From the NCBI RefSeq assembly GCF_947500325.1, contig NZ_CANMRQ010000005.1:62001-126000 (forward strand): a stretch of 64,000 nt of DNA, given 5' to 3'. The position numbers and the translations under genes are program-made. This stretch comes from an uncultured Lacinutrix sp. GTDB lineage: Bacteria > Bacteroidota > Bacteroidia > Flavobacteriales > Flavobacteriaceae. Positions 1 through 64,000 of the stretch are shown piece after piece; position 1 is the first letter of the stretch, and each line of letters opens with the position of its first letter. The notes under the pieces are model-generated. The model was not told the DNA's origin and did no database searches. It saw only the letters and a list, made by a program, of their open reading frames with translations.

Positions 1-668
1 AATTTAGTTTTATCATTTGTAACTAAAACACTTGTTGCAACTTCTCCTATGTTTATACCAGTTCTATTTTTATCAAACGGCTTACATGGCTTATCACTCA
101 ATGCTTGAAACGAATTAAACCCAGATAATATAAAAGCTGTGACTATATCTCCACCAACAACAAATACATGGTCATATTTTTCTTGTTGAATATAACGTTT
201 TGCAATTGCTAGAGACAACACTCCAGATACACAGGCGTTAGATACTAAAACAGCTTCGTTTTTTAAATTAAAAAAATCTTGAATAGTTTTTCCTAAAGCA
301 CTTAAGTATGATCGTTTTTTTTCGAAAGGAGAATTAGCATCTAAAACATCTATATTCCCTTTTGTTGTTGAGATTATTAATCCTACACGATCATCTAATT
401 TCACCTTTGACGCTTTGATTACTTTATTTAATGATGTAATCATCATTTGCTCTAAATGCGTATAATAATCTACATCTTTTAATTTAGGGAAAGCAGTCTG
501 TAATTTATTTCTATCTATTAAAGAGGTATAAAAATCATTAGGTAAAATAGATTTATCATCTACTAACTTAAGTCCCGTTTTTTCTTCATGAATAGCTTTT
601 ACTACAGTTTCGCTATCAAAACCAAGTGAAGAGATAATATTATTATATGATACGTATACGTTATTCAT
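1..668 (-). CDS. Beta-ketoacyl-ACP synthase, FabF-like (3' end outside window)
   Basis: I translated this gene from the ATG at 666-668; it is open to base 1, giving 222 residues of the N-terminal half. The nucleophile region SNACVSG puts the active-site cysteine near residue 146, followed by FDKNRTGINIGE, a typical FabF-type segment. The histidines lie beyond the edge, so I cannot tell a condensing subunit from a chain-length-factor partner. Its start overlaps the thioesterase stop by 8 bases (ATGAATAA), so it is the next gene of the pigment operon. Aryl polyene clusters normally carry two or more such synthases, one of which pairs with a chain length factor. Family call is firm; exact role is inference. 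Confidence 0.88.
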   Translation of the reverse strand, partial: MNNVYVSYNNIISSLGFDSETVVKAIHEEKTGLKLVDDKSILPNDFYTSLIDRNKLQTAFPKLKDVDYYTHLEQMMITSLNKVIKASKVKLDDRVGLIISTTKGNIDVLDANSPFEKKRSYLSALGKTIQDFFNLKNEAVLVSNACVSGVLSLAIAKRYIQQEKYDHVFVVGGDIVTAFILSGFNSFQALSDKPCKPFDKNRTGINIGEVATSVLVTNDKTK

Positions 669-1125
669 CTAACAATCCTACCTTAGCTTTCCAATTCATA
701 AAAAACTCTGGAGCTACAAGTTGTAATTCTCCTTCGTCCATTTTCTCTCCTACATGAGACACAAATACTTGTGTTGTTGATCCTTCACATACCAATTGAT
801 TTTTACCATTAAAAATCTGATATTTAAAAATCATCTTTGCTGCACTTGAATTAACAAATGTTGTTTTTATAGTTGCTACATCTCCATAATGTAATGGCAA
901 TTTATGCTCTGTGTTTGTTTTTACAATGGGTGTAGTATAACCTTTATTTTTTTGATCTAAGTATGAAATACCATGTGCACGACCAAAAGCTTCACGACCA
1001 TCTTCGAAATATTGAATATAATTTCCATGCCATACTATACCTAAAGGATCTGTCTCTGCGAAACGAATTCTAATCTCACTTGTATGTGATATTTCTTGTA
1101 TTTTAGACGGCATATTTTTTTTCAT
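661..1125 (-). CDS. Acyl-CoA/ACP thioesterase, 4HBT hotdog family
   Basis: The 154-residue protein carries the 4-hydroxybenzoyl-CoA thioesterase signature ETDPLGIVWHGNYIQYFEDG around residues 24-43, with the catalytic Asp at about 26. The length is normal for YbgC/4HBT enzymes, which hydrolyse acyl thioesters in the cytosol. It overlaps the upstream ABC permease gene by 23 bases and the next ketosynthase by 8, so it is translationally embedded in the pigment operon. It probably releases or edits ACP- or CoA-bound polyene intermediates. Substrate is inference. Confidence 0.88.
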   Translation of the reverse strand: MKKNMPSKIQEISHTSEIRIRFAETDPLGIVWHGNYIQYFEDGREAFGRAHGISYLDQKNKGYTTPIVKTNTEHKLPLHYGDVATIKTTFVNSSAAKMIFKYQIFNGKNQLVCEGSTTQVFVSHVGEKMDEGELQLVAPEFFMNWKAKVGLLDE

Positions 1126-2368
1126 TATAAACTATAGCAATTGTGGTTGTGGCGATAAAAAATAGAAATAACAAACCAATCTCTGGTAAAATATCTAATA
1201 AAGAACCATTTCGTAAAAATACATCGTAAAAGGCATTTAAACCCCAATTCATTGGTGAAATATTAGATAAAATTTGCATGAATTTTGGCATAGCAAAAAC
1301 GGGAATCCAAACACCACCAATTGCCGCTAAGATAACAACAAAAGTAGCTCCAAATGGAGCAGATTGCTCATGTGTTTTTGCTACAGTTCCTAATAACAAG
1401 CCTAAACCTATAGCGGCTAAACCTGCAAAGAAAGCAACTACAAATAATAATGGTAGTTTACCAGAAATATCTAATGTTGGTAATCCTATTGATGGAAATA
1501 AATAAACACCTATAAGTAACATTAATATAAATTGAATAATACATACCACTAAATATACAGCTGTTTTCCCTGCTAAAACTGTTGCATAAGACACTGGATT
1601 AGTGCGTAAGCGAACAAATGTGCCTTGATTTTTTTCTTGAACTACATTTATAGATAATGGAACGATAACAAAGAAAATAGCAAACAATGTCCAAGCTGGT
1701 ACATTATGCTGTACCGAATTGGGCAAAATATCTTGCCCCTCTTTTTTTAATGAGACTTCTTTAAAATTGATGAAATTTTCTGTTTCAAAAATAGATTCGT
1801 TAGGGTCGTCTGATATTTGTGATTGAAACGCTTTATATATAGATTCTGTTTCAATTTTTGAAATCATCTTATCTATTCCGTTTTTTACTGAACTTTTAAA
1901 TGTTAACTGAGTCGCTGGATCAAAATATAAACGCACTTCTTTTTTTTCAATTACCGTTTTTTCGCTAGCAACTTCATCTTCCATAGTAAACTTGGCAATA
2001 ATACCTTCAACATTTTGATTAACTTTTAATGCTAAATCCTTAGAAAGATTCCTTGGTATAACTATCGCTAATTGATACTTTCCTTTAAAAACTTTTTCTT
2101 TTGCAATAGCTTCTTCTGCTTCTTCTATAATTTCGAAAGCACTAGAATCTTGCATTCCATTAATTATTGATTTAGAAACATCACCTTTATCATTATCAAC
2201 TATTAAAATTGGAATTTTTGTATCACTAATTGTTTTAAACGAACTATCTTGAATTAAAGTGATCGTAATAATTAAGACTAATGGCATTACGAATAAAATA
2301 ACGATACCACCAAAATCTCTTATTAACAAAGTAAATTCCTTGTATGTTGATGCTAAAAACTTATGCAT
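1103..2368 (-). CDS. ABC-2 type transporter permease
   Basis: The 421-residue protein has one N-terminal membrane helix, a large extracytoplasmic region (about 45-225) and a C-terminal block of five to six membrane helices, the usual ABC-2 export permease layout (YhfK/DrrB-like). It overlaps its ATPase gene by 8 bases, so the pair forms one exporter. Within a flexirubin cluster it most likely moves the pigment or a precursor across the inner membrane for placement in the outer membrane. The transported substrate is inferred from context only. Confidence 0.88.
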   Translation of the reverse strand: MHKFLASTYKEFTLLIRDFGGIVILFVMPLVLIITITLIQDSSFKTISDTKIPILIVDNDKGDVSKSIINGMQDSSAFEIIEEAEEAIAKEKVFKGKYQLAIVIPRNLSKDLALKVNQNVEGIIAKFTMEDEVASEKTVIEKKEVRLYFDPATQLTFKSSVKNGIDKMISKIETESIYKAFQSQISDDPNESIFETENFINFKEVSLKKEGQDILPNSVQHNVPAWTLFAIFFVIVPLSINVVQEKNQGTFVRLRTNPVSYATVLAGKTAVYLVVCIIQFILMLLIGVYLFPSIGLPTLDISGKLPLLFVVAFFAGLAAIGLGLLLGTVAKTHEQSAPFGATFVVILAAIGGVWIPVFAMPKFMQILSNISPMNWGLNAFYDVFLRNGSLLDILPEIGLLFLFFIATTTIAIVYNEKKYAV

Positions 2369-3104
2369 AATCTCTTAGGTCTTTTCCTGTTAATTCGATA
2401 AATACATCTTCTAAATTATTTGCTTTTTTTTCTGCAGCTATTAAAGCTTTAGGTTCTCCTTTAGAAATAATTTTACCATGATCTATAATTGCAACTCTTG
2501 TACAAAAATGTTCTGCTTCATTTAAATGATGAGACGTATAAATTATTGTAGTACCACGACTATTTATATCTTGAAGGTACTTTATTATAACATTTTTAGA
2601 TTGTACATCTACTCCTACAGTTGGTTCATCTAAGAACAAAATTTTTGGTTCGTGAAGAATACTTGCAATTAAATTAATACGCCGTTTCATTCCACCAGAG
2701 AAAGAGCTTATTTTTTTGTGCGCAAACTCTAAAAGGCCTAACGTTTCTAAAGCTTCATTAATTTTAGAAGTTAGCTCCTTACCTTTTAAACCATACATAC
2801 TTCCAAAATATTTTAGATTTTCGAAAGCCGTTAATGTAGGATATAGTGCATATTCTTGAGGTACAATACCAATTAATTGTTTTAGTTCTTTTTTATTCTT
2901 TTTATAATTTAATCCCTTAATAGTAAAACTTCCAGATGTCGGTTTTATTAATGAGCATAATAATGAAATTAAAGTTGTTTTCCCTGCACCATTAGGACCT
3001 AAGAGACCAAATATTTCTTTCTCTTCAATGAGCAAGTCTAAGTTAGAGACAGAAAATTTTTCTGCATCTTTATATTTTTTAGAAATTTGCTCAATTTTAA
3101 TCAT
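2361..3104 (-). CDS. ABC transporter ATP-binding protein
   Basis: This 247-residue nucleotide-binding subunit has Walker A (GPNGAGKTT, near residue 37), Q-loop region VPQEYALYP, signature SFSGGMKRR and Walker B LFLDEPTVGVD followed by the H-loop TSHHLNEAE. It is of the DrrA/CcmA type that pairs with ABC-2 permeases. Its 3' end overlaps the permease by 8 bases. It would power export from the cytosol, presumably of the pigment made by this operon. Confidence 0.92.
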   Translation of the reverse strand: MIKIEQISKKYKDAEKFSVSNLDLLIEEKEIFGLLGPNGAGKTTLISLLCSLIKPTSGSFTIKGLNYKKNKKELKQLIGIVPQEYALYPTLTAFENLKYFGSMYGLKGKELTSKINEALETLGLLEFAHKKISSFSGGMKRRINLIASILHEPKILFLDEPTVGVDVQSKNVIIKYLQDINSRGTTIIYTSHHLNEAEHFCTRVAIIDHGKIISKGEPKALIAAEKKANNLEDVFIELTGKDLRDYA

Positions 3105-3132
3105 ATTTATTTTCCGAGTAATCGGTAATCTT

Positions 3133-4128
3133 TTAAATAGCTTTCTTTAATTTATTAAAGAATATCTTTTCTTTATTTGCAATAACTTCTAGCTGCGTTG
3201 CAATATCATTATACGCATCGTTTTTTGCGCTTCTATTTCTATAAATTCTTGATGCATCGACAGCAAAATCTCTCCAAGCATCTCCAATTTGAGTCATTTC
3301 TTTAGATAATTCAGATAACTTTTCGTTTTTAATGACCTTACTTGCTTCTTGAAGAAATGCTGCAAAAATGTATCTAAATCCACCACCGCCAGTACCTATT
3401 TCTTCTTGCATTCTCACAATTTGCCCTAAATAATGATTAGCTTTTTTCACCCCTTTCTTTTTTGGCCACTTTCGTATCAGTTTTGCTGTATATTTAATAC
3501 CATTAACTCCAATAATTGGCATTGGCGCTAACATATCTCTACAAGTATGCTTAATACCTTTTATTATAGCTTTTTCTAGTTCTAATTCCTTTGGAAAATC
3601 TATAGGGTAATACATATGACCTTTAGGAGCAAATGCGCCTTTAGCATATCTTACTTTCTCTAATTCTTTATCTGTAAGCGTTGTTACGGTTTCCATAACG
3701 GGATCACTTATTAAATAAGTATCTTCTTTTTTACCATAAACTACTAAATTGTGTGCATTGAAATGAAAACGATACTCGTCTGGAAAATAAACAAGATTAA
3801 AAACACCTACTTGTAATCCTACTGGATTATCATTTTCTAAATTTCTATCTAAAACAGCTTTTGCTTCTTTAGGGTTTTTAAATTTTTGACGCTTAATTTT
3901 TATTCCTGTACGCTTTGCAAAGCGTTTAAAAATAGTGCCAGGCATTGAACGATAAGTAAATGCTGGCGCATGGTTTACCATTAAAAAAGGGATGTAACAA
4001 AATAACAACCCACTACCAATACCAAAAGCCATTGGTTCACTAATATCAAAACCATTATGCTTCATTAAATTTGAAATCACACCATTTTCGCAATGTGCAG
4101 ATTGATGATGCGTAAATTTAATTTCCAT
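3133..4128 (-). CDS. BtrH N-terminal domain acyltransferase-like protein (DUF4872)
   Basis: The 331-residue protein starts with HHQSAHCENGVISNLMKHNG, the His-Cys segment typical of the BtrH N-terminal family, then a C39-peptidase-like core (NAHNLVVYG, LISDPV) and a C-terminal helical DUF4872-type region. BtrH transfers an acyl group from an acyl carrier protein during butirosin synthesis. Homologues sit in flexirubin and aryl polyene clusters. I infer that it transfers the polyene acyl chain from ACP, possibly forming the ester to the dialkylresorcinol. It lies 28 bases upstream of the ABC ATPase. The reaction is not proven. Confidence 0.72.
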   Translation of the reverse strand: MEIKFTHHQSAHCENGVISNLMKHNGFDISEPMAFGIGSGLLFCYIPFLMVNHAPAFTYRSMPGTIFKRFAKRTGIKIKRQKFKNPKEAKAVLDRNLENDNPVGLQVGVFNLVYFPDEYRFHFNAHNLVVYGKKEDTYLISDPVMETVTTLTDKELEKVRYAKGAFAPKGHMYYPIDFPKELELEKAIIKGIKHTCRDMLAPMPIIGVNGIKYTAKLIRKWPKKKGVKKANHYLGQIVRMQEEIGTGGGGFRYIFAAFLQEASKVIKNEKLSELSKEMTQIGDAWRDFAVDASRIYRNRSAKNDAYNDIATQLEVIANKEKIFFNKLKKAI

Positions 4129-4196
4129 TTGTTGTTTTTATTTTTTTAGAGGTCAAATGCAATAAATCTATCATAATTTTAGTAACCTTAGTGTTT

Positions 4197-4604
4197 TTAT
4201 GATTTATTTCCATTTGTTATATCTTTTAATTTAGAAATACTAACTTCAAAAACATCTGCATATTTTTGCAATATTTTATTTGACAATTTATTAAAAACTT
4301 TAGGTTTAAAATGGCGTTTTACTCTCCATTTCCATAAACCTACATAGCTAGCTAAAATATTTAGGTCCATTTTATTAACTTCCATATAATATTCTATTGG
4401 ACTTGTTTCATTTTTTAAAACACGTTGTTTAGCTATTTCAATACGTTCATTAATATCTGTAATTGCATTATTTAAAGCAATTGTTTTTGGATCCCAACCT
4501 GTTGAATTTACAGTAGTATAGTCACCATTCTCATCAACAGCATAACAAAGCTCTTTTGCTCCTTTTAAACTACTTTTATCTTGAGGTACTTCACTATTTC
4601 TCAT
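4197..4604 (-). CDS. Hypothetical protein with HTH-like C-terminus, in pigment operon
   Basis: I do not recognise this 135-residue protein. The first 45 residues look extended. Residues about 45-70 form a charged helix. Residues about 75-130 (including LNILASYVGLWKWRVKRHF) have the spacing of a helix-turn-helix followed by another helix pair, as in Cro-like domains, though basic DNA-contact residues are only moderately clear. There is no signal peptide or membrane helix. It sits between the dehydratases and the BtrH-like gene, so a regulatory or scaffold role in pigment synthesis is possible. Confidence 0.65.
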   Translation of the reverse strand: MRNSEVPQDKSSLKGAKELCYAVDENGDYTTVNSTGWDPKTIALNNAITDINERIEIAKQRVLKNETSPIEYYMEVNKMDLNILASYVGLWKWRVKRHFKPKVFNKLSNKILQKYADVFEVSISKLKDITNGNKS

Positions 4605-4655
4605 GTGTCATTTTTATTAACTTTAAAGGTCACATGTGTTGACTTTTAATCTTTT

Positions 4656-5135
4656 TTATTTACTTGGCTCTTCTGTTATTTCTTGAATAAACAAATTCAT
4701 TTCACAAGATAATAATTCTAAATCTTGAACTTTTATTCTACATTCTAAAGTGCATATACTATAATGGTCTGCATCAAACCTAGACTTTAAATTTGCATTA
4801 GAAATAATTGTTTGTCCTACTTTTGGAAAATTATTTATTTTCACTTTTTTAATACCACTAATAAAGCCTATTAATTTAGTGCCTTCTCCTTCTAAGTCAT
4901 CCGCTTCAAAATAGCTTTTTCCAACAATTGCAGAACAAGTTTGCGCTGCATTTTCAATTAAGCCTATTTCACTAAATTCTCCATTTTTATCTAAAAAAAT
5001 ACAATCTTCTTTTACATAAAACTGTGTAGACACATGGTCATCATTTAATGCTAACAAACTATCAACCATAAGAAAAGGAGCTCTATGCGGCAAAAATTTT
5101 GAGATATCTAGTGATTTAATATTATGCATTTTCAA
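4656..5135 (-). CDS. Hotdog dehydratase with complete His/Glu pair (FabZ/ApeI-like)
   Basis: The 159-residue single-hotdog protein has the FabZ-type motif FLPHRAPFLMVD, with catalytic His 17, and SEIGLIENAAQT, with acidic Glu 61. It would dehydrate 3-hydroxyacyl-ACP to enoyl-ACP during polyene elongation. It overlaps the next hotdog gene by 14 bases. In aryl polyene systems the two dehydratases ApeI and ApeP act as a heterodimer. This one keeps both catalytic residues while its partner lacks the histidine, which fits a catalytic subunit. Heterodimerisation here is inferred. Confidence 0.85.
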   Translation of the reverse strand: MKMHNIKSLDISKFLPHRAPFLMVDSLLALNDDHVSTQFYVKEDCIFLDKNGEFSEIGLIENAAQTCSAIVGKSYFEADDLEGEGTKLIGFISGIKKVKINNFPKVGQTIISNANLKSRFDADHYSICTLECRIKVQDLELLSCEMNLFIQEITEEPSK

Positions 5136-5556
5136 CGATAACAGTTTTCATTTGTGCTTGTGCAATAATTTCTTTTCTTGAATTGCGTACTATAGTCTCA
5201 ACCATAGTAACTCCCATGAATTCATGTAATATTTTAGCTTCAGTTTTAATTACCTCATTGCATTTTGGAAGTTTGAATACTTCTGCTTTTTTTATTGAGC
5301 CAATGTAACCTGTTGGTGCTTGTTCACCTTTTAAAAAAAAATCATACCCTGTATGTAGCGCTACAGTTTGTGCCATGTTTTCAATTAAACCAGGTTCTAA
5401 AAAAGTATCTTTTTCAACAAAAAGATTTGTTTCCTTTATAGTAAAACTAGATTTAATATTTTCGCTTGAAAATTCTAACAAAGTATCGACCATTACAAAT
5501 GGTACTTTTTGAGGAATTAAACTTGATATATCCTGTATAGGTAATAGGTTAGACAT
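5122..5556 (-). CDS. Hotdog dehydratase-like protein lacking catalytic His (ApeP-like)
   Basis: This 144-residue hotdog protein aligns with its neighbour: SSLIPQKVPFVMVD replaces FLPHRAPFLMVD, so the FabZ histidine is Gln 16, whereas Glu 59 is retained in LEPGLIENMAQT. It is probably the non-catalytic or accessory half of a dehydratase heterodimer with the adjacent, overlapping gene. It starts one base after the DarB stop codon, in the same operon. Alternatively it may use different residues or act as a thioesterase-like fold. Confidence 0.82.
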   Translation of the reverse strand: MSNLLPIQDISSLIPQKVPFVMVDTLLEFSSENIKSSFTIKETNLFVEKDTFLEPGLIENMAQTVALHTGYDFFLKGEQAPTGYIGSIKKAEVFKLPKCNEVIKTEAKILHEFMGVTMVETIVRNSRKEIIAQAQMKTVIVENA

Positions 5557-5557
5557 A

Positions 5558-6691
5558 TTAGCAAACAGTTAAAAGTGCATGCATATAAGAAAAACGAGCG
5601 CTTTCTGGCACTGCTAATAATATATTATCTCCTTTTTTGAGTTTTCCAGAATTAGCTAATTCTTCTAACATAACATAAATTGAAGCTGAACCTATATTAC
5701 CAACTTCGCTTAAATTCATAAACCAATTATCTTTTGGGATATTAATTCCTTTTTCTAACATTACATTAAAAAATTTATCTTCAAAATAGTATGAAGAAAG
5801 ATGTGGTAAATAATAATTAATAGCTTCTGGCTTTATATTGTGTTTTTCAAGGGCCAATTTCAAACTATCGACTCCTTTTTCCAAAATATTTTCGTCTAAA
5901 AGTTTTACATCTTGTTTTGCAGCAAATATTGATTTTTTACTCCATTGATCAGATGAATACTCGCTCCATGATTTTAAAAAGCCATCTTCTAATTTTTCGC
6001 TACCTGCATACATACAGGGTTCCATTTCATGCGCGTATGAATAACCTTCCATCCATTCAATCTTTAATGAATGTTCCCCTTTTGGTTCATTTTCTAATAA
6101 GAATGCACCAGCACCATCAGACAACATCCAGCGTAAGAAATCTTTATTAAAAGCTAAAATTGGATTCTCTTCTAGAGTTTTTAAATGTTGAATTTCATCT
6201 TCAAATGTATTAGACATCATCCAAGACGAGGTACGCTCTGAACCTGTACATACAGCGTTTTTCGTTTGCTCAGATTTCACAGACATGTAACCATATTTTA
6301 ACGCGTTCATACCAGAACAACAAGCCCCAGAAGGTGAATTAATTTCAATATTACCATTCTTTAAAAACCCATGAACCATTGCTGCATGTGATGGTAATAT
6401 TTGGTCTGGACTAGATGTTCCACATGACAAAAGTTCAATATTTTCAGCTTTAAAGTTAGCATCACATAATCCCTTAATAGCTTCTGTTGCTAATTGCGCA
6501 TTATTGTGGGAAATATTACCATTATCGTCAATGGCATAATATCTTGTTTTTATTTTATTTTGTCTAAGTACTACACGTCTTCCTTTTGAAGTTTTTCCAT
6601 TTATAAAACCTAATTTTTTTTCCATTTCATCATTAGTCACAGGTTTATTAGGTAAAAACTTTGATATTTTATTAATATATACTTCTTTCAT
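5558..6691 (-). CDS. darB: DarB-like ketosynthase (KAS III type), dialkylresorcinol formation
   Basis: The 377-residue protein is a thiolase-fold KAS III relative with NSPSGACCSGMNALKYG (nucleophile Cys 124 or 125), a downstream His in NYYLPHLSS and Asn in EVGNIGSASIY, completing the Cys-His-Asn triad. In dialkylresorcinol pathways DarB condenses a beta-ketoacyl unit with an enoyl-thioester to give a cyclohexanedione. It sits six bases after darA and two before the dehydratase pair, the expected flexirubin arrangement. The product should be the lipid half of the pigment. Confidence 0.87.
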   Translation of the reverse strand: MKEVYINKISKFLPNKPVTNDEMEKKLGFINGKTSKGRRVVLRQNKIKTRYYAIDDNGNISHNNAQLATEAIKGLCDANFKAENIELLSCGTSSPDQILPSHAAMVHGFLKNGNIEINSPSGACCSGMNALKYGYMSVKSEQTKNAVCTGSERTSSWMMSNTFEDEIQHLKTLEENPILAFNKDFLRWMLSDGAGAFLLENEPKGEHSLKIEWMEGYSYAHEMEPCMYAGSEKLEDGFLKSWSEYSSDQWSKKSIFAAKQDVKLLDENILEKGVDSLKLALEKHNIKPEAINYYLPHLSSYYFEDKFFNVMLEKGINIPKDNWFMNLSEVGNIGSASIYVMLEELANSGKLKKGDNILLAVPESARFSYMHALLTVC

Positions 6692-6697
6692 TCCTTG

Positions 6698-7639
6698 TTA
6701 GTAGGTATTTTTTACTGATGAATAATACTCTTTATCCTTTTTTATTTTATGGATAGAAAACACATAAGTCAACAAAAATAAGATAAAAACTATTGGTGCA
6801 ATAATCCAAATAGCAAATAATAAGTAATATTTAAAAAAAATAAGCCAAAAATTACGTGAAGTAATAGATTTTTCACCTTTAGCTTTAATTAAATCTGCCC
6901 ATTTCGAAAAAATTAAATTCCCTCGTTTATCTGCGATAATTAAAAAAGGCTTAATTTTTACTGCTTCTTTTTCTAATAAGTTATTTTGAAGATTATTATA
7001 GTCATTTTGTAATACATGTTTCTCTATTATAGGCCCAAATTTTACAGCTTCATCGATATCTTTTTGAGAGACTCCTGGTTTTGGAAAAATACCGAACTTT
7101 TTTCTTTTTACGCCAGTAAACATCCAATCTACAATAGTTATAACGCTTATGTGATTTATATGTCTATCTGCTAAAACAATATTCCCTACTAATTTAGCAT
7201 TGAGTTCTACAAGTTTTTTCTTAAGTTTTTCTTGCGCCATTATCCACATATTCCTACAACCTATAACTGTAATTACTGGCTTGTTTTTTAACAACTTATC
7301 GGCATCAGTTGTACTTAAAAAGGAAGTCGTTGGTAATGCTGGCGTTAAATACCATATTGGATAGCCTAAAATAACCAAATCGTATTCCTTATCTAAAATG
7401 TCTTGGGAAACTGGTTTTACTTTACTTGGTATTTGTTTAAAGGTCTCAGGGAAAACATTAAAGAATTGATTCTTTGTCCACGGAAAAGGAAATGGTTGTT
7501 CCATTTCAATTTTATGGTAATCAATTGTTATTTCTTTTTGGTTAAATGCAGATGTAATATTGTTAAGAATTTCAGTTAGTTGACCTGACTGAGAATAATA
7601 TATAACTAAAATGTTTTTCACTAAAATATAATATTTCAA
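6698..7639 (-). CDS. darA: DarA-like aromatase (flavodoxin fold) with membrane anchor
   Basis: The 313-residue protein begins with a flavodoxin-type phosphate loop, VIYYSQSGQLTE, and has a flavodoxin/FMN-reductase core to about residue 190. C-terminal hydrophobic helices (about 255-295) should anchor it in the membrane. DarA converts the cyclohexanedione made by DarB into the resorcinol, and homologues are called dialkylresorcinol condensing enzyme. A GTG at 7619-7621 is an alternative start that places the core motif as usual; the ATG adds six residues. Identity rests on fold plus the darB neighbour. Confidence 0.83.
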   Translation of the reverse strand: MKYYILVKNILVIYYSQSGQLTEILNNITSAFNQKEITIDYHKIEMEQPFPFPWTKNQFFNVFPETFKQIPSKVKPVSQDILDKEYDLVILGYPIWYLTPALPTTSFLSTTDADKLLKNKPVITVIGCRNMWIMAQEKLKKKLVELNAKLVGNIVLADRHINHISVITIVDWMFTGVKRKKFGIFPKPGVSQKDIDEAVKFGPIIEKHVLQNDYNNLQNNLLEKEAVKIKPFLIIADKRGNLIFSKWADLIKAKGEKSITSRNFWLIFFKYYLLFAIWIIAPIVFILFLLTYVFSIHKIKKDKEYYSSVKNTY

Positions 7640-7702
7640 TTAGTTTGAAAAGATACAAACTTTATAGTGACTGGAACTATTTAAGCTGCTTAAAAAGCTA
7701 CT

Positions 7703-8587
7703 TTAATTATCATCTTTTCTCCAAAAATCAAAATAATTAAACCATTGTAAAGGATACGCTTTTAACATAGAGGTTACACTCATTGTATATTCTTTAAGTA
7801 ATCCTTGAGCATCTCTATGTTTAACTTGAGCTTGACGCGCATATAAATGGTAATGTTTGCTTGTTTCTTTCATAACATAAACGAAAAGCACAGGTACTTT
7901 TAATCGTGATGCCAACATAAATGGCCCGGCAGGAAATTTAGCTGTTTCTCCTAAAAGGTTTTCTTTTAAAAATTTAGAGCCATCATAATAACGATCTCCT
8001 GTGATACAAACAATTTCGTTTCTTGTTAATGCTGCATTAATTTCAAATATATGAGATAAATCTTCTTGAATTAAAATAAGATTAACATTGGGTTTATTTG
8101 TAACACTATCTAAATACTCTTTAATAGCAGTATGCTCTGTATCTGTAGTTAATAAGCTAATTGATGCTTTTTCTTCAAGCTCACCAAAGAAATGTTCGGC
8201 AATTTCAAAGTTTCCTAAATGAGCACTAATTAAAATACCACCTCTTTTTTGTTTCAAAACCTCTTTTATCAAATCTACTCCATCGAAATCATAAGTAAAT
8301 CTGTTTCTCATACCTGAAGAAATAGCTACTTTATCTAAAATAGTTTGGCCAAAAACATAATAACTCCTGTAAATGTTTAGTATCGCTTTAAATACGGAAT
8401 TCTTATGCCTATTTCTAAAGTAATAATAGCTAGCCTTAGTACTCTCAAGAGCAAAGAAGCAAAAATAAAAAGCAACAAAGTAAAGGATAAAGTAGGCAGA
8501 ACCAAGTCCGAAAGTTTTCATGAAAAATACAAAAATTTTGTACCCAAAAACTGTTCCTCTGGACTTACCTTTCCACTGAGTAGCCAT
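7703..8587 (-). CDS. LpxL/HtrB-like lysophospholipid acyltransferase
   Basis: The 294-residue protein has an N-terminal hydrophobic segment (about 15-50) and the H-x4-D/E motif as HLGNFE at residues 123-128, then ITGDRYYDGS and FPAGPFMLASRLKVPV, as in lipid A late acyltransferases. Such enzymes use acyl-ACP donors at the cytosolic face of the inner membrane. Aryl polyene clusters always seem to include one. Here it may attach the polyene acyl chain to the dialkylresorcinol or a lipid. It lies 14 bases downstream of the ACP gene. Confidence 0.85.
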   Translation of the reverse strand: MATQWKGKSRGTVFGYKIFVFFMKTFGLGSAYFILYFVAFYFCFFALESTKASYYYFRNRHKNSVFKAILNIYRSYYVFGQTILDKVAISSGMRNRFTYDFDGVDLIKEVLKQKRGGILISAHLGNFEIAEHFFGELEEKASISLLTTDTEHTAIKEYLDSVTNKPNVNLILIQEDLSHIFEINAALTRNEIVCITGDRYYDGSKFLKENLLGETAKFPAGPFMLASRLKVPVLFVYVMKETSKHYHLYARQAQVKHRDAQGLLKEYTMSVTSMLKAYPLQWFNYFDFWRKDDN

Positions 8588-8601
8588 TACTATTAATTAG
8601 T

Positions 8602-8844
8602 CTATTTTAATTTGTTTTCTATTAAATTATAGAAATCTTGAAGTGTAATAACATTAACGAAGTCTTGCGCTACTAATTTAACGCCAAAGCTTGATTCAAC
8701 GGCAACTACAAGATCGACAAAATCCAAACTATCTAATTCTAAAGTTTCTTTTAAATTAGCTTCTGGAGCAATATCATTCTCATCTACCTCAAATTCATCG
8801 ATAAGGAATAGGTTAATCTTATCAACAATATCTTCTTTAATCAT
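8602..8844 (-). CDS. Acyl carrier protein
   Basis: The 80-residue acidic protein has the phosphopantetheine site LELDSLDFVDLVVAVE with Ser 39. It would carry the coumaroyl starter and growing polyene as thioesters for the ketosynthase, ketoreductase and dehydratases of this operon. Its ATG overlaps the ketosynthase stop by 8 bases (ATGATTAA), indicating coupled translation. It is cluster-dedicated rather than the housekeeping ACP, judging by location. Confidence 0.93.
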   Translation of the reverse strand: MIKEDIVDKINLFLIDEFEVDENDIAPEANLKETLELDSLDFVDLVVAVESSFGVKLVAQDFVNVITLQDFYNLIENKLK

Positions 8845-10069
8845 TTTCTTTAATAAATTTTTTAATTACTAGGGCTGAATTTGTTCCACCAAATCCAAAA
8901 GAGTTTGACAAAAATACGTCAAATTTTTTATCTAACGTTTTACTTACTAAATTTAATTTAGCTGAGTCTTCATCTGGTTCCTCTAAATTTATATTTGGCG
9001 CAATAAAATTGTTTTGCATCATTAGTATAGAATATACTACTTCACTTGCTCCCGCCATCCAACATTCGTGACCTGTCATTGATTTGGTAGAACTAACATA
9101 TGGCCCTTTTTCACCAAAAACATTAGTTATAGCTTTTGCTTCATTCCCATCTCCAACTGGTGTTGAAGTAGCATGAGCATTAACATATTCTATAACAGAT
9201 GGTTTTATATTTGCTTGCGCAATAGCTTTTTTCATTGCTCTAGATGGTCCATCTACATTTGGTGTTGAAATATGTTCGCCATTTGATGAAAATCCATAAC
9301 CTATAATTTCTGCTAATATAGTAGCTCCTCGTTTTTTTGCTGACTCATAACTTTCTACAATTAGGGTTGCCGCACCTCCACTTGGAACCAAACCATCTCT
9401 ATTTTTATCAAAAGGTTTCGATGCCTTTTCTGGGTTTTCTGTATCCATCGCAAAAACTCCCAAACCATCAAAACTAGCCATAGCATACTTATTAATCTCC
9501 TGAGCTCCACCGCATATAACACAATCCTGCATCCCAGCTTTTATTAAATTAAAAGCAACACCAATAGAATGCGACCCACTAGCACAAGCTGCACTTATAG
9601 TAAAATTAACACCTTTAAGTTTAAATAGTGTTGACAAGTTCATTGTTACCGTAGAATTCATTGTCTTAAATATAGCTCCAGAACCTACAAGTGTAGTGTC
9701 TTTTTTTATTCTAACTTTATCTATAGCAACCATGACCTCTTTAGCAGTACTATCATTACCATAAAGAATACCAACCTCATTTTTATCTAAATAATCTTGA
9801 GATATTTTTGCTTGATCTAAAGCTTGTTGTGTAGCAACATAAGCAAAAGCACCTTCTTGGCTTAAACTTGCACGTTGCCTTCTAGATAAAACTTTTTTTA
9901 AATCTGGTTCATTAACACTACCAGTTAATGGTGAACGATAACCAAACTCATTACGATCTTCATCGTAAACAATTCCTGATTTACCATTGTATAGTGACGT
10001 TTTAACTTCTTCTAAGTTCTCGCCAATACAAGAATAAATTCCCATTCCTGTGACTACTACTCTTCTCAT
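8837..10069 (-). CDS. Beta-ketoacyl-ACP synthase II-type ketosynthase
   Basis: The 410-residue protein is full length with a complete Cys-His-His set: Cys 162 in ISAACASGSHSIG, His in NAHATSTPVGDGNEA and Lys/His in STKSMTGHECW, plus the closing FGFGGTNSALV. It should catalyse the elongating Claisen condensations of the polyene. It overlaps the ACP gene and follows the ketoreductase. The partial synthase at the left edge may be its partner or a separate synthase. Confidence 0.93.
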   Translation of the reverse strand: MRRVVVTGMGIYSCIGENLEEVKTSLYNGKSGIVYDEDRNEFGYRSPLTGSVNEPDLKKVLSRRQRASLSQEGAFAYVATQQALDQAKISQDYLDKNEVGILYGNDSTAKEVMVAIDKVRIKKDTTLVGSGAIFKTMNSTVTMNLSTLFKLKGVNFTISAACASGSHSIGVAFNLIKAGMQDCVICGGAQEINKYAMASFDGLGVFAMDTENPEKASKPFDKNRDGLVPSGGAATLIVESYESAKKRGATILAEIIGYGFSSNGEHISTPNVDGPSRAMKKAIAQANIKPSVIEYVNAHATSTPVGDGNEAKAITNVFGEKGPYVSSTKSMTGHECWMAGASEVVYSILMMQNNFIAPNINLEEPDEDSAKLNLVSKTLDKKFDVFLSNSFGFGGTNSALVIKKFIKEND

Positions 10070-10091
10070 ATAAATTAAATAGCGTAATTAA

Positions 10092-10823
10092 TTAAGAGTA
10101 TATACCTCCATTAATATTTATCACCTCTCCGGTGATGTATGATGCTTTCTTAGATACCAAAAATGATACCAAATCTGCAACTTCTTGTGCCTCACCAAAG
10201 CGATTAGCTGGCACAAGTTTTTTAAGTTCTTTCTCATCTAAATCTGCAGTCATGTCAGACTTAATAAAACCTGGAGCTACAGCATTTACAGTTATATTAC
10301 GTTTTGCAACTTCTTGAGACAAAGCTTTAGTAGCAGCTACTATTGCCCCTTTTGCTGCTGAGTAATTAGTCTGACCAGGAGTTCCTTTTACTCCAGAAAC
10401 TGAAGCTATACTAATTATTCTTCCATAACGATTACGCAACATCTTCTGAATAAGATGATTCGTTACATTAAAGAAGCCATTTAAAGAGGTATTAATTACA
10501 CTTTGCCAATCTTCTTGTGGCATCCACATAAACAAACCATCTTTTGTAATTCCTGCGTTGTTAACAACAACCTCTATGATTGCATCTTTATTTTCTTCTT
10601 GCCAAGTGTCTAATTTTGTTTTCACATCATTAGCATCACTAACATTAAATTGCATAATTTCTCCAGTATTTCCGGCAGCCTCTACTTCTTTTAAAGTATT
10701 TTTAGCCTCATCTTCATTACTGTTATAATTTATTAAAATATGATACTCTGAATCTTTTGCTAATTGAGAACAAATAGCTTTTCCTATTCCTCTAGATCCT
10801 CCAGTTACTAATACGCACTTCAT
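10092..10823 (-). CDS. 3-oxoacyl-ACP reductase, FabG-like SDR
   Basis: The 243-residue short-chain dehydrogenase has the NADP-binding loop VTGGSRGIGKAI at residues 5-16, NNAG in VVNNAGITKDG, and the catalytic Ser-Tyr-Lys in SVSGVKGTPGQTNYSAAKG. It ends with YITGEVININGG, typical of FabG. In this operon it would reduce each 3-keto intermediate of the polyene. Its ATG overlaps the stop of the upstream WG-repeat gene by one base (TAATG). Confidence 0.92.
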   Translation of the reverse strand: MKCVLVTGGSRGIGKAICSQLAKDSEYHILINYNSNEDEAKNTLKEVEAAGNTGEIMQFNVSDANDVKTKLDTWQEENKDAIIEVVVNNAGITKDGLFMWMPQEDWQSVINTSLNGFFNVTNHLIQKMLRNRYGRIISIASVSGVKGTPGQTNYSAAKGAIVAATKALSQEVAKRNITVNAVAPGFIKSDMTADLDEKELKKLVPANRFGEAQEVADLVSFLVSKKASYITGEVININGGIYS

Positions 10824-11965
10824 TAATAAAATAATTCTAAATTTTTAAACCACATATTTTTAAGCAGTTTTCCTTCTTTGTTAATAAACCCCCAAGATTT
10901 TTTATACTTTACTCTTGCTAAACCATTAACAAAACCTTTTTCGTTATTCTTTTTAAAAATTGAAAACCCACCAGCCGTTATATCATACTTCTCATCAATT
11001 ACCATTTCTCCATTTTTATCCATGAAACCCCAAAATTTTTCTGATTTTACAGGCGCTAGTCCATCAACACTAAATATTTCTGCGTCTCTATATTGAATAG
11101 GAATTATAGTTTCTCCATTATTGTCAATATATCCCCAACTTTTATTCGCAAAAACTGGAGCCAAACCATTTCTAAAAGCCCTCGCTTTATCATATTTTGG
11201 TTTAATCACCCATTCTCCTTTAGAATTTATAAACCCAATTTTCCCTCCTTTTTTAGCATACGTTAAATCTGAATTTATTGAAAAATTCCATATTTTTTCT
11301 GCGCCTTCAATAACTTTAAACTCATTATTGATAATTAGACCGTTTTGTTCTCCTTTCTTAGCCGTTACTACTTTATTACTATTGTAAACTTTACTAACAC
11401 CATCATATTCAGGCTTAACAAAATATGCCCCAGTTTTATCAATAAGCCCCCATTTATCTCCTACTCTTACTTTAGAATAACCATTTAAAAAATCAAAAGC
11501 TTTAATATACTTTGGTTCTACTATAATTTCTCCATTAGTATCTATAAATCCTACTAATTTACCTTGTCTATATGGAGCCAAACCTTCAGAAAAATCATAA
11601 AATTTCTCGATATTAAGTTTAGAAAACACTCTTTCTCCTTTTTTATTTATATACATCCAACCATCATCATCTGCAACTATTGCTATTCCTGAATTAAAGG
11701 CTTTAGTTTTTTTAAATTTAGGTTCTATTACCCATTCTCCTTTTCTATTAATATATCCCCATTTTTTCCCATTAATTGAAGCTTGTGCCATATCCTCAGA
11801 GAAATTTTTAGCAACTTTAAACTGAGGTTCAATGTGCCATTCTCCAGATGTATTTATATATCCAAACTTACCCGTTTCATTAGCCAGTGCTAACTTTTGA
11901 GCAAATGATAATGTTACTGAAAAAATTAACACAAGTGTTAAAAGAGAAATTTTAATCGTTTTCAT
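10823..11965 (-). CDS. Secreted WG-repeat protein within the pigment operon
   Basis: The 380-residue protein has a Sec signal peptide (residues 1-22, ending LSFAQ) followed by about eight WG/beta-propeller-like repeats of the form KxWGYIDxxGExxIxPxY (for example KWGYINRKGEWVIEPKF). It is likely periplasmic or outer-membrane associated and has no obvious catalytic residues. It lies 14 bases after the ammonia-lyase and overlaps the ketoreductase by one base, so it is a true operon member. A structural or binding role for the exported pigment is possible, but it is not a known flexirubin enzyme. Confidence 0.85.
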   Translation of the reverse strand: MKTIKISLLTLVLIFSVTLSFAQKLALANETGKFGYINTSGEWHIEPQFKVAKNFSEDMAQASINGKKWGYINRKGEWVIEPKFKKTKAFNSGIAIVADDDGWMYINKKGERVFSKLNIEKFYDFSEGLAPYRQGKLVGFIDTNGEIIVEPKYIKAFDFLNGYSKVRVGDKWGLIDKTGAYFVKPEYDGVSKVYNSNKVVTAKKGEQNGLIINNEFKVIEGAEKIWNFSINSDLTYAKKGGKIGFINSKGEWVIKPKYDKARAFRNGLAPVFANKSWGYIDNNGETIIPIQYRDAEIFSVDGLAPVKSEKFWGFMDKNGEMVIDEKYDITAGGFSIFKKNNEKGFVNGLARVKYKKSWGFINKEGKLLKNMWFKNLELFY

Positions 11966-11979
11966 TTTGATATATAGCG

Positions 11980-13506
11980 TTATATGTTATTGTTTAATAT
12001 ATAATCCTTTACTTGGTTAACATAAGGGTACATTATTACATCTTCTTTAAATGCTGGAACTATTTTTCTAATAGCATCGTACATTTTTTTAGTCTTAATA
12101 GAAACTTTGTCTTGAACATTAAGATACTCTATAGCTTGAACAATTGTTATAATTTCTATTGCTAAAACTTCATGCGCATTTTCAATTACTTTTTTGGTAA
12201 TCAATGCTGCATTCGTCCCCATACTTACAATATCTTGATTGTCATTATTATTTGGTATACTATGTACATACATTGGATTAGAAAGTGTTTGATTTTCAGC
12301 AGTAGTTGAAGTTGCTGTAAATTGCACACCTTGCATTCCAAAGTTTAAACCTAATTTCCCCAAATTTACAAATGGAGGTAAAATATCATTCAATCTAGAA
12401 TTTAATAAATAGTTTAATTGTCTTTCAGAAAGCATAGTAAGTTTCGTCACAACAATTTTCAACTTATCCATTTCTAAAGATACGTAATCTCCATGAAAGT
12501 TCCCTCCATGATAAACGTGTTCTTTTTCAACATCTACTATAGGATTATCATTTGCAGAATTAACCTCTTCTATTAAAATGCGTTCTATATTATTTAAAGT
12601 ATCTAAAACTGGACCTAAAATTTGAGGTACACATCTTAAAGAGTAATATTCTTGTACTTTTTCTTTAAAAACATCTGTATCATCATTATTTTTATATAAA
12701 TGATGCTCTCTCTTTCTTGTCAATTTACTATCTACTAAATGCTCACGCATAGATTTTGCAATAGCTCTTTGTCCTATATGCTTTTTAGAATGGTTTAACT
12801 CATGAGATAAATGATCATCATAAGCCATAACAATCTCATTAATAGCTGCAGAACATGAAACCATCCAATCTAACAATCTCCTAGTAGACATTGTGTTAAC
12901 AATACCTATACCAGTCATTACAGATGTTCCATTCATTAATGCTAAACCTTCACGAAGTTCTACAGCAATTGGTTTAAGGTTCTCTATTTTGAAAACAGAT
13001 GCTGTAGATACTCTTTCTCCTTTATAAAACACTTCTCCTTCTCCAATTAATACTAAAGCTAAATGTGCTAACTGTACTAAATCTCCACTGGCACCAACAC
13101 CTCCATGTTCATAAATTAGTGGTGTAATATCTCTATTTATAAGTTCTGCCATTAATTCAATAACAGACTTATGAACTCCTGAATGACCAAGTGATAACGT
13201 ATTTAACCTTGCCAACATCGCAGCTTTAACATATTCAGGAGCTATTGGATTTCCTGTCCCTGAAGCATGACTTCGTATTAAATTATATTGAAGCTGAATA
13301 CGTTGAGAGTCTTCAATTTTATATTGCGCCATTGGCCCAAATCCAGTATTAACACCATAAATCACTTTGTTTTCAGAAAAGCGTTTTAAAAAATTAAAAC
13401 TATTTTCCACCTTTTCTATTACTGAATCTGTTATTTGTATAGGATTATTTTCAATAATTACTTTTCGAAAATCTTCTATCCCTAGTTTGCCATTAAATTT
13501 CAGCAT
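11980..13506 (-). CDS. Tyrosine ammonia-lyase (HAL/PAL family), pigment starter enzyme
   Basis: The 508-residue protein has the MIO-forming triad Ala139-Ser140-Gly141 in GGVGASGDLVQLAHLAL, catalytic Tyr 50 in IYGVNTGFGPMA, and the selectivity region LIRSHASGTG (His 80). The sequence closely resembles my recollection of the F. johnsoniae tyrosine ammonia-lyase, including VPQILGPVL and SIPNNNDNQDIVS, although His 80 follows a Ser as in histidine lyases. It would release 4-coumarate, the aryl starter of flexirubin. It is the first gene of the operon and has a good promoter upstream. Confidence 0.88.
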   Translation of the reverse strand: MLKFNGKLGIEDFRKVIIENNPIQITDSVIEKVENSFNFLKRFSENKVIYGVNTGFGPMAQYKIEDSQRIQLQYNLIRSHASGTGNPIAPEYVKAAMLARLNTLSLGHSGVHKSVIELMAELINRDITPLIYEHGGVGASGDLVQLAHLALVLIGEGEVFYKGERVSTASVFKIENLKPIAVELREGLALMNGTSVMTGIGIVNTMSTRRLLDWMVSCSAAINEIVMAYDDHLSHELNHSKKHIGQRAIAKSMREHLVDSKLTRKREHHLYKNNDDTDVFKEKVQEYYSLRCVPQILGPVLDTLNNIERILIEEVNSANDNPIVDVEKEHVYHGGNFHGDYVSLEMDKLKIVVTKLTMLSERQLNYLLNSRLNDILPPFVNLGKLGLNFGMQGVQFTATSTTAENQTLSNPMYVHSIPNNNDNQDIVSMGTNAALITKKVIENAHEVLAIEIITIVQAIEYLNVQDKVSIKTKKMYDAIRKIVPAFKEDVIMYPYVNQVKDYILNNNI

Positions 13507-13535
13507 GCGTTTTTTAATTCTAAAAATTTATAAAA

Positions 13536-13569
13536 TTGATCAATAACAAATATAAAGTCGTTATTTTTG
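13536..13569 (+). promoter_or_regulatory. Promoter of the halogenase-like gene
   Basis: TTG at 13536-13538 precedes TATTTTTG (13562-13569) with a 23-base spacer, slightly long but within the Bacteroidota range. The ATG is 37 bases beyond the -7 box. Because it overlaps the opposite promoter, the two transcripts probably compete or are co-regulated. Confidence 0.55.
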
Positions 13570-13577
13570 TTTGCAAA
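13547..13577 (-). promoter_or_regulatory. Promoter of the pigment operon
   Basis: On the minus strand, TTTG (13577-13574) is followed after 19 bases by TATATTTG (13554-13547), a near-perfect Bacteroidota primary sigma promoter. The start codon lies about 40 bases downstream. It overlaps the divergent halogenase promoter. Confidence 0.72.
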
Positions 13578-13606
13578 CTTAACATATTTAAAGCGTATTT
13601 ACTAGA

Positions 13607-14863
13607 ATGAATAACTTAGAATTTAATATTGATGTTTTAATTATTGGCTCTGGTCCATCTGGATCTGTTGCTGCTTCATATTTACATAAAAAAGGCTATA
13701 ATATTAAAGTTATTGAAAAAAGTAAATTTCCGCGATTTGTAATAGGAGAAAGCTTACTACCACGCTGTATGGAACATTTTAAAGAGGTTGATTTACTTGA
13801 CTGTTTAAATGAACAAGAATTCGAAATTAAAAGAGGCGCTCGTTTTTTAAAAAACAATGTGGTATGTGATTTCGATTTTAGTATAAAACATACTGAAGGA
13901 TGGGATTGGACTTGGCAAGTACCTAGAGCTGATTTCGATAACACACTTGCTCAAGAATTAATTAAAAGAGGTGTTAATATTTCTTTTGAACATGAGGTAA
14001 CAGATGTAAAGTTTTCTGAAGACGGTAGCTCTATTACTACAATAAAAGACGAACATGGAGCTCCTTACTTTGTAAAGTCAAAATTTATAGTAGACTCTAG
14101 TGGTTACGGAAGAGTTTTGCCTAGATTATTAAACTTAGACAAACCATCTGAAATCCCTGTACATTCTTCAATTTTCGGACATATTTCTGATACTAAAAGA
14201 CCTGAAGGAGAAGAAGGAACACTTATTACATTTGATGTATTAGATACAGATACATGGTTATGGGTAATACCATTCTCTAACGGAACTACAAGTATAGGTT
14301 TTGTTGGTAAAAGTGAGTTTATAGACTCTTTTAAAGGCACAACTGAAGAACGATTACATGAAATGATGAAACTATCTAAACATTATAGAGATCGTTTTAA
14401 AGGTGAAAAATACTTATTCGAACCTAAAAGCATTAAAAACTTTTCAAAATCTGTAACAAAGTTATATGGAAAGGGTTTTGCCTTAACTGGTAATAGTGCA
14501 GAATTTTTAGACCCTGTATTTTCATCGGGAGTAACTTTCGCAACTGAATCTGCATTGAAAGCTGCAAAATTAATTGCAAAAGAACTTAATAATGAATCTG
14601 TAGATTGGGAAACAGATTATTCAGATTACATGAAACAAGGTGTAAATGTATTCGCAACTTATGTAAAAGAGTGGTATACTGGAAACTTACAAACATTATT
14701 TTTCCACAGACCAGAAAACCCTGAAGTAAAAAAGCAAATTTGTGCAGTTTTAGCTGGTTATGTTTGGGATCAAACAAACCCATTTGTTAAAAAACACAAT
14801 CGTGCGGTAAAAACTATGGCACATATAATAAATATGCAAAAAGAAAAAAGTGAAACTATATAA
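13607..14863 (+). CDS. FAD-dependent halogenase/oxidoreductase of the flexirubin cluster
   Basis: The 418-residue flavoprotein has the N-terminal dinucleotide-binding motif IIGSGPSGSVAA (G14-x-G16-x-x-G19), the GESLLPR segment and WLWVIP at residues 217-222, the W-x-W-x-I-P signature of flavin-dependent halogenases. GNSAEFLDPVFSSGV supplies the second flavin motif. Some flexirubins are chlorinated, so it may chlorinate the aryl end. Related proteins without halogenase activity (reductases, hydroxylases) share these motifs. It is divergent from the pigment operon and ends in a terminator. Confidence 0.82.
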   Translation: MNNLEFNIDVLIIGSGPSGSVAASYLHKKGYNIKVIEKSKFPRFVIGESLLPRCMEHFKEVDLLDCLNEQEFEIKRGARFLKNNVVCDFDFSIKHTEGWDWTWQVPRADFDNTLAQELIKRGVNISFEHEVTDVKFSEDGSSITTIKDEHGAPYFVKSKFIVDSSGYGRVLPRLLNLDKPSEIPVHSSIFGHISDTKRPEGEEGTLITFDVLDTDTWLWVIPFSNGTTSIGFVGKSEFIDSFKGTTEERLHEMMKLSKHYRDRFKGEKYLFEPKSIKNFSKSVTKLYGKGFALTGNSAEFLDPVFSSGVTFATESALKAAKLIAKELNNESVDWETDYSDYMKQGVNVFATYVKEWYTGNLQTLFFHRPENPEVKKQICAVLAGYVWDQTNPFVKKHNRAVKTMAHIINMQKEKSETI

Positions 14864-14877
14864 GTTTCACTTTTTTC
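14843..14877. terminator. Bidirectional intrinsic terminator
   Basis: A perfect 15-bp stem (14843-14857 with 14863-14877), loop ATATA, flanked by A- and T-runs. The halogenase stop codon lies in its loop and right arm. It separates the convergent halogenase gene and the gene ending at 14901. Confidence 0.85.
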
Positions 14878-14900
14878 TTTAGTATTATGACTAAGAAATA

Positions 14901-15515
14901 TTACTTCTTAGTTTTCTTTAAAATTAATCCTGCTAATGTTTTACCAGTCTTAGCATAACCTTCACCAATTCGATCTTCATTACTATAAGTTCCTCCAAAA
15001 CTATTTCCAGGAGCATGTTTACCTGTAATTTCCAATAATACATTATCTCTATTAGCGGTTTCAACAAACCTAAGTAATGTAGATACTTTTGCAGGCCTTC
15101 TCATAACACCTACATTATAACCTGGATATAACCAAACTGTTTCTACTAATAAAGTATATTTTGCATCAGCTAACCCTTCTTCAAAAACAATACCTTTCTT
15201 CTTTTTTTCCATGTACCTGTTCATTAACTCTAAAAATTTAGGCGCATAAATTAATTCTCTCGCAGCAATCCACTTTTTCTCCCAAGCTTTTCCTTTTCCT
15301 TTACTTTTTTCTTCTAATTTTGCAGATCTCTCTGTCATATATTCTTCATTCGTTTTATTGTCTTTATATATTTTCATATTGTCATAGACAAACTCAACAT
15401 TAAATTCTTTTTGACCCTTAATAAAATCAAAATCACCTTTAACTACTTTCATTTTTTGTGCGAACATAACCCCACAAAAAAGTAAACTCAATACTAATGC
15501 TACTTGTTTTTTCAT
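14901..15515 (-). CDS. Secreted hypothetical protein
   Basis: The 204-residue protein has a clear signal peptide (MKKQVALVLSLLFCGVMFAQ, cleavage after about residue 19) and a lysine-rich mature part. Residues about 120-175 contain YTLLVETVWLYPGYNVGV and later GGTYSNEDRIGEGYAKTG. This resembles a family of uncharacterised flavobacterial periplasmic proteins, but I cannot name it. It stands alone, convergent to the halogenase gene. No catalytic motif is evident. Confidence 0.75.
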   Translation of the reverse strand: MKKQVALVLSLLFCGVMFAQKMKVVKGDFDFIKGQKEFNVEFVYDNMKIYKDNKTNEEYMTERSAKLEEKSKGKGKAWEKKWIAARELIYAPKFLELMNRYMEKKKKGIVFEEGLADAKYTLLVETVWLYPGYNVGVMRRPAKVSTLLRFVETANRDNVLLEITGKHAPGNSFGGTYSNEDRIGEGYAKTGKTLAGLILKKTKK

Positions 15516-16103
15516 TCTTTATATAATAATTGTTTAGTAAGCAAATATAAAAAATTAACCCAATTAAAAATTAAAGCAAATAAAATCGCAATAAAATGGC
15601 ACAAACCAACCGAATCAAAAGCATTGCATTAACAACCTAATAAACAATATATTAAAATATGATCACATACGATAAAAATGCATTTCATCGGTTTTTAATG
15701 CTTTTTGTAGATATTTTGTTTTTGTTTTTTTAAATTAGCATAACATTTTAATTAAACTCTAGATTCCCAAATCTAACATCTATGAAAAAAAATAACTCTA
15801 CCCCAACTTCAAACACACTTAATCGGACTTATTTACATTTAATCGATTTTTAAAACATTTTATCGATTGTTCTTAAATTAGAAATAAATAAAAGATGGCA
15901 GTGTATTACACATAATATATTTGTGTAAATAAGTTACCCAAATTTAAACATGAAGATTTTCTACTCAAATTCTATTCACGGCTTAACTGTGCTTAATTTC
16001 TAGTGATTAACGAATTATAGGAAAGATTATCTTCTCCACATAAACACAATATCTGAATATTTTATACCCAAATCATATTAACATAAAACTTAATCAATTT
16101 AAC
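15516..16103. other. 588-bp non-coding region upstream of collagen-like gene
   Basis: I see no convincing gene. It contains three direct repeats TTAATCG / TTAATCG / TTTATCG at 15819, 15839 and 15859, exactly 20 bases apart. A Bacteroidota-like -7 box, TATATTTG, lies at 15916-15923, which would give a leader of about 175 bases before the ATG at 16104. No good -33 TTG is placed correctly. Confidence 0.55.
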
Positions 16104-18989
16104 ATGAAAAAAATTATTTTCATTTTAACCTTTCTGTTATCAGCCTATAGTAGTTACGCACAAACATTTAATTACCAAGCAGCAGCTAGAGATAATTCTG
16201 GTAATGTAATTACTAATCAAAACTTAAGTGTAGAGTTATCAATTTTAAAGACAGGTCCATCAGGAATTAATGTCTATTCCGAAAATCATAGCGTAACAAC
16301 AAACAGTTTCGGTACATTCGATTTAGCAGTTGGAGCAGGTAATAATCCAACAACAAATTTTTCAAATATAGATTGGAGTAGTAACGATTATTGGTTACAA
16401 ATAGCAATTGATCAAAATGGAGGTACAAACTACACTATAGTTGGCTCCTCTCAACTAAGAGCTGTCCCATATGCTCTATATGCAGCTTCTGGCCCACAAG
16501 GTTTACAAGGTCCTACAGGTGACCAAGGCCCAATAGGCGATCAAGGCTTACAAGGTCCTACAGGTGACCAAGGCCCAATAGGTGATCAAGGTTTACAAGG
16601 TCCTACTGGTGACCAAGGCCCAATAGGCGATCAAGGCTTACAAGGTCCTACAGGTGATCAAGGTTTACAAGGTCCTACTGGTGACCAAGGTCCAATAGGA
16701 GAACAAGGTTTACAAGGCCCTACGGGAGATCAAGGCCCAATAGGTGATCAAGGTTTACAAGGTCCTACAGGAGATCAGGGTCCAATAGGCGATCAAGGTT
16801 TACAAGGCCCTACAGGAGATCAGGGTCCAATAGGCGATCAAGGTTTACAAGGCCCAATAGGAGAACAAGGTTTACAAGGTCCTACTGGTGACCAAGGCCC
16901 AATAGGAGAGCAAGGTTTACAAGGTCCTACTGGTGACCAAGGCCCAATAGGCGATCAAGGTTTACAAGGTCCAACTGGTGACCAAGGCCCAATAGGAGAG
17001 CAAGGTTTACAAGGTCCTACGGGAGATCAGGGTCCAATAGGCGATCAAGGTTTACAAGGTCCTACTGGAGACCAAGGCCCAATAGGAGAACAAGGTTTAC
17101 AAGGTCCAACTGGTGACCAAGGACCAATAGGCGATCAAGGTTTACAAGGCCCTACGGGTGACCAAGGCCCAATAGGAGAACAAGGTTTACAAGGTCCAAC
17201 TGGTGACCAAGGCCCAATAGGAGAGCAAGGTTTACAAGGTCCTACGGGCGATCAAGGTTTACAAGGCCCTACGGGAGACCAAGGTCCAATTGGTGACCAA
17301 GGTTTACAAGGCCCTACGGGTGACCAAGGCCCAATTGGCGATCAAGGTTTACAAGGTCCTACGGGAGATCAAGGTCCAATAGGCGATCAAGGTTTACAAG
17401 GCCCTACTGGAGACCAAGGACCAATAGGCGATCAAGGTTTACAAGGTCCAACTGGTGACCAAGGCCCAATAGGAGAACAAGGTTTACAAGGTCCTACTGG
17501 TGACCAAGGCCCAATAGGTGAGCAAGGTTTACAAGGCCCTACGGGAGACCAAGGCCCAATAGGTGATCAAGGTTTACAAGGTCCTACAGGTGACCAAGGC
17601 CCTATAGGCGATCAAGGTTTACAAGGTCCTACGGGTGACCAAGGCCCAATAGGCGATCAAGGTTTACAAGGTCCTACAGGAGATCAGGGTCCAATAGGCG
17701 ATCAAGGCTTACAAGGTCCTACGGGAGATCAGGGTCCAATAGGCGATCAAGGTTTACAAGGTCCTACGGGAGATCAGGGTCCAATTGGTGAGCAAGGTTT
17801 ACAAGGTCCTACTGGTGATCAAGGTTTACAAGGTCCTACTGGTGACCAAGGCCCAATTGGTGAGCAAGGCTTACAAGGTCCTACAGGAGATCAGGGTCCA
17901 ATAGGAGATCAAGGTTTACAAGGTCCTACGGGAGACCAAGGTCCAATAGGAGATCAAGGTTTACAAGGTCCTACTGGTGACCAAGGTCCAATTGGTGAGC
18001 AAGGTTTACAAGGTCCAACTGGTGACCAAGGTCCAATTGGTGATCAAGGTTTACAAGGTCCTACGGGAGATCAAGGTCCAATAGGAGAGCAAGGTTTACA
18101 AGGTCCTACGGGAGACCAAGGCCCAATAGGTGATCAAGGTTTACAAGGTCCTACAGGTAACCAAGGCCCAATTGGCGATCAAGGTTTACAAGGTCCTACT
18201 GGTGACCAAGGTCCAATTGGTGATCAAGGTTTACAAGGTCCTACAGGTGACCAAGGTCCAATTGGTGATCAAGGTTTACAAGGTCCTACGGGAGATCAAG
18301 GTCCAATTGGTGATCAAGGTTTACAAGGTCCTACTGGTGACCAAGGCCCAATTGGCGATCAAGGTTTACAAGGTCCTACTGGTGACCAAGGCCCAATTGG
18401 CGATCAAGGTTTACAAGGTTCTACTGGTGACCAAGGCCCAATTGGTGACAAAGGACCTACGGGTGACCAAGGTCCAGTAGGAGATCAAGGCTTACAAGGC
18501 CCAACGGGAGAACAAGGTCCACAAGGTCCTTCTGGAGTAGCACCTACACCAACAGTAATAGATGTATATAATTCTACAAGTACTACTATTGGGAATTCTT
18601 CAACAGTTATAAATTTAAATACAGTAAGAGTAAATATTGGAAGTTATAGTACTACAAACACTTCAATTACTATACCTGCAAGTGGTCTATATGAAATAAC
18701 ATACTCTATGTCTTATGACATAACAAATGTTCCACCCGGAACACCTAATGGAGATGTAAGATCTACAGTAGAAACAGCATTAAATTTGAACAGTACAGAA
18801 ATATTAGGAACTAAAACTTTTACTTATCATAGAAACGCATCAAGTGGAGAATCTACAGGTTCAAAATCTATTATAATACAGCTAACTCAAAATAATATAA
18901 TAAATGTATCTGCGAGGCAAATAGCCGGTACTGTTAGTATATCAACAGTAGCAAGTGGTTGTAATATAACAATCAAAAAATTAGATTAA
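16104..18989 (+). CDS. Collagen-like secreted protein with C1q-like C-terminal domain
   Basis: The 961-residue protein has a signal peptide (1-19, ending SSYAQ) and an N-terminal beta domain (20-129; [18 protein letters not shown] ... AVPYALYAA) that is common in Bacteroidota collagen-like and fibre proteins. Then come 227 uninterrupted Gly-X-Y triplets (130-810), mostly [15 protein letters not shown]. The C-terminal beta domain (about 811-961; [18 protein letters not shown]) resembles C1q/BclA trimer heads. It should form a trimeric surface stalk roughly 200 nm long if fully helical (inference). No T9SS signal is evident. A strong terminator follows. Confidence 0.9.
16491..18533 (+). repeat. 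45-bp tandem repeat array encoding Gly-X-Y triplets
   Basis: About 2.04 kb built from 45-base units coding [15 protein letters not shown] or [15 protein letters not shown], with a few shortened units lacking the GPIG[D/E]Q half. Units are nearly identical as protein but differ at third codon positions (ACA/ACT/ACG for Thr, GGC/GGT/GGA for Gly). The array is in frame throughout. Confidence 0.97.
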
Positions 18990-19003
18990 TTAGACCTTAA
19001 ACT

Positions 19004-19035
19004 AAAAAAGCGAGTTAAAATTAACTCGCTTTTTT
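19004..19035. terminator. Intrinsic terminator after collagen-like gene
   Basis: A perfect 15-bp stem (19004-19018 with 19021-19035) with a 2-base loop, GC-rich centre GCGAG/CTCGC and T-run. Confidence 0.88.
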
Positions 19036-19161
19036 TATTATAGATAATCACATTAAAGCACAAAAACATCATTTTTAAAAGATCACAAAACTAAATACCA
19101 TATACATAACTACCTAAAATACAACTAATTAAAATAACAACAAGCACTTAGTCGATTATTA

Positions 19162-19192
19162 TTGCATTTAAAGGATAAAAAATGTAACTTTG
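19162..19192 (+). promoter_or_regulatory. Promoter of truncated surface-protein gene
   Basis: TTG (19162-19164), 20-base spacer, TAACTTTG (19185-19192), matching the Bacteroidota consensus. The ATG is at 19224. Confidence 0.65.
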
Positions 19193-19223
19193 AAACAAGT
19201 TACCCCAAATAACTACCCTTGTT

Positions 19224-19829
19224 ATGAAAAATTTTGTCCTATTAAGACTGTGTTTTTTTGTCAGTATCTTATTCGCACAAACCACTAGTGCTCAAATACA
19301 GATAGATTGGTCTACATACAATAACCAAAATAATTATAATGTTTATCAATTAAACAATACAAACACCAAGAGCTTTAATTCAATAGCTGAATCTTATATT
19401 AATACTTTAAAATTAGAATCTTCAATAAATAATACTTCTAACTATTATATTATATTAAAAGCTAAAAAATATTTGATGATCTATAATGAAAAACTTAGTA
19501 TTCAAAACACAAATAATTTTAACAAAGCAAATATTGATAAATCAATAAGTATTGATAAAAACTTTGAAATTTATATTTATGATACTATTAGTGACATGTT
19601 CTATAACATTAAAAACACTATAGACTTTCCAAATGATTTCCCTAAAGAAAACACATTTAAAAACGATGACTTTGAGTTGAAGCTTTTTAATGGAAGTACT
19701 TTAAGTAATGATGATTTTATTCCTGAAGAAACAAATATTCAATTTTATAACAATAACACTATTAATAATATTAGATCTATTGAATTAGATAACATAATTA
19801 AAAGAGCCATATCTCTTAGCCAAAATTAA
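19224..19829 (+). CDS. Truncated paralogue of the adjacent T9SS surface protein
   Basis: The 201-residue protein has a signal peptide (ending TTSAQ) and then aligns with the C-terminal part of the 1179-residue protein encoded at 20342. FEIYIYDTISDMFYNIKN matches LEIYIYDTATNTYHDIRN, and FELKLFNGSTLSNDDFI matches FELRFSNGNTLSTDDFI. It stops at the position of the type A sorting domain (ELDNIIKRAISLSQN), so the last 35 or so residues needed for T9SS export are missing. It keeps a good promoter and terminator. It may be a decaying duplicate or a small periplasmic protein. Confidence 0.75.
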   Translation: MKNFVLLRLCFFVSILFAQTTSAQIQIDWSTYNNQNNYNVYQLNNTNTKSFNSIAESYINTLKLESSINNTSNYYIILKAKKYLMIYNEKLSIQNTNNFNKANIDKSISIDKNFEIYIYDTISDMFYNIKNTIDFPNDFPKENTFKNDDFELKLFNGSTLSNDDFIPEETNIQFYNNNTINNIRSIELDNIIKRAISLSQN

Positions 19830-20341
19830 AAAGTATTAGTTGAGTAGTATCATAATTTGCCTCAAGCATTTCTAAGTTTTCAACTGTACTTTTTATTAAT
19901 CCCAAAATGAACATTTTGGGATTTTTTATTTACGTATAAGAATTTATCAAAAAAAAGAAACTTAATTATAATTATTCTACAATACTAAAATATCCTATCT
20001 TTCATCTTACTAATTAACTCCCTAATTTGTAACAAATCACAAGATAAGCACTCCTATTGCTAATTTTAATCATTTCTCAAGTGTAAAAACGACCTCTCCT
20101 TATTTTAATAAATAGTTTAATAAAACCCAACATCGAGAATACTAAGTTGATAAATAATAACAGTCTACAAAAAATATAATCAGTTAACAAGCGATACTCT
20201 ATCTTCATAAAACAATAAAAACATACCATTCATCGAATTTATTCTCGTTTTAACGATAAACCACTACGCATCAACGAAATAAAAACAACTTAACGAGAAA
20301 AAGATTACATTTGTATTCCCTCAACGCTAAACTTTTAACCT
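19830..20341. other. 512-bp non-coding region upstream of the T9SS protein
   Basis: No gene seen. After the terminator at 19898-19927 the region is very AT-rich. Near its end AACGA recurs at 20252, 20273 and 20292 (spacing 21 and 19) with AACGC at 20323. A -7 box TACATTTG lies at 20306-20313, 29 bases before the ATG. Confidence 0.5.
19898..19927. terminator. Intrinsic terminator
   Basis: A 12-bp perfect stem (19898-19909 with 19912-19923; CCCAAAATG/CATTTTGGG), 2-base loop, then a T-run. It lies 70 bases after the truncated surface-protein gene. Confidence 0.85.
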
Positions 20342-23300
20342 ATGAAAAAACATTCTCTTTTAAGAAGTAGCTTGCTCATTCTTTTTTTTACCCCTGTAAG
20401 TCTTTTCTCTCAAGTACACCTACCTCCAAGTTGTGGTGAAAATTATAGTTTAGAATGGTCTTCAAGTCCAATAGCTCAAAACGAATATAATTGGTCTTCT
20501 GCAGGCGCATTAACTAGCACTTATACAAATGTAGATAATTCTGGAGTGGATTTCACTGTAACATTTACTGGTGACACATCATCATTTGGAGCATGGAATG
20601 GGTTAACAACTCCAGTAGTTGGAAACGACTCAAGCCCAACTTATGAAAGTCTAGATCTATTTACTAACGGATATTCTGCCTCTGGAATTACTTGTACTAT
20701 AACATTTAGCTCTCCTATTTATGCTTTATCATTTGATATCAATCACATAAACACATCTAGTGTAAACGGTGACAAATACACTATAAGTGGAATAAATACC
20801 AACGGAGATATTATATTACCTACATTTACAAGTTCTTCCACTCCATCATATACAGCAGATAATAGCACAGGAATAGTAAACTCAACTGGCGCATCCGTTT
20901 CAGGAAATGATGGAACTGTTGGTGTTAATTTTTCAGACAACGACTATATAACAAGTGTTTCATTCTTATGGCAAGATTGCGATACATGTTCACCTAATAA
21001 CGTCCACGGTTCTGGATTAGGGAATTTTAGTTTTTGTATTCCTCAAACACTAGATTTTGATGGAAACAATGATTATATAAACAGGGCTCCTTTTCTAAGT
21101 AACAAAACTGAATCGTCAATGATGTCATGGATAAAACTAAAAAATGGATTTGATGGTGGAGATATTATGGGACAAAAAAATTACAGACTTTTTGTTGACA
21201 ATTCTAATAAATTAAGGGCGGAAATAGAAACTAACACACCTTCATTAGTCAACTATCGTATTGATATGCGTGATTCTTATGGTGATGGATGGACCAATAA
21301 AGGGGTCCTAATTACTATTAATGGTGCCACTTTAAATGGTGGCGTTCCTTATACTGTTCATGACGCAGGACTATCCAATACTCCTATAACTAATTCTGAA
21401 AATTTTACAGCTTATGAAGGCGATATTATAGAGATCACTTTTACAACTGATAGTTACGCTAATGAAATGAGTTGGGATTTAGTAAATGCAACAGATGCGG
21501 CAAATGTAATTACGAATCATACTTATGGAACAAATAATGGATCAGAAAATCTTTCAAATATAATAGCATCTTGCAGCTCCTGCACTGGAAATGTAACGAC
21601 AATCACTCCTATAGATGTTTCCCCAAAACTTTTAGAAAATTTATGGTATCATGTAGCTAGCACATATAATGGAACTACAGGAGAAATGAAATTATATTTA
21701 AATGGAGAATTACAAGATACTAGAACTGGGTTAGCTAGTACTCTAAGTACAGATACAAATGATTTCGAAATAGGCAGAAATTCAGAATTAGATAACAACT
21801 ATTTTGAAGGAGCAATATATGAAACACGTGTTTATAGTAAAGCTTTAACCCCAGACCAATTACAAAAACAAGTTTATCAAGAAATTGAAAATAATTCTGG
21901 TAACGTAAAAGGAACTATAATTCCTAAAAATATTGATGGTTTACTTTGGAGTGATTTAGAGTTATATTATAAAATGGATATTATTGAAACTGGGTACACA
22001 CCAGATGAGTCAACACATAATATAGCTGGAGGATTAAATAACATGAGGACTTACCAAGAAAGAACTGCTCCTTTACCTTACACAACTACATCTGGAGGTG
22101 ATGGCAACTGGTCAAATTCTAATAATTGGCTTCATGGAGATGTTTGGGATATCTCATATTCTCATCCAGATTGGGCTATTGTTAAAATAACAGAAGATTT
22201 AAGTACAACAACAAGCCATAATACATTAGGAGTATTACTAGAAAGTACAAAAGAATTGACAATTAATAATGATTCAGAACTTAATATAAGTTGGTACCTA
22301 AAATTAGATGGAAAAATAGATTTAGAAGGAGAGTCTCAATTAATTCAATCTTTAAATTCAGATCTAGACATTACAAGTTCAGGAACATTAGAACGAGACC
22401 AACAAGGCACACAAGATTTATTTACTTATAACTATTGGTCTTCTCCTGTTGGCTTAACAAATACTATTACAAATAATAATAGCTATACTGTTCCTGATAT
22501 ATTTAAAGACGGAAGTGACTCTGCAAACCCAACTAATATTAATTTTATAACTTCAAGTTATGATGGAAATTCAGGTCCTCCTATTGGTATCGCAGATTAT
22601 TGGATTTGGAAATATGGAAATTTAGCATCAGATTATTATAACTGGGAACATGTTCGTAGTACAGGTAGTTTAAAAGCCGGTGAAGGATTCACAATGAAAG
22701 GAGTTAATAATACAAATGGTAATGTTATATTAGAACAAAATTATGTACTAGAAGGAAAACCAAACAATGGAGATATTATATTACCTATATCTTTAGGAAA
22801 CGAATATTTAGTAGGTAATCCTTATGCTTCTGCCATAGATGCTAATATATTTATTGCAAACAACACTAATACTACAGGTGTTCTTTATTTTTGGGAACAT
22901 TGGGGTGGCGGTTCTCATGTTACAAATCAATATCAAGGTGGCTATGCCATTTATAATCTTTCAGGAGCTACTCCTGCTATGCAATATGATTTTGTTACTG
23001 GAGGTAACACAGGTACTAGTGGAGCAAACAAACTTCCTGGTCGTTATATTCCAGTAGCTCAAGGTTTTTTTGTTAATGGTAGTTCAAATGGCAATATTGT
23101 TTTTAATAATAGCCAACGTGTATTTCAAACTGAAGGTAGTAATTCCGTTTTTATAAGAAATGATTCTTACAATTCAACAACAAACGACGACGATAATAGA
23201 ATGAAAATTCGTCTTGGTTTTGATTCAGTAAGTACTTATCATAGACAACTTTTAGTAACAGAAGACAATAATGCTACACCGCAGATTGATTTTGGTTATG

Positions 23301-23881
23301 ACGCTGAAACAAACGAAACTCAAAAAGACGATATGTATTGGATGATAGACAACAAAAAATTCATCATTCAAGGTATAGATACTATAGACTCAACAACTAT
23401 TTTACCATTAGGAATTCATACAGATATTGATGGTGTCAATTCATTTAAAATTGATGAATTAATTAACGTTCCTAGTAGTTTAGAAATTTACATTTATGAC
23501 ACTGCAACTAATACTTATCATGATATTAGAAACAATCCTAGCTTCTCAATAGAAATACCATCTGGAACATATACAGATCGTTTTGAGTTAAGATTTTCTA
23601 ATGGAAATACTTTAAGTACTGACGACTTTATTACTGAAGCAGAAAATATTCAATTCTATTTTTCAAATGACAGTAATAGTATTGTGATTATTAATCCCGA
23701 GCTACATAACATTAAATCTGTAGAATTAAACAATATGCTAGGACAGACTATAACAACATTCAATAAAATTGAAACTGAAGACTATATTACACTTAAAGAA
23801 AAACAGTTAAGTAGTGGGGTTTACATTTTAACTCTTAATACTGATATAGGAAAAACATCTAAAAAAATACTAGTAGATTAA
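20342..23881 (+). CDS. T9SS-exported surface protein with nested LamG domain
   Basis: The 1179-residue protein has a signal peptide (1-23) and a beta-rich N-terminal domain (24-230). A LamG/concanavalin-like domain starts at LDFDGNNDYI (about 234), is interrupted at about 301-418 by a DSYGDGW-type beta domain with CSSC, and resumes at ENLWYHVASTYNG to about 515. Beta-rich repeats typical of flavobacterial surface proteins follow (GGDGNWSNSNNW). The C-terminal 85 residues are a type A sorting domain ending SSGVYILTLNTDIGKTSKK. T9SS would carry it across the outer membrane. Ligand unknown; a terminator follows. Confidence 0.9.
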   Translation: MKKHSLLRSSLLILFFTPVSLFSQVHLPPSCGENYSLEWSSSPIAQNEYNWSSAGALTSTYTNVDNSGVDFTVTFTGDTSSFGAWNGLTTPVVGNDSSPTYESLDLFTNGYSASGITCTITFSSPIYALSFDINHINTSSVNGDKYTISGINTNGDIILPTFTSSSTPSYTADNSTGIVNSTGASVSGNDGTVGVNFSDNDYITSVSFLWQDCDTCSPNNVHGSGLGNFSFCIPQTLDFDGNNDYINRAPFLSNKTESSMMSWIKLKNGFDGGDIMGQKNYRLFVDNSNKLRAEIETNTPSLVNYRIDMRDSYGDGWTNKGVLITINGATLNGGVPYTVHDAGLSNTPITNSENFTAYEGDIIEITFTTDSYANEMSWDLVNATDAANVITNHTYGTNNGSENLSNIIASCSSCTGNVTTITPIDVSPKLLENLWYHVASTYNGTTGEMKLYLNGELQDTRTGLASTLSTDTNDFEIGRNSELDNNYFEGAIYETRVYSKALTPDQLQKQVYQEIENNSGNVKGTIIPKNIDGLLWSDLELYYKMDIIETGYTPDESTHNIAGGLNNMRTYQERTAPLPYTTTSGGDGNWSNSNNWLHGDVWDISYSHPDWAIVKITEDLSTTTSHNTLGVLLESTKELTINNDSELNISWYLKLDGKIDLEGESQLIQSLNSDLDITSSGTLERDQQGTQDLFTYNYWSSPVGLTNTITNNNSYTVPDIFKDGSDSANPTNINFITSSYDGNSGPPIGIADYWIWKYGNLASDYYNWEHVRSTGSLKAGEGFTMKGVNNTNGNVILEQNYVLEGKPNNGDIILPISLGNEYLVGNPYASAIDANIFIANNTNTTGVLYFWEHWGGGSHVTNQYQGGYAIYNLSGATPAMQYDFVTGGNTGTSGANKLPGRYIPVAQGFFVNGSSNGNIVFNNSQRVFQTEGSNSVFIRNDSYNSTTNDDDNRMKIRLGFDSVSTYHRQLLVTEDNNATPQIDFGYDAETNETQKDDMYWMIDNKKFIIQGIDTIDSTTILPLGIHTDIDGVNSFKIDELINVPSSLEIYIYDTATNTYHDIRNNPSFSIEIPSGTYTDRFELRFSNGNTLSTDDFITEAENIQFYFSNDSNSIVIINPELHNIKSVELNNMLGQTITTFNKIETEDYITLKEKQLSSGVYILTLNTDIGKTSKKILVD

Positions 23882-23910
23882 TAGATTATTTATTTCAACT
23901 AATTCTAATA

Positions 23911-23940
23911 AAAAAGCCTGATATATATATCAGGCTTTTT
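23911..23940. terminator. Bidirectional intrinsic terminator
   Basis: A 14-bp stem (23911-23924 with 23927-23940; AAAAAGCCTGATAT and its complement) between the convergent surface-protein gene and hisS. Confidence 0.87.
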
Positions 23941-23964
23941 CAATTTGACAAATATTAAAAACCA

Positions 23965-25632
23965 CTATTTTATTGCAGTAACTAATTCTTCTATAGATAC
24001 TTTAGATTGCTCACCAAGCGCCATATTTTTTAAAGTATATACATTGTTTTCTATTTCTTGCTCACCAACTAAAACAACAAAAGGAATATTACGTTTGTTA
24101 GCGTAATTCATTTGTTTTTTCATTTTTGCGCTATCTGGATATAATTCTGCTTTTACTCCTTTTTCACGCAATGCTTTCACAGCTTTTAAACTAAACAATG
24201 CTTCATTATCACCAAAATTAATAAATAACACTTCTGTACTCTTTGTTATCGTTTCTGGAAACAAACCTAGTTTTTCAAGCACTATATAGATACGATCTAA
24301 ACCAAAACTAATACCAACACCACTAACATTTTTCAATCCAAAGATACCTGTTAAATCATCATATCTTCCACCGCCGCCAATCGATCCCATTTTCACACCT
24401 TCTGGAGCAGACACTTCAAAAATAGCTCCAGTATAATAGTTTAGTCCACGTGCTAAGGTTACATCTAATTGTAAAATAGCAGATTGTAAACCTAATTCAT
24501 TAATTGCTTTGTTTATAAAATCTAATTCTTCTATACCCTTTTTACCGTCTTCAGAAGTACTAAGAATAGCTTTTAAACTTTCTATTTGCGACTCAAAAGT
24601 ACCAGTTAAAGAAAATAATGGTTGTAATTTATCTATACCATCTTGCGGAATGCCTTTACTCAACATTTCTTCTTTTACTTTCTCCTCTCCTATCTTATCT
24701 AATTTATCTAAAGCTACAGTAAAATCTATTAATTTATCACTTGCACCAATTACTTCTGCAATACCTGATAATATTTTACGATTATTAATCTTTATTGTAG
24801 TCCCTTTTAATCCTAAAGCAGAAAACACATTATCATACAATTGTACAAACTCGACTTCTTGCCATAAGGATTTACTACCTACAACATCTGCGTCACATTG
24901 GTAGAATTCTCTAAAACGTCCATTTTGTGGCCTGTCTGCTCTCCAAACTGGTTGTATTTGGTAACGTTTAAAAGGAAAATCTATATCGTTTTGATGTTGC
25001 ACAACATACCGCGCAAAAGGTACTGTTAAATCGTAACGCAATGCTTTTTCGGAAATTTTACTTACTACTTTTGTAGAATTTAGAATTTCTAATTTATTTA
25101 GATATTCTTTAAAAAAGTCAACAAAACAACTATTCTTAAATCGAATTAACTCATACCTTTTTTCGTTTTCGTCTTTGTTTTCTAGACTTTTATATAATAA
25201 AATATACTTTTCTTTTATCTCATCAAAAAAATCTAAAACTAACGAATTTATTTCTTTACCTAAATCATCATTAACAAGTGAACTCAAAGTATAATCATAA
25301 ACATCTTCTATTTCTTCATTTTCATCTAAACCCAATATAAGAGTATCAAAAAAAACAGAAAAAATAAAATTCGCACTAGAAGAATCTATTATATCATTTC
25401 TTAAATCTTTCAAATAATCACCAGAATTCAAAATCTTAAAAATCAAGCGATCACCTTCTTCTCCATATTTTCCCATTAAGGTTGAAGAGTTTTCAAAACT
25501 AGGTGTTTCTATAGGTAGAAATCCAAAGGTTTCAAACTGAGATTTTATAGTACTAAAAATATAGTTGCGTTTTGCAACTTGTTCTGGATTAAAATCTCTT
25601 GTTCCTTTTGGTGTACTTGGTTTTTGTGCCAT
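23965..25632 (-). CDS. hisS: Histidine-tRNA ligase with ~110-residue insertion
   Basis: The 555-residue class II synthetase has [14 protein letters not shown] (199-212), motif 2 region [23 protein letters not shown], the histidine motifs [11 protein letters not shown] and GGRYDDL, motif 3 [11 protein letters not shown] and a C-terminal anticodon-binding domain. It charges tRNA-His in the cytosol. Most bacterial HisRS proteins are 420-460 residues; here residues about 75-188 are an extra acidic, helix-rich segment between the motif 1 region and the LRYDLTVP motif. The frame is open through the insert and all catalytic motifs are intact, so it is probably functional. Confidence 0.95.
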
Positions 25633-25669
25633 AATATTTCCCTTAAAAAAAGGGATTTTTTAAATGTCT

Positions 25670-25714
25670 TCTCGATACAATTTGCTCATGCTTCACAAAT
25701 CACTCGAAGTGACG
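25670..25714. repeat. Dispersed intergenic repeat, copy A (partial)
   Basis: TCTCGATAC (25670-25678) and TCACTCGAAGTGACG (25700-25714) match the interior and one end of two other intergenic copies at 55769-55840 and 57676-57807. It lies in the space between hisS and the gene ending at 26288. Confidence 0.55.
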
Positions 25715-25820
25715 TTATCTTAAATTTAGGTTCCGCATCTAGTACGTGAAAACAAAAATAGTTGTTTAGTTATAAATAACGAAAGTTAATTAATGAGATT
25801 CCTGTCTTCGAAGGAATTAG

Positions 25821-26288
25821 TTAATTTATAAGTTTAAACATATAATTATATAACTCGCCTTTAGTAATGTTAGATCCCTGTTGAATGAATGTAAACCTAT
25901 CTAGGTTTTTATCGTCACTATAGTCTTTTTTTGCTTGCACAAACTCTACATCATCATGCATTAAATTTTCACGAAGCCATGTAAAACCCTCTGCTGTCGT
26001 TAAATCTTGTTCTGCCTTAACTTTTATCCCAATTAAATGCATATGATCTTCATTTAAAGCAAATAAATGTATCTCTTTAGGAGATATATGTTCTAAATAT
26101 TTTGCTTGATTTAAAACACCTTCCCAAACCAAGTCACTAAATATATCTAATTCTTGCTCTGCAACTTCTGGTTTGTTTGTTTTTATATCTTGCCACTCAT
26201 CTCCAGTTATAGATTGTGTTGCTAAAAAGTTTATAAATTCCTGGTGTAATTCTTCAAACTGTTCTTTTGTAAGTCTAGAATATTTCAT
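25821..26288 (-). CDS. Conserved flavobacterial protein, probably DUF6495
   Basis: The 155-residue soluble, acidic protein begins KYSRLTKEQFEELHQEFINF and contains PEVAEQELDIFSDLVWEGVL. I associate this with an uncharacterised Flavobacteriia-wide family (I believe DUF6495). There is no signal peptide or known catalytic motif. It lies 14 bases after the glycerophosphodiesterase gene on the same strand and may be cotranscribed. Function unknown. Confidence 0.8.
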   Translation of the reverse strand: MKYSRLTKEQFEELHQEFINFLATQSITGDEWQDIKTNKPEVAEQELDIFSDLVWEGVLNQAKYLEHISPKEIHLFALNEDHMHLIGIKVKAEQDLTTAEGFTWLRENLMHDDVEFVQAKKDYSDDKNLDRFTFIQQGSNITKGELYNYMFKLIN

Positions 26289-26302
26289 CTTATTTTTTTA
26301 TT

Positions 26303-27199
26303 CTATTTAGTAATATTTAATGCTTTTGCAGTTGCAAAAGGTCTGTCTGTAGCAAAAACATCTATTCCTTTTTCTCTCCATACTTTATATGGTACATCTC
26401 CTTTTGTTTTTGCTTGTTTATCTAAGTTCCCTAAAGTTCCTAAAATAGTTTTAATACCATGAGATTGTACTTTTTTGTAAAACTCATTAGGAGCTAATCT
26501 TGTTCCTGTAAAAGCCAACATGTTTTCTGTAGGAATATTAGAATGCAATAACCAATCTAATTCCTTTTCATTTCTTGCAGATACCGATAATAATAACTCA
26601 GGTGCTAACTTATATGCAGCTTGGGCTTGTTTTATATCATAAGTAATTATTAGACAAACATCTTCTGCTTTTTCTGCCTTAATAGCTTGTATTACTTCAG
26701 TCACGGCAACACTACGTTTAATATCCACCGTTAGCACTACATTATTTGATTTTGCCCATTTTAGAACCTCTGTAAACAAAGGAATCTTAAAGGTTGTTTC
26801 ATTACCATAATCATCTTCAAGATTAAAAACATTTAATTCTTGATACGTATAATCTATTAACTTTCCAGTTCCTGTTGTTGTTCTTTCTAAACTATTATCA
26901 TGTAATAATACTAGTTTATTATCTTTTGTTTTTGCTACATCAATTTCATAGATAGCTGGAATACTATCATTAACATACTGCAATGTTTCTAAACAGTTTT
27001 CTGGGTAGTTCTTAATACTTTTCCCACCACGATGCACACTTATAATTGGTGCAGCTTTTGGATTATATTTAAAAACTTCTATTAAAGCAGATTTTTTAAT
27101 GTTTTGTATTTTGGTTTCAGTTGAAACCACGGTATTAGAAACCTCCTTCTTGCAAGACGCAAATAGAGCTATTAATAGTATATAATATAAATACTTCAT
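26303..27199 (-). CDS. Glycerophosphodiester phosphodiesterase lipoprotein
   Basis: The 298-residue protein has a lipoprotein signal (YILLIALFASC, Cys 16) and a GDPD TIM barrel. The catalytic motifs are HRGG (about 56), ENCLET, the metal-binding EIDVAKTKDN and LLHDNSLERTT. GDPD enzymes hydrolyse glycerophosphodiesters to glycerol 3-phosphate and an alcohol. As a lipoprotein it should act in the periplasm or at the outer membrane, scavenging phospholipid head groups. Confidence 0.92.
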   Translation of the reverse strand: MKYLYYILLIALFASCKKEVSNTVVSTETKIQNIKKSALIEVFKYNPKAAPIISVHRGGKSIKNYPENCLETLQYVNDSIPAIYEIDVAKTKDNKLVLLHDNSLERTTTGTGKLIDYTYQELNVFNLEDDYGNETTFKIPLFTEVLKWAKSNNVVLTVDIKRSVAVTEVIQAIKAEKAEDVCLIITYDIKQAQAAYKLAPELLLSVSARNEKELDWLLHSNIPTENMLAFTGTRLAPNEFYKKVQSHGIKTILGTLGNLDKQAKTKGDVPYKVWREKGIDVFATDRPFATAKALNITK

Positions 27200-27238
27200 A
27201 ATTAGTTTTTCCGCGACAGCGAAATAATATTAATTAAA

Positions 27239-27271
27239 AAAACCGTTTAGAGTAGAGCTCCAAACGGTTTT
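27239..27271 (-). terminator. Terminator of the rpsF-rpsR-rplI operon
   Basis: A 14-bp stem with one G-U pair (27239-27252 with 27258-27271; AAACGG/CCGTTT core) and loop TAGAG, 20 bases after rplI. In the minus direction it is followed by a T-run. Confidence 0.85.
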
Positions 27272-27291
27272 AATATTGTATTGATTAAAGA

Positions 27292-27741
27292 TTAAGCTTG
27301 CGCTACAACTTCAAACTGAATGTCTGCAGATACTTCTCTATGTAAACGTACAGAAGCATCATACTTCCCTAAACGCTTAACATTTCCACCTACCACTGAG
27401 ATGAATTTCTTATCTATAGAGTGACCAGCTTTTTCTAAAGCTTCTGCAACATTAATGTTGTTTACAGAACCAAATAACTTGTCTCCTTGACCAGTTTTTG
27501 AAGCGATCTTAATTTCTAATGCTTTGATAGCTTCAGCAGTTGCTGTAGCATCTTCGATTTCTTTCTTTTCTTTAAATGCACGTTGCTTTAAGTTTTCAGC
27601 TAAAACTTTCTTTGCAGAAGTTGTTGCCAATACAGCGTGACCTGAAGGAATTAAAAAGTTTCTACCATAACCGTTCTTAACCGTTACAACATCGTCTTTA
27701 AATCCTAAATTTTCAACGTCTTGTTTTAATATAAGTTCCAT
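27292..27741 (-). CDS. rplI: 50S ribosomal protein L9
   Basis: The 149-residue protein has the L9 N-terminal domain MELILKQDVENLGFKDDVV with the signature GYGRNFLIPSGHAV, a long connecting helix (about 40-75) and a C-terminal domain. It is the last gene of rpsF-rpsR-rplI, a conserved bacterial order, and is followed by a terminator. Confidence 0.98.
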   Translation of the reverse strand: MELILKQDVENLGFKDDVVTVKNGYGRNFLIPSGHAVLATTSAKKVLAENLKQRAFKEKKEIEDATATAEAIKALEIKIASKTGQGDKLFGSVNNINVAEALEKAGHSIDKKFISVVGGNVKRLGKYDASVRLHREVSADIQFEVVAQA

Positions 27742-27754
27742 TGTTATGATAATT

Positions 27755-28051
27755 TTATTTTAATAAATCTGTTACGTATGGTAATAACGCTAAGTGACGC
27801 GCTCTTTTTACTGCTACAGATACTTTTCTTTGATACTTTAAAGATGTTCCTGTTAAACGTCTTGGTAAAATTTTGCCTTGTTCGTTAATAAAACCTAATA
27901 ACCAATCTGCATCTTTATAATCTACATACTTGATTCCAGATTTTTTGAAACGGCAATACTTTTTATTCTTGCTCGTATCTATATTTAAAGGCGTTAAATA
28001 TCTAATTTCGCCTTCTTTCTTTCCTTTTGCTTGTTGTTCTATAGATGCCAT
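27755..28051 (-). CDS. rpsR: 30S ribosomal protein S18
   Basis: The 98-residue protein has the S18 core [40 protein letters not shown] and [11 protein letters not shown]. It binds with S6 on the platform of the small subunit, which matches rpsF lying 2 bases upstream. Confidence 0.98.
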
Positions 28052-28053
28052 AA

Positions 28054-28392
28054 TTACGCTTTTTGTTTTAATTTAGCTCTTCTTCTTTCTGCCCACGAAA
28101 TCGCGTGCTTGTCTAAAGAGACAGTTAAGTAACGCATAAAACGCTCATCACGTCTAAACTCTACTTCTAAAGGGTTAATGTGTTCACCGTCTACAGTGTA
28201 CTCAAATAAGTGGTAAAATCCACTTTTTTTGTTTTGAATTGGGTAAGCTAATTTTTTTAAGCCCCAATCTTCTTTGGCTACCATCTTTGCTCCTCTTGAA
28301 GTAAGAAATTCTTCGTATTTCTTTACTGTTTCCTTTATCTGAGTTTCAGATAAAACGGGATTTAAGATGAAAACAGTTTCATAATGATTCAT
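28054..28392 (-). CDS. rpsF: 30S ribosomal protein S6
   Basis: The 112-residue protein has the S6 motifs [36 protein letters not shown] and [12 protein letters not shown]. It is the first gene of the operon and has a good promoter just upstream. Confidence 0.98.
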
Positions 28393-28424
28393 AAAAATCT
28401 ATTTTATTGTGTTAAAAATGAGTG

Positions 28425-28455
28425 CAAAAATAACTCTTTTTATTAAACCTCACAA
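28425..28455 (-). promoter_or_regulatory. Promoter of rpsF operon
   Basis: On the minus strand TTG (28455-28453) and TATTTTTG (28432-28425) are separated by 20 bases, a good match to the Bacteroidota consensus. The start codon is about 33 bases downstream. Confidence 0.7.
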
Positions 28456-28602
28456 TAAATAAATAGCATTTTTACACTAATTTTAATCCGTTCAATTAAG
28501 ACTATAGAAAATGTTAAAATTTACATTTTAGCGGTGTTTTTTGGTTTTAATCCGAATTTTTTGTAACATTGTCGATAAATAAACCCAAATAACCAAAACG
28601 CT

Positions 28603-29298
28603 ATGTTTTTAAATTGTGTAGTAGTTGATGACTCAGCAATACAAAGATTATCTATAGTTAAGCTTATTGAAAATAACAGTTCGCTTAATCTAGTTGCAGA
28701 ATACAGCAGCGCATTAGAAACTAAAAATGGATTGAACACTCATAAAGTGGATCTTATATTTTTAGATATAGAAATGCCTGTATTAAATGGTTTTGAACTT
28801 TTAGATGTATTAAATAATAAGCCTCAAATTATTTTTGTTACAGGTAAAACAGAATATGCATTTAAAGCTTTTAATTACGACGCTACAGATTATCTACAAA
28901 AACCAATTACTCGCGAACGTTTTAATCAAGCTGTTGATAAAGCTGTAGAACAACACAAACTTAAGTTAGACTTTAACGAAGTTGAAGGTGAGCATATATT
29001 TGTAAAAAGTAATCTTAAAAAACGTAAAGTATATATTAGGGATATTAAATGGATTGAAGCTCTTGGTGACTATGTAAAATTAGTAACTGAAGATACTTCT
29101 CTTGTTGTATTATCTACAATGAAAGCTTTTGAAGGGGAATTACCAGAAGGGAAATTTTTAAGAATTCATAAATCCTACATTGTAAATTTAGATAAAGTAG
29201 ATCGATTTAACAGTAAAAATGTTGAAGTTGGGTCTTACGAAATACCATTAAGTAGAAATAAAAAGACATTGCTTGTTGATGCTTTAAATAATATCTAA
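28603..29298 (+). CDS. LytTR-family response regulator
   Basis: The 231-residue protein has a receiver domain (1-120) with acidic pocket DD at 9-10, phospho-acceptor Asp 55 in LIFLDIEMPVLNGFE and Lys 100 in YLQKP. A LytTR DNA-binding domain follows (about 130-228; IFVKSNLKKRKVYI, IHKSYIVNLDKV). LytTR regulators bind paired direct repeats about 21 bp apart. No sensor kinase is adjacent, so the partner must lie elsewhere. It is divergent from rpsF and ends in a strong terminator. Confidence 0.95.
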   Translation: MFLNCVVVDDSAIQRLSIVKLIENNSSLNLVAEYSSALETKNGLNTHKVDLIFLDIEMPVLNGFELLDVLNNKPQIIFVTGKTEYAFKAFNYDATDYLQKPITRERFNQAVDKAVEQHKLKLDFNEVEGEHIFVKSNLKKRKVYIRDIKWIEALGDYVKLVTEDTSLVVLSTMKAFEGELPEGKFLRIHKSYIVNLDKVDRFNSKNVEVGSYEIPLSRNKKTLLVDALNNI

Positions 29299-29315
29299 TA
29301 AAAATTATTTATAAT

Positions 29316-29349
29316 AAAAAAGGCCAACTTATATAAGTTGGCCTTTTTT
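29316..29349. terminator. Bidirectional intrinsic terminator
   Basis: A perfect 16-bp stem (29316-29331 with 29334-29349; GGCCAACTTA core) with a 2-base loop, between the convergent LytTR and anti-sigma-like genes. Confidence 0.9.
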
Positions 29350-29351
29350 AT

Positions 29352-30164
29352 TTAGTTATACTTTAATTCTTCAATCTTATCTAGTAATTCTTTTGCTTGC
29401 TCTTTTTTAAAATAAGACTCTTGAATTATTTTGTTTAGTACACTTTTAGCTTCAGAAAGCTTATTTGCCTTCACATATAATAAGCTTTTATACCAGAATC
29501 CTTTTTCGGCATCAATTAAATTAGTATTAATTAATTCGTTTAATATAATTTCTGCCTCATTATACTCTTTTAGTTCTATATGTGATACTGCTTTGTATAT
29601 ATATAATGAACTATAGTCCTTTTCTTTCTCTAAACTTTTATTAAAAAGATTAAGGGCTTTTCTATATTCCTTCTTTTTAAATTCCTTTTCTGCTACAACT
29701 AATTCTTTTTCTAAGGCATCTTCACCTCTACTTCTAAAAGAAACCAACTCTTCTTTATGTATATATTCTGCATAAAGCTCATTTGTACTTAAAGAGGTAT
29801 TAGAAACAAAAAAGTTAATTACTAAGAGTAATAATACAATTGCAGCTGCACCAGTAAAAAGCATTAAAACTCGTTTACTATTTTTTTCCTTACGTTTTAA
29901 TAATACTTTTTTAATTTCATTTTTTAATTTTTGGGTTTGTTCATCTTTAAACAAATTGTCATACTCTTCTAGTTCTTTTGTATTTTCATTAGCTACAAAA
30001 TTCCAGTCTTTTTGATTTAATCCTTCAGAAATCTGTTTTTCTAGATTATACATCTCCCTGAAAGTTTCATCATTATTAATTCTTTTTAGGAAATTTTCTC
30101 TTTCTTCCTCAGATAATTCATTTCTTAAAAAGCGTTCTATTAGTATGTCTTCTTCTAAACTCAT
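29352..30164 (-). CDS. Anti-sigma-like membrane protein with periplasmic TPR
   Basis: The 270-residue protein has an N-terminal acidic helical segment, LIERFLRNELSEEERENFLK, typical of cytosolic anti-sigma domains in Bacteroidota. A single membrane helix (about 100-122; LMLFTGAAAIVLLLLVINFF) follows, then TPR-like helical repeats (about 150-265; YSSLYIYKAVSHIELKEYNE). It lies two bases after the ECF sigma gene, so it is likely the membrane regulator that sequesters that sigma factor. The TPR part would sense or bind a periplasmic partner. No zinc-binding anti-sigma motif is seen. Confidence 0.8.
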   Translation of the reverse strand: MSLEEDILIERFLRNELSEEERENFLKRINNDETFREMYNLEKQISEGLNQKDWNFVANENTKELEEYDNLFKDEQTQKLKNEIKKVLLKRKEKNSKRVLMLFTGAAAIVLLLLVINFFVSNTSLSTNELYAEYIHKEELVSFRSRGEDALEKELVVAEKEFKKKEYRKALNLFNKSLEKEKDYSSLYIYKAVSHIELKEYNEAEIILNELINTNLIDAEKGFWYKSLLYVKANKLSEAKSVLNKIIQESYFKKEQAKELLDKIEELKYN

Positions 30165-30166
30165 AT

Positions 30167-30718
30167 TTAAATTAATGATCTAAATCTTATATCATTTTTA
30201 ATTAATTCGGTCAACTTCTTTTTACATTTAAAAACACGTTGCCGTACAACAGATTCAGAATTATACTCAGTATTTTCAACTATCTCACTATATGGCATTC
30301 TAGCAAAAAAAAGATTTAAAATCTCCTTACAATTAGTAGAAATTTCATTTAATTTTTCAACAAATAATTCTTGCCTTTTTTGCTCTATAAGTGCTAAAGA
30401 ATTATCTCTATAATCACTCACTAGTTCAACAAACTCTTTATTTGTTACCCGTTTTTTATAACTATTTAATTCTCTTCTCCACAAATTTTTACAAACAGTA
30501 AAAAAATAAGCATCAAAACTACTATTAATTGAAATACCTTCTTTTCTATGACGAACAGAAATTTGCAATAATGCTTTTTGAAAAATATCCTCAGCATCTT
30601 GCTCATTTCCTTTATTTTGAAGTATAAATTTTCTTACTAAGTAAAAATTTGTTTCATATATTTTTGCTATAGTTTTCGAATCTCCTTTTACTAGCGCATT
30701 TAAAAAACTCTCTTCCAT
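30167..30718 (-). CDS. ECF-type RNA polymerase sigma factor
   Basis: The 183-residue protein has sigma region 2 (KGNEQDAEDIFQKALLQISV, AYFFTVCKNLWRREL) and region 4 with a helix-turn-helix (LNLFFARMPYSEIVENTEY ... RQRVFKCKKKL). Region 3 is absent, as in ECF sigmas. It directs RNA polymerase to a specific regulon. It is divergent from the CHAT/peptide-export genes, with the anti-sigma-like gene downstream, so those genes are candidate targets. Confidence 0.92.
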   Translation of the reverse strand: MEESFLNALVKGDSKTIAKIYETNFYLVRKFILQNKGNEQDAEDIFQKALLQISVRHRKEGISINSSFDAYFFTVCKNLWRRELNSYKKRVTNKEFVELVSDYRDNSLALIEQKRQELFVEKLNEISTNCKEILNLFFARMPYSEIVENTEYNSESVVRQRVFKCKKKLTELIKNDIRFRSLI

Positions 30719-30727
30719 TTATTAAAA

Positions 30728-30759
30728 TTGATAAGCAAAAATAAAATTTTATACTTTCG
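30728..30759 (+). promoter_or_regulatory. Putative promoter of the CHAT/peptide-export gene array
   Basis: TTG (30728-30730), 21-base spacer, TACTTTCG (30752-30759), a variant of the Bacteroidota -7 box. CATGGG occurs at 30760-30765 and again at 30788-30793, around the predicted transcript start. An ECF-specific promoter cannot be excluded. Confidence 0.45.
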
Positions 30760-30813
30760 CATGGGTAACATTATACTTTTTTATGAACATGGGAAAAAAT
30801 AAAACATAAAAAC

Positions 30814-31281
30814 ATGAAAAAACAGACTCTAATTAAACTAGTGCTTATCTCTTTAGTAACTATTTTATCAAGTGGTTTTACCATTATAGATAAAAGTTTA
30901 TTAAATAATAAAACTAATATTAACAGTATAAGTGAATATACTGATGAAATATTAGTATCCTATCCACCTGGATCTAATATCACAGATATTAGAAACTGTA
31001 TTATTAATAGTTTTAATGGTCAAATATTACAAATTACACCATGCCCATCTAACCCCAATATAGAAACATTAAAATTTTTCAACCTTTTGTTTCAAAAAGG
31101 AGATACTAATGGGGTTTATGATGGTACAGATACTGATAGAAAAGGGTTTCTAAATTCAAATGCAATGTATGTTAGTCAACAACAAATATTAGATACAATG
31201 GCCAATTGCAATGCATTTATATTTGCTTATTATGGAAACCAAGACTGTGGTAGTTTTGGTGCATTTCAGAGTGGCTTTTAA
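30814..31281 (+). CDS. Small secreted four-cysteine protein, paralogue 1
   Basis: I do not recognise a named family. The 155-residue protein has a signal peptide (about 1-24) and then DEILVSYPPGSNITDIRNCI, QILQITPCPSNPNIETLKF and a C-terminal ANCNAFIFAYYGNQDCGSFG. Cysteines are 62, 77, 132 and 145, all conserved in the next gene. The DEILVSYPPG...IETLKF part recalls the small propeptide-like domains at the start of some Bacteroidota peptidases. Its position between a sigma factor and a CHAT protein suggests a substrate, inhibitor or secreted effector of that system; this is inference. Confidence 0.75.
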   Translation: MKKQTLIKLVLISLVTILSSGFTIIDKSLLNNKTNINSISEYTDEILVSYPPGSNITDIRNCIINSFNGQILQITPCPSNPNIETLKFFNLLFQKGDTNGVYDGTDTDRKGFLNSNAMYVSQQQILDTMANCNAFIFAYYGNQDCGSFGAFQSGF

Positions 31282-31352
31282 TTTTTTTTAATGATAGAAA
31301 ACTAAATTTCACTTTTTTTACTATGACATTCACACACATAAATAAAAAGATT

Positions 31353-31811
31353 ATGAAAAAGAGTATTTTAATTAAACTAATGCTAATTTTTATAGCTGCT
31401 TTTATATCAAGTAGTTATACTAAAAATAACAAAAACTTATTAAATAATAATATTAATGGAGATTATACTGATGAAATAGTTGTATCCTATCCTCCTGGAT
31501 CTAATATTACTAATATTAGAAACTGTATTAGTAAAAATTTTAATGCTCAAATATTACAAATCACACCATGCCCTTCTAACCCTAATATAGAAACATTAAA
31601 GTTTTACAATGTTTTGTTTCCTAAAGAAGATACTAATGGGGTTTATGATGGTCAAGATCCAGATCAAGAAGCACCGCCGCCTTATTTATATGCAACTTAT
31701 ATTAGTCAACAACAAATATTAAATACAATGGCTAATTGTAATGCTTTTATATTTGCATATTCTGGAAACCAAGACTGTGGTAGTTTTGGAGCTTTTCAAA
31801 GCGGTTTTTAA
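31353..31811 (+). CDS. Small secreted four-cysteine protein, paralogue 2
   Basis: From the ATG at 31353 (chosen because MKKSILIKLMLIF aligns with the paralogue's start; an in-frame ATG at 31323 would add ten residues before the signal peptide) this is 152 residues. It matches the preceding gene over most of its length: YTDEIVVSYPPGSNITNIRN, QILQITPCPSNPNIETLKF, QQQILNTMANCNAF and GNQDCGSFGAFQSGF. The variable stretch lies between DTNGVYDG and YISQQQ. It is a tandem duplication with conserved cysteines, hence probably disulfide-bonded outside the cytosol. Confidence 0.75.
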   Translation: MKKSILIKLMLIFIAAFISSSYTKNNKNLLNNNINGDYTDEIVVSYPPGSNITNIRNCISKNFNAQILQITPCPSNPNIETLKFYNVLFPKEDTNGVYDGQDPDQEAPPPYLYATYISQQQILNTMANCNAFIFAYSGNQDCGSFGAFQSGF

Positions 31812-31857
31812 ATTCGTTATTAACACATAAATTTAATTTTTAATAATATTATATATT

Positions 31858-34569
31858 GTGAGATATAGCTATCCACTTTTTGTTTTACTTTTTGTATTTG
31901 GTTTTAAAGAAGCAAAAGCTCAATACAATAGTAAAGACATTATAATTTTAGATAAACAAAAAGAACTTAATGAAAAAAGAGTGGATAGTATATTATATAC
32001 TATTACTAATAAAGATTCCTTATATGCACAAATAGCGCATAATTTCTCTTACTTCTTTTACAAACAAAAAAAAGAATATAATCTAGCTATTAAATATGGT
32101 ATTATTGAAGTAAATACATTAGATAATTTAAAAATAAAAAATGAAAATCATACTAATGCGTTATATAATATAGGTAAATTCTATTTTATTAAGAATCAGT
32201 ATGAAAATGCTATCGCCTATTACAAAAAAGCAATAAAGTCAAACGCTTTTCCTCTTAAAGTAGCTCAGTCTTATTGCATGTTAGGTGAATGTTATTTTAG
32301 AAAAGGGGACTATTATAAATCTATTAACCACTATACAAAAGGCATATCTTTATTAGAAAAACTTAATAGCTATAAAACTACTTTAATTGCCAAATGCAAT
32401 AATTTATCTAGAGTATGTAATAAAATGGATACTCCTAAAAGCACAAAAATTGGACTATTTTACTTAAATAAAGCAGATAGTATTATAAAAAACACTTCAA
32501 ATCTTAAAGTTGACGATCGCTCTGTATATTCTTTAAACGTAGGATTTGCTAATTTATATGCTTTAAAACATCAATATAATTTAAAAAAAGCTAAACATTA
32601 TTATTTAAAAAACCTTAATAAAGCTACTAAAGAAAAAAACGATAAAATGATTGCTAATTCCTGTTTAAATATAGGAGAGTTATATTTAAAATCTAAAAAT
32701 GATAGCTGTATTTATTTTTTTAAAAAAAGTATAAAATATGATTCTATAAATAAAATAGACATATATGAAACTTATAGGAATACAGCTAATTACTATATAA
32801 GTAAAAATAAATTCCAGAAAGCTCTAATAGATATAGAAAAGTCTTTGGCTTATAGTTTTAATGTTAAAAATTATAATGCTATTAATAACTTATCTTCAAA
32901 ACAGATATTAAACATTGGAGATAAAATTAGTATCGTTGGAGCATTAAGAACTAGAACAGAAACCCTTATACATTTATACAATTCTACAAAAAACAAAGAG
33001 TTTCTATATAAAGCAATCAATATAGTAAACTTTAACGATAAACTAGTTGAACTTCTTTTAAATCATAGTAATGAAATAGATACTAAGTTACTTTGGAGAA
33101 ATGAAACTTCTAAAACTTATATCTTAGGTGTAAAAGCTGCTTATATACTACAAGATGAAGTAACCATGCATAATTTCATGGAAAAAAATAGAGCTTTATT
33201 ATTAATACAAAGTATAAAACAAAATATTTCGCAACTATCACTACCTATAAATTTAGCAAACAAAAGAATAGAACTTAAAGAAAGAATTTTAAAACTTGAG
33301 GATATTATCGATAAAAATCAAGGCTCAAATTCGTATTCGAAAGCAAAAGATTCTTTATTTAATTTAAAAGAGAAATATGCTGTATTTAATGATTCTATAA
33401 GTAAAATACATCCAAATTATTTTAATAATAATTTAAAACCAACATCACTAGAAGATGTTAAAAGCAATCTTGATAATTCCTCTATTATTGTATCTTACAT
33501 TTCTAATACTATAAACACAGAAGAAACTGCCTTCTATGGATTAATTATTTCTAATAAAAATCAATATTCCTTTGAGGTTAAAAACGTTAATAGCCTACTT
33601 AAAAATGCAATTACATTTAAAAACTTAATTTCTAAACCTCTTAAAACAAAAAAAGAATTAGATTCGTTTAAAAAAACAGCATATAACCTCTATAATCAAC
33701 TTTTCCCAGGAGATAGCTTAAAACAAATAATAAAAAACAAGCATTTAGTTATCATTCCTGGCACTATATTCCAAAATATTCCTTTTGAAGCTTTAAATGT
33801 TGATAAAAACGCTCTTAAATACTTAATTGAAGAAAACGACATTAGTTACACCTATTCTATGTCTTTTTCAGATAAGAATAATGAAGTCGTAAGAAATACC
33901 ACTAAAGATTTTGTTGGTTTCTCTCCTGTTGAATTCGAAAATAAAAACCTAATAACTCTAGACAACACGGAAGAAGAAGTAGTAGCAATAAATGATATTT
34001 TAGATGGAGAAATATACACTCATAAAAAATCAAGTAAAAAAACATTTATAGAAAGCGGATTAAATTCAAAAATTATTCATTTAGCTACACATGCAAATTC
34101 TTCACAAAAACCAGAAATATACTTTACTAGAGACACTTTAAAATTACATGAACTCTACACATTAAGAAATAATGCAGACTTAGTTGTTTTAAGTGCCTGC
34201 GAAACAAATTTAGGTGCTATAAAAAAAGGTGAAGGTGTTTTTAGTTTAGCTAGAGGTTTCTTCTATTCAGGTTCAAATGCAGTAGTCTCATCTCTATGGA
34301 ATGTAAATGATACTTCGACTTCTTTTTTAATGAAAAATTTTTATGAAAATTTAAAAAATAAACAATCTAAAGTTAAAGCATTAAATAATGCAAAAAGGCA
34401 ATATTTAAGCGAGCACAAATTATCTGAAAAATCCCCATATTACTGGGCTTCTTTTATTTTAATTGGAGACACAGATAAAACATTTCATAATAACTATTAC
34501 TTACTTTATCTCTTAGGGTTTATAATACTTCTCATTTTATTTTCATTTTTTTTCAAAAATAAAGGGTAA
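31858..34569 (+). CDS. TPR-CHAT protein, exported and membrane-anchored
   Basis: The 903-residue protein starts at GTG. It has a signal peptide (1-21, ending AKAQ), multiple TPR helical repeats (about 40-370), a helical linker and a C-terminal CHAT domain (about 590-870). The caspase-like dyad is His 745 in HLATHANSS and Cys 781 in VLSACETNLG. A hydrophobic helix at 881-899 precedes a short basic tail. CHAT domains are caspase-related proteases or scaffolds. Topology suggests the TPR and CHAT parts face the periplasm. It follows the two small secreted proteins in one transcript direction. Confidence 0.9.
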   Translation: MRYSYPLFVLLFVFGFKEAKAQYNSKDIIILDKQKELNEKRVDSILYTITNKDSLYAQIAHNFSYFFYKQKKEYNLAIKYGIIEVNTLDNLKIKNENHTNALYNIGKFYFIKNQYENAIAYYKKAIKSNAFPLKVAQSYCMLGECYFRKGDYYKSINHYTKGISLLEKLNSYKTTLIAKCNNLSRVCNKMDTPKSTKIGLFYLNKADSIIKNTSNLKVDDRSVYSLNVGFANLYALKHQYNLKKAKHYYLKNLNKATKEKNDKMIANSCLNIGELYLKSKNDSCIYFFKKSIKYDSINKIDIYETYRNTANYYISKNKFQKALIDIEKSLAYSFNVKNYNAINNLSSKQILNIGDKISIVGALRTRTETLIHLYNSTKNKEFLYKAINIVNFNDKLVELLLNHSNEIDTKLLWRNETSKTYILGVKAAYILQDEVTMHNFMEKNRALLLIQSIKQNISQLSLPINLANKRIELKERILKLEDIIDKNQGSNSYSKAKDSLFNLKEKYAVFNDSISKIHPNYFNNNLKPTSLEDVKSNLDNSSIIVSYISNTINTEETAFYGLIISNKNQYSFEVKNVNSLLKNAITFKNLISKPLKTKKELDSFKKTAYNLYNQLFPGDSLKQIIKNKHLVIIPGTIFQNIPFEALNVDKNALKYLIEENDISYTYSMSFSDKNNEVVRNTTKDFVGFSPVEFENKNLITLDNTEEEVVAINDILDGEIYTHKKSSKKTFIESGLNSKIIHLATHANSSQKPEIYFTRDTLKLHELYTLRNNADLVVLSACETNLGAIKKGEGVFSLARGFFYSGSNAVVSSLWNVNDTSTSFLMKNFYENLKNKQSKVKALNNAKRQYLSEHKLSEKSPYYWASFILIGDTDKTFHNNYYLLYLLGFIILLILFSFFFKNKG

Positions 34570-34611
34570 CAAACTTACAATTATTGAACAGGTCGGAAAA
34601 ATAATCAAATT

Positions 34612-36213
34612 TTGAAAGACAGTTTAATAAGCATTACACAAAAACTATTAAAAGAAAACAAAATTTCTTTTGATAAAGAGGAGCTCATATTTCAAATACA
34701 AAGTCATCCTTCATATCCAAGTCTGCATGCCATTACAGGTGTTTTAGATCACTTTAACATTGAAAATATCGCTGCAGAAGTACCAATTAATAATGATACT
34801 CTAAAGCAATTACCTGATTCTTTTATCGCACAAATAGTAACAGATACAGGAAAAGATTTAGTTACAGTTAGTAAACTTCAAAATAAATCTGCATACACTA
34901 TATTTTTTGAATCCAAAAAGAAAAAAGAATTCTCAGTAACTAACTTCTTAGAAGTATTTACTGGAATTATAGTTGTTGTTGAAAAAACAGAAAATCAACA
35001 ACAAAAAACAAAAAATAAATTTATAAGCACAGTTCTATTGAGTGCTATTATTTTATTGACTATAGTATTATTGATTACAAAGAATACTTCGGTATTAGAT
35101 TTTGTATATATAGGCTTATCTGTGTTTGGAGTTGTTGTAAGTTACAGTATTACTAAACAAGAGTTGGGAACAACTACTGCTATTGGGGAAACTTTCTGCT
35201 CCGGCAATAACGACAAAAAAGATTGCGATGCTGTTTTAAACTCTAAAGGAGCAACCCTAGTTAAAGAACATAAAATTAGTGATCTAAGTATTATTTATTT
35301 CTCTGGATTATTACTATCTACTCTCTTAACTAGTAATTATAATCCTTTGTATTTAATTAGTTTTTTAGCACTACCAATAACATTTTATTCGATATACTAC
35401 CAATACAAAATTGTAAAGACATGGTGTGTATTATGCCTAACTATTATTGGTGCTTTATGGTTACAAGCTAGTCTGGGTTTCATGAAAGTGGTAAATATAT
35501 CATCTGCTTTAACCAATACTAACAACCTTATAGTTACTTTAATAGTTTTTATTAGTATTTATTTATGTTGGTATTATATAAAACCTTTAGCTAAAGGTGT
35601 AATTGAATTACAAAAAGATAAAATTGAATCTATAAGGTTTAAAAGAAATTATACTTTATTTAATAGTTTATTACAAAAATCTTCAACAAAAAACACTGTC
35701 ATATCTGATGGCAGAGAAATTATTTTTGGTAATAAAGAGTCTAAATTAGAAATAACAATTATCACTAATCCATTTTGTAGTCACTGTAAGCCCGTTCACG
35801 AAACACTTAATGAGATATTAAAAAAATACAATCAATTAGTTAAGATTATCATTCGATTTAGTGTTTCAACTAATAACATTAAATCTAGTGATGTAATCGT
35901 TACTACTAGATTACTAGAGCTTTATAATTCTAAAAAACTAAATGATTGTAAACTAGCTATGAATGACATTTACCATGGAATGCCTTATAAAAAATGGCTC
36001 TCAAAATGGCAAACCACTAACGAAACTTCTCAATATTTAGAAGTCTTACAAAATGAGAAATCATGGTGCAATGATCATGCTATTAATTTCACACCAGAAA
36101 TATTAATAAACGGTAAATCTTTTCCTAAAGAGTACAAGAGAACTGATTTAATTTTCTTCATTGAAGATTTACAAGAATCTTCTCAAATTATACAACCACT
36201 TGTAATAAAATAA
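34612..36213 (+). CDS. Pseudo-C39 / VKOR / thioredoxin fusion (disulfide-forming enzyme)
   Basis: The 533-residue protein begins at TTG. Residues about 1-125 resemble a C39 peptidase domain (SHPSYPSLHAITGVLDHFNI) but contain no cysteine, so they are non-catalytic. A VKOR four-helix domain (about 140-330) has loop cysteines 196 and 205 and the quinone-site motif Cys272-Val-Leu-Cys275. A thioredoxin domain (about 360-525) has Cys389-Ser-His-Cys392. VKOR-thioredoxin fusions form disulfides in exported proteins. It lies 6 bases before the C39 ABC transporter, so the likely substrates are the cysteine-rich peptides downstream. Confidence 0.87.
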   Translation: MKDSLISITQKLLKENKISFDKEELIFQIQSHPSYPSLHAITGVLDHFNIENIAAEVPINNDTLKQLPDSFIAQIVTDTGKDLVTVSKLQNKSAYTIFFESKKKKEFSVTNFLEVFTGIIVVVEKTENQQQKTKNKFISTVLLSAIILLTIVLLITKNTSVLDFVYIGLSVFGVVVSYSITKQELGTTTAIGETFCSGNNDKKDCDAVLNSKGATLVKEHKISDLSIIYFSGLLLSTLLTSNYNPLYLISFLALPITFYSIYYQYKIVKTWCVLCLTIIGALWLQASLGFMKVVNISSALTNTNNLIVTLIVFISIYLCWYYIKPLAKGVIELQKDKIESIRFKRNYTLFNSLLQKSSTKNTVISDGREIIFGNKESKLEITIITNPFCSHCKPVHETLNEILKKYNQLVKIIIRFSVSTNNIKSSDVIVTTRLLELYNSKKLNDCKLAMNDIYHGMPYKKWLSKWQTTNETSQYLEVLQNEKSWCNDHAINFTPEILINGKSFPKEYKRTDLIFFIEDLQESSQIIQPLVIK

Positions 36214-36218
36214 TTTTC

Positions 36219-38405
36219 TTGAAAAAATTTCCATACTACAAACAAACGGAGTCCAAAGATTGCGGTCCAACTTGTATTAAAATTATTGCTAAGCATTATG
36301 GCAAAACTATTAATACACAACAATTAAGAAACCTTAGCGAAACAACTCGTGAAGGCTCTAGTTTACTTGGTCTAAGTGAAGCAGCAGAATCTATTGGCTT
36401 TAAATCTTTAGGTATTAAATTAGCTTTTAATAAATTATTAGAAGCTCCATTACCATGCATTATACATTGGAATAAAAATCATTATGTAGTACTTTATAAA
36501 GTAAAAAAAGAGATACTATATATATCTGATCCCGCTCATGGACTTATCACTTTTTCAAAACAAGAATTTATTAAACACTGGATTGGTAATAATGCCAATG
36601 AAAATACAGAAGAAGGTATTGCTTTACTAATTGAGCCAACACCAAAATTCTATCAAGAAGAATTTGAAAAAGATGAGAAATTTGGATTTTCATTCATCTT
36701 TAAATACTTAATACAATACAAGAAATTTATTATTCAGCTAATTATTGGTTTATTAGCTGGTAGTTTATTGCAAGTAATACTTCCCTTTTTAACACAAAGT
36801 GTTGTAGATGTTGGTATAAAAAATCAAGACATAAATTTTGTATACTTAATTCTATTTGCTCAATTATTCTTGTTTTTAGGAAAAGCTTCTCTAGAAATTA
36901 TTAGAAGCTGGATCTTACTCCACTTAAGTACCAGAATAAATATCTCTCTCATATCAGACTTCTTTATCAAGTTAATGAAATTACCTATTTCTTATTTTGA
37001 TGTAAGGATGACAGGCGATTTATTACAACGTATTAATGATCATAAAAGAATTGAAAGAATACTAACGACATCTTCACTAACAGTTTTATTCTCATTTTTC
37101 AATTTAATCATTTTTAGTCTCGTTTTAGGATTCTATAGTTTGCAAATTTTTGGAGTCTTTGTACTTGGAAGCTTGTTATATTTTGGATGGGTATTATTTT
37201 TCTTCAAAAAACGAAAAGAGCTTGATTATAAACAATTTTCTGAAGTAAGTCAAGAACAAAGTAAAGTTATAGAACTTATAAATGGAATGCAAGAAATTAA
37301 ACTCCATAATGCAGAAAGAAGAATGCGTTGGAATTGGGAATACGTTCAAGCTAGGTTATTTAAAGTTGCTACAAAAAGTCTGGCTTTAGAGCAAACCCAA
37401 AGTGTTGGCTCTAATCTTATTAATGAACTTAAAAACATGTTTATTACCATATTATCTGCCAAATTAGTGATTGATGGTCAAATAACTCTAGGCATGATGA
37501 TGGCTATTAGTTATATCGTAGGGCAATTAAACGGACCAATTACACAACTCATAAACTTTATGAGAGACGTACAAGATGCTCAAATCTCTCTAGATAGATT
37601 AGGCGAAATACATAATATGGAAGATGAAGAAAAACCTAATGATGAAAAAGTCACAAATATTCCTATAAATACCCCAATTAAATTAAATAACATCTCATTT
37701 AAATATACAGGAGGTTTAGAACCTGTAATTAAAAACTTAACTCTAGAAATACCTGCTAATAAAACTACTGCTATTGTTGGTGTTAGTGGTAGTGGTAAAA
37801 CGACTTTAATGAAACTATTACTAGGTTTTTACAACGTAGATGCTGGAGATATTTCTATTAGCAACTTCAACTTTAAAAATATTTCTCAAAAAGAATGGCG
37901 AAAAAACTGTGGTGTAGTTATGCAAGAAGGTTACATCTTTAATGATACCATAGCCAAAAACATTGCTGTAGGTCAAGATTATGTTGATAAGGAGAAATTA
38001 GCTCATGCAATTGATGTCGCGAATATCTCAGATTATATAGACGGATTACCACTAGGCTACAATACTAAAATTGGTAGTGAAGGTAGTGGATTAAGTACCG
38101 GGCAAAAACAACGCTTACTAATTGCTAGATCTGTATATAAAAACCCTCAATTTTTATTTTTTGACGAGGCAACTTCTGCTCTTGATGCCAATAATGAAAA
38201 AGTAATTATGGAGAAACTAAACACCTTTTTCGCAGATAAAACTGCCGTAGTGATAGCGCATAGATTAAGTACTGTAAAAAATGCTCATCAAATAGTAGTA
38301 TTAGATAAAGGTAAAATAGTAGAGCAAGGAAATCACCAAGAACTTATACAATTGAAAGGAAGTTATTACCACTTAGTTAAAAACCAATTAAACTTAGGTA
38401 AATAA
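36219..38405 (+). CDS. Peptidase-containing ABC transporter (C39), Gly-Gly leader exporter
   Basis: The 728-residue protein starts at TTG so that the C39 domain begins at its usual place. Cys 15 (SKDCGPTC), His 88 (NKNHYVVLY) and Asp 104 (SDPAHG) form the protease triad. A six-helix membrane domain (about 165-440) follows, then an ATPase domain with Walker A GVSGSGKTT, signature LSTGQKQRL and Walker B FLFFDEATSALDA. Such transporters cut after Gly-Gly in the leader and export the peptide. Two Gly-Gly-leader peptide genes and an HlyD gene follow directly. Confidence 0.95.
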   Translation: MKKFPYYKQTESKDCGPTCIKIIAKHYGKTINTQQLRNLSETTREGSSLLGLSEAAESIGFKSLGIKLAFNKLLEAPLPCIIHWNKNHYVVLYKVKKEILYISDPAHGLITFSKQEFIKHWIGNNANENTEEGIALLIEPTPKFYQEEFEKDEKFGFSFIFKYLIQYKKFIIQLIIGLLAGSLLQVILPFLTQSVVDVGIKNQDINFVYLILFAQLFLFLGKASLEIIRSWILLHLSTRINISLISDFFIKLMKLPISYFDVRMTGDLLQRINDHKRIERILTTSSLTVLFSFFNLIIFSLVLGFYSLQIFGVFVLGSLLYFGWVLFFFKKRKELDYKQFSEVSQEQSKVIELINGMQEIKLHNAERRMRWNWEYVQARLFKVATKSLALEQTQSVGSNLINELKNMFITILSAKLVIDGQITLGMMMAISYIVGQLNGPITQLINFMRDVQDAQISLDRLGEIHNMEDEEKPNDEKVTNIPINTPIKLNNISFKYTGGLEPVIKNLTLEIPANKTTAIVGVSGSGKTTLMKLLLGFYNVDAGDISISNFNFKNISQKEWRKNCGVVMQEGYIFNDTIAKNIAVGQDYVDKEKLAHAIDVANISDYIDGLPLGYNTKIGSEGSGLSTGQKQRLLIARSVYKNPQFLFFDEATSALDANNEKVIMEKLNTFFADKTAVVIAHRLSTVKNAHQIVVLDKGKIVEQGNHQELIQLKGSYYHLVKNQLNLGK

Positions 38406-38430
38406 TATTAAAATATTCTCTCGCGAGGAA

Positions 38431-38460
38431 TAGACGCAAAACTTGAGTGTCTCTAAAAAA
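38431..38460 (+). promoter_or_regulatory. Conserved leader hairpin upstream of peptide 1
   Basis: TAGACGCAAAACTTGAGTGT followed by CTCTAAAAAA can fold as AGACGC (38432-38437) with GTGTCT (38447-38452). A near-identical element lies at the same distance upstream of peptide 2. The ATG is 47 bases beyond the hairpin. Confidence 0.55.
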
Positions 38461-38498
38461 TTCAAGGATACAAATCAACTTTATTAATTATTTAAATT

Positions 38499-38723
38499 AT
38501 GAAAAAACAAATTTTAAACTTAGGAAAAGCTTTAAACAAAGTAGAACAAAAACAAATTAATGGAGGCTCAGCTTGTGCATACTACCACCAATACAACTTA
38601 TGCTTTGGTCCAGTTCCTGGCTGTTTACCTTGTGGGCGAATGGATGATTATCCCGGTGCATCAACTTGCGGTTTATTAACACATGCAAGCTGTGAAGGTG
38701 ATATCTCTTTTAATCAATTTTAG
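38499..38723 (+). CDS. Gly-Gly-leader cysteine-rich peptide precursor 1
   Basis: The 74-residue precursor has the leader LGKALNKVEQKQINGG, with Gly22-Gly23 as the predicted C39 cleavage site, giving a 51-residue core. The core has six cysteines (26, 35, 42, 45, 57, 65) that could form three disulfides, made by the VKOR-thioredoxin fusion upstream. It is of the Bacteroidota double-glycine natural product/bacteriocin precursor type. No radical SAM or lanthionine enzyme gene is nearby, so other modification is not indicated. Activity unknown. Confidence 0.85.
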   Translation: MKKQILNLGKALNKVEQKQINGGSACAYYHQYNLCFGPVPGCLPCGRMDDYPGASTCGLLTHASCEGDISFNQF

Positions 38724-38734
38724 AAAACTAAAAA

Positions 38735-38765
38735 CAAACAACTAGATGCTTAGTCTAGTTGTTTG
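38735..38765 (+). terminator. Hairpin after peptide 1 (weak terminator)
   Basis: A 12-bp perfect stem (38735-38746 with 38754-38765; CAAACAACTAGA) and 7-base loop. The following bases are only partly T-rich, so it may be a 3'-end stabiliser or attenuator instead of a full terminator. Confidence 0.6.
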
Positions 38766-38790
38766 CTAATCTATTTTATAGATAGCTAAA

Positions 38791-38820
38791 TAGACACAAT
38801 TCTTGAGTGTCTTTAAAAAA
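38791..38820 (+). promoter_or_regulatory. Conserved leader hairpin upstream of peptide 2
   Basis: TAGACACAATTCTTGAGTGT then CTTTAAAAAA folds as AGACAC (38792-38797) with GTGTCT (38807-38812). Compared with copy 1 one stem position changes from a G-U to an A-U pair, so pairing is kept. The ATG is 44 bases beyond. Confidence 0.55.
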
Positions 38821-38855
38821 ATTAAGAATCTTATTAATTTTTAAAAGAATTTAAA

Positions 38856-39029
38856 ATGAAAAAATCAATTTTAAATATTGGAAAAGCTTTAAACAAGGCT
38901 GAATTAAAAACAATAAATGGTGGCGAAATAACATTTTGCAATAATCCTGGAGGACACTGTGATCTTCATCACATTTGCGAACCTTGGATGGGGCGAACTG
39001 GTATTTGTATTAGTGTAGACATTATATAA
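38856..39029 (+). CDS. Gly-Gly-leader cysteine-rich peptide precursor 2 (57 aa)
   Basis: I translated this small gene directly. The leader IGKALNKAELKTINGG is almost the same as that of precursor 1, with cleavage predicted after Gly23. The 34-residue core starts EITFCNNPGGHCDLHHIC and has four cysteines (28, 35, 41, 51). It ends at a TAA at 39027. The shared leader, a duplicated upstream hairpin and a terminator-like hairpin downstream make it a real gene and a second substrate for the C39 transporter. Core sequences of the two peptides do not align beyond cysteine spacing. Confidence 0.87.
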   Translation: MKKSILNIGKALNKAELKTINGGEITFCNNPGGHCDLHHICEPWMGRTGICISVDII

Positions 39030-39038
39030 TTGTAAAAC

Positions 39039-39069
39039 AATAAGAGCACGGTTAGTACGTGCTCTTATT
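39039..39069 (+). terminator. Terminator-like hairpin between peptide 2 and hlyD-type gene
   Basis: A perfect 12-bp stem (39039-39050 with 39058-39069; AATAAGAGCACG and its complement) with a 7-base loop. It ends 13 bases before the next ATG, so it may limit readthrough from abundant peptide mRNA into the transporter gene. Confidence 0.7.
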
Positions 39070-39082
39070 AAATCTTTAATTT

Positions 39083-40372
39083 ATGCCACATACTATTCAA
39101 AATACAGAAATACGAAGCGAAGAAGTTCAAGAAATACTTACTAAAGTTCCCAATTGGATGATTAGGTATGGTAATACTCTTATACTAGTACTTATTATTA
39201 TGTTATTGCTTATTTCTTGGTTTATTAAATATCCAGATGTAATATCGTCTCAAGTAATGATAACTACAGCTTTACCTCCAGAAAAAATATATACAAAATC
39301 AATAGGGCAATTCGAAGTATTTTTAGCTAGTGAAGGTGAAAAAGTTAAAGAGAACCAAGTATTAGCTGTTATAGAAAATAGTGCCTTCTATAAAGACGTT
39401 TTATTATTAAAAAGTATTGTTGATTCTATTAATTATCATGATGAAAGCTTCTCTTTTCCTTTAGATCAACTTACTCCTTTAGCATTAGGAGATATAAATA
39501 CTAGTTTTTCTCAATTTGAGAATAGCTATTCAGATTATAAATTAAATAAAGAATTAACACCTTACGAACCTGAAACTTTTGCTAATACTATGTCTGTACT
39601 AGAAGCAAAAGGAAGGTTACAAAATTTACTATATCAAAAGGACTTAAATAAAAAAGAATTAGAGTTCAAAGAAAAAGATTTAGAAAGAAGCGAAAAACTA
39701 TTCAAGAAAGGTATTATCGCAGAAAATGAGCTAGATAAAAAGGAAATAAGTTTTCTTCAGGCAAAACGATCATATCAAAACATGAGTTCATCTATATCCC
39801 AAATGCGAGACCTAATAAATAACTCTAATAAAAATATAAAAGGAACTTCTATAAAAAAAACCCAGAATGAGGTTAGATTAAAGAAAAAAGCAATTCAATC
39901 TTTTCTAAATTTAAAAAGAGCCATAAAAGAATGGGAGAGACAATATGCTTTAATCTCTTCTATTAATGGAAAAGTGTCATATCTTTCATTTTGGAACAAA
40001 AATCAAACTGTAAAGAATGGAGATTTAATTTTTACTATTATCCCCAATACAAGCGAATCTTTTATTGGTAAAATTAAGGCTCCTATAGTTAATTCAGGAA
40101 AAATTAAGACAGGTCAAAAAGTACAAATTAAGCTATTAAATTATCCTTCTGATGAATACGGAGAACTTAATGGAAAAGTAAAATCTATCTCACTTATTCC
40201 TGATCAAGAAAATAATTATCTAATAGATGTTGAATTACCAAAAGACCTTAAAACTACATATGGAAAAACAATCCTTTTTAAACAAGAAATGAGAGGAACA
40301 GCAAATATTATAACTGAAGATTTAAAATTAATAGAACGTTTCTTTTACCAACTAAAAAAAGCAATAGGATAA
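39083..40372 (+). CDS. HlyD-family membrane fusion protein
   Basis: The 429-residue protein has a short cytosolic N-terminus, one membrane helix (about 31-49; TLILVLIIMLLLISWFI), a lipoyl/barrel-sandwich part (AVIENSAFYKD), a long coiled coil (about 175-300) and a C-terminal beta-barrel domain. It would link the C39 ABC transporter to an outer-membrane TolC-like channel; none is encoded in the window. It is the last gene of the array and its stop lies 4 bases from the convergent priA stop. Confidence 0.92.
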   Translation: MPHTIQNTEIRSEEVQEILTKVPNWMIRYGNTLILVLIIMLLLISWFIKYPDVISSQVMITTALPPEKIYTKSIGQFEVFLASEGEKVKENQVLAVIENSAFYKDVLLLKSIVDSINYHDESFSFPLDQLTPLALGDINTSFSQFENSYSDYKLNKELTPYEPETFANTMSVLEAKGRLQNLLYQKDLNKKELEFKEKDLERSEKLFKKGIIAENELDKKEISFLQAKRSYQNMSSSISQMRDLINNSNKNIKGTSIKKTQNEVRLKKKAIQSFLNLKRAIKEWERQYALISSINGKVSYLSFWNKNQTVKNGDLIFTIIPNTSESFIGKIKAPIVNSGKIKTGQKVQIKLLNYPSDEYGELNGKVKSISLIPDQENNYLIDVELPKDLKTTYGKTILFKQEMRGTANIITEDLKLIERFFYQLKKAIG

Positions 40373-40376
40373 TCTA

Positions 40377-42830
40377 TTAATAATTATCCACATTAATAAT
40401 CACACGAACAGACCTGAAATCTTTAACAGCTTCAAAACTGTTATTAATTTTTCGTATGGCTTCTTTTGTTTTTCCTAAAGATTGTTTCTGTGGAATTTTA
40501 ATCAATATATTCTTAAGGTATAAATTTCTTATTCGTGATACTGGTGGAAATTCTGGTCCTAAAACATTAGATTTAAAAACTTGTCGAAGTGATTTTGCAA
40601 ACCAATCACTTGCCTGCTCTACTCTATTATAATCTCTGTGTTTAAATGTTATTTTTATTAATCTATAATATGGTGGATACTTAAAATTGTAACGCTCTTG
40701 TAATTGTTCTTCAAACATACCCTTATAATCGTTTGTAGAGACTTGCTGTACTATTTTATGATATGGATTATACGTTTGAATTAGTACTTTACCACGTTTT
40801 TCTGTTCGGCCAGCTCTACCAGACACTTGCAACATTAATTGAAAACTACGTTCATGTGCTCTAAAATCTGGAAAGTTTAGCATATTATCTGCATTCATAA
40901 TACCTACTAGCTTTACATTTCTAAAATCTAAACCTTTAGTTAGCATTTGCGTGCCTACCAAAATATCTATTTCTTGTTGTTCTAATGCCGTGATTATTTT
41001 CTCGTAACCATATTTACCACGAGTAGTATCTAAATCCATACGCGCAACATTATAATTTGGAAATATCGTTTTCACCTCAGCTTCTATCTGTTCTGTACCA
41101 AAACCTTTACTATCTAAACCAGCTGTACCACAAGCCATACATTTTTGCAACATAGCAATAGTATGCCCACAATAATGACATCGTAGCTGACTACGGTATT
41201 GGTGATAAGTTAAACTCACATCACAATTAGGACATTGTGGCGATTCGCCACATGTATTACATTCTACAATTGGAGAATAACCTCTACGATTCTGAAACAA
41301 AATAACCTGATGTCCTTCTTCCAAAGTCTCGGTAATTTCTGTTATTAGCCTATCGCTGAAATGGCCTTTCATTCTCTTTTTCTTATGCTTATCTGCTATG
41401 TCTACAATTTCTATTTCTGGCAATTGAACATTATTATACCGTCTATTTATTTCAACAAATCCATATTTGTTTTCCTTAGCATTATGATAAGATTCTAGGC
41501 TAGGTGTTGCACTTCCTAATAGAATTTTTGCTTTATGCATATTAGCTAAAACAATAGCTGTATCTCTTGCGTGATAGCGTGGTGCAGGATCAAATTGCTT
41601 GAAAGATTGTTCATGCTCCTCGTCTACAATTATTAACCCTAAGTCATTAAAAGGTAAAAATATAGAAGAACGTGCACCTAAAATAATTTTAGCTTTTACC
41701 GAATTATTTAAGACATTATTATACACTTCAACACGTTCGTGAGCAGAATATTTACTATGAAAAACAGCTACTTGCTCTCCAAAATAATTTTGCAAACGCT
41801 TAACTAATTGTGTTGTTAAAGCTATTTCAGGCAATAAGTATAATACTTGTCTTTTACTAGCTATCATAGCCTCTATAAGCTTAACGTATACCTCTGTTTT
41901 TCCAGAAGAAGTCACACCGTGTAATAGTGTTGTATTATAGGTTTTAAATGTATCTTGTATTTGATTTAGTGCTTCTGTTTGAAATTCATTAAGTTGTTTT
42001 GAGGCTTCATTATCTTCACCTTCATATTGTACACGATCTGTTTGAATATGATACTCTTCAAGAACACCTTTATCTATTAATGCTTTTACAATTGCTGAAG
42101 ATGTACCACTTTCTTTAATTAATGCTTTAACCTTTACTGGTTTTTTAGTTTTAGCCGAAATAGAAAACAATGTCATCACTACTTGTCTCTGTTTTTCAGC
42201 TCTACTTAAGTCTTCTAATAATTGATGTAAACCAACTTCTGATGTATATTCAGGTTGTAATTTTACATAACGAACATATTTAGGTTTATACTTTTCATAA
42301 ATTTCTTCTTGTAAAATAATGACTTCTTTTTCAATTAATCGCTTGATTACTGGAAGGGCATTTTTTTTATCTAAAATATTAGAAATTTCATGGATTTTTA
42401 ATGATGACTGATGATGCAATGCTTCATAGATTAAAAACTCATCATCTTTTAAATCTTTATCGCTTATAGTTTTATCTAAATTCCTACTTATAAGTGTTTC
42501 ACTTTCAAGAATAAAAGCGCTAGGTAATGCTGTGCGCATAACGTCTCCAATAGTACACATATAGTATTTAGCAATCCATTGCCACAATTGCAATTGTATT
42601 GTATTAACTATCGGTGTTTCATCTAAAATTTGATGTATCTCTTTTGCTTCGTATATGGTTGGTGCTTTAGTATGAACATTAGCTACTAATCCAGTATAAA
42701 TTTTAGTTTTCCCAAAAGGTACAGATACTCGCATACCTGGTTTTAAAAATTTAGATTCAGCCTCAGTAATACTGTATGTAAATAATTTCTCTAAAGGAAT
42801 TAGTAGTATGACATCTATAAAATGATTCAC
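40377..42830 (-). CDS. priA: Primosomal protein N' (replication restart helicase)
   Basis: The 817-residue protein has the PriA DNA-binding N-terminus, Walker A GVTSSGKTEVY, motif II DEEHEQSFKQ, and eight zinc-binding cysteines (CNTCGESPQCPNC, CHYC, CMAC) inserted before helicase motifs V-VI (TQMLTKGLDF, VSGRAGR). It reloads the replicative helicase at stalled forks. Length and motifs are standard. It is convergent with the HlyD gene with almost no spacer and no visible terminator between. Confidence 0.97.
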   Translation of the reverse strand: MNHFIDVILLIPLEKLFTYSITEAESKFLKPGMRVSVPFGKTKIYTGLVANVHTKAPTIYEAKEIHQILDETPIVNTIQLQLWQWIAKYYMCTIGDVMRTALPSAFILESETLISRNLDKTISDKDLKDDEFLIYEALHHQSSLKIHEISNILDKKNALPVIKRLIEKEVIILQEEIYEKYKPKYVRYVKLQPEYTSEVGLHQLLEDLSRAEKQRQVVMTLFSISAKTKKPVKVKALIKESGTSSAIVKALIDKGVLEEYHIQTDRVQYEGEDNEASKQLNEFQTEALNQIQDTFKTYNTTLLHGVTSSGKTEVYVKLIEAMIASKRQVLYLLPEIALTTQLVKRLQNYFGEQVAVFHSKYSAHERVEVYNNVLNNSVKAKIILGARSSIFLPFNDLGLIIVDEEHEQSFKQFDPAPRYHARDTAIVLANMHKAKILLGSATPSLESYHNAKENKYGFVEINRRYNNVQLPEIEIVDIADKHKKKRMKGHFSDRLITEITETLEEGHQVILFQNRRGYSPIVECNTCGESPQCPNCDVSLTYHQYRSQLRCHYCGHTIAMLQKCMACGTAGLDSKGFGTEQIEAEVKTIFPNYNVARMDLDTTRGKYGYEKIITALEQQEIDILVGTQMLTKGLDFRNVKLVGIMNADNMLNFPDFRAHERSFQLMLQVSGRAGRTEKRGKVLIQTYNPYHKIVQQVSTNDYKGMFEEQLQERYNFKYPPYYRLIKITFKHRDYNRVEQASDWFAKSLRQVFKSNVLGPEFPPVSRIRNLYLKNILIKIPQKQSLGKTKEAIRKINNSFEAVKDFRSVRVIINVDNY

Positions 42831-42884
42831 AATTTGGTATTCTGTTTTCAGTCGTTACATAATAGAATTGAATAACTTTAAAAG

Positions 42885-43307
42885 TTATTCAATTACGCGC
42901 TTCCAGTATTGTGTTTCGTAAAAGAAACCTATGTATCCACGAACAATTAAAATGTCTTTATTATCTTCATCAAGACACAATCTTAACTTATAAACTTTAC
43001 CATTATTAGGGTCTACTATAGTGCCATCTTTATAATAGTCACCGCGTTTTTTTAAGTTTTTTATAATAGTCATCCCAAGAACTGGTTTGTTATAGTCTTC
43101 TCCTTTACAATCGGTACATTTGGAATTTTTATCTTTCTCTAAAAGCACCTCCGATATTTTACCAAAAACAGTTCCATCTACTTGGTAAATTTCTACTATA
43201 GATTTCTCAATATCATTTGTGTCTACTGTTTTCCATTTCCCGAAAATAGTTTGTGAAAATCCTGAAAATGAAATTAAAAAAAGTAAGATTAATAGTGATT
43301 TATTCAT
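42885..43307 (-). CDS. DUF2147 family secreted protein
   Basis: The 140-residue protein has a signal peptide (1-18) and the DUF2147 pattern: IFGKWKTVDTNDIEKSIVEI, VFGKISEVLLEKDKN, KPVLGMTIIKNLKK, YKDGTIVDPNNGKVYKLRL and a final QYWKRV. CTDC in the middle may be a disulfide. The family is a lipocalin-like periplasmic fold of unknown function. Its start overlaps the YihY gene stop by 8 bases (ATGAATAA). Confidence 0.88.
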   Translation of the reverse strand: MNKSLLILLFLISFSGFSQTIFGKWKTVDTNDIEKSIVEIYQVDGTVFGKISEVLLEKDKNSKCTDCKGEDYNKPVLGMTIIKNLKKRGDYYKDGTIVDPNNGKVYKLRLCLDEDNKDILIVRGYIGFFYETQYWKRVIE

Positions 43308-44247
43308 TGTTATGATGCTGTTGTTTTAATCGTTTTAATGACATATTTAATTCGAAACCTAATAATAATAGGTTTGCATTAAGCCATAAATAAAACATTA
43401 ATATTAGTAACGCTCCAATAGACCCATATAGTTTATTATACTGTGCGAAATTTTCTATATATAATCCAAATAAAAAGGAATTTAACATAATAAGCAAAGT
43501 TGTAAATAATGCGCCAACAGAGAAAAACTTAGAATGCCTACCTTCTTTTGTTCCAAAATAATATAAAGTAGCAGTAGCCAAATAACACATAATTACAAAA
43601 AAGGCATACTGTGCAAGACTAGCCCAAAAATCTGTTTCTCGCTTTGTATCATAGCCATAATCGTCTAACATAACCAAAACATTATCTACTACATAAATTT
43701 GAAAATAGCCAAGTCCAACAACTGTGAGTATCAATAAAAAAGCTAGAATTATTGCAACTCCTAATGCATAAATGTATTGCTTAACAACATTCCTTGTTGA
43801 TTGCTCATGATACGAATTTTCAAATCCTGAAAATAACGCATTAACTCCGTTTGTCATTAAAAAAATAGAAGCAACGAATACAGTAGAAATTAATCCACTA
43901 CTATTATTAATATTTTTAAAAATATTGTCATCGAAAAACTCTGTAGTAGTTGGTGGCAAAAAGGACTCTAAAAAGGCTAAAAAATCGGTTTGAAAATCTT
44001 CTATTGGTATATGAGGAATAACAACAAATAGAAATAACAAAAAAGGAAACAATGCCATGAAAAAACTATAAGCAATGGCACTTGCTCTAGAACCTAATGC
44101 TCCTTTAGCAATACCAATAACATAAAGCTCCAATAAATCGTATAGCGATAAACCTTCTAAACCTGGAAGTTTTATTTTGGTTAGTAGCTTTACCAATAAA
44201 TTGACCACTGGTATTTTAGCTAATTTAGCTTCTATTTCTTGAGACAC
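43300..44247 (-). CDS. YihY/BrkB family inner membrane protein
   Basis: The 315-residue protein has about six membrane helices and the family motifs RASAIAYSFFMALFPFLLF, NGVNALFSGFENSYHE and GSIGALLILMFYLWLNANLLL. The family was once called RNase BN but is now regarded as a membrane protein of unknown function. It is followed by the overlapping DUF2147 gene and preceded by nadC on the same strand. Confidence 0.92.
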   Translation of the reverse strand: MSQEIEAKLAKIPVVNLLVKLLTKIKLPGLEGLSLYDLLELYVIGIAKGALGSRASAIAYSFFMALFPFLLFLFVVIPHIPIEDFQTDFLAFLESFLPPTTTEFFDDNIFKNINNSSGLISTVFVASIFLMTNGVNALFSGFENSYHEQSTRNVVKQYIYALGVAIILAFLLILTVVGLGYFQIYVVDNVLVMLDDYGYDTKRETDFWASLAQYAFFVIMCYLATATLYYFGTKEGRHSKFFSVGALFTTLLIMLNSFLFGLYIENFAQYNKLYGSIGALLILMFYLWLNANLLLLGFELNMSLKRLKQQHHNNE

Positions 44248-44296
44248 TATTATTTAAATTAGTTGGTTTCTTTAGATTTAAAAATTAGTTAGATTA

Positions 44297-45157
44297 CTAA
44301 TCTACGGCTTTTAAGCTTAAATCCATATTGTAAACAGAATGTGTTAATGCTCCAGAAGAAATATAATCGACTCCACAAAGCGCATAATCTCTAACTGTTT
44401 TTTCATTAATACCTCCAGAACTTTCTGTTAAACACTTATCTCCTATTCGTTTTACTGCTTCTTTGGTATCTTCGTAATTAAAGTTATCTATAAGAATTCT
44501 ATAAACGCCATCAGACTTTAAAATTTCGTCTATTTCACCTAAATCTCTAGCTTCCACTATAATCTTTAAGTCTCTATTCGTGTCTTTTAAATATTGTTTT
44601 GTTTTATTAATAGCATTTGTTAATCCGCCAGCAAAATCTATATGATTATCTTTAAGCATAATCATATCGTATAAGGCAAACCTATGGTTTTCTCCACCTC
44701 CAATTTTTACTGCCCATTTTTCTAGGGCACGAATACCTGGAGTTGTTTTACGTGTATCTAAAATTTTTGTTCCAGTACCTTCTAACAAATCAACAAATGT
44801 CTTTGTTTTAGTAGCAATCGCACTCATACGTTGCATAGCATTTAAAACTAAACGTTCTGCTTTTAAAATAGATTGAGAAGCACCAGTAACATAAAATACA
44901 ATATCTCCATATTTCACCTTGCTCCCATCTTCTATAAGCGTTTCGACAGACATATTAGGATCTACATAACTAAATACTTGTTTAGCAAATTCTACTCCTG
45001 CAATAATGCCCTCGTCTTTAACTAAAAGCTTAGCTTTTCCCATAGCAGTTTCTGGAATACAAGACAGTGAACTATGATCTCCATCTCCAACATCTTCACG
45101 TATGGCATTAGTAATTATTAATTCTATTTCTTTATCAAATTGTACTTTACTTATCAT
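44297..45157 (-). CDS. nadC: Nicotinate-nucleotide pyrophosphorylase (carboxylating)
   Basis: The 286-residue protein has the quinolinate phosphoribosyltransferase motifs LDTRKTTPGIRALEKWAV, GGGENHRFALYDMIMLKDNH, IIVEARDL and ESSGGINEKTV. It converts quinolinate and PRPP to nicotinate mononucleotide in NAD synthesis. Length is normal. It heads a short minus-strand run with the YihY-type gene. Confidence 0.96.
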   Translation of the reverse strand: MISKVQFDKEIELIITNAIREDVGDGDHSSLSCIPETAMGKAKLLVKDEGIIAGVEFAKQVFSYVDPNMSVETLIEDGSKVKYGDIVFYVTGASQSILKAERLVLNAMQRMSAIATKTKTFVDLLEGTGTKILDTRKTTPGIRALEKWAVKIGGGENHRFALYDMIMLKDNHIDFAGGLTNAINKTKQYLKDTNRDLKIIVEARDLGEIDEILKSDGVYRILIDNFNYEDTKEAVKRIGDKCLTESSGGINEKTVRDYALCGVDYISSGALTHSVYNMDLSLKAVD

Positions 45158-45260
45158 TAGGTATTAGTTTAATGCTAAAATAAGAAATTGATTTATGAAT
45201 TACGACAAGCACATAATGAATTAGAATTAAAAAAAATGTAAAATCGTAATTCTGAAATTG

Positions 45261-45268
45261 TAACTTTG
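45261..45268 (+). promoter_or_regulatory. -7 box directly before rlmH
   Basis: TAACTTTG at 45261-45268 lies only 4 bases before the rlmH ATG. If transcription starts at the usual 5-7 bases downstream, the mRNA is leaderless or nearly so. A -33 TTG is not evident. Confidence 0.5.
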
Positions 45269-45272
45269 CTAC

Positions 45273-45746
45273 ATGACAATTAAACTTCTCGCCATAGGTA
45301 AGACAGACAATAAGCAATTACAAGCTTTAATGGATGAATATACTAAACGGTTAGGCTTTTATATTAAGTTTAACCTAGAGGTCATTCCAGATATAAAGAA
45401 TGTAAAAAACTTAAGTGAGGCACAACAAAAACAAAAAGAAGGCGACTTAATTCTAGCTAAGCTTTCCAATACAGATGTATTAATTCTATTAGATGAAAAC
45501 GGCAAACAATTTGATAGTGTCGCATTCTCTAATTATCTTCAAAAACACATGAATTCTGGTATAAAGCAATTAGTATTTGTTATTGGTGGTCCATATGGAT
45601 TTAGCCAAGATGTATATAATAAAGCTAGAGGAAAAGTATCGCTTTCAAAAATGACTTTTTCTCATCAAATGGTTCGGCTTTTTGTTATTGAGCAATTGTA
45701 TCGTGGTTTTACTATTTTAAAGAATGAACCTTATCATCATCGATAA
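45273..45746 (+). CDS. rlmH: 23S rRNA (pseudouridine1915-N3)-methyltransferase
   Basis: The 157-residue SPOUT protein has DVLILLDENGKQFDS, the SAM-binding knot VFVIGGPYGFS and the C-terminal SKMTFSHQMVRLFVIEQLYR with YHH at the end, all typical of RlmH. It methylates helix 69 of 23S rRNA. Its stop abuts that of the convergent symporter gene with no spacer. Confidence 0.97.
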   Translation: MTIKLLAIGKTDNKQLQALMDEYTKRLGFYIKFNLEVIPDIKNVKNLSEAQQKQKEGDLILAKLSNTDVLILLDENGKQFDSVAFSNYLQKHMNSGIKQLVFVIGGPYGFSQDVYNKARGKVSLSKMTFSHQMVRLFVIEQLYRGFTILKNEPYHHR

Positions 45747-47375
45747 TTAAGAAGTCTTTACAGTTTTTATACCTTTAATTGCTTTTAAATATTTTTTCAA
45801 TTCTTTTCTAACCTTAGGGAAAAGAAATAGCAATCCAATCATATTTGGAAACACTAAAGCTAGTATCATAGCATCAGAAAATTTTATTACGGCGTCTAAT
45901 GTAATAGCAGCACCAAGAACAGTAAATATTAGGAAAATAATTTTGTAAGATAAATCGATAAGTTTTCCTCTTCCAAATAAATATTTCCATGACTGCAATC
46001 CATAATAAGACCAAGATAAAATAGTAGAAAATGCAAATAAAGTAACGGCAACTACTAAAACATAGGAAGAACCAGGAATCGCATTATCGAATGCCATAGA
46101 CGTTAAATTAACGCCTCCAAGTCTAGAACCATCAGCCATTAAAGCTTGACCATTGATAACGTCTCCATACACAAAAACACCATCCATATTAAACATGACT
46201 ATAATTATTGCCGTCATAGTACAAATTACCACAGTATCTATAAATGGTTCTAATAACCCTACTAAACCTTCAGAGGCGGCAAATTTTGTATTAACAGCAG
46301 AATGTGCTATTGCTGCAGAACCAGCTCCAGCTTCATTTGAAAATGCAGCACGTCTAAACCCTTGAATCATAACACCAATAAAACCACCTGTAATTGTTGC
46401 TTTAGGTGTAAAAGCTTCAGTTATTATCAAGTTAATAGCATCATCTACAAAACTAAAATTCGAAAAAATAATAAATAATGCAGAAGCCACATATAGCACA
46501 GCCATTAATGGTACAACTTTCTCTGTAACTTTAGCAATGCGTTTTATACCTCCAATAATTACTATACCTACAAAAATGGCAAATATTAATCCTATAATAC
46601 TACCAGATGCAGATCCTTCAATTCCAAATCTACTAATAATTTGCGCTGCTGCTTGATTGGTTTGAAATGCATTTCCGCCACCAAATGAAGCTCCAACACA
46701 TAAAACAGCAAAGCTTACAGCTAATATTTTTCCAAGTACAGTAAAGCCTTTTTCTTTAAGCCCTTGAGATAGGTAATACATTGGTCCGCCAAAAACATGA
46801 CCGTCTTTATCTATTTCTCTATACTTAACACCTAATGTACATTCTACAAATTTTGATGACATTCCTAAAAGACCTGCCATTACCATCCAAAAAGTTGCTC
46901 CTGGACCACCAATAGAAATAGCCACTGCAACCATAGCTATATTTCCTAAACCTACAGTACCAGAAATAGCTGTTGCCAGTGCCTGAAAATGATTCACTTC
47001 TCCATGATGACTTTCATCCTTTATAGTATCCACAATATCTCCATCTACTGAATGAACATTAATTTTCATTTCTACTTGTTGTACCTCTAAAGCATCATAT
47101 TTCCCTCTAACTACTTGTATTGCAGTAGGAAAATGTTTTACATTAATAAACCCAAAGTAAAAAGTAAAAAATAAGGCTCCAAGTAGTAATAGTATTAAAA
47201 CAATTGGAATATTATATCCATAAATGGTAATTGGAGAAAGCACAAAAGATTCCCACCATGTAGCGAAAGGCATAAAAGCGTCATTAATCTGTTCGTCTAA
47301 TCCTTTTGATTGGGCATGATTGATGAATGGAATAAAAAATAAAATTGTAATAAAAAAACTTTGTCTCGAAGCCAT
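45747..47375 (-). CDS. Alanine/glycine:cation symporter (AGCS)
   Basis: From the ATG at 47375 the protein has 542 residues; a TTG nine codons upstream is open but lies close to the likely transcript start. An N-terminal signal-like helix (FFITILFFIPFINHAQ) precedes the AGCS core with about ten helices and family motifs ATAISGTVGLGNIAMVA, AFSNEAGAGSAAIAHS and LFAFSTILSWSYYG. It imports alanine or glycine with sodium or protons. The N-terminal extension of about 45 residues is a known feature of some Bacteroidota members. Confidence 0.93.
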   Translation of the reverse strand: MASRQSFFITILFFIPFINHAQSKGLDEQINDAFMPFATWWESFVLSPITIYGYNIPIVLILLLLGALFFTFYFGFINVKHFPTAIQVVRGKYDALEVQQVEMKINVHSVDGDIVDTIKDESHHGEVNHFQALATAISGTVGLGNIAMVAVAISIGGPGATFWMVMAGLLGMSSKFVECTLGVKYREIDKDGHVFGGPMYYLSQGLKEKGFTVLGKILAVSFAVLCVGASFGGGNAFQTNQAAAQIISRFGIEGSASGSIIGLIFAIFVGIVIIGGIKRIAKVTEKVVPLMAVLYVASALFIIFSNFSFVDDAINLIITEAFTPKATITGGFIGVMIQGFRRAAFSNEAGAGSAAIAHSAVNTKFAASEGLVGLLEPFIDTVVICTMTAIIIVMFNMDGVFVYGDVINGQALMADGSRLGGVNLTSMAFDNAIPGSSYVLVVAVTLFAFSTILSWSYYGLQSWKYLFGRGKLIDLSYKIIFLIFTVLGAAITLDAVIKFSDAMILALVFPNMIGLLFLFPKVRKELKKYLKAIKGIKTVKTS

Positions 47376-47496
47376 AATTTGGTTTTTATGATTTTCAAGC
47401 AAAGTGTAAATTTGAATACTTAATGAGTGTTATTATCAGAAAAAAGTAATATTTGTCAGTAAGTCTACTACAGACAAATTGGTAACACCACCTATA

Positions 47497-48612
47497 TTAT
47501 ATAGAAATATTTTCTTTAGGGATTTTTAAACGAATTTTACGATCTCGTTTTTCAGACATTTCAAAAAGTGTGCTTTTTAATGGATTTAAGTGATGTTCTG
47601 CTGTCCAATTATCTTTTCCAAAGAGCCCATCTAGTAATGCTGTTAGCAATCGTTTTACCTCGTTGTAATCATTAATATCGAATGTTCTATTACCAAGATT
47701 AAAGTTTTTAGGTTTGATTTCTAACCAATTATCTTCATCTTCTATTCTACGTTTTGCAAATTTTTCAAAAAGCTCAAATAAAGCAGGTGTTAATTTAACC
47801 TTACGAGTTTCTAGGCCAGGAAATCCCTTAAAAAAAACATGATTCACGTATTTACCATTTGGCAATTTACTTTTTTGAAAACGAACTCTTAACTCTTTAT
47901 AACTAGGAACAATATTTTCAGATAATTCCTTAACCCAACTTAATGCTAAAGCAAAAAATATCATGATTAATGATGTTTTAAAAATAGCAGAGAACAAAGT
48001 TAAATTTATTGAGTTTCCAAATAATTTATAGACTTGTGCCACTAATACTATTAGAATACAAACTAGAGACAAAAACGCTAAAGCTTTGAGCCTTCTTTTT
48101 AAAAACGACTCCCATAATACATAACCTAAAAAACCTAAAGTAAAAATGGCATAGTATACATCTAACTCATTAATCATGGTAATAACCTTACCAGAAACCA
48201 TACGACTAAGTGTTGGCAAAATTGAAAAGATAAATGGCAAACCTACAATGTAAATCCAATATTTAGATTTAATAATATGCTCAATAGATTGAGGTAAATA
48301 TCTAAACCAAGGCAGCGCTAATAAAATAAATAGACTATTTAAAAGCGACCAAACACTTCTCCAACCTTCTATTATAACTACTGAAGCTTCATTTTTTTGT
48401 GCAAAATAAATCTCAAATGCTCCTGAAAAACTCCAACAAAGTATTGATAAAGCCAACCAAACTTGTCCAAAATCTTTTTGTTTCTTACCAATATGCCACC
48501 AAATAGACATTAATGCTATAAAAGCAAATAAACATACTGCAAATTGCCACCATCCGTAAAATGTTAGTATTTCATTATCAAAGTTTGTTAAAAAATTTAT
48601 GGTTATGGGCAT
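47497..48612 (-). CDS. Multi-pass membrane protein with C-terminal cytosolic domain
   Basis: I do not recognise a named family. The 371-residue protein has about seven membrane helices (residues 15-235) with aromatic-rich FYGWWQFAVCLFAFIALMSI. A soluble C-terminal domain (about 245-371) contains ETRKVKLTPALFELFEKFAK and GKDNWTAEHHLNPLKSTLF, which looks like a DNA-binding or winged-helix-like fold but without a clear signature. It is monocistronic. A membrane-bound sensor or regulator is possible but unproven. Confidence 0.7.
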   Translation of the reverse strand: MPITINFLTNFDNEILTFYGWWQFAVCLFAFIALMSIWWHIGKKQKDFGQVWLALSILCWSFSGAFEIYFAQKNEASVVIIEGWRSVWSLLNSLFILLALPWFRYLPQSIEHIIKSKYWIYIVGLPFIFSILPTLSRMVSGKVITMINELDVYYAIFTLGFLGYVLWESFLKRRLKALAFLSLVCILIVLVAQVYKLFGNSINLTLFSAIFKTSLIMIFFALALSWVKELSENIVPSYKELRVRFQKSKLPNGKYVNHVFFKGFPGLETRKVKLTPALFELFEKFAKRRIEDEDNWLEIKPKNFNLGNRTFDINDYNEVKRLLTALLDGLFGKDNWTAEHHLNPLKSTLFEMSEKRDRKIRLKIPKENISI

Positions 48613-48701
48613 ATATAAACAGTTTCCGTTTCAAATATAATTAAATAGAAAACAATTTATTTTTACTATTTGAAACAAATAAACTCTAATACTAATAAAA
48701 A

Positions 48702-49406
48702 CTATATTGTCTTCCTAGTTAATTGTACTATAGATAATACATGTATAAAAACAGCGAAAGGCATTAAGAAAGCAGCAACTAGCAGATATGGATATTTTAC
48801 CGCTTCCATAGGAATCAATGGTATATTAGCACTATATATTTCGGGTATATAAATACTTGAAACGAATACAAAAATCACAGAAGCTAAAACTAATAATCCT
48901 AAGTAATTCCAATAAACAACAAACTTTTTAGATAGCTTATTAAAAGCTAAATAAGCTACAATTGGAGCTGTAAATGCAAAAATCATGTCCATATTGTAGC
49001 CTTCTATTGTTACATTTTTATGTAAAATTCCTGCGCTCAAAGAAAACACAAAAATGGTTTCTACCAAAACTCTAAATGTTTGTATGTAGATTAAAGCTTT
49101 TGGGTTTATATTTTGAATCCAAGCATTATTTCTGTTTTTATAAATAAAAATAGCTGTAAACAGAAAAGCTGGCAATATTAAAAATATAGGAAATCTAGGA
49201 GGTAAATCGTAGGTCTCTAAAACACCTGAAGATGCTACTATAAAAACATAAAGTTGCCATAGTAACAAACCTGTTACTAGCGTTACTTTCTTTTTCTTTA
49301 CAACTACTTTTTCTGAGAATGTTTTGTTTATAGTTTTAAACCCAATATTGATAATAATAAGAATGATAATAATTGTTAATAAAATATAAGCTGCTTTTAG
49401 TAACAT
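48702..49406 (-). CDS. Seven-helix membrane protein in marR operon
   Basis: The 234-residue protein is almost entirely hydrophobic, with about seven helices (YILLTIIIILIIINIGF near the N-terminus; IFAFTAPIVAYLAF; YLLVAAFLMPFAVFIHVLSI). I cannot assign a family. It lies 10 bases after the MarR-type regulator on the same strand and so shares its promoter and presumably its control. Confidence 0.75.
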   Translation of the reverse strand: MLLKAAYILLTIIIILIIINIGFKTINKTFSEKVVVKKKKVTLVTGLLLWQLYVFIVASSGVLETYDLPPRFPIFLILPAFLFTAIFIYKNRNNAWIQNINPKALIYIQTFRVLVETIFVFSLSAGILHKNVTIEGYNMDMIFAFTAPIVAYLAFNKLSKKFVVYWNYLGLLVLASVIFVFVSSIYIPEIYSANIPLIPMEAVKYPYLLVAAFLMPFAVFIHVLSIVQLTRKTI

Positions 49407-49416
49407 TTTCTTTAGT

Positions 49417-49842
49417 TTAAGTTAGTTTTTGTAGTACCATATTTAAAGCCAATTCACCTTCATCTTCTAATTCTTCTCTAATGTCTTTCATTGCTTTTTC
49501 CCAATGCGGAATCACTTGTTCTAATAGTTCTTTTCCTTTAATTGTAGTTTGTAAATCATGAATGTTAAGTTTTGCAACATAACCATTATCAATTAATCGT
49601 TTTAAATTTCTATTCACAGACGATTTATCCATATATAACATTTGAGACAATAGTTTTTGTGTAGGATTATTAGCTTTAGTTATAACAAATAATGTACTTA
49701 ACTGGCTATTTGTAATTCCAAAAGGTTTCAAATATTTTCTAAACACATTACTCACTATCCTATTGCATTTCATCATTTTCATAGAAATGCAAGATCTAGG
49801 ATTGCAACTTTGAATATTTGGAAATTCATTTATTGTTTTCAT
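49417..49842 (-). CDS. MarR-family transcriptional regulator
   Basis: The 141-residue protein has a winged helix with recognition region KLLSQMLYMDKSSVNRNLKR, wing IDNGYVAKL and dimerisation helices at both ends. The N-terminus has cysteines CNPRSC and C26, which might sense oxidants. A perfect 36-bp palindrome covers its promoter, so it is almost certainly autorepressed, together with the membrane protein gene downstream. The ligand is unknown. Confidence 0.92.
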   Translation of the reverse strand: MKTINEFPNIQSCNPRSCISMKMMKCNRIVSNVFRKYLKPFGITNSQLSTLFVITKANNPTQKLLSQMLYMDKSSVNRNLKRLIDNGYVAKLNIHDLQTTIKGKELLEQVIPHWEKAMKDIREELEDEGELALNMVLQKLT

Positions 49843-49847
49843 ACATT

Positions 49848-49878
49848 CAAATATAACTCAAAAAAGTTGTATATACAA
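49848..49878 (-). promoter_or_regulatory. Promoter of the marR-type operon
   Basis: On the minus strand TTG (49878-49876) and TATATTTG (49855-49848) are 20 bases apart. Only 5 bases separate the -7 box from the ATG, so the transcript is nearly leaderless. The palindromic operator covers the -33 box and spacer and just touches the -7 box. Confidence 0.65.
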
Positions 49879-49890
49879 CTTTTTTGAGTT
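49855..49890. promoter_or_regulatory. Perfect 36-bp palindromic operator (MarR site)
   Basis: Two perfect 18-base half-sites (49855-49872 and 49873-49890) with core GTTGTATATACAAC and flanking A6/T6 runs. It lies between the divergent marR-type gene and rdgB. Its symmetry and place over the promoter fit a dimeric MarR operator. It could also form an RNA hairpin, but that would lie upstream of both starts. Confidence 0.8.
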
Positions 49891-49900
49891 TACAATAACT

Positions 49901-49908
49901 TATTTTTG
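49901..49908 (+). promoter_or_regulatory. -7 box of rdgB promoter
   Basis: TATTTTTG at 49901-49908, 20 bases before the ATG. The nearest TTG (49884-49886) gives a short 14-base spacer and lies inside the MarR palindrome, so MarR may also affect rdgB. Confidence 0.45.
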
Positions 49909-49928
49909 ATTTCGAAAAAAAAGAACTC

Positions 49929-50504
49929 ATGAAAATTGTTTTTGCTACAAATAACTTAAATAAGTTAAAAGAAGTACAAAGTATAGTACCCACTCATATT
50001 GAATTATTAAGCCTAAAAGATATAGGTTGTTTTGAAGACGTTCCAGAAACTCAAAATACCATAGAAGGCAATGCTATACAAAAAGCTGAATATGTAAAAG
50101 CTCATTATGGTTACGACTGCTTTGCAGATGATACTGGTTTAGAAGTAGAAAGTTTAAATAACGAACCTGGTGTTTATTCTGCACGTTATGCTGGTCCACA
50201 AAGAGATGCTAATGACAATATGAATTTACTTTTAGAGAAATTAAAAGAAAAGGAAAATAGAAAAGCACAATTTAAAACTGTTATTGCATTACATTTAAAT
50301 GAAAAAATAGAAACTTTTACTGGCATTTGTAAAGGCGAAATAACTAAAGATAAACGAGGTGAAAAAGGTTTTGGATACGATCCTATTTTTTCACCAAATA
50401 ACTATAATGAAACTTTTGCTGAAATGGATTTAGATTTAAAAAATAAGATTGGACATCGTGGTAAAGCTGTACAAGAGTTAGTTGAGTTTCTAAACACCTT
50501 ATAA
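49929..50504 (+). CDS. rdgB: Non-canonical purine NTP pyrophosphatase (dITP/XTP)
   Basis: The 191-residue protein has the HAM1/RdgB motifs [48 protein letters not shown] and [11 protein letters not shown], ending [12 protein letters not shown]. It removes ITP, dITP and XTP to prevent misincorporation. Length is standard. Confidence 0.96.
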
Positions 50505-50535
50505 GACGCTTTATATCAAATGTTTACAATGCAAA

Positions 50536-50565
50536 TTGAATATCTAATATTTAATTGTACCTTTG
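50536..50565 (+). promoter_or_regulatory. Promoter of the DEAD-box helicase gene
   Basis: TTG (50536-50538), 19-base spacer, TACCTTTG (50558-50565), one of the best Bacteroidota promoter matches in the window. It gives a leader of about 125 bases. Confidence 0.75.
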
Positions 50566-50574
50566 CACCTTGAA

Positions 50575-50665
50575 AAACGCACAAGCGTTTACTACTCCTC
50601 AGAGTGAGGATGTGTTACTAGAAGTTTTAGGTTAAGTATGTTCAATGCGCTTCTATATGTAACAC
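50575..50665 (+). promoter_or_regulatory. Structured 5' leader of helicase mRNA
   Basis: Three successive hairpins are visible: AAACGC/GCGTTT (50575-50590), CCTCA/TGAGG (50597-50609) and a larger one in which GTGTTAC-TAGAAG (50612-50624) pairs with CTTCTA-GTAACAC (50650-50665) with a 3-base bulge. This may be a cold-responsive or autoregulatory leader. It matches no riboswitch I know. Confidence 0.5.
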
Positions 50666-50698
50666 CAAATAGAATGACATTGAAATACATAACAAAGA

Positions 50699-52561
50699 AT
50701 GAGCACATTCCAAGAATTAGGTCTTAATGATCTATTATTACAAGGTATTACAGATTTAGGTTTTGAAACACCATCTGAAGTACAAGAAAAAGCAATCCCA
50801 ATTTTATTAAACGAAGAGACAGATTTAGTCGCTTTAGCACAAACAGGAACAGGTAAAACTGCTGCATTTGGTTTCCCTATGCTACAAAAAATTGATGTAG
50901 ATAGTAGAACTACTCAAGGCCTTATTTTGTCTCCTACTCGTGAGTTATGTTTGCAAATTGCAAACGAAATGAAAGCTTATGGTAAACATCTTAAAGGCTT
51001 AAATGTTGTCGCTATATATGGCGGTTCTAGTATTACAGACCAAGCACGTGAAGTAAAACGTGGCGCACAAATTATTGTTGCTACTCCTGGTCGTATGAAA
51101 GATATGATTAGTCGTAGATTAGTAGACATCACTAAAATACAATATTCGGTTTTAGATGAAGCAGACGAAATGTTAAACATGGGTTTCAAGGAAGATATCA
51201 CAGATATTCTTTCTGGTACTCCAGACGATAAAAACACTTGGTTATTCTCTGCTACTATGCCAAAAGAAGTGGCAAGAATCGCAAAGAACTTTATGGTTGA
51301 ACCACAAGAAATTACGGTTGGACATAAAAACGAAAGTACAAGTAATGTCTCTCATGAATATTATTTAGTAAACGCACGTGATCGCTACCAAGCATTAAAA
51401 CGATTGGCAGATGCAAATCCTGATATTTTTTCGGTAGTATTTTGTCGTACTAAACGAGATACACAAAAAGTTGCTGAAAATTTAATTGAAGATGGTTACA
51501 GCGCAGGAGCTTTACATGGTGATTTAAGTCAAAATCAACGTGATATTGTGATGAAGCAATTTAGAACACGCCAAATACGTATGCTTGTTGCAACAGATGT
51601 TGCCGCTCGTGGTATTGATGTAGACGATGTAACTCACGTTATTAACTATCAATTAAGTGATGAAATAGAAACGTATACGCACCGTTCTGGTAGAACAGGT
51701 CGTGCTGGTAAAACTGGGGTTTCTATGGTTATTGTTTCTAAAAGTGAGGTTCGTAGATTAAAAAGTATTGAACGTATCATTAATAAGAAATTTGAATTAA
51801 AAGAAATTCCTAATGGAATGGAAATTTGCGAAGTACAACTAATGTCTCTTGCAAATAAAATTCATAATACAGAAATTAATCACGAAATAGATAAATACTT
51901 AGAAGAGATTAATGGGCTTTTTGAAGACACTTCAAAAGACGAATTAATTAAAAAGTTCTTCTCTGTAGAATTTACAAGATTCTTTAATTACTATCAAAAA
52001 GCAAAAGACTTAAATGTTGCAGCTGGAGATCCAAATCGTGAAGGTAGAACCTCTAGCGGAAATGCAGCACGTTACTTTATTAATGTTGGTGAGAAAGATG
52101 GTTTCGACTGGATGAAACTAAAAGATTTCTTAAAAGAACAATTAGGTTTAGGTCGTGATGATGTTTTTAAAGTAGATTGTAAAGACACATTCTCTTTCTT
52201 TAATACAGAAAAAGAACATCAAGAAAAAGTATTAGCTTTCTTTACAGACTTTAAATATAACGGTCGTTTTGTAAATGTAGAAATCACTGAAGACAAACCT
52301 AATCGTGGTGGTCGTGGTCGTGGAAGATCTGGTGGTGGACGACGTAGAGATGGAGATAAAAGACGTGGAGATAGACGCTCTAGTGGAAGAAACAATGAAA
52401 GACGAGGAAGACGTAGCGAAGGTTCTAACGATAATAGAGGAGACAGAAGACGCAATAACGATGACAACTCAAAATCTCGTTCTAGAAGAAGCGATGGTGG
52501 AGATAGAGATAAGAGTGAGTTTAAAACAACACACTCTAGACCAAGACGCTCTAGACGATAA
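50699..52561 (+). CDS. DEAD-box RNA helicase with RG-rich tail (DeaD/CsdA-like)
   Basis: The 620-residue protein has motif I AQTGTGKTAAFG, motif II DEAD in LDEADEMLNMGF, SAT (FSATMP) and motif VI HRSGRTGRAGK across two RecA domains (1-375). A DbpA-type RNA-binding domain follows (about 450-535; FINVGEKDGFDWMKLKDFLK), then an Arg/Gly-rich basic tail (540-620). It unwinds RNA in ribosome assembly and cold adaptation. Its leader is long and structured, consistent with post-transcriptional control. Confidence 0.95.
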   Translation: MSTFQELGLNDLLLQGITDLGFETPSEVQEKAIPILLNEETDLVALAQTGTGKTAAFGFPMLQKIDVDSRTTQGLILSPTRELCLQIANEMKAYGKHLKGLNVVAIYGGSSITDQAREVKRGAQIIVATPGRMKDMISRRLVDITKIQYSVLDEADEMLNMGFKEDITDILSGTPDDKNTWLFSATMPKEVARIAKNFMVEPQEITVGHKNESTSNVSHEYYLVNARDRYQALKRLADANPDIFSVVFCRTKRDTQKVAENLIEDGYSAGALHGDLSQNQRDIVMKQFRTRQIRMLVATDVAARGIDVDDVTHVINYQLSDEIETYTHRSGRTGRAGKTGVSMVIVSKSEVRRLKSIERIINKKFELKEIPNGMEICEVQLMSLANKIHNTEINHEIDKYLEEINGLFEDTSKDELIKKFFSVEFTRFFNYYQKAKDLNVAAGDPNREGRTSSGNAARYFINVGEKDGFDWMKLKDFLKEQLGLGRDDVFKVDCKDTFSFFNTEKEHQEKVLAFFTDFKYNGRFVNVEITEDKPNRGGRGRGRSGGGRRRDGDKRRGDRRSSGRNNERRGRRSEGSNDNRGDRRRNNDDNSKSRSRRSDGGDRDKSEFKTTHSRPRRSRR

Positions 52562-52600
52562 ATTAAACTTTTGTGTTAATTTTTAGTCAAAAAAGAGACT

Positions 52601-52637
52601 TATAAAAGTACTAAATACAATTTTTAGTACTTTTATA
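52601..52637 (+). terminator. Hairpin after helicase gene
   Basis: A perfect 15-bp stem (52601-52615 with 52623-52637; AAAAGTACTAAA core), 7-base loop. It ends 15 bases before the next ATG. The T-run lies inside the right arm, so termination strength is uncertain. Confidence 0.65.
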
Positions 52638-52652
52638 GTTCTTAATAGCAAT

Positions 52653-53450
52653 ATGAAATATTTTACAATCTTATTTTTCTTCCTTTTCAGCTTCACTTTT
52701 TGCTTTGCACAAGAGAAAGAAAGCAAAGTGGATCCTACTCAAGCTGAAGGTGTTATTATTGATGCTATTACTAATACTCCTTTAGAAAGTGTAAATATTG
52801 TAAATATTAATACAGTAATAGGAACCACCACAAATCAAGAGGGTAAGTTTAAAATTAAAGCAAAAGTTAACGATACACTTCACTTATCGTATATAGGTTA
52901 TAAGTCTATAAAAGTTAGAGTAACTAATGATTGGCTAAAATTTGGTAGTTCTGAAATTACATTAACAGAATTAGCATTAGCACTTGAGGAAGTTGTTGTT
53001 AGTGAATTAAAATTAACTGGTTATTTAGAAGTTGATATTAAACAAGTGCAAGTCAACGATAATTTTAGATACAAAATTGCTGGATTAAATACTGGTTATG
53101 AAGCCGGTAATAATAAATCTCCAAATAAAATAAGTAAGGTTATAGGCTCTATTTTTAATCCGCTAGACTTTTTATACAATACTTTTGGAAGAAAAGGAAA
53201 AGAGCTAAGAAAACTTAAAAAAGTAAAGCAAGATGACGAAGTTAGAGCATTATTAGCGTCACGTTTTGATCGTGAAATGCTTATGGTTTTACTTAACGTT
53301 AACAAAGTAGATTTAGAAGAAATTGTTTCTCAATGTAACTATTCTAAAGAGTTTATAAATAGTGCAAACGATCTACAAATGCTAGATGCTATTAGCCAAT
53401 GCTATGAAGAATACAAAGTTTTAAGTAGAAATAAGAAAAAGCGAATCTAA
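52653..53450 (+). CDS. Secreted carboxypeptidase-regulatory-like domain protein
   Basis: The 265-residue protein has a signal peptide (1-19, ending CFAQ) and a CarboxypepD_reg-like beta sandwich (about 28-105; AEGVIIDAITNTPLESVNIV, TNQEGKFKIKAKVNDTLHLS). This is the domain usually found at the start of TonB-dependent receptors, but no receptor barrel follows. The C-terminal 130 residues are helical and basic. Function unknown; its stop abuts that of the convergent VOC gene. Confidence 0.88.
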   Translation: MKYFTILFFFLFSFTFCFAQEKESKVDPTQAEGVIIDAITNTPLESVNIVNINTVIGTTTNQEGKFKIKAKVNDTLHLSYIGYKSIKVRVTNDWLKFGSSEITLTELALALEEVVVSELKLTGYLEVDIKQVQVNDNFRYKIAGLNTGYEAGNNKSPNKISKVIGSIFNPLDFLYNTFGRKGKELRKLKKVKQDDEVRALLASRFDREMLMVLLNVNKVDLEEIVSQCNYSKEFINSANDLQMLDAISQCYEEYKVLSRNKKKRI

Positions 53451-53828
53451 TTAGGCATTAGTATATAAAGAAATTCTATTACCTTCAGAATCTATAAATA
53501 CTCCCATATAACCAATTTCAGGTGAAATCTGTGTTTTCTCTTGAAGCACTTTCCCTCCATATTTTACAACATTTTTTAAATCTTTAGTAATATCATTTGA
53601 ATTAAAATATACCATCACTCCTTTTGTTTCGCTTGGTATATATGCTTCATTATAAATTAATGAGCCAGATGCTCCTGGGTTTTTCTCATGCATTGGAAAC
53701 CATCCCATTAATGTACCTTCAAAATCTTGTACAGTAACATTAATATTAAAAACGGCTTCATAGAATACTTTAGCCCTATCCATATTTAAAACTGGTATTT
53801 CAAACCAGCTAACTAAGTTAGCTTCCAT
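53451..53828 (-). CDS. VOC (glyoxalase/bleomycin resistance) family protein
   Basis: The 125-residue protein has the VOC fold pattern SWFEIPVLNMDRAKVFYEAV at the start and EIGYMGVFIDSEGNRISLYT at the end, with paired beta-alpha-beta modules. Members bind metals and small molecules; the specific reaction is unknown. It lies 5 bases after the SRPBCC gene and is probably cotranscribed. Confidence 0.9.
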   Translation of the reverse strand: MEANLVSWFEIPVLNMDRAKVFYEAVFNINVTVQDFEGTLMGWFPMHEKNPGASGSLIYNEAYIPSETKGVMVYFNSNDITKDLKNVVKYGGKVLQEKTQISPEIGYMGVFIDSEGNRISLYTNA

Positions 53829-53833
53829 AATAA

Positions 53834-54358
53834 TTATTTTTCTAAAACTTGTTTTAACATTGTAAGACCTTCTTCAAAATCTTTCCCTACAGTTTTATCC
53901 ATATTAAAAAACAGGAAAAACACATTTGATGGTGGTTTACTTTCTCCTTTAAATCCCCATGTCACTTTTGTTTGTCCATCACCAAGATCTTCTACTTTAG
54001 TAATAGCATCAGATTGTGATTTCCATGGTTTATAAAAACGTAATTGAGCCTCTATACTTTCGTTTTCTGTAATTCTTATAATCTCTTGTTCTCCAATTCC
54101 TACATCTTTATTGCCTTCCCATTTTGCAATGAAACCTACTTCTCCATCTGTACCAATATAATCTTGTTTCATATCTGGATCTTTAAGTTTCCATGGCGAC
54201 CAATTATCTTGGTTCTTTATAAATTTTAAATACAGAAATACTTCAGCTAAAGGTTTATTAATAACAATACTCCTACTAACATTAAATTCTTTTGGCGCAA
54301 TTAAAGTTAAAAGAATGAACAGCACTATAATTCCTAAAAAAACATATAAAATAAGCAT
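53834..54358 (-). CDS. SRPBCC/polyketide cyclase-like protein with membrane anchor
   Basis: The 174-residue protein has an N-terminal membrane helix (1-20; LILYVFLGIIVLFILLTLI) and a START/SRPBCC domain (NVSRSIVINKPLAEVFLYLK, DNWSPWKLKDPDMKQDY, TKVTWGFKGES). The family binds hydrophobic ligands. It forms a two-gene operon with the VOC gene. Confidence 0.88.
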   Translation of the reverse strand: MLILYVFLGIIVLFILLTLIAPKEFNVSRSIVINKPLAEVFLYLKFIKNQDNWSPWKLKDPDMKQDYIGTDGEVGFIAKWEGNKDVGIGEQEIIRITENESIEAQLRFYKPWKSQSDAITKVEDLGDGQTKVTWGFKGESKPPSNVFFLFFNMDKTVGKDFEEGLTMLKQVLEK

Positions 54359-54390
54359 AATAACGACGATTTTTGTAGACCTAAATATAG

Positions 54391-55050
54391 TTATTTTTTG
54401 CTTTCGTAAAACCGTCCAATAATGTCTTGATAGCTTTTTATTGTCTTTTTACACCAATCAAAACGCTTTTCAAGTGATTCGTTTTCAGTTATTTGCCAAG
54501 AAATATCAGTTTTTTTGAGTTTTGTAGTAACATGTTGTAATATAATTGCTGCAGACACAGATATATTTAAACTCTCGGTAAAACCAACCATTGGGATTTT
54601 TAAAAACACATCGGCTTCGTCTAAAACTTCTTGAGATAAACCTTCAGTCTCTCTTCCAAAGAAAAAACAAGACTTTTTAGTAACGTCGAAATCATGAAGT
54701 TCACAATCATCTGTATGCGGTGTAGTAGCAACAATTTGATAGCCTTTTGACTTTACATCGGTTATACAATCTTTAATAGAATGGTATCTATTTAAATCTA
54801 CCCATTTTTGAGCTCCCATTGCAATCTCTCTATCAATACGTTTACTATTAATCTCTTCTACAATATTAATTTCCTGTATTCCAAACACATCACAACTACG
54901 TATAACTGCACTTGTATTATGTAATTGATAAACATCTTCAGTAGCTACTGTAAAATGTTTTGTTCTTTGTGACAGCACATTATGAAAACGTTCTAGACGA
55001 TGTTCTGTTAAATAAGTTTCTAAATGCTCTAAGAGTTTAATATCTACCAT
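54391..55050 (-). CDS. TrmH-family tRNA/rRNA 2'-O-methyltransferase
   Basis: From the ATG at 55050 it has 219 residues; a TTG three codons upstream is less likely. SpoU/TrmH motifs are present: NTSAVIRSCDVFGIQEI (motif 1), FFGRETEGLSQEVLDEAD (motif 2) and KIPMVGFTESLNISVSAAI (motif 3). TrmH methylates G18 of tRNA. It is divergent from the sirtuin gene with 31 bases between starts. Confidence 0.92.
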   Translation of the reverse strand: MVDIKLLEHLETYLTEHRLERFHNVLSQRTKHFTVATEDVYQLHNTSAVIRSCDVFGIQEINIVEEINSKRIDREIAMGAQKWVDLNRYHSIKDCITDVKSKGYQIVATTPHTDDCELHDFDVTKKSCFFFGRETEGLSQEVLDEADVFLKIPMVGFTESLNISVSAAIILQHVTTKLKKTDISWQITENESLEKRFDWCKKTIKSYQDIIGRFYESKK

Positions 55051-55081
55051 AGAATTCAAAATTAAAGATTATTTTTAAAGC

Positions 55082-55753
55082 ATGAAACATCTAGTTGTAT
55101 TAACTGGCGCAGGAATGAGTGCCGAAAGCGGATTAAAAACCTTTAGAGATGCCAATGGCTTGTGGGAAGGACATAATGTTATGGAGGTTGCTTCTCCTGA
55201 AGGTTTTTTAAATAATCCAGAATTGGTTTTAGAATTTTATAATCAACGCCGTAAACAGTTATTAGACGTTAAGCCCAATAGCGCACATTTTGATTTAGCA
55301 GCTTTAGAAGAACATTATAAGGTAAGTATTGTTACACAAAATGTTGACGATTTACATGAACGTGCAGGAAGCAACACAGTTATTCATTTACATGGTGAAT
55401 TACTTAAAGCACGAAGTATATTAAAAGAAGAGAATGTGTATTATTGGGATAAAGATTTAAATCTTGGCGATAAAGATAAAAACGGTCATCAACTACGTCC
55501 ACATATTGTTTGGTTTGGTGAAGCTGTACCAATGATTGATACCGCTATAGACATCTGTAAAAGTGCAGATATTTTAGTTATTATTGGTACTTCTATGCAA
55601 GTGTATCCAGCTGCAAGTTTAAAAGATTATGTTCCAGAACATGTACATACATATTTTATTGATCCAAATCCAGCTGTAAATAATTCTACAAAATTAACGG
55701 TGATATCTAAAACGGCTACTGAAGGTTTAAAAGATTTAATTAATTTGCTCTAA
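55082..55753 (+). CDS. NAD-dependent protein deacylase (Sir2 family)
   Basis: The 223-residue sirtuin has GAGMSAESGLKTFRD (NAD site), TQNVDDLHERAG and HLHGEL with catalytic His. The four zinc-binding cysteines are absent. FYNQRR supplies the Tyr-x-x-Arg pair that in class III sirtuins recognises succinyl and malonyl lysine, so desuccinylation or demalonylation is likely. Zinc-free forms are common in Bacteroidota CobB homologues. Confidence 0.92.
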   Translation: MKHLVVLTGAGMSAESGLKTFRDANGLWEGHNVMEVASPEGFLNNPELVLEFYNQRRKQLLDVKPNSAHFDLAALEEHYKVSIVTQNVDDLHERAGSNTVIHLHGELLKARSILKEENVYYWDKDLNLGDKDKNGHQLRPHIVWFGEAVPMIDTAIDICKSADILVIIGTSMQVYPAASLKDYVPEHVHTYFIDPNPAVNNSTKLTVISKTATEGLKDLINLL

Positions 55754-55768
55754 ATCTTTACAAAATTT

Positions 55769-55840
55769 CGTCAATTCGAGTGAATTTTATGTTGAAATAT
55801 GTTTTCGATACGATTTTTTATTAAAAATCACTCGAACTGA
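55769..55840. repeat. Dispersed intergenic repeat, copy B
   Basis: A 72-bp element with imperfect inverted ends: CGTCAATTCGAGTGA (55769-55783) and TCACTCGAACTGA (55828-55840), with TTCGATACG inside. It shares ends and the CGATAC core with copies A and C. Confidence 0.6.
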
Positions 55841-55947
55841 TAATAAATAATAAATATTGGAAATTAAATTTATCAATGAGTAAATTGTACATCTTTACAA
55901 AACAACATTTAACTGCTAACTGCGTTAAAATTACAAATGAACAATTA

Positions 55948-56892
55948 ATGAAATACAGTCTCCTACTACTCTTTTTATGTGTTTACTCAAGTCTATATAG
56001 TCAAGAAAAAAACAGCCGTTCTATTGTTCAATTTTCAGATAAATTATTGATAAGAGCTAATTTAATTAAACAAAGTGAATCATTTTTAATTAACGACGAT
56101 GATGAATCTACTATAATTGAAGCTAATAATACTTATAAGATTAAACTCTCAGGGAATTATAAGTTCTTAGGTTTAAGCATTGGATTTTCTCCAAATTCTG
56201 GAAATAGCAATTTTAAATCTAAATTTAGAAATGCGCAGCTAAGATTGTTTTATAACCAGTGGTTTCAAACTATAGAATATCGAAAAGTTCAAGGTTTTTA
56301 TCAAGATGATTTTAATATAGGAGAACCTGTTGCTCAATTTCCCCATTTTAAAACCACAAATTGGACTGGAAGTACTTCTTATATATTTAATCCTGATTTC
56401 TCTTTAAAGCATTTGTTATCATTTAACGAATGGCAAGTAATAAGCGAAGGTAGTTTTGTTCCTAGTATAAATTATGGTTCTAATAGATTATCAGACTTTG
56501 TTGAAGATGGAAAATACGAACAAAATAATTTTGATATCGCCATAACACCTAGTTATTTTTATACTTGGGTTATTAAAGAACGTTGGTTTATATCATCATC
56601 TATTGCGCCAGCATTAGGTGTACGGTTTTCAAAAGAAAAAATAAGTGGTATTGAAACCGAAGATACATTTATTACTAAAGCACTAAACTTAAGTCTACAG
56701 TTTGGTTATACTTCAAATGATATAAGTGCTGGAGCCAAATTTAATTTCGATTCTAACGCTGCTAAAGAAAATGTTGAAAGAAACTTTGTGAACGATAAAA
56801 GTTATGCAAGCATATACTTTGGTTATCGTTTTAATCCTCCAAGATTTATAGAAAGAACTGCAGACTGGATTGAAGATAAAATTGGCTTATAA
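55948..56892 (+). CDS. DUF4421 family outer-membrane-like protein
   Basis: The chosen start at 55948 places a signal peptide (MKYSLLLLFLCVYSSLYSQ) at the N-terminus; an in-frame ATG at 55876 would add 24 non-signal residues. The 314-residue mature-type sequence is beta-rich with alternating hydrophobics (LKLSIGF-like strands; YKFLGLSIGFSPNSGNSNF; SYASIYFGYRFNPPRF), typical of DUF4421, a predicted outer-membrane barrel family of unknown function. Confidence 0.85.
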   Translation: MKYSLLLLFLCVYSSLYSQEKNSRSIVQFSDKLLIRANLIKQSESFLINDDDESTIIEANNTYKIKLSGNYKFLGLSIGFSPNSGNSNFKSKFRNAQLRLFYNQWFQTIEYRKVQGFYQDDFNIGEPVAQFPHFKTTNWTGSTSYIFNPDFSLKHLLSFNEWQVISEGSFVPSINYGSNRLSDFVEDGKYEQNNFDIAITPSYFYTWVIKERWFISSSIAPALGVRFSKEKISGIETEDTFITKALNLSLQFGYTSNDISAGAKFNFDSNAAKENVERNFVNDKSYASIYFGYRFNPPRFIERTADWIEDKIGL

Positions 56893-56909
56893 TTTATACC
56901 AAATCTTAT

Positions 56910-57110
56910 TTAATCTTCTTCAGTAAGTGAAAAGAAATCATTTATAGGCTTATTAAATACCTGCGATAATTTTAAAGCTAAAACTGTTGAAGGCACATAT
57001 CTATTGGCTTCAATAGAATTAATAGTCTGCCTAGAAACACCAATTTTTTTTGCTAATTCATCTTGAGTTATGCTTAAAATAGCACGTTCTACTTTTATAG
57101 TATTTTGCAT
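56910..57110 (-). CDS. XRE-family transcriptional regulator
   Basis: The 66-residue protein is a single Cro/C1-type helix-turn-helix (SITQDELAKKIGVSRQTINS, IEANRYVPSTVLALKLSQVF). Such small regulators often sit with a membrane protein, as here: its ATG overlaps the stop of the upstream gene by one base. It probably binds the 21-bp-spaced TTTACAT sites over the operon promoter. Confidence 0.92.
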   Translation of the reverse strand: MQNTIKVERAILSITQDELAKKIGVSRQTINSIEANRYVPSTVLALKLSQVFNKPINDFFSLTEED

Positions 57111-57559
57111 TATCTCATTTTTTTAAGTAACCAATAAAACCAGATTTGAATAAGTAACATAAAAAACAACAATTGAAAATCTCCTAACTGTAAAAAGTCT
57201 GCTTTATTTTCCTTACCTATTAAAGTAGCTATTAAATACGTTATATAAGGTTGAACCAAAGCATAAATTACAACAACAACAAATGCCATTTGAAACGCTT
57301 GAAGTCTTAATTTCTCTGTTAACTCATCTACTTCTACATCTTGAGAAATTGTTATTAATAACATTCCTGCAATCATTATTTTCTTAACTATATCTCTTAA
57401 AATTTCAGGTTCATTATCAATAAATCGCAATGCAATTAATATTGCAAAAGTTGTAAATGTTATAACAATTCCTGTTTTTTTAAAAGCATTAGGTAGTGTT
57501 AAATTCTGAAGCTTTTTAAATCGTTTTCTTTCACATTCTGCGATATTCTTTAAAGTCAT
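57110..57559 (-). CDS. Four-helix membrane protein paired with XRE regulator
   Basis: The 149-residue protein has a basic cytosolic N-terminus (ECERKRFKKLQ) and about four membrane helices (GIVITFTTFAILIALRF; IMIAGMLLITIS; FQMAFVVVVIYALV; LLFFMLLIQIWFYWLL). I do not recognise a family, though the pairing with a tiny XRE protein is common. It is the first gene of the two-gene operon. Confidence 0.8.
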   Translation of the reverse strand: MTLKNIAECERKRFKKLQNLTLPNAFKKTGIVITFTTFAILIALRFIDNEPEILRDIVKKIMIAGMLLITISQDVEVDELTEKLRLQAFQMAFVVVVIYALVQPYITYLIATLIGKENKADFLQLGDFQLLFFMLLIQIWFYWLLKKMR

Positions 57560-57587
57560 AATCTCAAATTTTAATTAATAAGTATAC

Positions 57588-57636
57588 TTTACATAAAGTA
57601 AAATTTAATTTACATAATGACAAATATACTTTACAT
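57588..57636. promoter_or_regulatory. Operator array: three TTTACAT sites at exact 21-bp spacing
   Basis: TTTACAT occurs at 57588-57594, 57609-57615 and 57630-57636. The first and third are extended to TATACTTTACAT. The spacing of two helical turns puts all sites on one DNA face, and the array runs across the -7 box (57621-57628). It is a likely binding site for the XRE regulator of the operon. Confidence 0.65.
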
Positions 57637-57652
57637 TATTGAATTATGCAAA
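57621..57652 (-). promoter_or_regulatory. Promoter of membrane protein-XRE operon
   Basis: On the minus strand TTTG (57652-57649), 20-base spacer and TATATTTG (57628-57621), a strong Bacteroidota match. The ATG is about 60 bases downstream. Confidence 0.7.
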
Positions 57653-57675
57653 TTTTTAGATTTAATAGAAGTAAA

Positions 57676-57807
57676 TGTCAGTTTGAGTGATTTTGTAGCG
57701 ATAACTATTTAGTACAGAATCTTATCGAGAGTAAATTTTAAGTTAAAACCTTTATTCTCGATACAAATTTTAATCATTGTATTCATATAATTTAATCGAA
57801 TTGACGG
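57676..57807. repeat. Dispersed intergenic repeat, copy C
   Basis: About 132 bp with imperfect inverted ends TGTCAGTTTGAGTGA (57676-57690) and TCGAATTGACGG (57796-57807) and an internal TCTCGATAC. It lies between the XRE operon and the ABC-F gene and fills most of that spacer. Confidence 0.5.
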
Positions 57808-57835
57808 GTTTTGTCAAAATGTATAGCTAGTAGTC

Positions 57836-59470
57836 TTAATTTAAATCTATAGCCTTTAAACTTTGAATACGATTACGCTCTAAGAAAGCATCAATAGTTT
57901 CGAAATGTTCTATAACACGTTGCTCTTTAAATTCGAATACTTTTTGAGATAAACCTTGTAAAAAATCACGATCGTGCGACACTAATATAAGTGTGCCATC
58001 GAAACTTAAAAGAGCTTCTTTTAAAACGTCTTTAGATTTTAAATCTAAATGGTTTGTAGGTTCATCAAGAATTAACAAATTTACCGGTTCTAATAATAGT
58101 TTCACCATCGCTAACCTTGTTTTTTCTCCACCAGATAATACTGATACTTTTTTATCTATATCATCGCCTTTAAACATAAAACGTCCTAAAATATTTTTAA
58201 TCTGCGTTCTTACATCTCCTTTAGCAACCTCATCTACTGTTTGAAATATGGTTAAGTCAGGATCTAATAAAGCTGCTTGGTTTTGAGCAAAATAGCCAAC
58301 TTGAACATTATGACCTAAACCACACTTACCTTCTACTTCTATTTCTCCTAAAATAGATTTTATCATAGTAGATTTACCTTCACCATTTCTTCCTACAAAA
58401 GACACTTTCTCTCCTCTAGCAATTGAGAAACTCGCCTTTTCAAAGACAACATGTTCGCCGTAACTTTTAGATAACTCTTCAACTATAACTGGGTAATCAC
58501 CAGAACGTTGTGCTGGTGGAAATTTTAATTTTAATGCTGCATTATCTACTTCATCAACTTCTATTATCTCTAACTTCTCTAACATACGCTCACGAGAAGC
58601 CACTTGGTTTGTTTTAGAAAACGTGCCTTTAAAACGCTCTATAAAGGCCATATTATCTGCAATAAACTTTTGCTGTTCTTGGTATGCTTTTATTTGATGT
58701 GTTCTTCGTTCTTCTCTTAATTGTAGGTAATGAGAATAGTTCGCTTTATAATCGTAAATACGTCCCATAGTTACTTCTATAGTACGATTAGTAATATTAT
58801 CTATAAACGCACGATCATGCGATATAACCATTACTGCATTAGCTTTATTTACTAAAAAATCTTCCAACCAAATCACAGATTCTATATCGATGTGGTTAGT
58901 AGGCTCATCTAATAATATCAAATCTGGCTTTTGTAATAAGATTTTGGCTAATTCAATACGCATACGCCAACCTCCAGAAAATTCATTAGTTAATCTAGTA
59001 AAATCTGCTTGTTTAAAACCTAATCCTTTTAGAGCTTTTTCTACCTCAGCATCGTAATTAATAGCTTCTATAGCATAGTATTGCTCCCCAAGTTCGCTTA
59101 CTTTTTCTATAATAGACATGTATTCATTACTCTCGTAATCTGTTCTTGTCTCCAGTTGTTTGTTTAAAGCCTCCATTTCATCACGCATTTTAAAAATGTG
59201 CTTAAACGCTTTAGAAGCTTCTTCAAAAACTGTACAATTATCTTCAGTTAATAAATGCTGTGGTAAATAGGCAATTACAGTTTCTTTTGGATAGCTTACT
59301 TTTCCTCTAGTTGCTTTTTGTTCTCCAGCAACAATTTTCATCATTGTAGATTTTCCTGCGCCATTTTTACCCATTAAAGCAATTTTATCGTTTGGATTAA
59401 TAACAAAATTAACTTCGCTAAATAAAGTGGTGCCACTAAATTCTACTGCTAAACCATCTACTGTAATCAT
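57836..59470 (-). CDS. ABC-F family ATPase
   Basis: The 544-residue protein has two ABC domains with Walker A motifs GKNGAGKSTMMK (about 36) and GRNGEGKSTMIK (about 355), signatures FSGGWRMRIELA and LSGGEKTRLAM, Walker B LILLDEPTNHID and LLILDEPTNHLD, and a linker of about 80 residues between them. There are no membrane helices. ABC-F proteins act on the ribosome E site (EttA/YbiT-like) in translation or antibiotic protection. Which subfamily is uncertain. Confidence 0.94.
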   Translation of the reverse strand: MITVDGLAVEFSGTTLFSEVNFVINPNDKIALMGKNGAGKSTMMKIVAGEQKATRGKVSYPKETVIAYLPQHLLTEDNCTVFEEASKAFKHIFKMRDEMEALNKQLETRTDYESNEYMSIIEKVSELGEQYYAIEAINYDAEVEKALKGLGFKQADFTRLTNEFSGGWRMRIELAKILLQKPDLILLDEPTNHIDIESVIWLEDFLVNKANAVMVISHDRAFIDNITNRTIEVTMGRIYDYKANYSHYLQLREERRTHQIKAYQEQQKFIADNMAFIERFKGTFSKTNQVASRERMLEKLEIIEVDEVDNAALKLKFPPAQRSGDYPVIVEELSKSYGEHVVFEKASFSIARGEKVSFVGRNGEGKSTMIKSILGEIEVEGKCGLGHNVQVGYFAQNQAALLDPDLTIFQTVDEVAKGDVRTQIKNILGRFMFKGDDIDKKVSVLSGGEKTRLAMVKLLLEPVNLLILDEPTNHLDLKSKDVLKEALLSFDGTLILVSHDRDFLQGLSQKVFEFKEQRVIEHFETIDAFLERNRIQSLKAIDLN

Positions 59471-59684
59471 ATCGTACTTTTTGAAAGCGCGAAATTAAGA
59501 AAAAGTCCAATATTCTCCTTTATTAATGTCTTGACTTTATTTAAAATAAATATGACTATATAGATTAGAAATTTTCGCATTATACTATTTTAATTTATTG
59601 ATGTAATTAAAAGTCAGGCAACCATATTGTCTTCTTTTACGTCTATATAAATAGATAAGCTAAACACCATTTAAATAGAATAAA

Positions 59685-60086
59685 ATGTTAGAAAACCCAA
59701 AAGTTAATATCAAAATTAAACTATCAGCGTTATGGACATCTACCATATTTTGCTATCTATATGGAGACTATTTTGAGTTATATGTTCCAGAAAAAGTAAA
59801 CAGTTTATTAAGTGGTATAAATATATTAGATAGTCCCACAAAATTACTTATTGCTTCAATAGTTTTAGCAATACCTTCAGTAATGGTTGCCTTATCTATT
59901 CTTTTAAAACCAAAAATTAATAGATGGTTAAATATTATTTTTGGATTATTATTTACCTTAATGATGTTATTAATTGCCGTCAATTCATTAACGGCTTGGT
60001 ATAGTTTTTATGTTTTCCTAGCAATTCTAGAAAGTGTTATTACATCATTAATTGTATGGCACGCATGGAAATGGCCAAAAATATAA
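59685..60086 (+). CDS. Small four-helix membrane protein, probably DUF6326
   Basis: The 133-residue protein has a short polar N-terminus and four membrane helices. The segment FCYLYGDYFELYVPEKVNSL between helices 1 and 2 is what I associate with the DUF6326 family. Function unknown. It is monocistronic, with no clear regulatory features nearby. Confidence 0.78.
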   Translation: MLENPKVNIKIKLSALWTSTIFCYLYGDYFELYVPEKVNSLLSGINILDSPTKLLIASIVLAIPSVMVALSILLKPKINRWLNIIFGLLFTLMMLLIAVNSLTAWYSFYVFLAILESVITSLIVWHAWKWPKI

Positions 60087-60259
60087 TTAGAAAAATATTT
60101 CTTAAAAAAAACACTAATTTCTAAAATACTATTTGCAACTATTTTTATATTAGATTACTTCAATATGTTTATTCAAAAAATCGAACTTAAGCTAACATTC
60201 TAACCTCCAATCCAAAACAAAAGCCTACTTTCGCGCACTATTATAAAAAATCATTGATA

Positions 60260-60706
60260 ATGAAGCGCATAAACGAATACAAAAAGCTATTTAATGTAGA
60301 GAAAGACATGACTTTAAAAAGTCTAAAAACAACCTATAGAAATTTAGTAAAAGAGTGGCATCCAGATAAATTTCAAGATAACGATGCTAAGGCTCAAGAA
60401 GCAGAAATTGTAAGTCGTAAAATTATTGATGGTTATCATTTTTTAGTAAGTATTGCTCCTGAAACTATTACAGCTAATTTAGATGAATACAATTCTACTA
60501 TTAACACTACTATAATGGACTGGCAGCATAAGGGATTATTACTAGAAGTTACTTTCTTAGATGGTAATACTTACGAATATTTTGGTGTAAATAAAGCACT
60601 TTATATCAAGTTTTCTCAAAGTGATAAGCAAACGCGTTTTGGAAAACGAAATATTTTTAATTCTTTTACATATAGAAAGATAAAAAAACAAGACGTTATG
60701 GCTTAA
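60260..60706 (+). CDS. J-domain / KTSC domain protein
   Basis: Starting at the ATG at 60260 it has 148 residues. An N-terminal J-domain (about 1-65) has the HPD motif in VKEWHPDKF. A KTSC domain follows (about 90-140; LLLEVTFLDGNTYEYFGVN). J-domains stimulate DnaK ATPase; KTSC domains are small modules of unknown role. A -7-like TACTTTCG lies at 60226-60233, and a strong terminator follows. Confidence 0.88.
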   Translation: MKRINEYKKLFNVEKDMTLKSLKTTYRNLVKEWHPDKFQDNDAKAQEAEIVSRKIIDGYHFLVSIAPETITANLDEYNSTINTTIMDWQHKGLLLEVTFLDGNTYEYFGVNKALYIKFSQSDKQTRFGKRNIFNSFTYRKIKKQDVMA

Positions 60707-60717
60707 ACCAAGAATAA

Positions 60718-60768
60718 AGAGTAATAAAAAAGAGGAAGCCTTTATAGCTTCCTCTTTTTTATTACTCT
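60718..60768. terminator. Bidirectional intrinsic terminator
   Basis: A perfect 22-bp stem (60718-60739 with 60747-60768; AGAGGAAGC core) and 7-base loop, between the convergent J-domain gene and the gene ending at 60767. It reaches into the latter's stop codon. Confidence 0.92.
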
Positions 60769-61372
60769 ATGAATGACTCCAATTATCTGGGTCATCACTA
60801 TTATTAGGAGATAAGCCAATAATATCACCTTTAGTATTAACACCCAAACCTAAAACAGTTCTATTTACATAATTAAAATAGCTAGCAACTTGATTAAGTT
60901 CTAATACTTCGCCATCAGTAAACCCAGCAGTTCTAAGTTTTTCTATATTAGACTCCGTAATACTAGTATGTTCTAAGGTTAATAGTTTAGCATATTGTAA
61001 TCCTTCCATATACTTTTCATTTAAGCACGCTTTAAAATCATCAATTTCAACAGCTTTAAAAATAGCTTTACTTTTATCATCGTTATCTAACAAACGACTT
61101 AATCCAGCAAAATGATGATCTACACAATAGCTACATTTGTTTAAATAACTTACATAAACGCCTATTGTTTCTAAATACCATTTTGGTAAGGTATTATTAG
61201 AGTTATGCAGTACATTTTTATACAATGCCATATGCCCAATTAAAGAGTGTGGTCTTAAGCTATGTATTGCTAATATATTATCTACATTATTATTTGGGCC
61301 TTTAACTTTATCATAAATGGTTTTTAAACGTGATTTTGCCTCACTATATGGTATTACTTTTATCCAGCTCAT
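60767..61372 (-). CDS. AhpD-like/carboxymuconolactone decarboxylase family protein
   Basis: The 201-residue protein has the AhpD-type redox motif Cys80-Ser-Tyr-Cys83 in NKCSYCVDHHFAGLSR and preceding Glu 68, typical of peroxidase-related members of this family. It could reduce alkyl hydroperoxides or a related oxidant. It lies two bases after the serine hydrolase gene and is cotranscribed with it. Confidence 0.9.
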   Translation of the reverse strand: MSWIKVIPYSEAKSRLKTIYDKVKGPNNNVDNILAIHSLRPHSLIGHMALYKNVLHNSNNTLPKWYLETIGVYVSYLNKCSYCVDHHFAGLSRLLDNDDKSKAIFKAVEIDDFKACLNEKYMEGLQYAKLLTLEHTSITESNIEKLRTAGFTDGEVLELNQVASYFNYVNRTVLGLGVNTKGDIIGLSPNNSDDPDNWSHS

Positions 61373-61374
61373 TC

Positions 61375-62943
61375 TTATTTTTTAACACGTTGTAAATCTA
61401 AATCTTGAAAATCGAAACTAAAATCAATATTTGGCGAAATTCCTTTTAAGGTCATACTTTGTGCTTTACCTTTATCATCTATACCAAAAGTTACAAAAGC
61501 ATCTGCATTCATATCTTGATACTCCCATTTTACAGCAAATGTGTTGTCTTTATAATATTGTAATTCCCCATTTAATTTTGGAGAACGTAAAAACTTAATC
61601 CATAATTTACCTTTCGTTTTAAAAACTTCTGCTTTACCAAACCAATTATCTTTATAAAAACCAATATAGTTTTTAGGCTTTATAGTAGAAGCATCTACTA
61701 TTGCAATCTCGTCCCATACTTTTTTTGTAATATCATCATTTCCTGTTGCTCGATTTTTAAAATAAGCAGCGTATTTATCTACCCAATTAAAATTATCTAA
61801 ACCTAGGTAATCATCTGTAATTGCATTTGCAACCGCTGAAAATAAACCAGCACCATCATCACTTGTATTCGTTAAAATCACGACACCCAAGTTAAGATCT
61901 GGAATCATAACAGTATTAGATAACATTCCAGGTAAACCACCAGTATGCTCTACTTTCATGTTTCCTTTTACGTCCGATAAAAACCAACCTAGTCCATAAC
62001 CTGCAAAATGAGAATTGTATCTAGGATTAGGATCTGCACTCATAACAGTATGCACTTTCCACATTTCTCTATGGTTCTGTTTAGAGAATAATTGTTTTTT
62101 TAAATCATCTCCAAACTTTCCTTTATTTAACTGTACTAACATCCATTGAGACATATCGTCTACGTTAGAAAATATCCCGCCAGCTGCACCATTCATCATT
62201 TCTTTAAAAGTAGGGATTATTCTAATTTCCCCTTTTTCTACAGCATGAGAAGCAGATAAATTACTAGTATCTTTTATTCTATCTAAAGATGCATAAGTAT
62301 TATCCATATTTAATGGCTCAAGAATATTTACTTTAATAAACTCTTCCCAAGTCATACCACTTTTTCTAGCTATTAATTCTCCTGCTACTAGGTATAATAA
62401 ATTATCATAGTCCCATTTGGTTCTAAAAGCAGATTCTGGTTTAAAATACTGAAAACTTGTTAGTAAATCGTTCATTGTAAAATCTGTACCATCCGGAAAG
62501 AACATTAAATCACCCATACCTAATCCTAAACCACTACGATGCGTTACTAAGTCTTGAATATTAAAATTATCTTCAACATACTTATTATACATTCTAAACT
62601 CCGGGATGTGATCTTTAACTTTATCTAGCCACGTTATTTTTCCTTCTTCAACCAAAATAGCTAATGCAGCAGTAGTAAATGCTTTACTATTAGATGCTAT
62701 TGCAAATTGTGTATGCTCATTAACAGGACTTTTGGTGTTAATAGATTTTACACCATAGCCTTTATTATGTATTACTTTGCCTTCTTTTACAATTGCAACA
62801 GCACAACCAGCTACATTAAATTTACTCATGGCATAGTTTACTAATGAATCTAATTGTTTAGTATTCATTTGTGCATTTACAATGGTAGTAAATGCTATTG
62901 CAAATAATACTAGAGTTGTTGTTTTTAATGAGTCCATTTTCAT
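61375..62943 (-). CDS. Serine hydrolase, class C beta-lactamase/PBP-like
   Basis: The 522-residue protein has a signal peptide (1-24, ending IVNAQ), Ser84-Asn-Ser-Lys87 (the SxxK nucleophile), the YDN triad in KWDYDNLLYLVAGE and HTGGLPG (the KTG-equivalent). A C-terminal domain of about 120 residues (DUF3471-like) follows. Such periplasmic enzymes are esterases or D-amino-acid peptidases more often than true beta-lactamases. Substrate unknown. Confidence 0.92.
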   Translation of the reverse strand: MKMDSLKTTTLVLFAIAFTTIVNAQMNTKQLDSLVNYAMSKFNVAGCAVAIVKEGKVIHNKGYGVKSINTKSPVNEHTQFAIASNSKAFTTAALAILVEEGKITWLDKVKDHIPEFRMYNKYVEDNFNIQDLVTHRSGLGLGMGDLMFFPDGTDFTMNDLLTSFQYFKPESAFRTKWDYDNLLYLVAGELIARKSGMTWEEFIKVNILEPLNMDNTYASLDRIKDTSNLSASHAVEKGEIRIIPTFKEMMNGAAGGIFSNVDDMSQWMLVQLNKGKFGDDLKKQLFSKQNHREMWKVHTVMSADPNPRYNSHFAGYGLGWFLSDVKGNMKVEHTGGLPGMLSNTVMIPDLNLGVVILTNTSDDGAGLFSAVANAITDDYLGLDNFNWVDKYAAYFKNRATGNDDITKKVWDEIAIVDASTIKPKNYIGFYKDNWFGKAEVFKTKGKLWIKFLRSPKLNGELQYYKDNTFAVKWEYQDMNADAFVTFGIDDKGKAQSMTLKGISPNIDFSFDFQDLDLQRVKK

Positions 62944-62991
62944 GATAAAATAAGTATTTATAAGAATGAGTCGCCTGTTAAAGATAGGCTA

Positions 62992-64000
62992 TTAAACTTT
63001 ATTCTTCTCTTCAATCCATTTGCTCATAAACTTAGTACTTTGTAATGTATGGTGCATAAGCATGCTTCCCATAAAATTACTTTTTCTATGTACATCAAGT
63101 CCATTTTTAAGTGCTTCTATTCTATGAAGAAAATCGGCCGTAAATAATTGTTTATCAAAACGAAGATTAATAATATCTACGCCATGTTTTTGCTTTGCAG
63201 TCCAAAAGATTTTATTGGTATATAATTCTACTGCAATTTTTGCAAAATCTATAGGATCGTCTTCAATAAACCCATTAGGTTCTAAATTACCATACATGCC
63301 TTCTGCTCCAATACTAGTAGTAATACAAGGAATTCCGTTAAGCATAGCATCTACAATTTTACCTTTTAAACCTGCTCCATAACGTAATGGTACTAAACAA
63401 ATTTTATAGTTCTTCATAACCTCATCAATATCATCAACAAAGCCTTTAATATAAAAGTCTTGACTTTCATCATTTAATTGTGTCACTTTTGCAGACTCGT
63501 AAGCACCATAAATATGCATTTCTGCTTTAGGTAATTTTTTCTTGATATATGGCCAAATAGATTCTTTTAGATATTTAATACCATCCATATTGGGTTCATG
63601 CAAAAAATTACCAACCGTAACAAAATGTTCACGTTGTTTAAAGTTTGGTAATGCATTCTGCTGCTTTAAAGAGACCGCTTCAAGTAAAAAAGGTAAATAA
63701 CATAATAAATGCTCATCTACTTTAAACTGATGCATTAAAATTTCAACTTCTACTTGAGAAATCATTATACTTAAATCACATCTATAAATACTAGCTATTT
63801 CACGTTTAGCAGTATCATTATATAAATAATTAGTATCAAATATAGCTTGCTCTTTTAAAGCTTGAAACCTACCTTTTCTTAGACAATGTAAATCTTCTGT
63901 ATCTAATAATCTTAAAGCATTAGGACAATGCTGTGCTACACGCCACCCAAATTGTTCTTCAATCATAAAACGATCGAAAAGTACTATCTCTGGATTTAGT
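62992..64000 (-). CDS. Glycosyltransferase, GT4-like (5' end outside window)
   Basis: The frame is open past the first ATG at 63966 to the edge, reading LNPEIVLFDRF before MIEEQFGWRV, so the gene starts outside the window. The C-terminal Rossmann domain has FVTVGNFLHEPNMDGIKYL, IYGAYES and the nucleotide-sugar-binding region LVPLRYGAGLKGKIVDAMLN with PCITTSIGAEGM, as in GT4 enzymes that transfer sugars to polysaccharides. About 335 residues are visible. Donor and acceptor are unknown. Confidence 0.88.
   Translation of the reverse strand, partial: LNPEIVLFDRFMIEEQFGWRVAQHCPNALRLLDTEDLHCLRKGRFQALKEQAIFDTNYLYNDTAKREIASIYRCDLSIMISQVEVEILMHQFKVDEHLLCYLPFLLEAVSLKQQNALPNFKQREHFVTVGNFLHEPNMDGIKYLKESIWPYIKKKLPKAEMHIYGAYESAKVTQLNDESQDFYIKGFVDDIDEVMKNYKICLVPLRYGAGLKGKIVDAMLNGIPCITTSIGAEGMYGNLEPNGFIEDDPIDFAKIAVELYTNKIFWTAKQKHGVDIINLRFDKQLFTADFLHRIEALKNGLDVHRKSNFMGSMLMHHTLQSTKFMSKWIEEKNKV

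What the first reader, a model, noticed from the sequence alone, without database searches (positions are those of the whole stretch)
29352..40372. ECF sigma / TPR-CHAT / disulfide-peptide export locus
One contiguous region joins an ECF sigma factor and TPR-bearing anti-sigma-like protein (minus strand) with two secreted four-cysteine paralogues, an exported membrane-anchored TPR-CHAT protein (His745/Cys781), a pseudo-C39/VKOR/thioredoxin fusion, a C39 ABC exporter, two Gly-Gly cysteine-rich peptides and HlyD (plus strand). CHAT domains are caspase relatives, and VKOR-thioredoxin proteins make disulfides. The inferred model: the sigma factor controls secretion of disulfide-bonded peptides, and the CHAT protein processes or senses secreted partners in the periplasm. 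I know of no described system with this full set.
Basis: partly seen in the sequence, partly recalled or inferred. Interest (0 to 1): 0.82.

Follow-up and report, generated by a model that had tools for sequence, protein, structure and literature searches.

The report
Protease-linked sigma switch controlling peptide export
This stretch of a marine bacterium's genome looks like one regulated unit in which a membrane-anchored, caspase-like protease sits beside a gene switch (a sigma factor and its inhibitor), and a shared DNA signal ties that switch to a machine that makes and exports disulfide-bonded peptides; in related bacteria the same switch sits beside other secreted cargo, once a toxin.

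Summary
The anatomy is real: ten genes at the stated places. Relatives show one recurring unit: anti-sigma and ECF sigma, divergent from a small secreted protein (X) and a membrane-anchored TPR-CHAT protease (H745/C781 invariant, 48 of 48). The two "four-cysteine" proteins are stand-alone forms of the N-terminal domain of S8 subtilases found in the same position in sister loci. Downstream cargo changes: VKOR/GG-peptide/C39-ABC/HlyD, proteases, T9SS proteins, an Ntox23 toxin. The export half also exists unjoined (58 distinct VKOR fusions) but is joined to CHAT in 27, with at least 10 label changes (gains or losses) on the CHAT tree. The link is a DNA motif, GGGTAAC-N15/16-GAAC, ahead of X and again ahead of VKOR: 17 of 27 joined VKOR genes, 0 of 58 unjoined. 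In three genomes of the genus these two sites are the only exact matches genome-wide. The motif is also embedded in the sigma gene under synonymous-site selection (38 of 110 genes; null mean 1.9), pointing at the anti-sigma gene. Best model: a Csx29-like TPR-CHAT/sigma circuit without CRISPR, in the periplasm, that switches on peptide export. Motif linkage is shown; sigma binding and CHAT cleavage of the anti-sigma are inferred.

The parts
29352..30164 (-). anti-sigma candidate: N-terminal helical domain, one TM, periplasmic TPR domain (sides inferred)
   Evidence: TPR_19 2.5e-8; AlphaFold mean pLDDT 86.2, helix 103-120 taken as TM; next to sigma in 117 of 119 cases
30167..30718 (-). ECF sigma factor
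   Evidence: TIGR02937 1.8e-15, Sigma70_r2 2.5e-5
30424..30450 (-). motif copy GGGTAAC-N16-GAAC inside the sigma gene, pointing at the anti-sigma gene
   Evidence: synonymous-site test in 110 sigma genes
30763..30788 (+). motif copy upstream of X1 (promoter-like)
   Evidence: 56 of 85 homologous intergenic regions carry GGGTAAC
30814..31281 (+). X1: secreted protein, ferredoxin-like fold predicted, stand-alone form of an S8 N-terminal domain
   Evidence: HMM trained without the window pair and without S8 proteins hits it at 1.9e-12; AlphaFold mean pLDDT 79.5, b-a-b-b-a-b with most of the core above 90
31323..31811 (+). X2: paralogue of X1
   Evidence: 72% identical; HMM E 1.1e-10
31858..34569 (+). 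exported TPR-CHAT protease candidate with C-terminal TM; H745/C781
   Evidence: CHAT 6.1e-52; dyad invariant 48 of 48
34564..34589 (+). motif copy at the CHAT-VKOR junction, overlapping the CHAT stop
   Evidence: joined versus unjoined test
34612..36213 (+). pseudo-C39/VKOR/thioredoxin fusion (disulfide maker)
   Evidence: VKOR 3.5e-11, Thioredoxin_4 8.9e-8; Cys pairs CSGNNDKKDC, CVLC, CSHC visible in the sequence
36219..38405 (+). C39 peptidase-ABC exporter, active-site stretch QTESKDCGPTC present
   Evidence: C39 9.2e-38, ABC_membrane, ABC_tran
38499..38723 (+). GG-leader peptide 1, six-Cys core
38856..39029 (+). GG-leader peptide 2, four-Cys core
   Evidence: weak match to bacteriocin-like leader NF047798, E 0.013, below cut-off
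39039..39069 (.). perfect 12-bp hairpin between peptide 2 and HlyD
39083..40372 (+). HlyD-type adaptor
   Evidence: HlyD_3 2e-10; TIGR01843 6.6e-26, below its cut-off

Best explanation
The locus is one inducible unit with a conserved switch and interchangeable output. Switch: an ECF sigma is held by a membrane anti-sigma with a periplasmic TPR domain; a periplasmic, membrane-anchored TPR-CHAT protease and its partner X (a domain that in sister loci is the N-terminal part of a subtilase) sense the envelope or surroundings. When triggered, CHAT cuts the anti-sigma (directly, or after X lets go), sigma is freed and transcribes from GGGTAAC-N15/16-GAAC promoters: ahead of X-CHAT (positive feedback), ahead of the cargo, and inside its own gene ahead of the anti-sigma (negative feedback). 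Output here: GG-leader, Cys-rich peptides, trimmed and exported by the C39-ABC/HlyD machine and oxidised by the VKOR-thioredoxin protein, most likely bacteriocin-like. Shown: gene order conservation, repeated joining, homology of X to S8 N-termini, invariant CHAT dyad, motif linkage and synonymous constraint. Inferred: that sigma reads the motif, that CHAT cuts the anti-sigma, the membrane topology, and that the peptides are toxins.
For: Divergent sigma/CHAT arrangement in 107 of 119 sigma genes found, anti-sigma adjacent in 117 (loci fetched twice included). Joined set: 24 of 27 with sigma and anti-sigma, 26 with X, 20 with ABC and HlyD, 18 with everything. Motif: GGGTAAC in 56 of 85 distinct sigma-X intergenic regions, shuffles 0.2; strict motif ahead of VKOR in 17 of 27 joined and 0 of 58 unjoined; 11 strict matches in the 4.57-Mb own genome, 0 for the reversed pattern, 7 of them ahead of genes of three CHAT loci; in G201, G204 and G208 the only two genome-wide matches lie in this locus at X and VKOR (gene positions). 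Distance from GAAC to the start codon is 27-31 nt in 11 of 15 VKOR and 12 of 27 X cases, as for a promoter. Sigma-internal copy: strict 38 of 110 against a synonymous null of mean 1.9, maximum 6 in 500 runs; GTAAC-N15/16-GAAC 69 of 110 against 11.5, maximum 21; 0 of 27 other ECF sigma genes checked in the genome. ECF promoters studied early have AAC at -35, and positive autoregulation and co-transcribed anti-sigmas are listed as hallmarks (PMC8103513, passages). Precedent for TPR-CHAT relieving an ECF sigma inhibitor: Csx29/Csx30/CASP-sigma (PMC10028731, passages). The peptide half resembles the tested bacteroidetocin cassette: GG peptide with four Cys, thiol oxidoreductase, C39-ABC (PMC6671954, passages).
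Against: No experiment. The second box is GAAC, not the CGT listed as usual at -10. 17 of 65 motif regions have a Bacteroidota housekeeping-type promoter (consensus recalled) directly upstream, so there the motif could lie at the start of a housekeeping transcript. 10 of 27 joined VKOR genes lack the strict motif and 6 lack GGGTAAC altogether. Of the 9 CHAT-linked sigma genes of the own genome only 2 have the strict internal motif and 4 the looser one. 59 of 130 strict hits in CHAT loci are not within 220 bp of an ORF start as called; sigma-internal copies are one source. In two genus genomes, G202 and G204, the reversed control gives 5 and 4 matches against 4 and 2. CHAT loci outside the family carry the motif in 2 of 13 stretches, not examined further. 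X has no I9 profile match and no significant Foldseek or PDB sequence match; by single-sequence search X is found in 1 of 199 family genomes, the own one. The anti-sigma is not recognised by any anti-sigma profile above cut-off.
Confidence: 0.6

Rival explanations
1. Same regulon, but CHAT works downstream: it is an output enzyme that matures or destroys X, the exported peptides or envelope proteins, while another protease or a conformational signal frees sigma.
For: CHAT lies on the regulated, cargo side, directly after X, not beside sigma. S8 proteases and an M10-like metalloprotease (below its Pfam cut-off) occupy other positions in sister loci. X is kept whether or not the S8 domain is, which fits X as a CHAT substrate or inhibitor.
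Against: CHAT and the sigma/anti-sigma pair stay together while the cargo changes, which fits a switch part better than an output part; Csx29 precedent.
Confidence: 0.3
2. The motif is not a sigma promoter but a binding site or 5' RNA element at housekeeping-type promoters, read by another regulator or an RNA-binding protein.
For: TT[GA]-N18-22-TAnnTT[TC] lies just upstream in 17 of 65 regions, in the window as TTG-N19-TATACTTTC.
Against: The bases just before the VKOR and sigma-internal copies show no TAnnTTTG consensus, and the sigma-internal copy is under synonymous constraint. Sigma is part of the conserved core; flanking genes were not annotated for other regulators, so this is not exclusive.
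Confidence: 0.2
3. Two unrelated modules happen to be neighbours.
For: Each half is common alone: 58 distinct unjoined VKOR fusions and many CHAT loci with other cargo.
Against: Repeated joining (the export label needs 13 changes on the CHAT tree, 10 forced by starred branches, gains or losses), same order, and a motif ahead of VKOR only in joined loci.
Confidence: 0.04

Closest known systems
Csx29/Csx30/CASP-sigma of type III-E CRISPR (PMC10028731, passages)
   Same: TPR-CHAT protease encoded with an ECF sigma and its inhibitor; there CHAT cleavage of the inhibitor is shown
   Different: No Cas7-11 or Csx30 recognised in this locus; CHAT is exported and membrane-anchored by prediction; the inhibitor is a TM protein with TPRs; cleavage is untested
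ECF54 sigma group (PMC8999054, passage)
   Same: Conserved subtilase and CHAT genes in the ECF context, proteolytic control proposed
   Different: The passage describes control without an anti-sigma, in a section on a mainly actinobacterial mechanism; here an anti-sigma candidate is next to sigma in 117 of 119 cases
Bacteroidetocin cassettes (PMC6671954, passages)
   Same: GG-leader Cys peptide, thiol oxidoreductase and C39-ABC exporter
   Different: HlyD present, VKOR-thioredoxin fusion with pseudo-C39 domain, peptide cores not compared, and sigma/CHAT control in joined loci
RseA/DegS-type control of RpoE (as named in PMC10028731)
   Same: Membrane anti-sigma that could be cut on the periplasmic side to free an ECF sigma
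   Different: Caspase-like CHAT instead of DegS; partner X; swappable secreted cargo

Membership tests
CHAT peptidases | CHAT domain with His and Cys dyad | tested here: met
   PF12770 6.1e-52; H745 and C781 in 48 of 48
CHAT peptidases | proteolytic activity | not testable with these tools
   needs purified protein
ECF sigma / anti-sigma pairs | ECF sigma2-sigma4 protein | tested here: met
   TIGR02937 1.8e-15, 56.9 bits, above cut-off 42.9
ECF sigma / anti-sigma pairs | adjacent anti-sigma with cytoplasmic helical domain and TM | tested here: inconclusive
   Adjacency 117 of 119, model with N-terminal helices, TM-like helix and TPR; no anti-sigma profile at cut-off
ECF promoters | AAC at -35 and CGT at -10 | tested here: inconclusive
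   GTAAC box by construction of the set, second box GAAC not CGT; transcript starts unknown
Inhibitor_I9 prodomains | Pfam I9 profile match | tested here: not met
   No I9 match in 3 X and 6 S8 proteins at E up to 1 or in the window pair at E up to 0.1
Inhibitor_I9 prodomains | b-a-b-b-a-b fold N-terminal to S8 | tested here: inconclusive
   Topology in the X1 model, homologous region N-terminal to S8 in 15 of 15 S8 proteins between sigma and CHAT; no Foldseek match at E of 0.001
Bacteroidetocin-type cassettes | GG-leader peptide with Cys, thiol oxidoreductase, C39-ABC | tested here: met
   compared with the passages
Bacteroidetocin-type cassettes | antibacterial activity and five-TM protein | not tested
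   activity needs experiment; no five-TM protein was looked for
Type III-E CASP (Csx29) systems | Cas7-11, CRISPR array, Csx30 | tested here: inconclusive
   no Cas match among the locus proteins scanned; no Csx30 comparison and no CRISPR search of the genome was made
Known anti-phage defence systems | PADLOC model match | tested here: not met
   Of 10 proteins only the ABC exporter matches (mad3, mad8, AriA, over its ATPase part)

The most novel reading that the evidence does not exclude
A CRISPR-free counterpart of the Csx29 circuit operates in the periplasm of Bacteroidota: a TPR-CHAT caspase cuts a TPR anti-sigma and frees a sigma whose own gene carries, embedded in codons, the sigma-dependent promoter of its antagonist. 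The same switch drives swappable weapons: disulfide peptides, proteases, T9SS proteins, polymorphic toxins.
Probability: 0.4. Interest if true: 0.9.

Novelty: new variant of a known kind. Interest (0 to 1): 0.78.

Why it matters
It would make a common, uncharacterised group of exported caspase-like proteases testable: they come with a dedicated sigma, a readable promoter motif and a defined candidate regulon. It would show that the protease-sigma logic of type III-E CRISPR is a broader theme, and it offers a way to find induced secreted products by motif search. A promoter kept inside sigma codons by selection would be an unusual feedback design.

Tried and rejected
Independent neighbours: rejected. 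Known defence system: no PADLOC match except the ABC exporter. I9 identity of X by profile, Foldseek or PDB sequence: not supported; only topology and position remain. Sigma-internal motif as coding coincidence: I first suspected this, because R-V-T-N codons give it, and rejected it after the synonymous null and the Glu/Lys/Trp-Val-Thr cases that keep the same bases. A lone GGGTAACA with up to one mismatch is not enriched in the window (21 against 32.5 expected); only the exact, spaced form is informative (3 against 0.02). The looser genome pattern was not enriched over its reversed control (24 against 35). Literature: the listings showed me no description of this Bacteroidota system (listings and some passages seen, no whole paper); most subscription journals are not held.
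Full report
OBSERVATION. Pfam and NCBIfam support the main names. The second GG peptide is 38856-39029. The VKOR fusion keeps its Cys pairs, while its C39-like start has no Cys; the exporter has QTESKDCGPTC. The host belongs to a genus that holds Lacinutrix species: two genomes listed as 'same genus' have contig lengths equal to those of Lacinutrix neustonica NZ_CP113088.1 and L. mariniflava NZ_LIQG01000026.1.

RECURRENCE. The own genome has nine TPR-CHAT matches at E of 0.001 or better; 74 of 199 family genomes have one at 1e-30 or better. Some loci came in twice, through unnamed and named collections. Mapping shows one repeated core: anti-sigma and sigma on one strand, X and CHAT on the other. 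Of 119 sigma genes found, 117 have the anti-sigma next to them and 107 a divergent CHAT, with one gene between in 95, two in 9 and three in 3 (duplicates included). The loci were found by CHAT or VKOR search, so these are not frequencies in nature.

THE SECRETED PAIR. By single-sequence search X1 is found in 1 of 199 family genomes, the own one. In sister loci, three of those that I scanned being in the own genome (L053, L055, L056), the gene between sigma and CHAT is an S8 subtilase. In the window and most near relatives it is a 120-240-aa protein. I trained an HMM on stand-alone X proteins of other loci (85 of 95 candidates joined; two candidates come from other contigs of the own genome; four unlike proteins were set aside beforehand), leaving out the window pair and the S8 proteins. 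It finds the window pair at 1.9e-12 and 1.1e-10 (Z set to 5000) and the N-terminal region of 15 of 15 S8 proteins that lie between sigma and CHAT (E from 1.5e-11 to 5e-4; two of them, L070 and L226, are the same protein). S8 proteins of differently arranged loci score lower: L086 4.8e-6, L077 1.2e-4, L081 6.8e-4, L087 1.4e-3, L075 0.02, L079 0.026, L089 8.5, and L080 and L090 not at all. Part of the score comes from the lipoprotein signal. AlphaFold gives X1 a b-a-b-b-a-b core (mean pLDDT 79.5, pTM 0.62, most of the core above 90), the order of subtilisin prodomains (recalled). Foldseek gives weak, ferredoxin-like matches among others, PDB sequence search nothing convincing, Pfam no I9. So: homologous to S8 N-termini, I9-like in topology, not shown to be I9.

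SWAPPABLE CARGO. Downstream of CHAT: VKOR/GG/ABC/HlyD; an M10-like metalloprotease (1.2e-4, below cut-off) with ABC and GG-like peptides (L064); T9SS-tailed proteins (L190, L195, L205, L208); a DUF6443-Ntox23 toxin (L178); an RHS-repeat match (L164). Of 27 distinct VKOR fusions joined to CHAT, 24 have sigma and anti-sigma, 26 X, 20 ABC and HlyD, 26 a GG-like small ORF (loose pattern), 18 sigma, anti-sigma, X, ABC and HlyD together; of the three without sigma, two are at ends of the DNA held (L133, L225) and one follows broken CHAT copies (L060). Distinct means not identical: L160/L216 and L213/L214 are near copies. 58 distinct VKOR fusions are not joined within three genes; a few of these lie near contig ends, and in L195 CHAT is five genes away. 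On a FastTree tree of 130 CHAT proteins the label export (28 rows, L064 included) needs 13 changes, 10 forced by well-supported branches, and S8 (21 rows) needs 4, 2 forced; changes may be gains or losses, one pair of long branches meets, and the method is the fast one.

THE MOTIF. Of 107 sigma-X regions, 85 distinct ones of 30-400 nt were kept; 56 hold GGGTAAC (shuffles 0.2); 65 hold the looser box [GT]GTAAC, with AAC 22-23 nt on in 36 counts. In the window there are three matches of GGGTAAC-N14/17-GAAC against 0.02 expected, all in this locus: ahead of X1, at the CHAT-VKOR junction, and inside sigma. In the own genome the N15/16 form has 11 matches against 0 for the reversed pattern: 7 ahead of genes in three CHAT loci, 2 inside their sigma genes, 1 ahead of a lone 179-aa lipoprotein, 1 inside an unrelated ORF. 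In G201, G204 and G208 the only two matches of the whole genome lie in the joined locus, at X and at VKOR (genes; in G201 the X match lies inside the ORF as called but ahead of the methionine of the likely signal peptide). Across 13 genus genomes 7 have matches; G200 and G205 have two each that I did not link to a CHAT locus, and G202 has three unlinked ones besides that of VKOR; the reversed controls give 5 in G202 and 4 in G204, so there the count alone says nothing and position is what speaks. Ahead of VKOR: strict 17 of 27 joined, 0 of 58 unjoined; GGGTAAC in any form 21 of 27 and 0 of 58. In 109 CHAT loci (2.25 Mb) there are 130 matches, 124 within 4 kb of a CHAT centre; 71 lie within 220 bp of an ORF start: 29 X, 16 VKOR, 3 S8 and 23 others, of which one is a GG peptide and most look secreted by eye.

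INSIDE SIGMA. 38 of 110 distinct sigma genes hold the strict motif, around codon 90-115, sense strand. Where the residues there are R-V-T the codons are AGG or CGG, GTA, ACA in 37 of 38, although AGG and CGG make up 221 of 1175 Arg codons. With synonymous codons redrawn from these genes' usage the mean is 1.9 and the maximum 6 in 500 runs; for GTAAC-N15/16-GAAC it is 69 seen, 11.5 mean, 21 maximum. Genes are related, so this is not a p-value. No strict match lies elsewhere in sigma genes, none in 111 anti-sigma genes, one in 146 CHAT genes. Of the 30 best of 40 sigma-family matches in the own genome, 27 are not CHAT-linked and 0 of 27 have it; for one of these (L260) the ORF picked may be the wrong one. 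Of nine CHAT-linked sigma genes in the own genome two have the strict and four the looser form. I read this as a promoter for the anti-sigma gene kept inside sigma.

REACH. 16 of 295 class genomes have a CHAT match at 1e-90, own family included. Of 16 neighbourhoods fetched, sigma and anti-sigma lie by CHAT in seven, four of them outside the family, some with S8; of the 13 stretches outside the family two hold one motif match each, not examined further. So S8-CHAT-sigma looks older and wider than the X-only, motif-bearing form; this direction is inference.

MECHANISM. Sigma and anti-sigma belong to the conserved core; flanking genes were not annotated for other regulators. ECF sigmas studied early read AAC at -35, are positively autoregulated and sit with an anti-sigma (PMC8103513, passages). 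Csx29, a TPR-CHAT, cuts Csx30, which inhibits an ECF sigma (PMC10028731, passages). ECF54 has subtilase and CHAT neighbours (PMC8999054, passages). The bacteroidetocin cassette is the tested relative of the peptide half (PMC6671954, passages). I therefore commit to: CHAT cuts the periplasmic part of the anti-sigma or removes X, sigma is freed, and peptide export is switched on. CHAT's role is the weakest step.

Noticed in passing
window 16104-18989 +: 961-aa secreted collagen-like repeat protein (about 45 copies of a 45-bp unit); the 16001-18000 bin has GC 0.46 where the other bins lie at 0.24-0.33
   Followed up: partly
L060 5248-7684 (same record as L199), L101 139-2609 (same record as L202): broken second TPR-CHAT copies near intact ones in Lacinutrix neustonica and an uncultured Bizionia
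   Followed up: no
L162, L166 (one contig), L172: arrays of five or six CHAT-matching ORFs in Tenacibaculum
   Followed up: no
L178 12682-18045 +: DUF6443-Ntox23 toxin as CHAT cargo in Aquimarina, with GGTAACA (not the strict motif) just upstream at 12627
   Followed up: partly
L241 1500-2099 (G000 C1:587506): lone strict motif ahead of a 179-aa lipoprotein away from the CHAT matches listed: possible distant regulon member
   Followed up: no
L102 (G000 C11): second VKOR-fusion/GG-peptide set in the own genome without CHAT and without the motif
   Followed up: partly
window 28603-29298 +: LytTR response regulator beside the locus; whether relatives have it there was not tested
   Followed up: no
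L064 11622-13145 +: M10-like metalloprotease takes the VKOR position between CHAT and a C39-ABC exporter, with a strict motif upstream
   Followed up: partly
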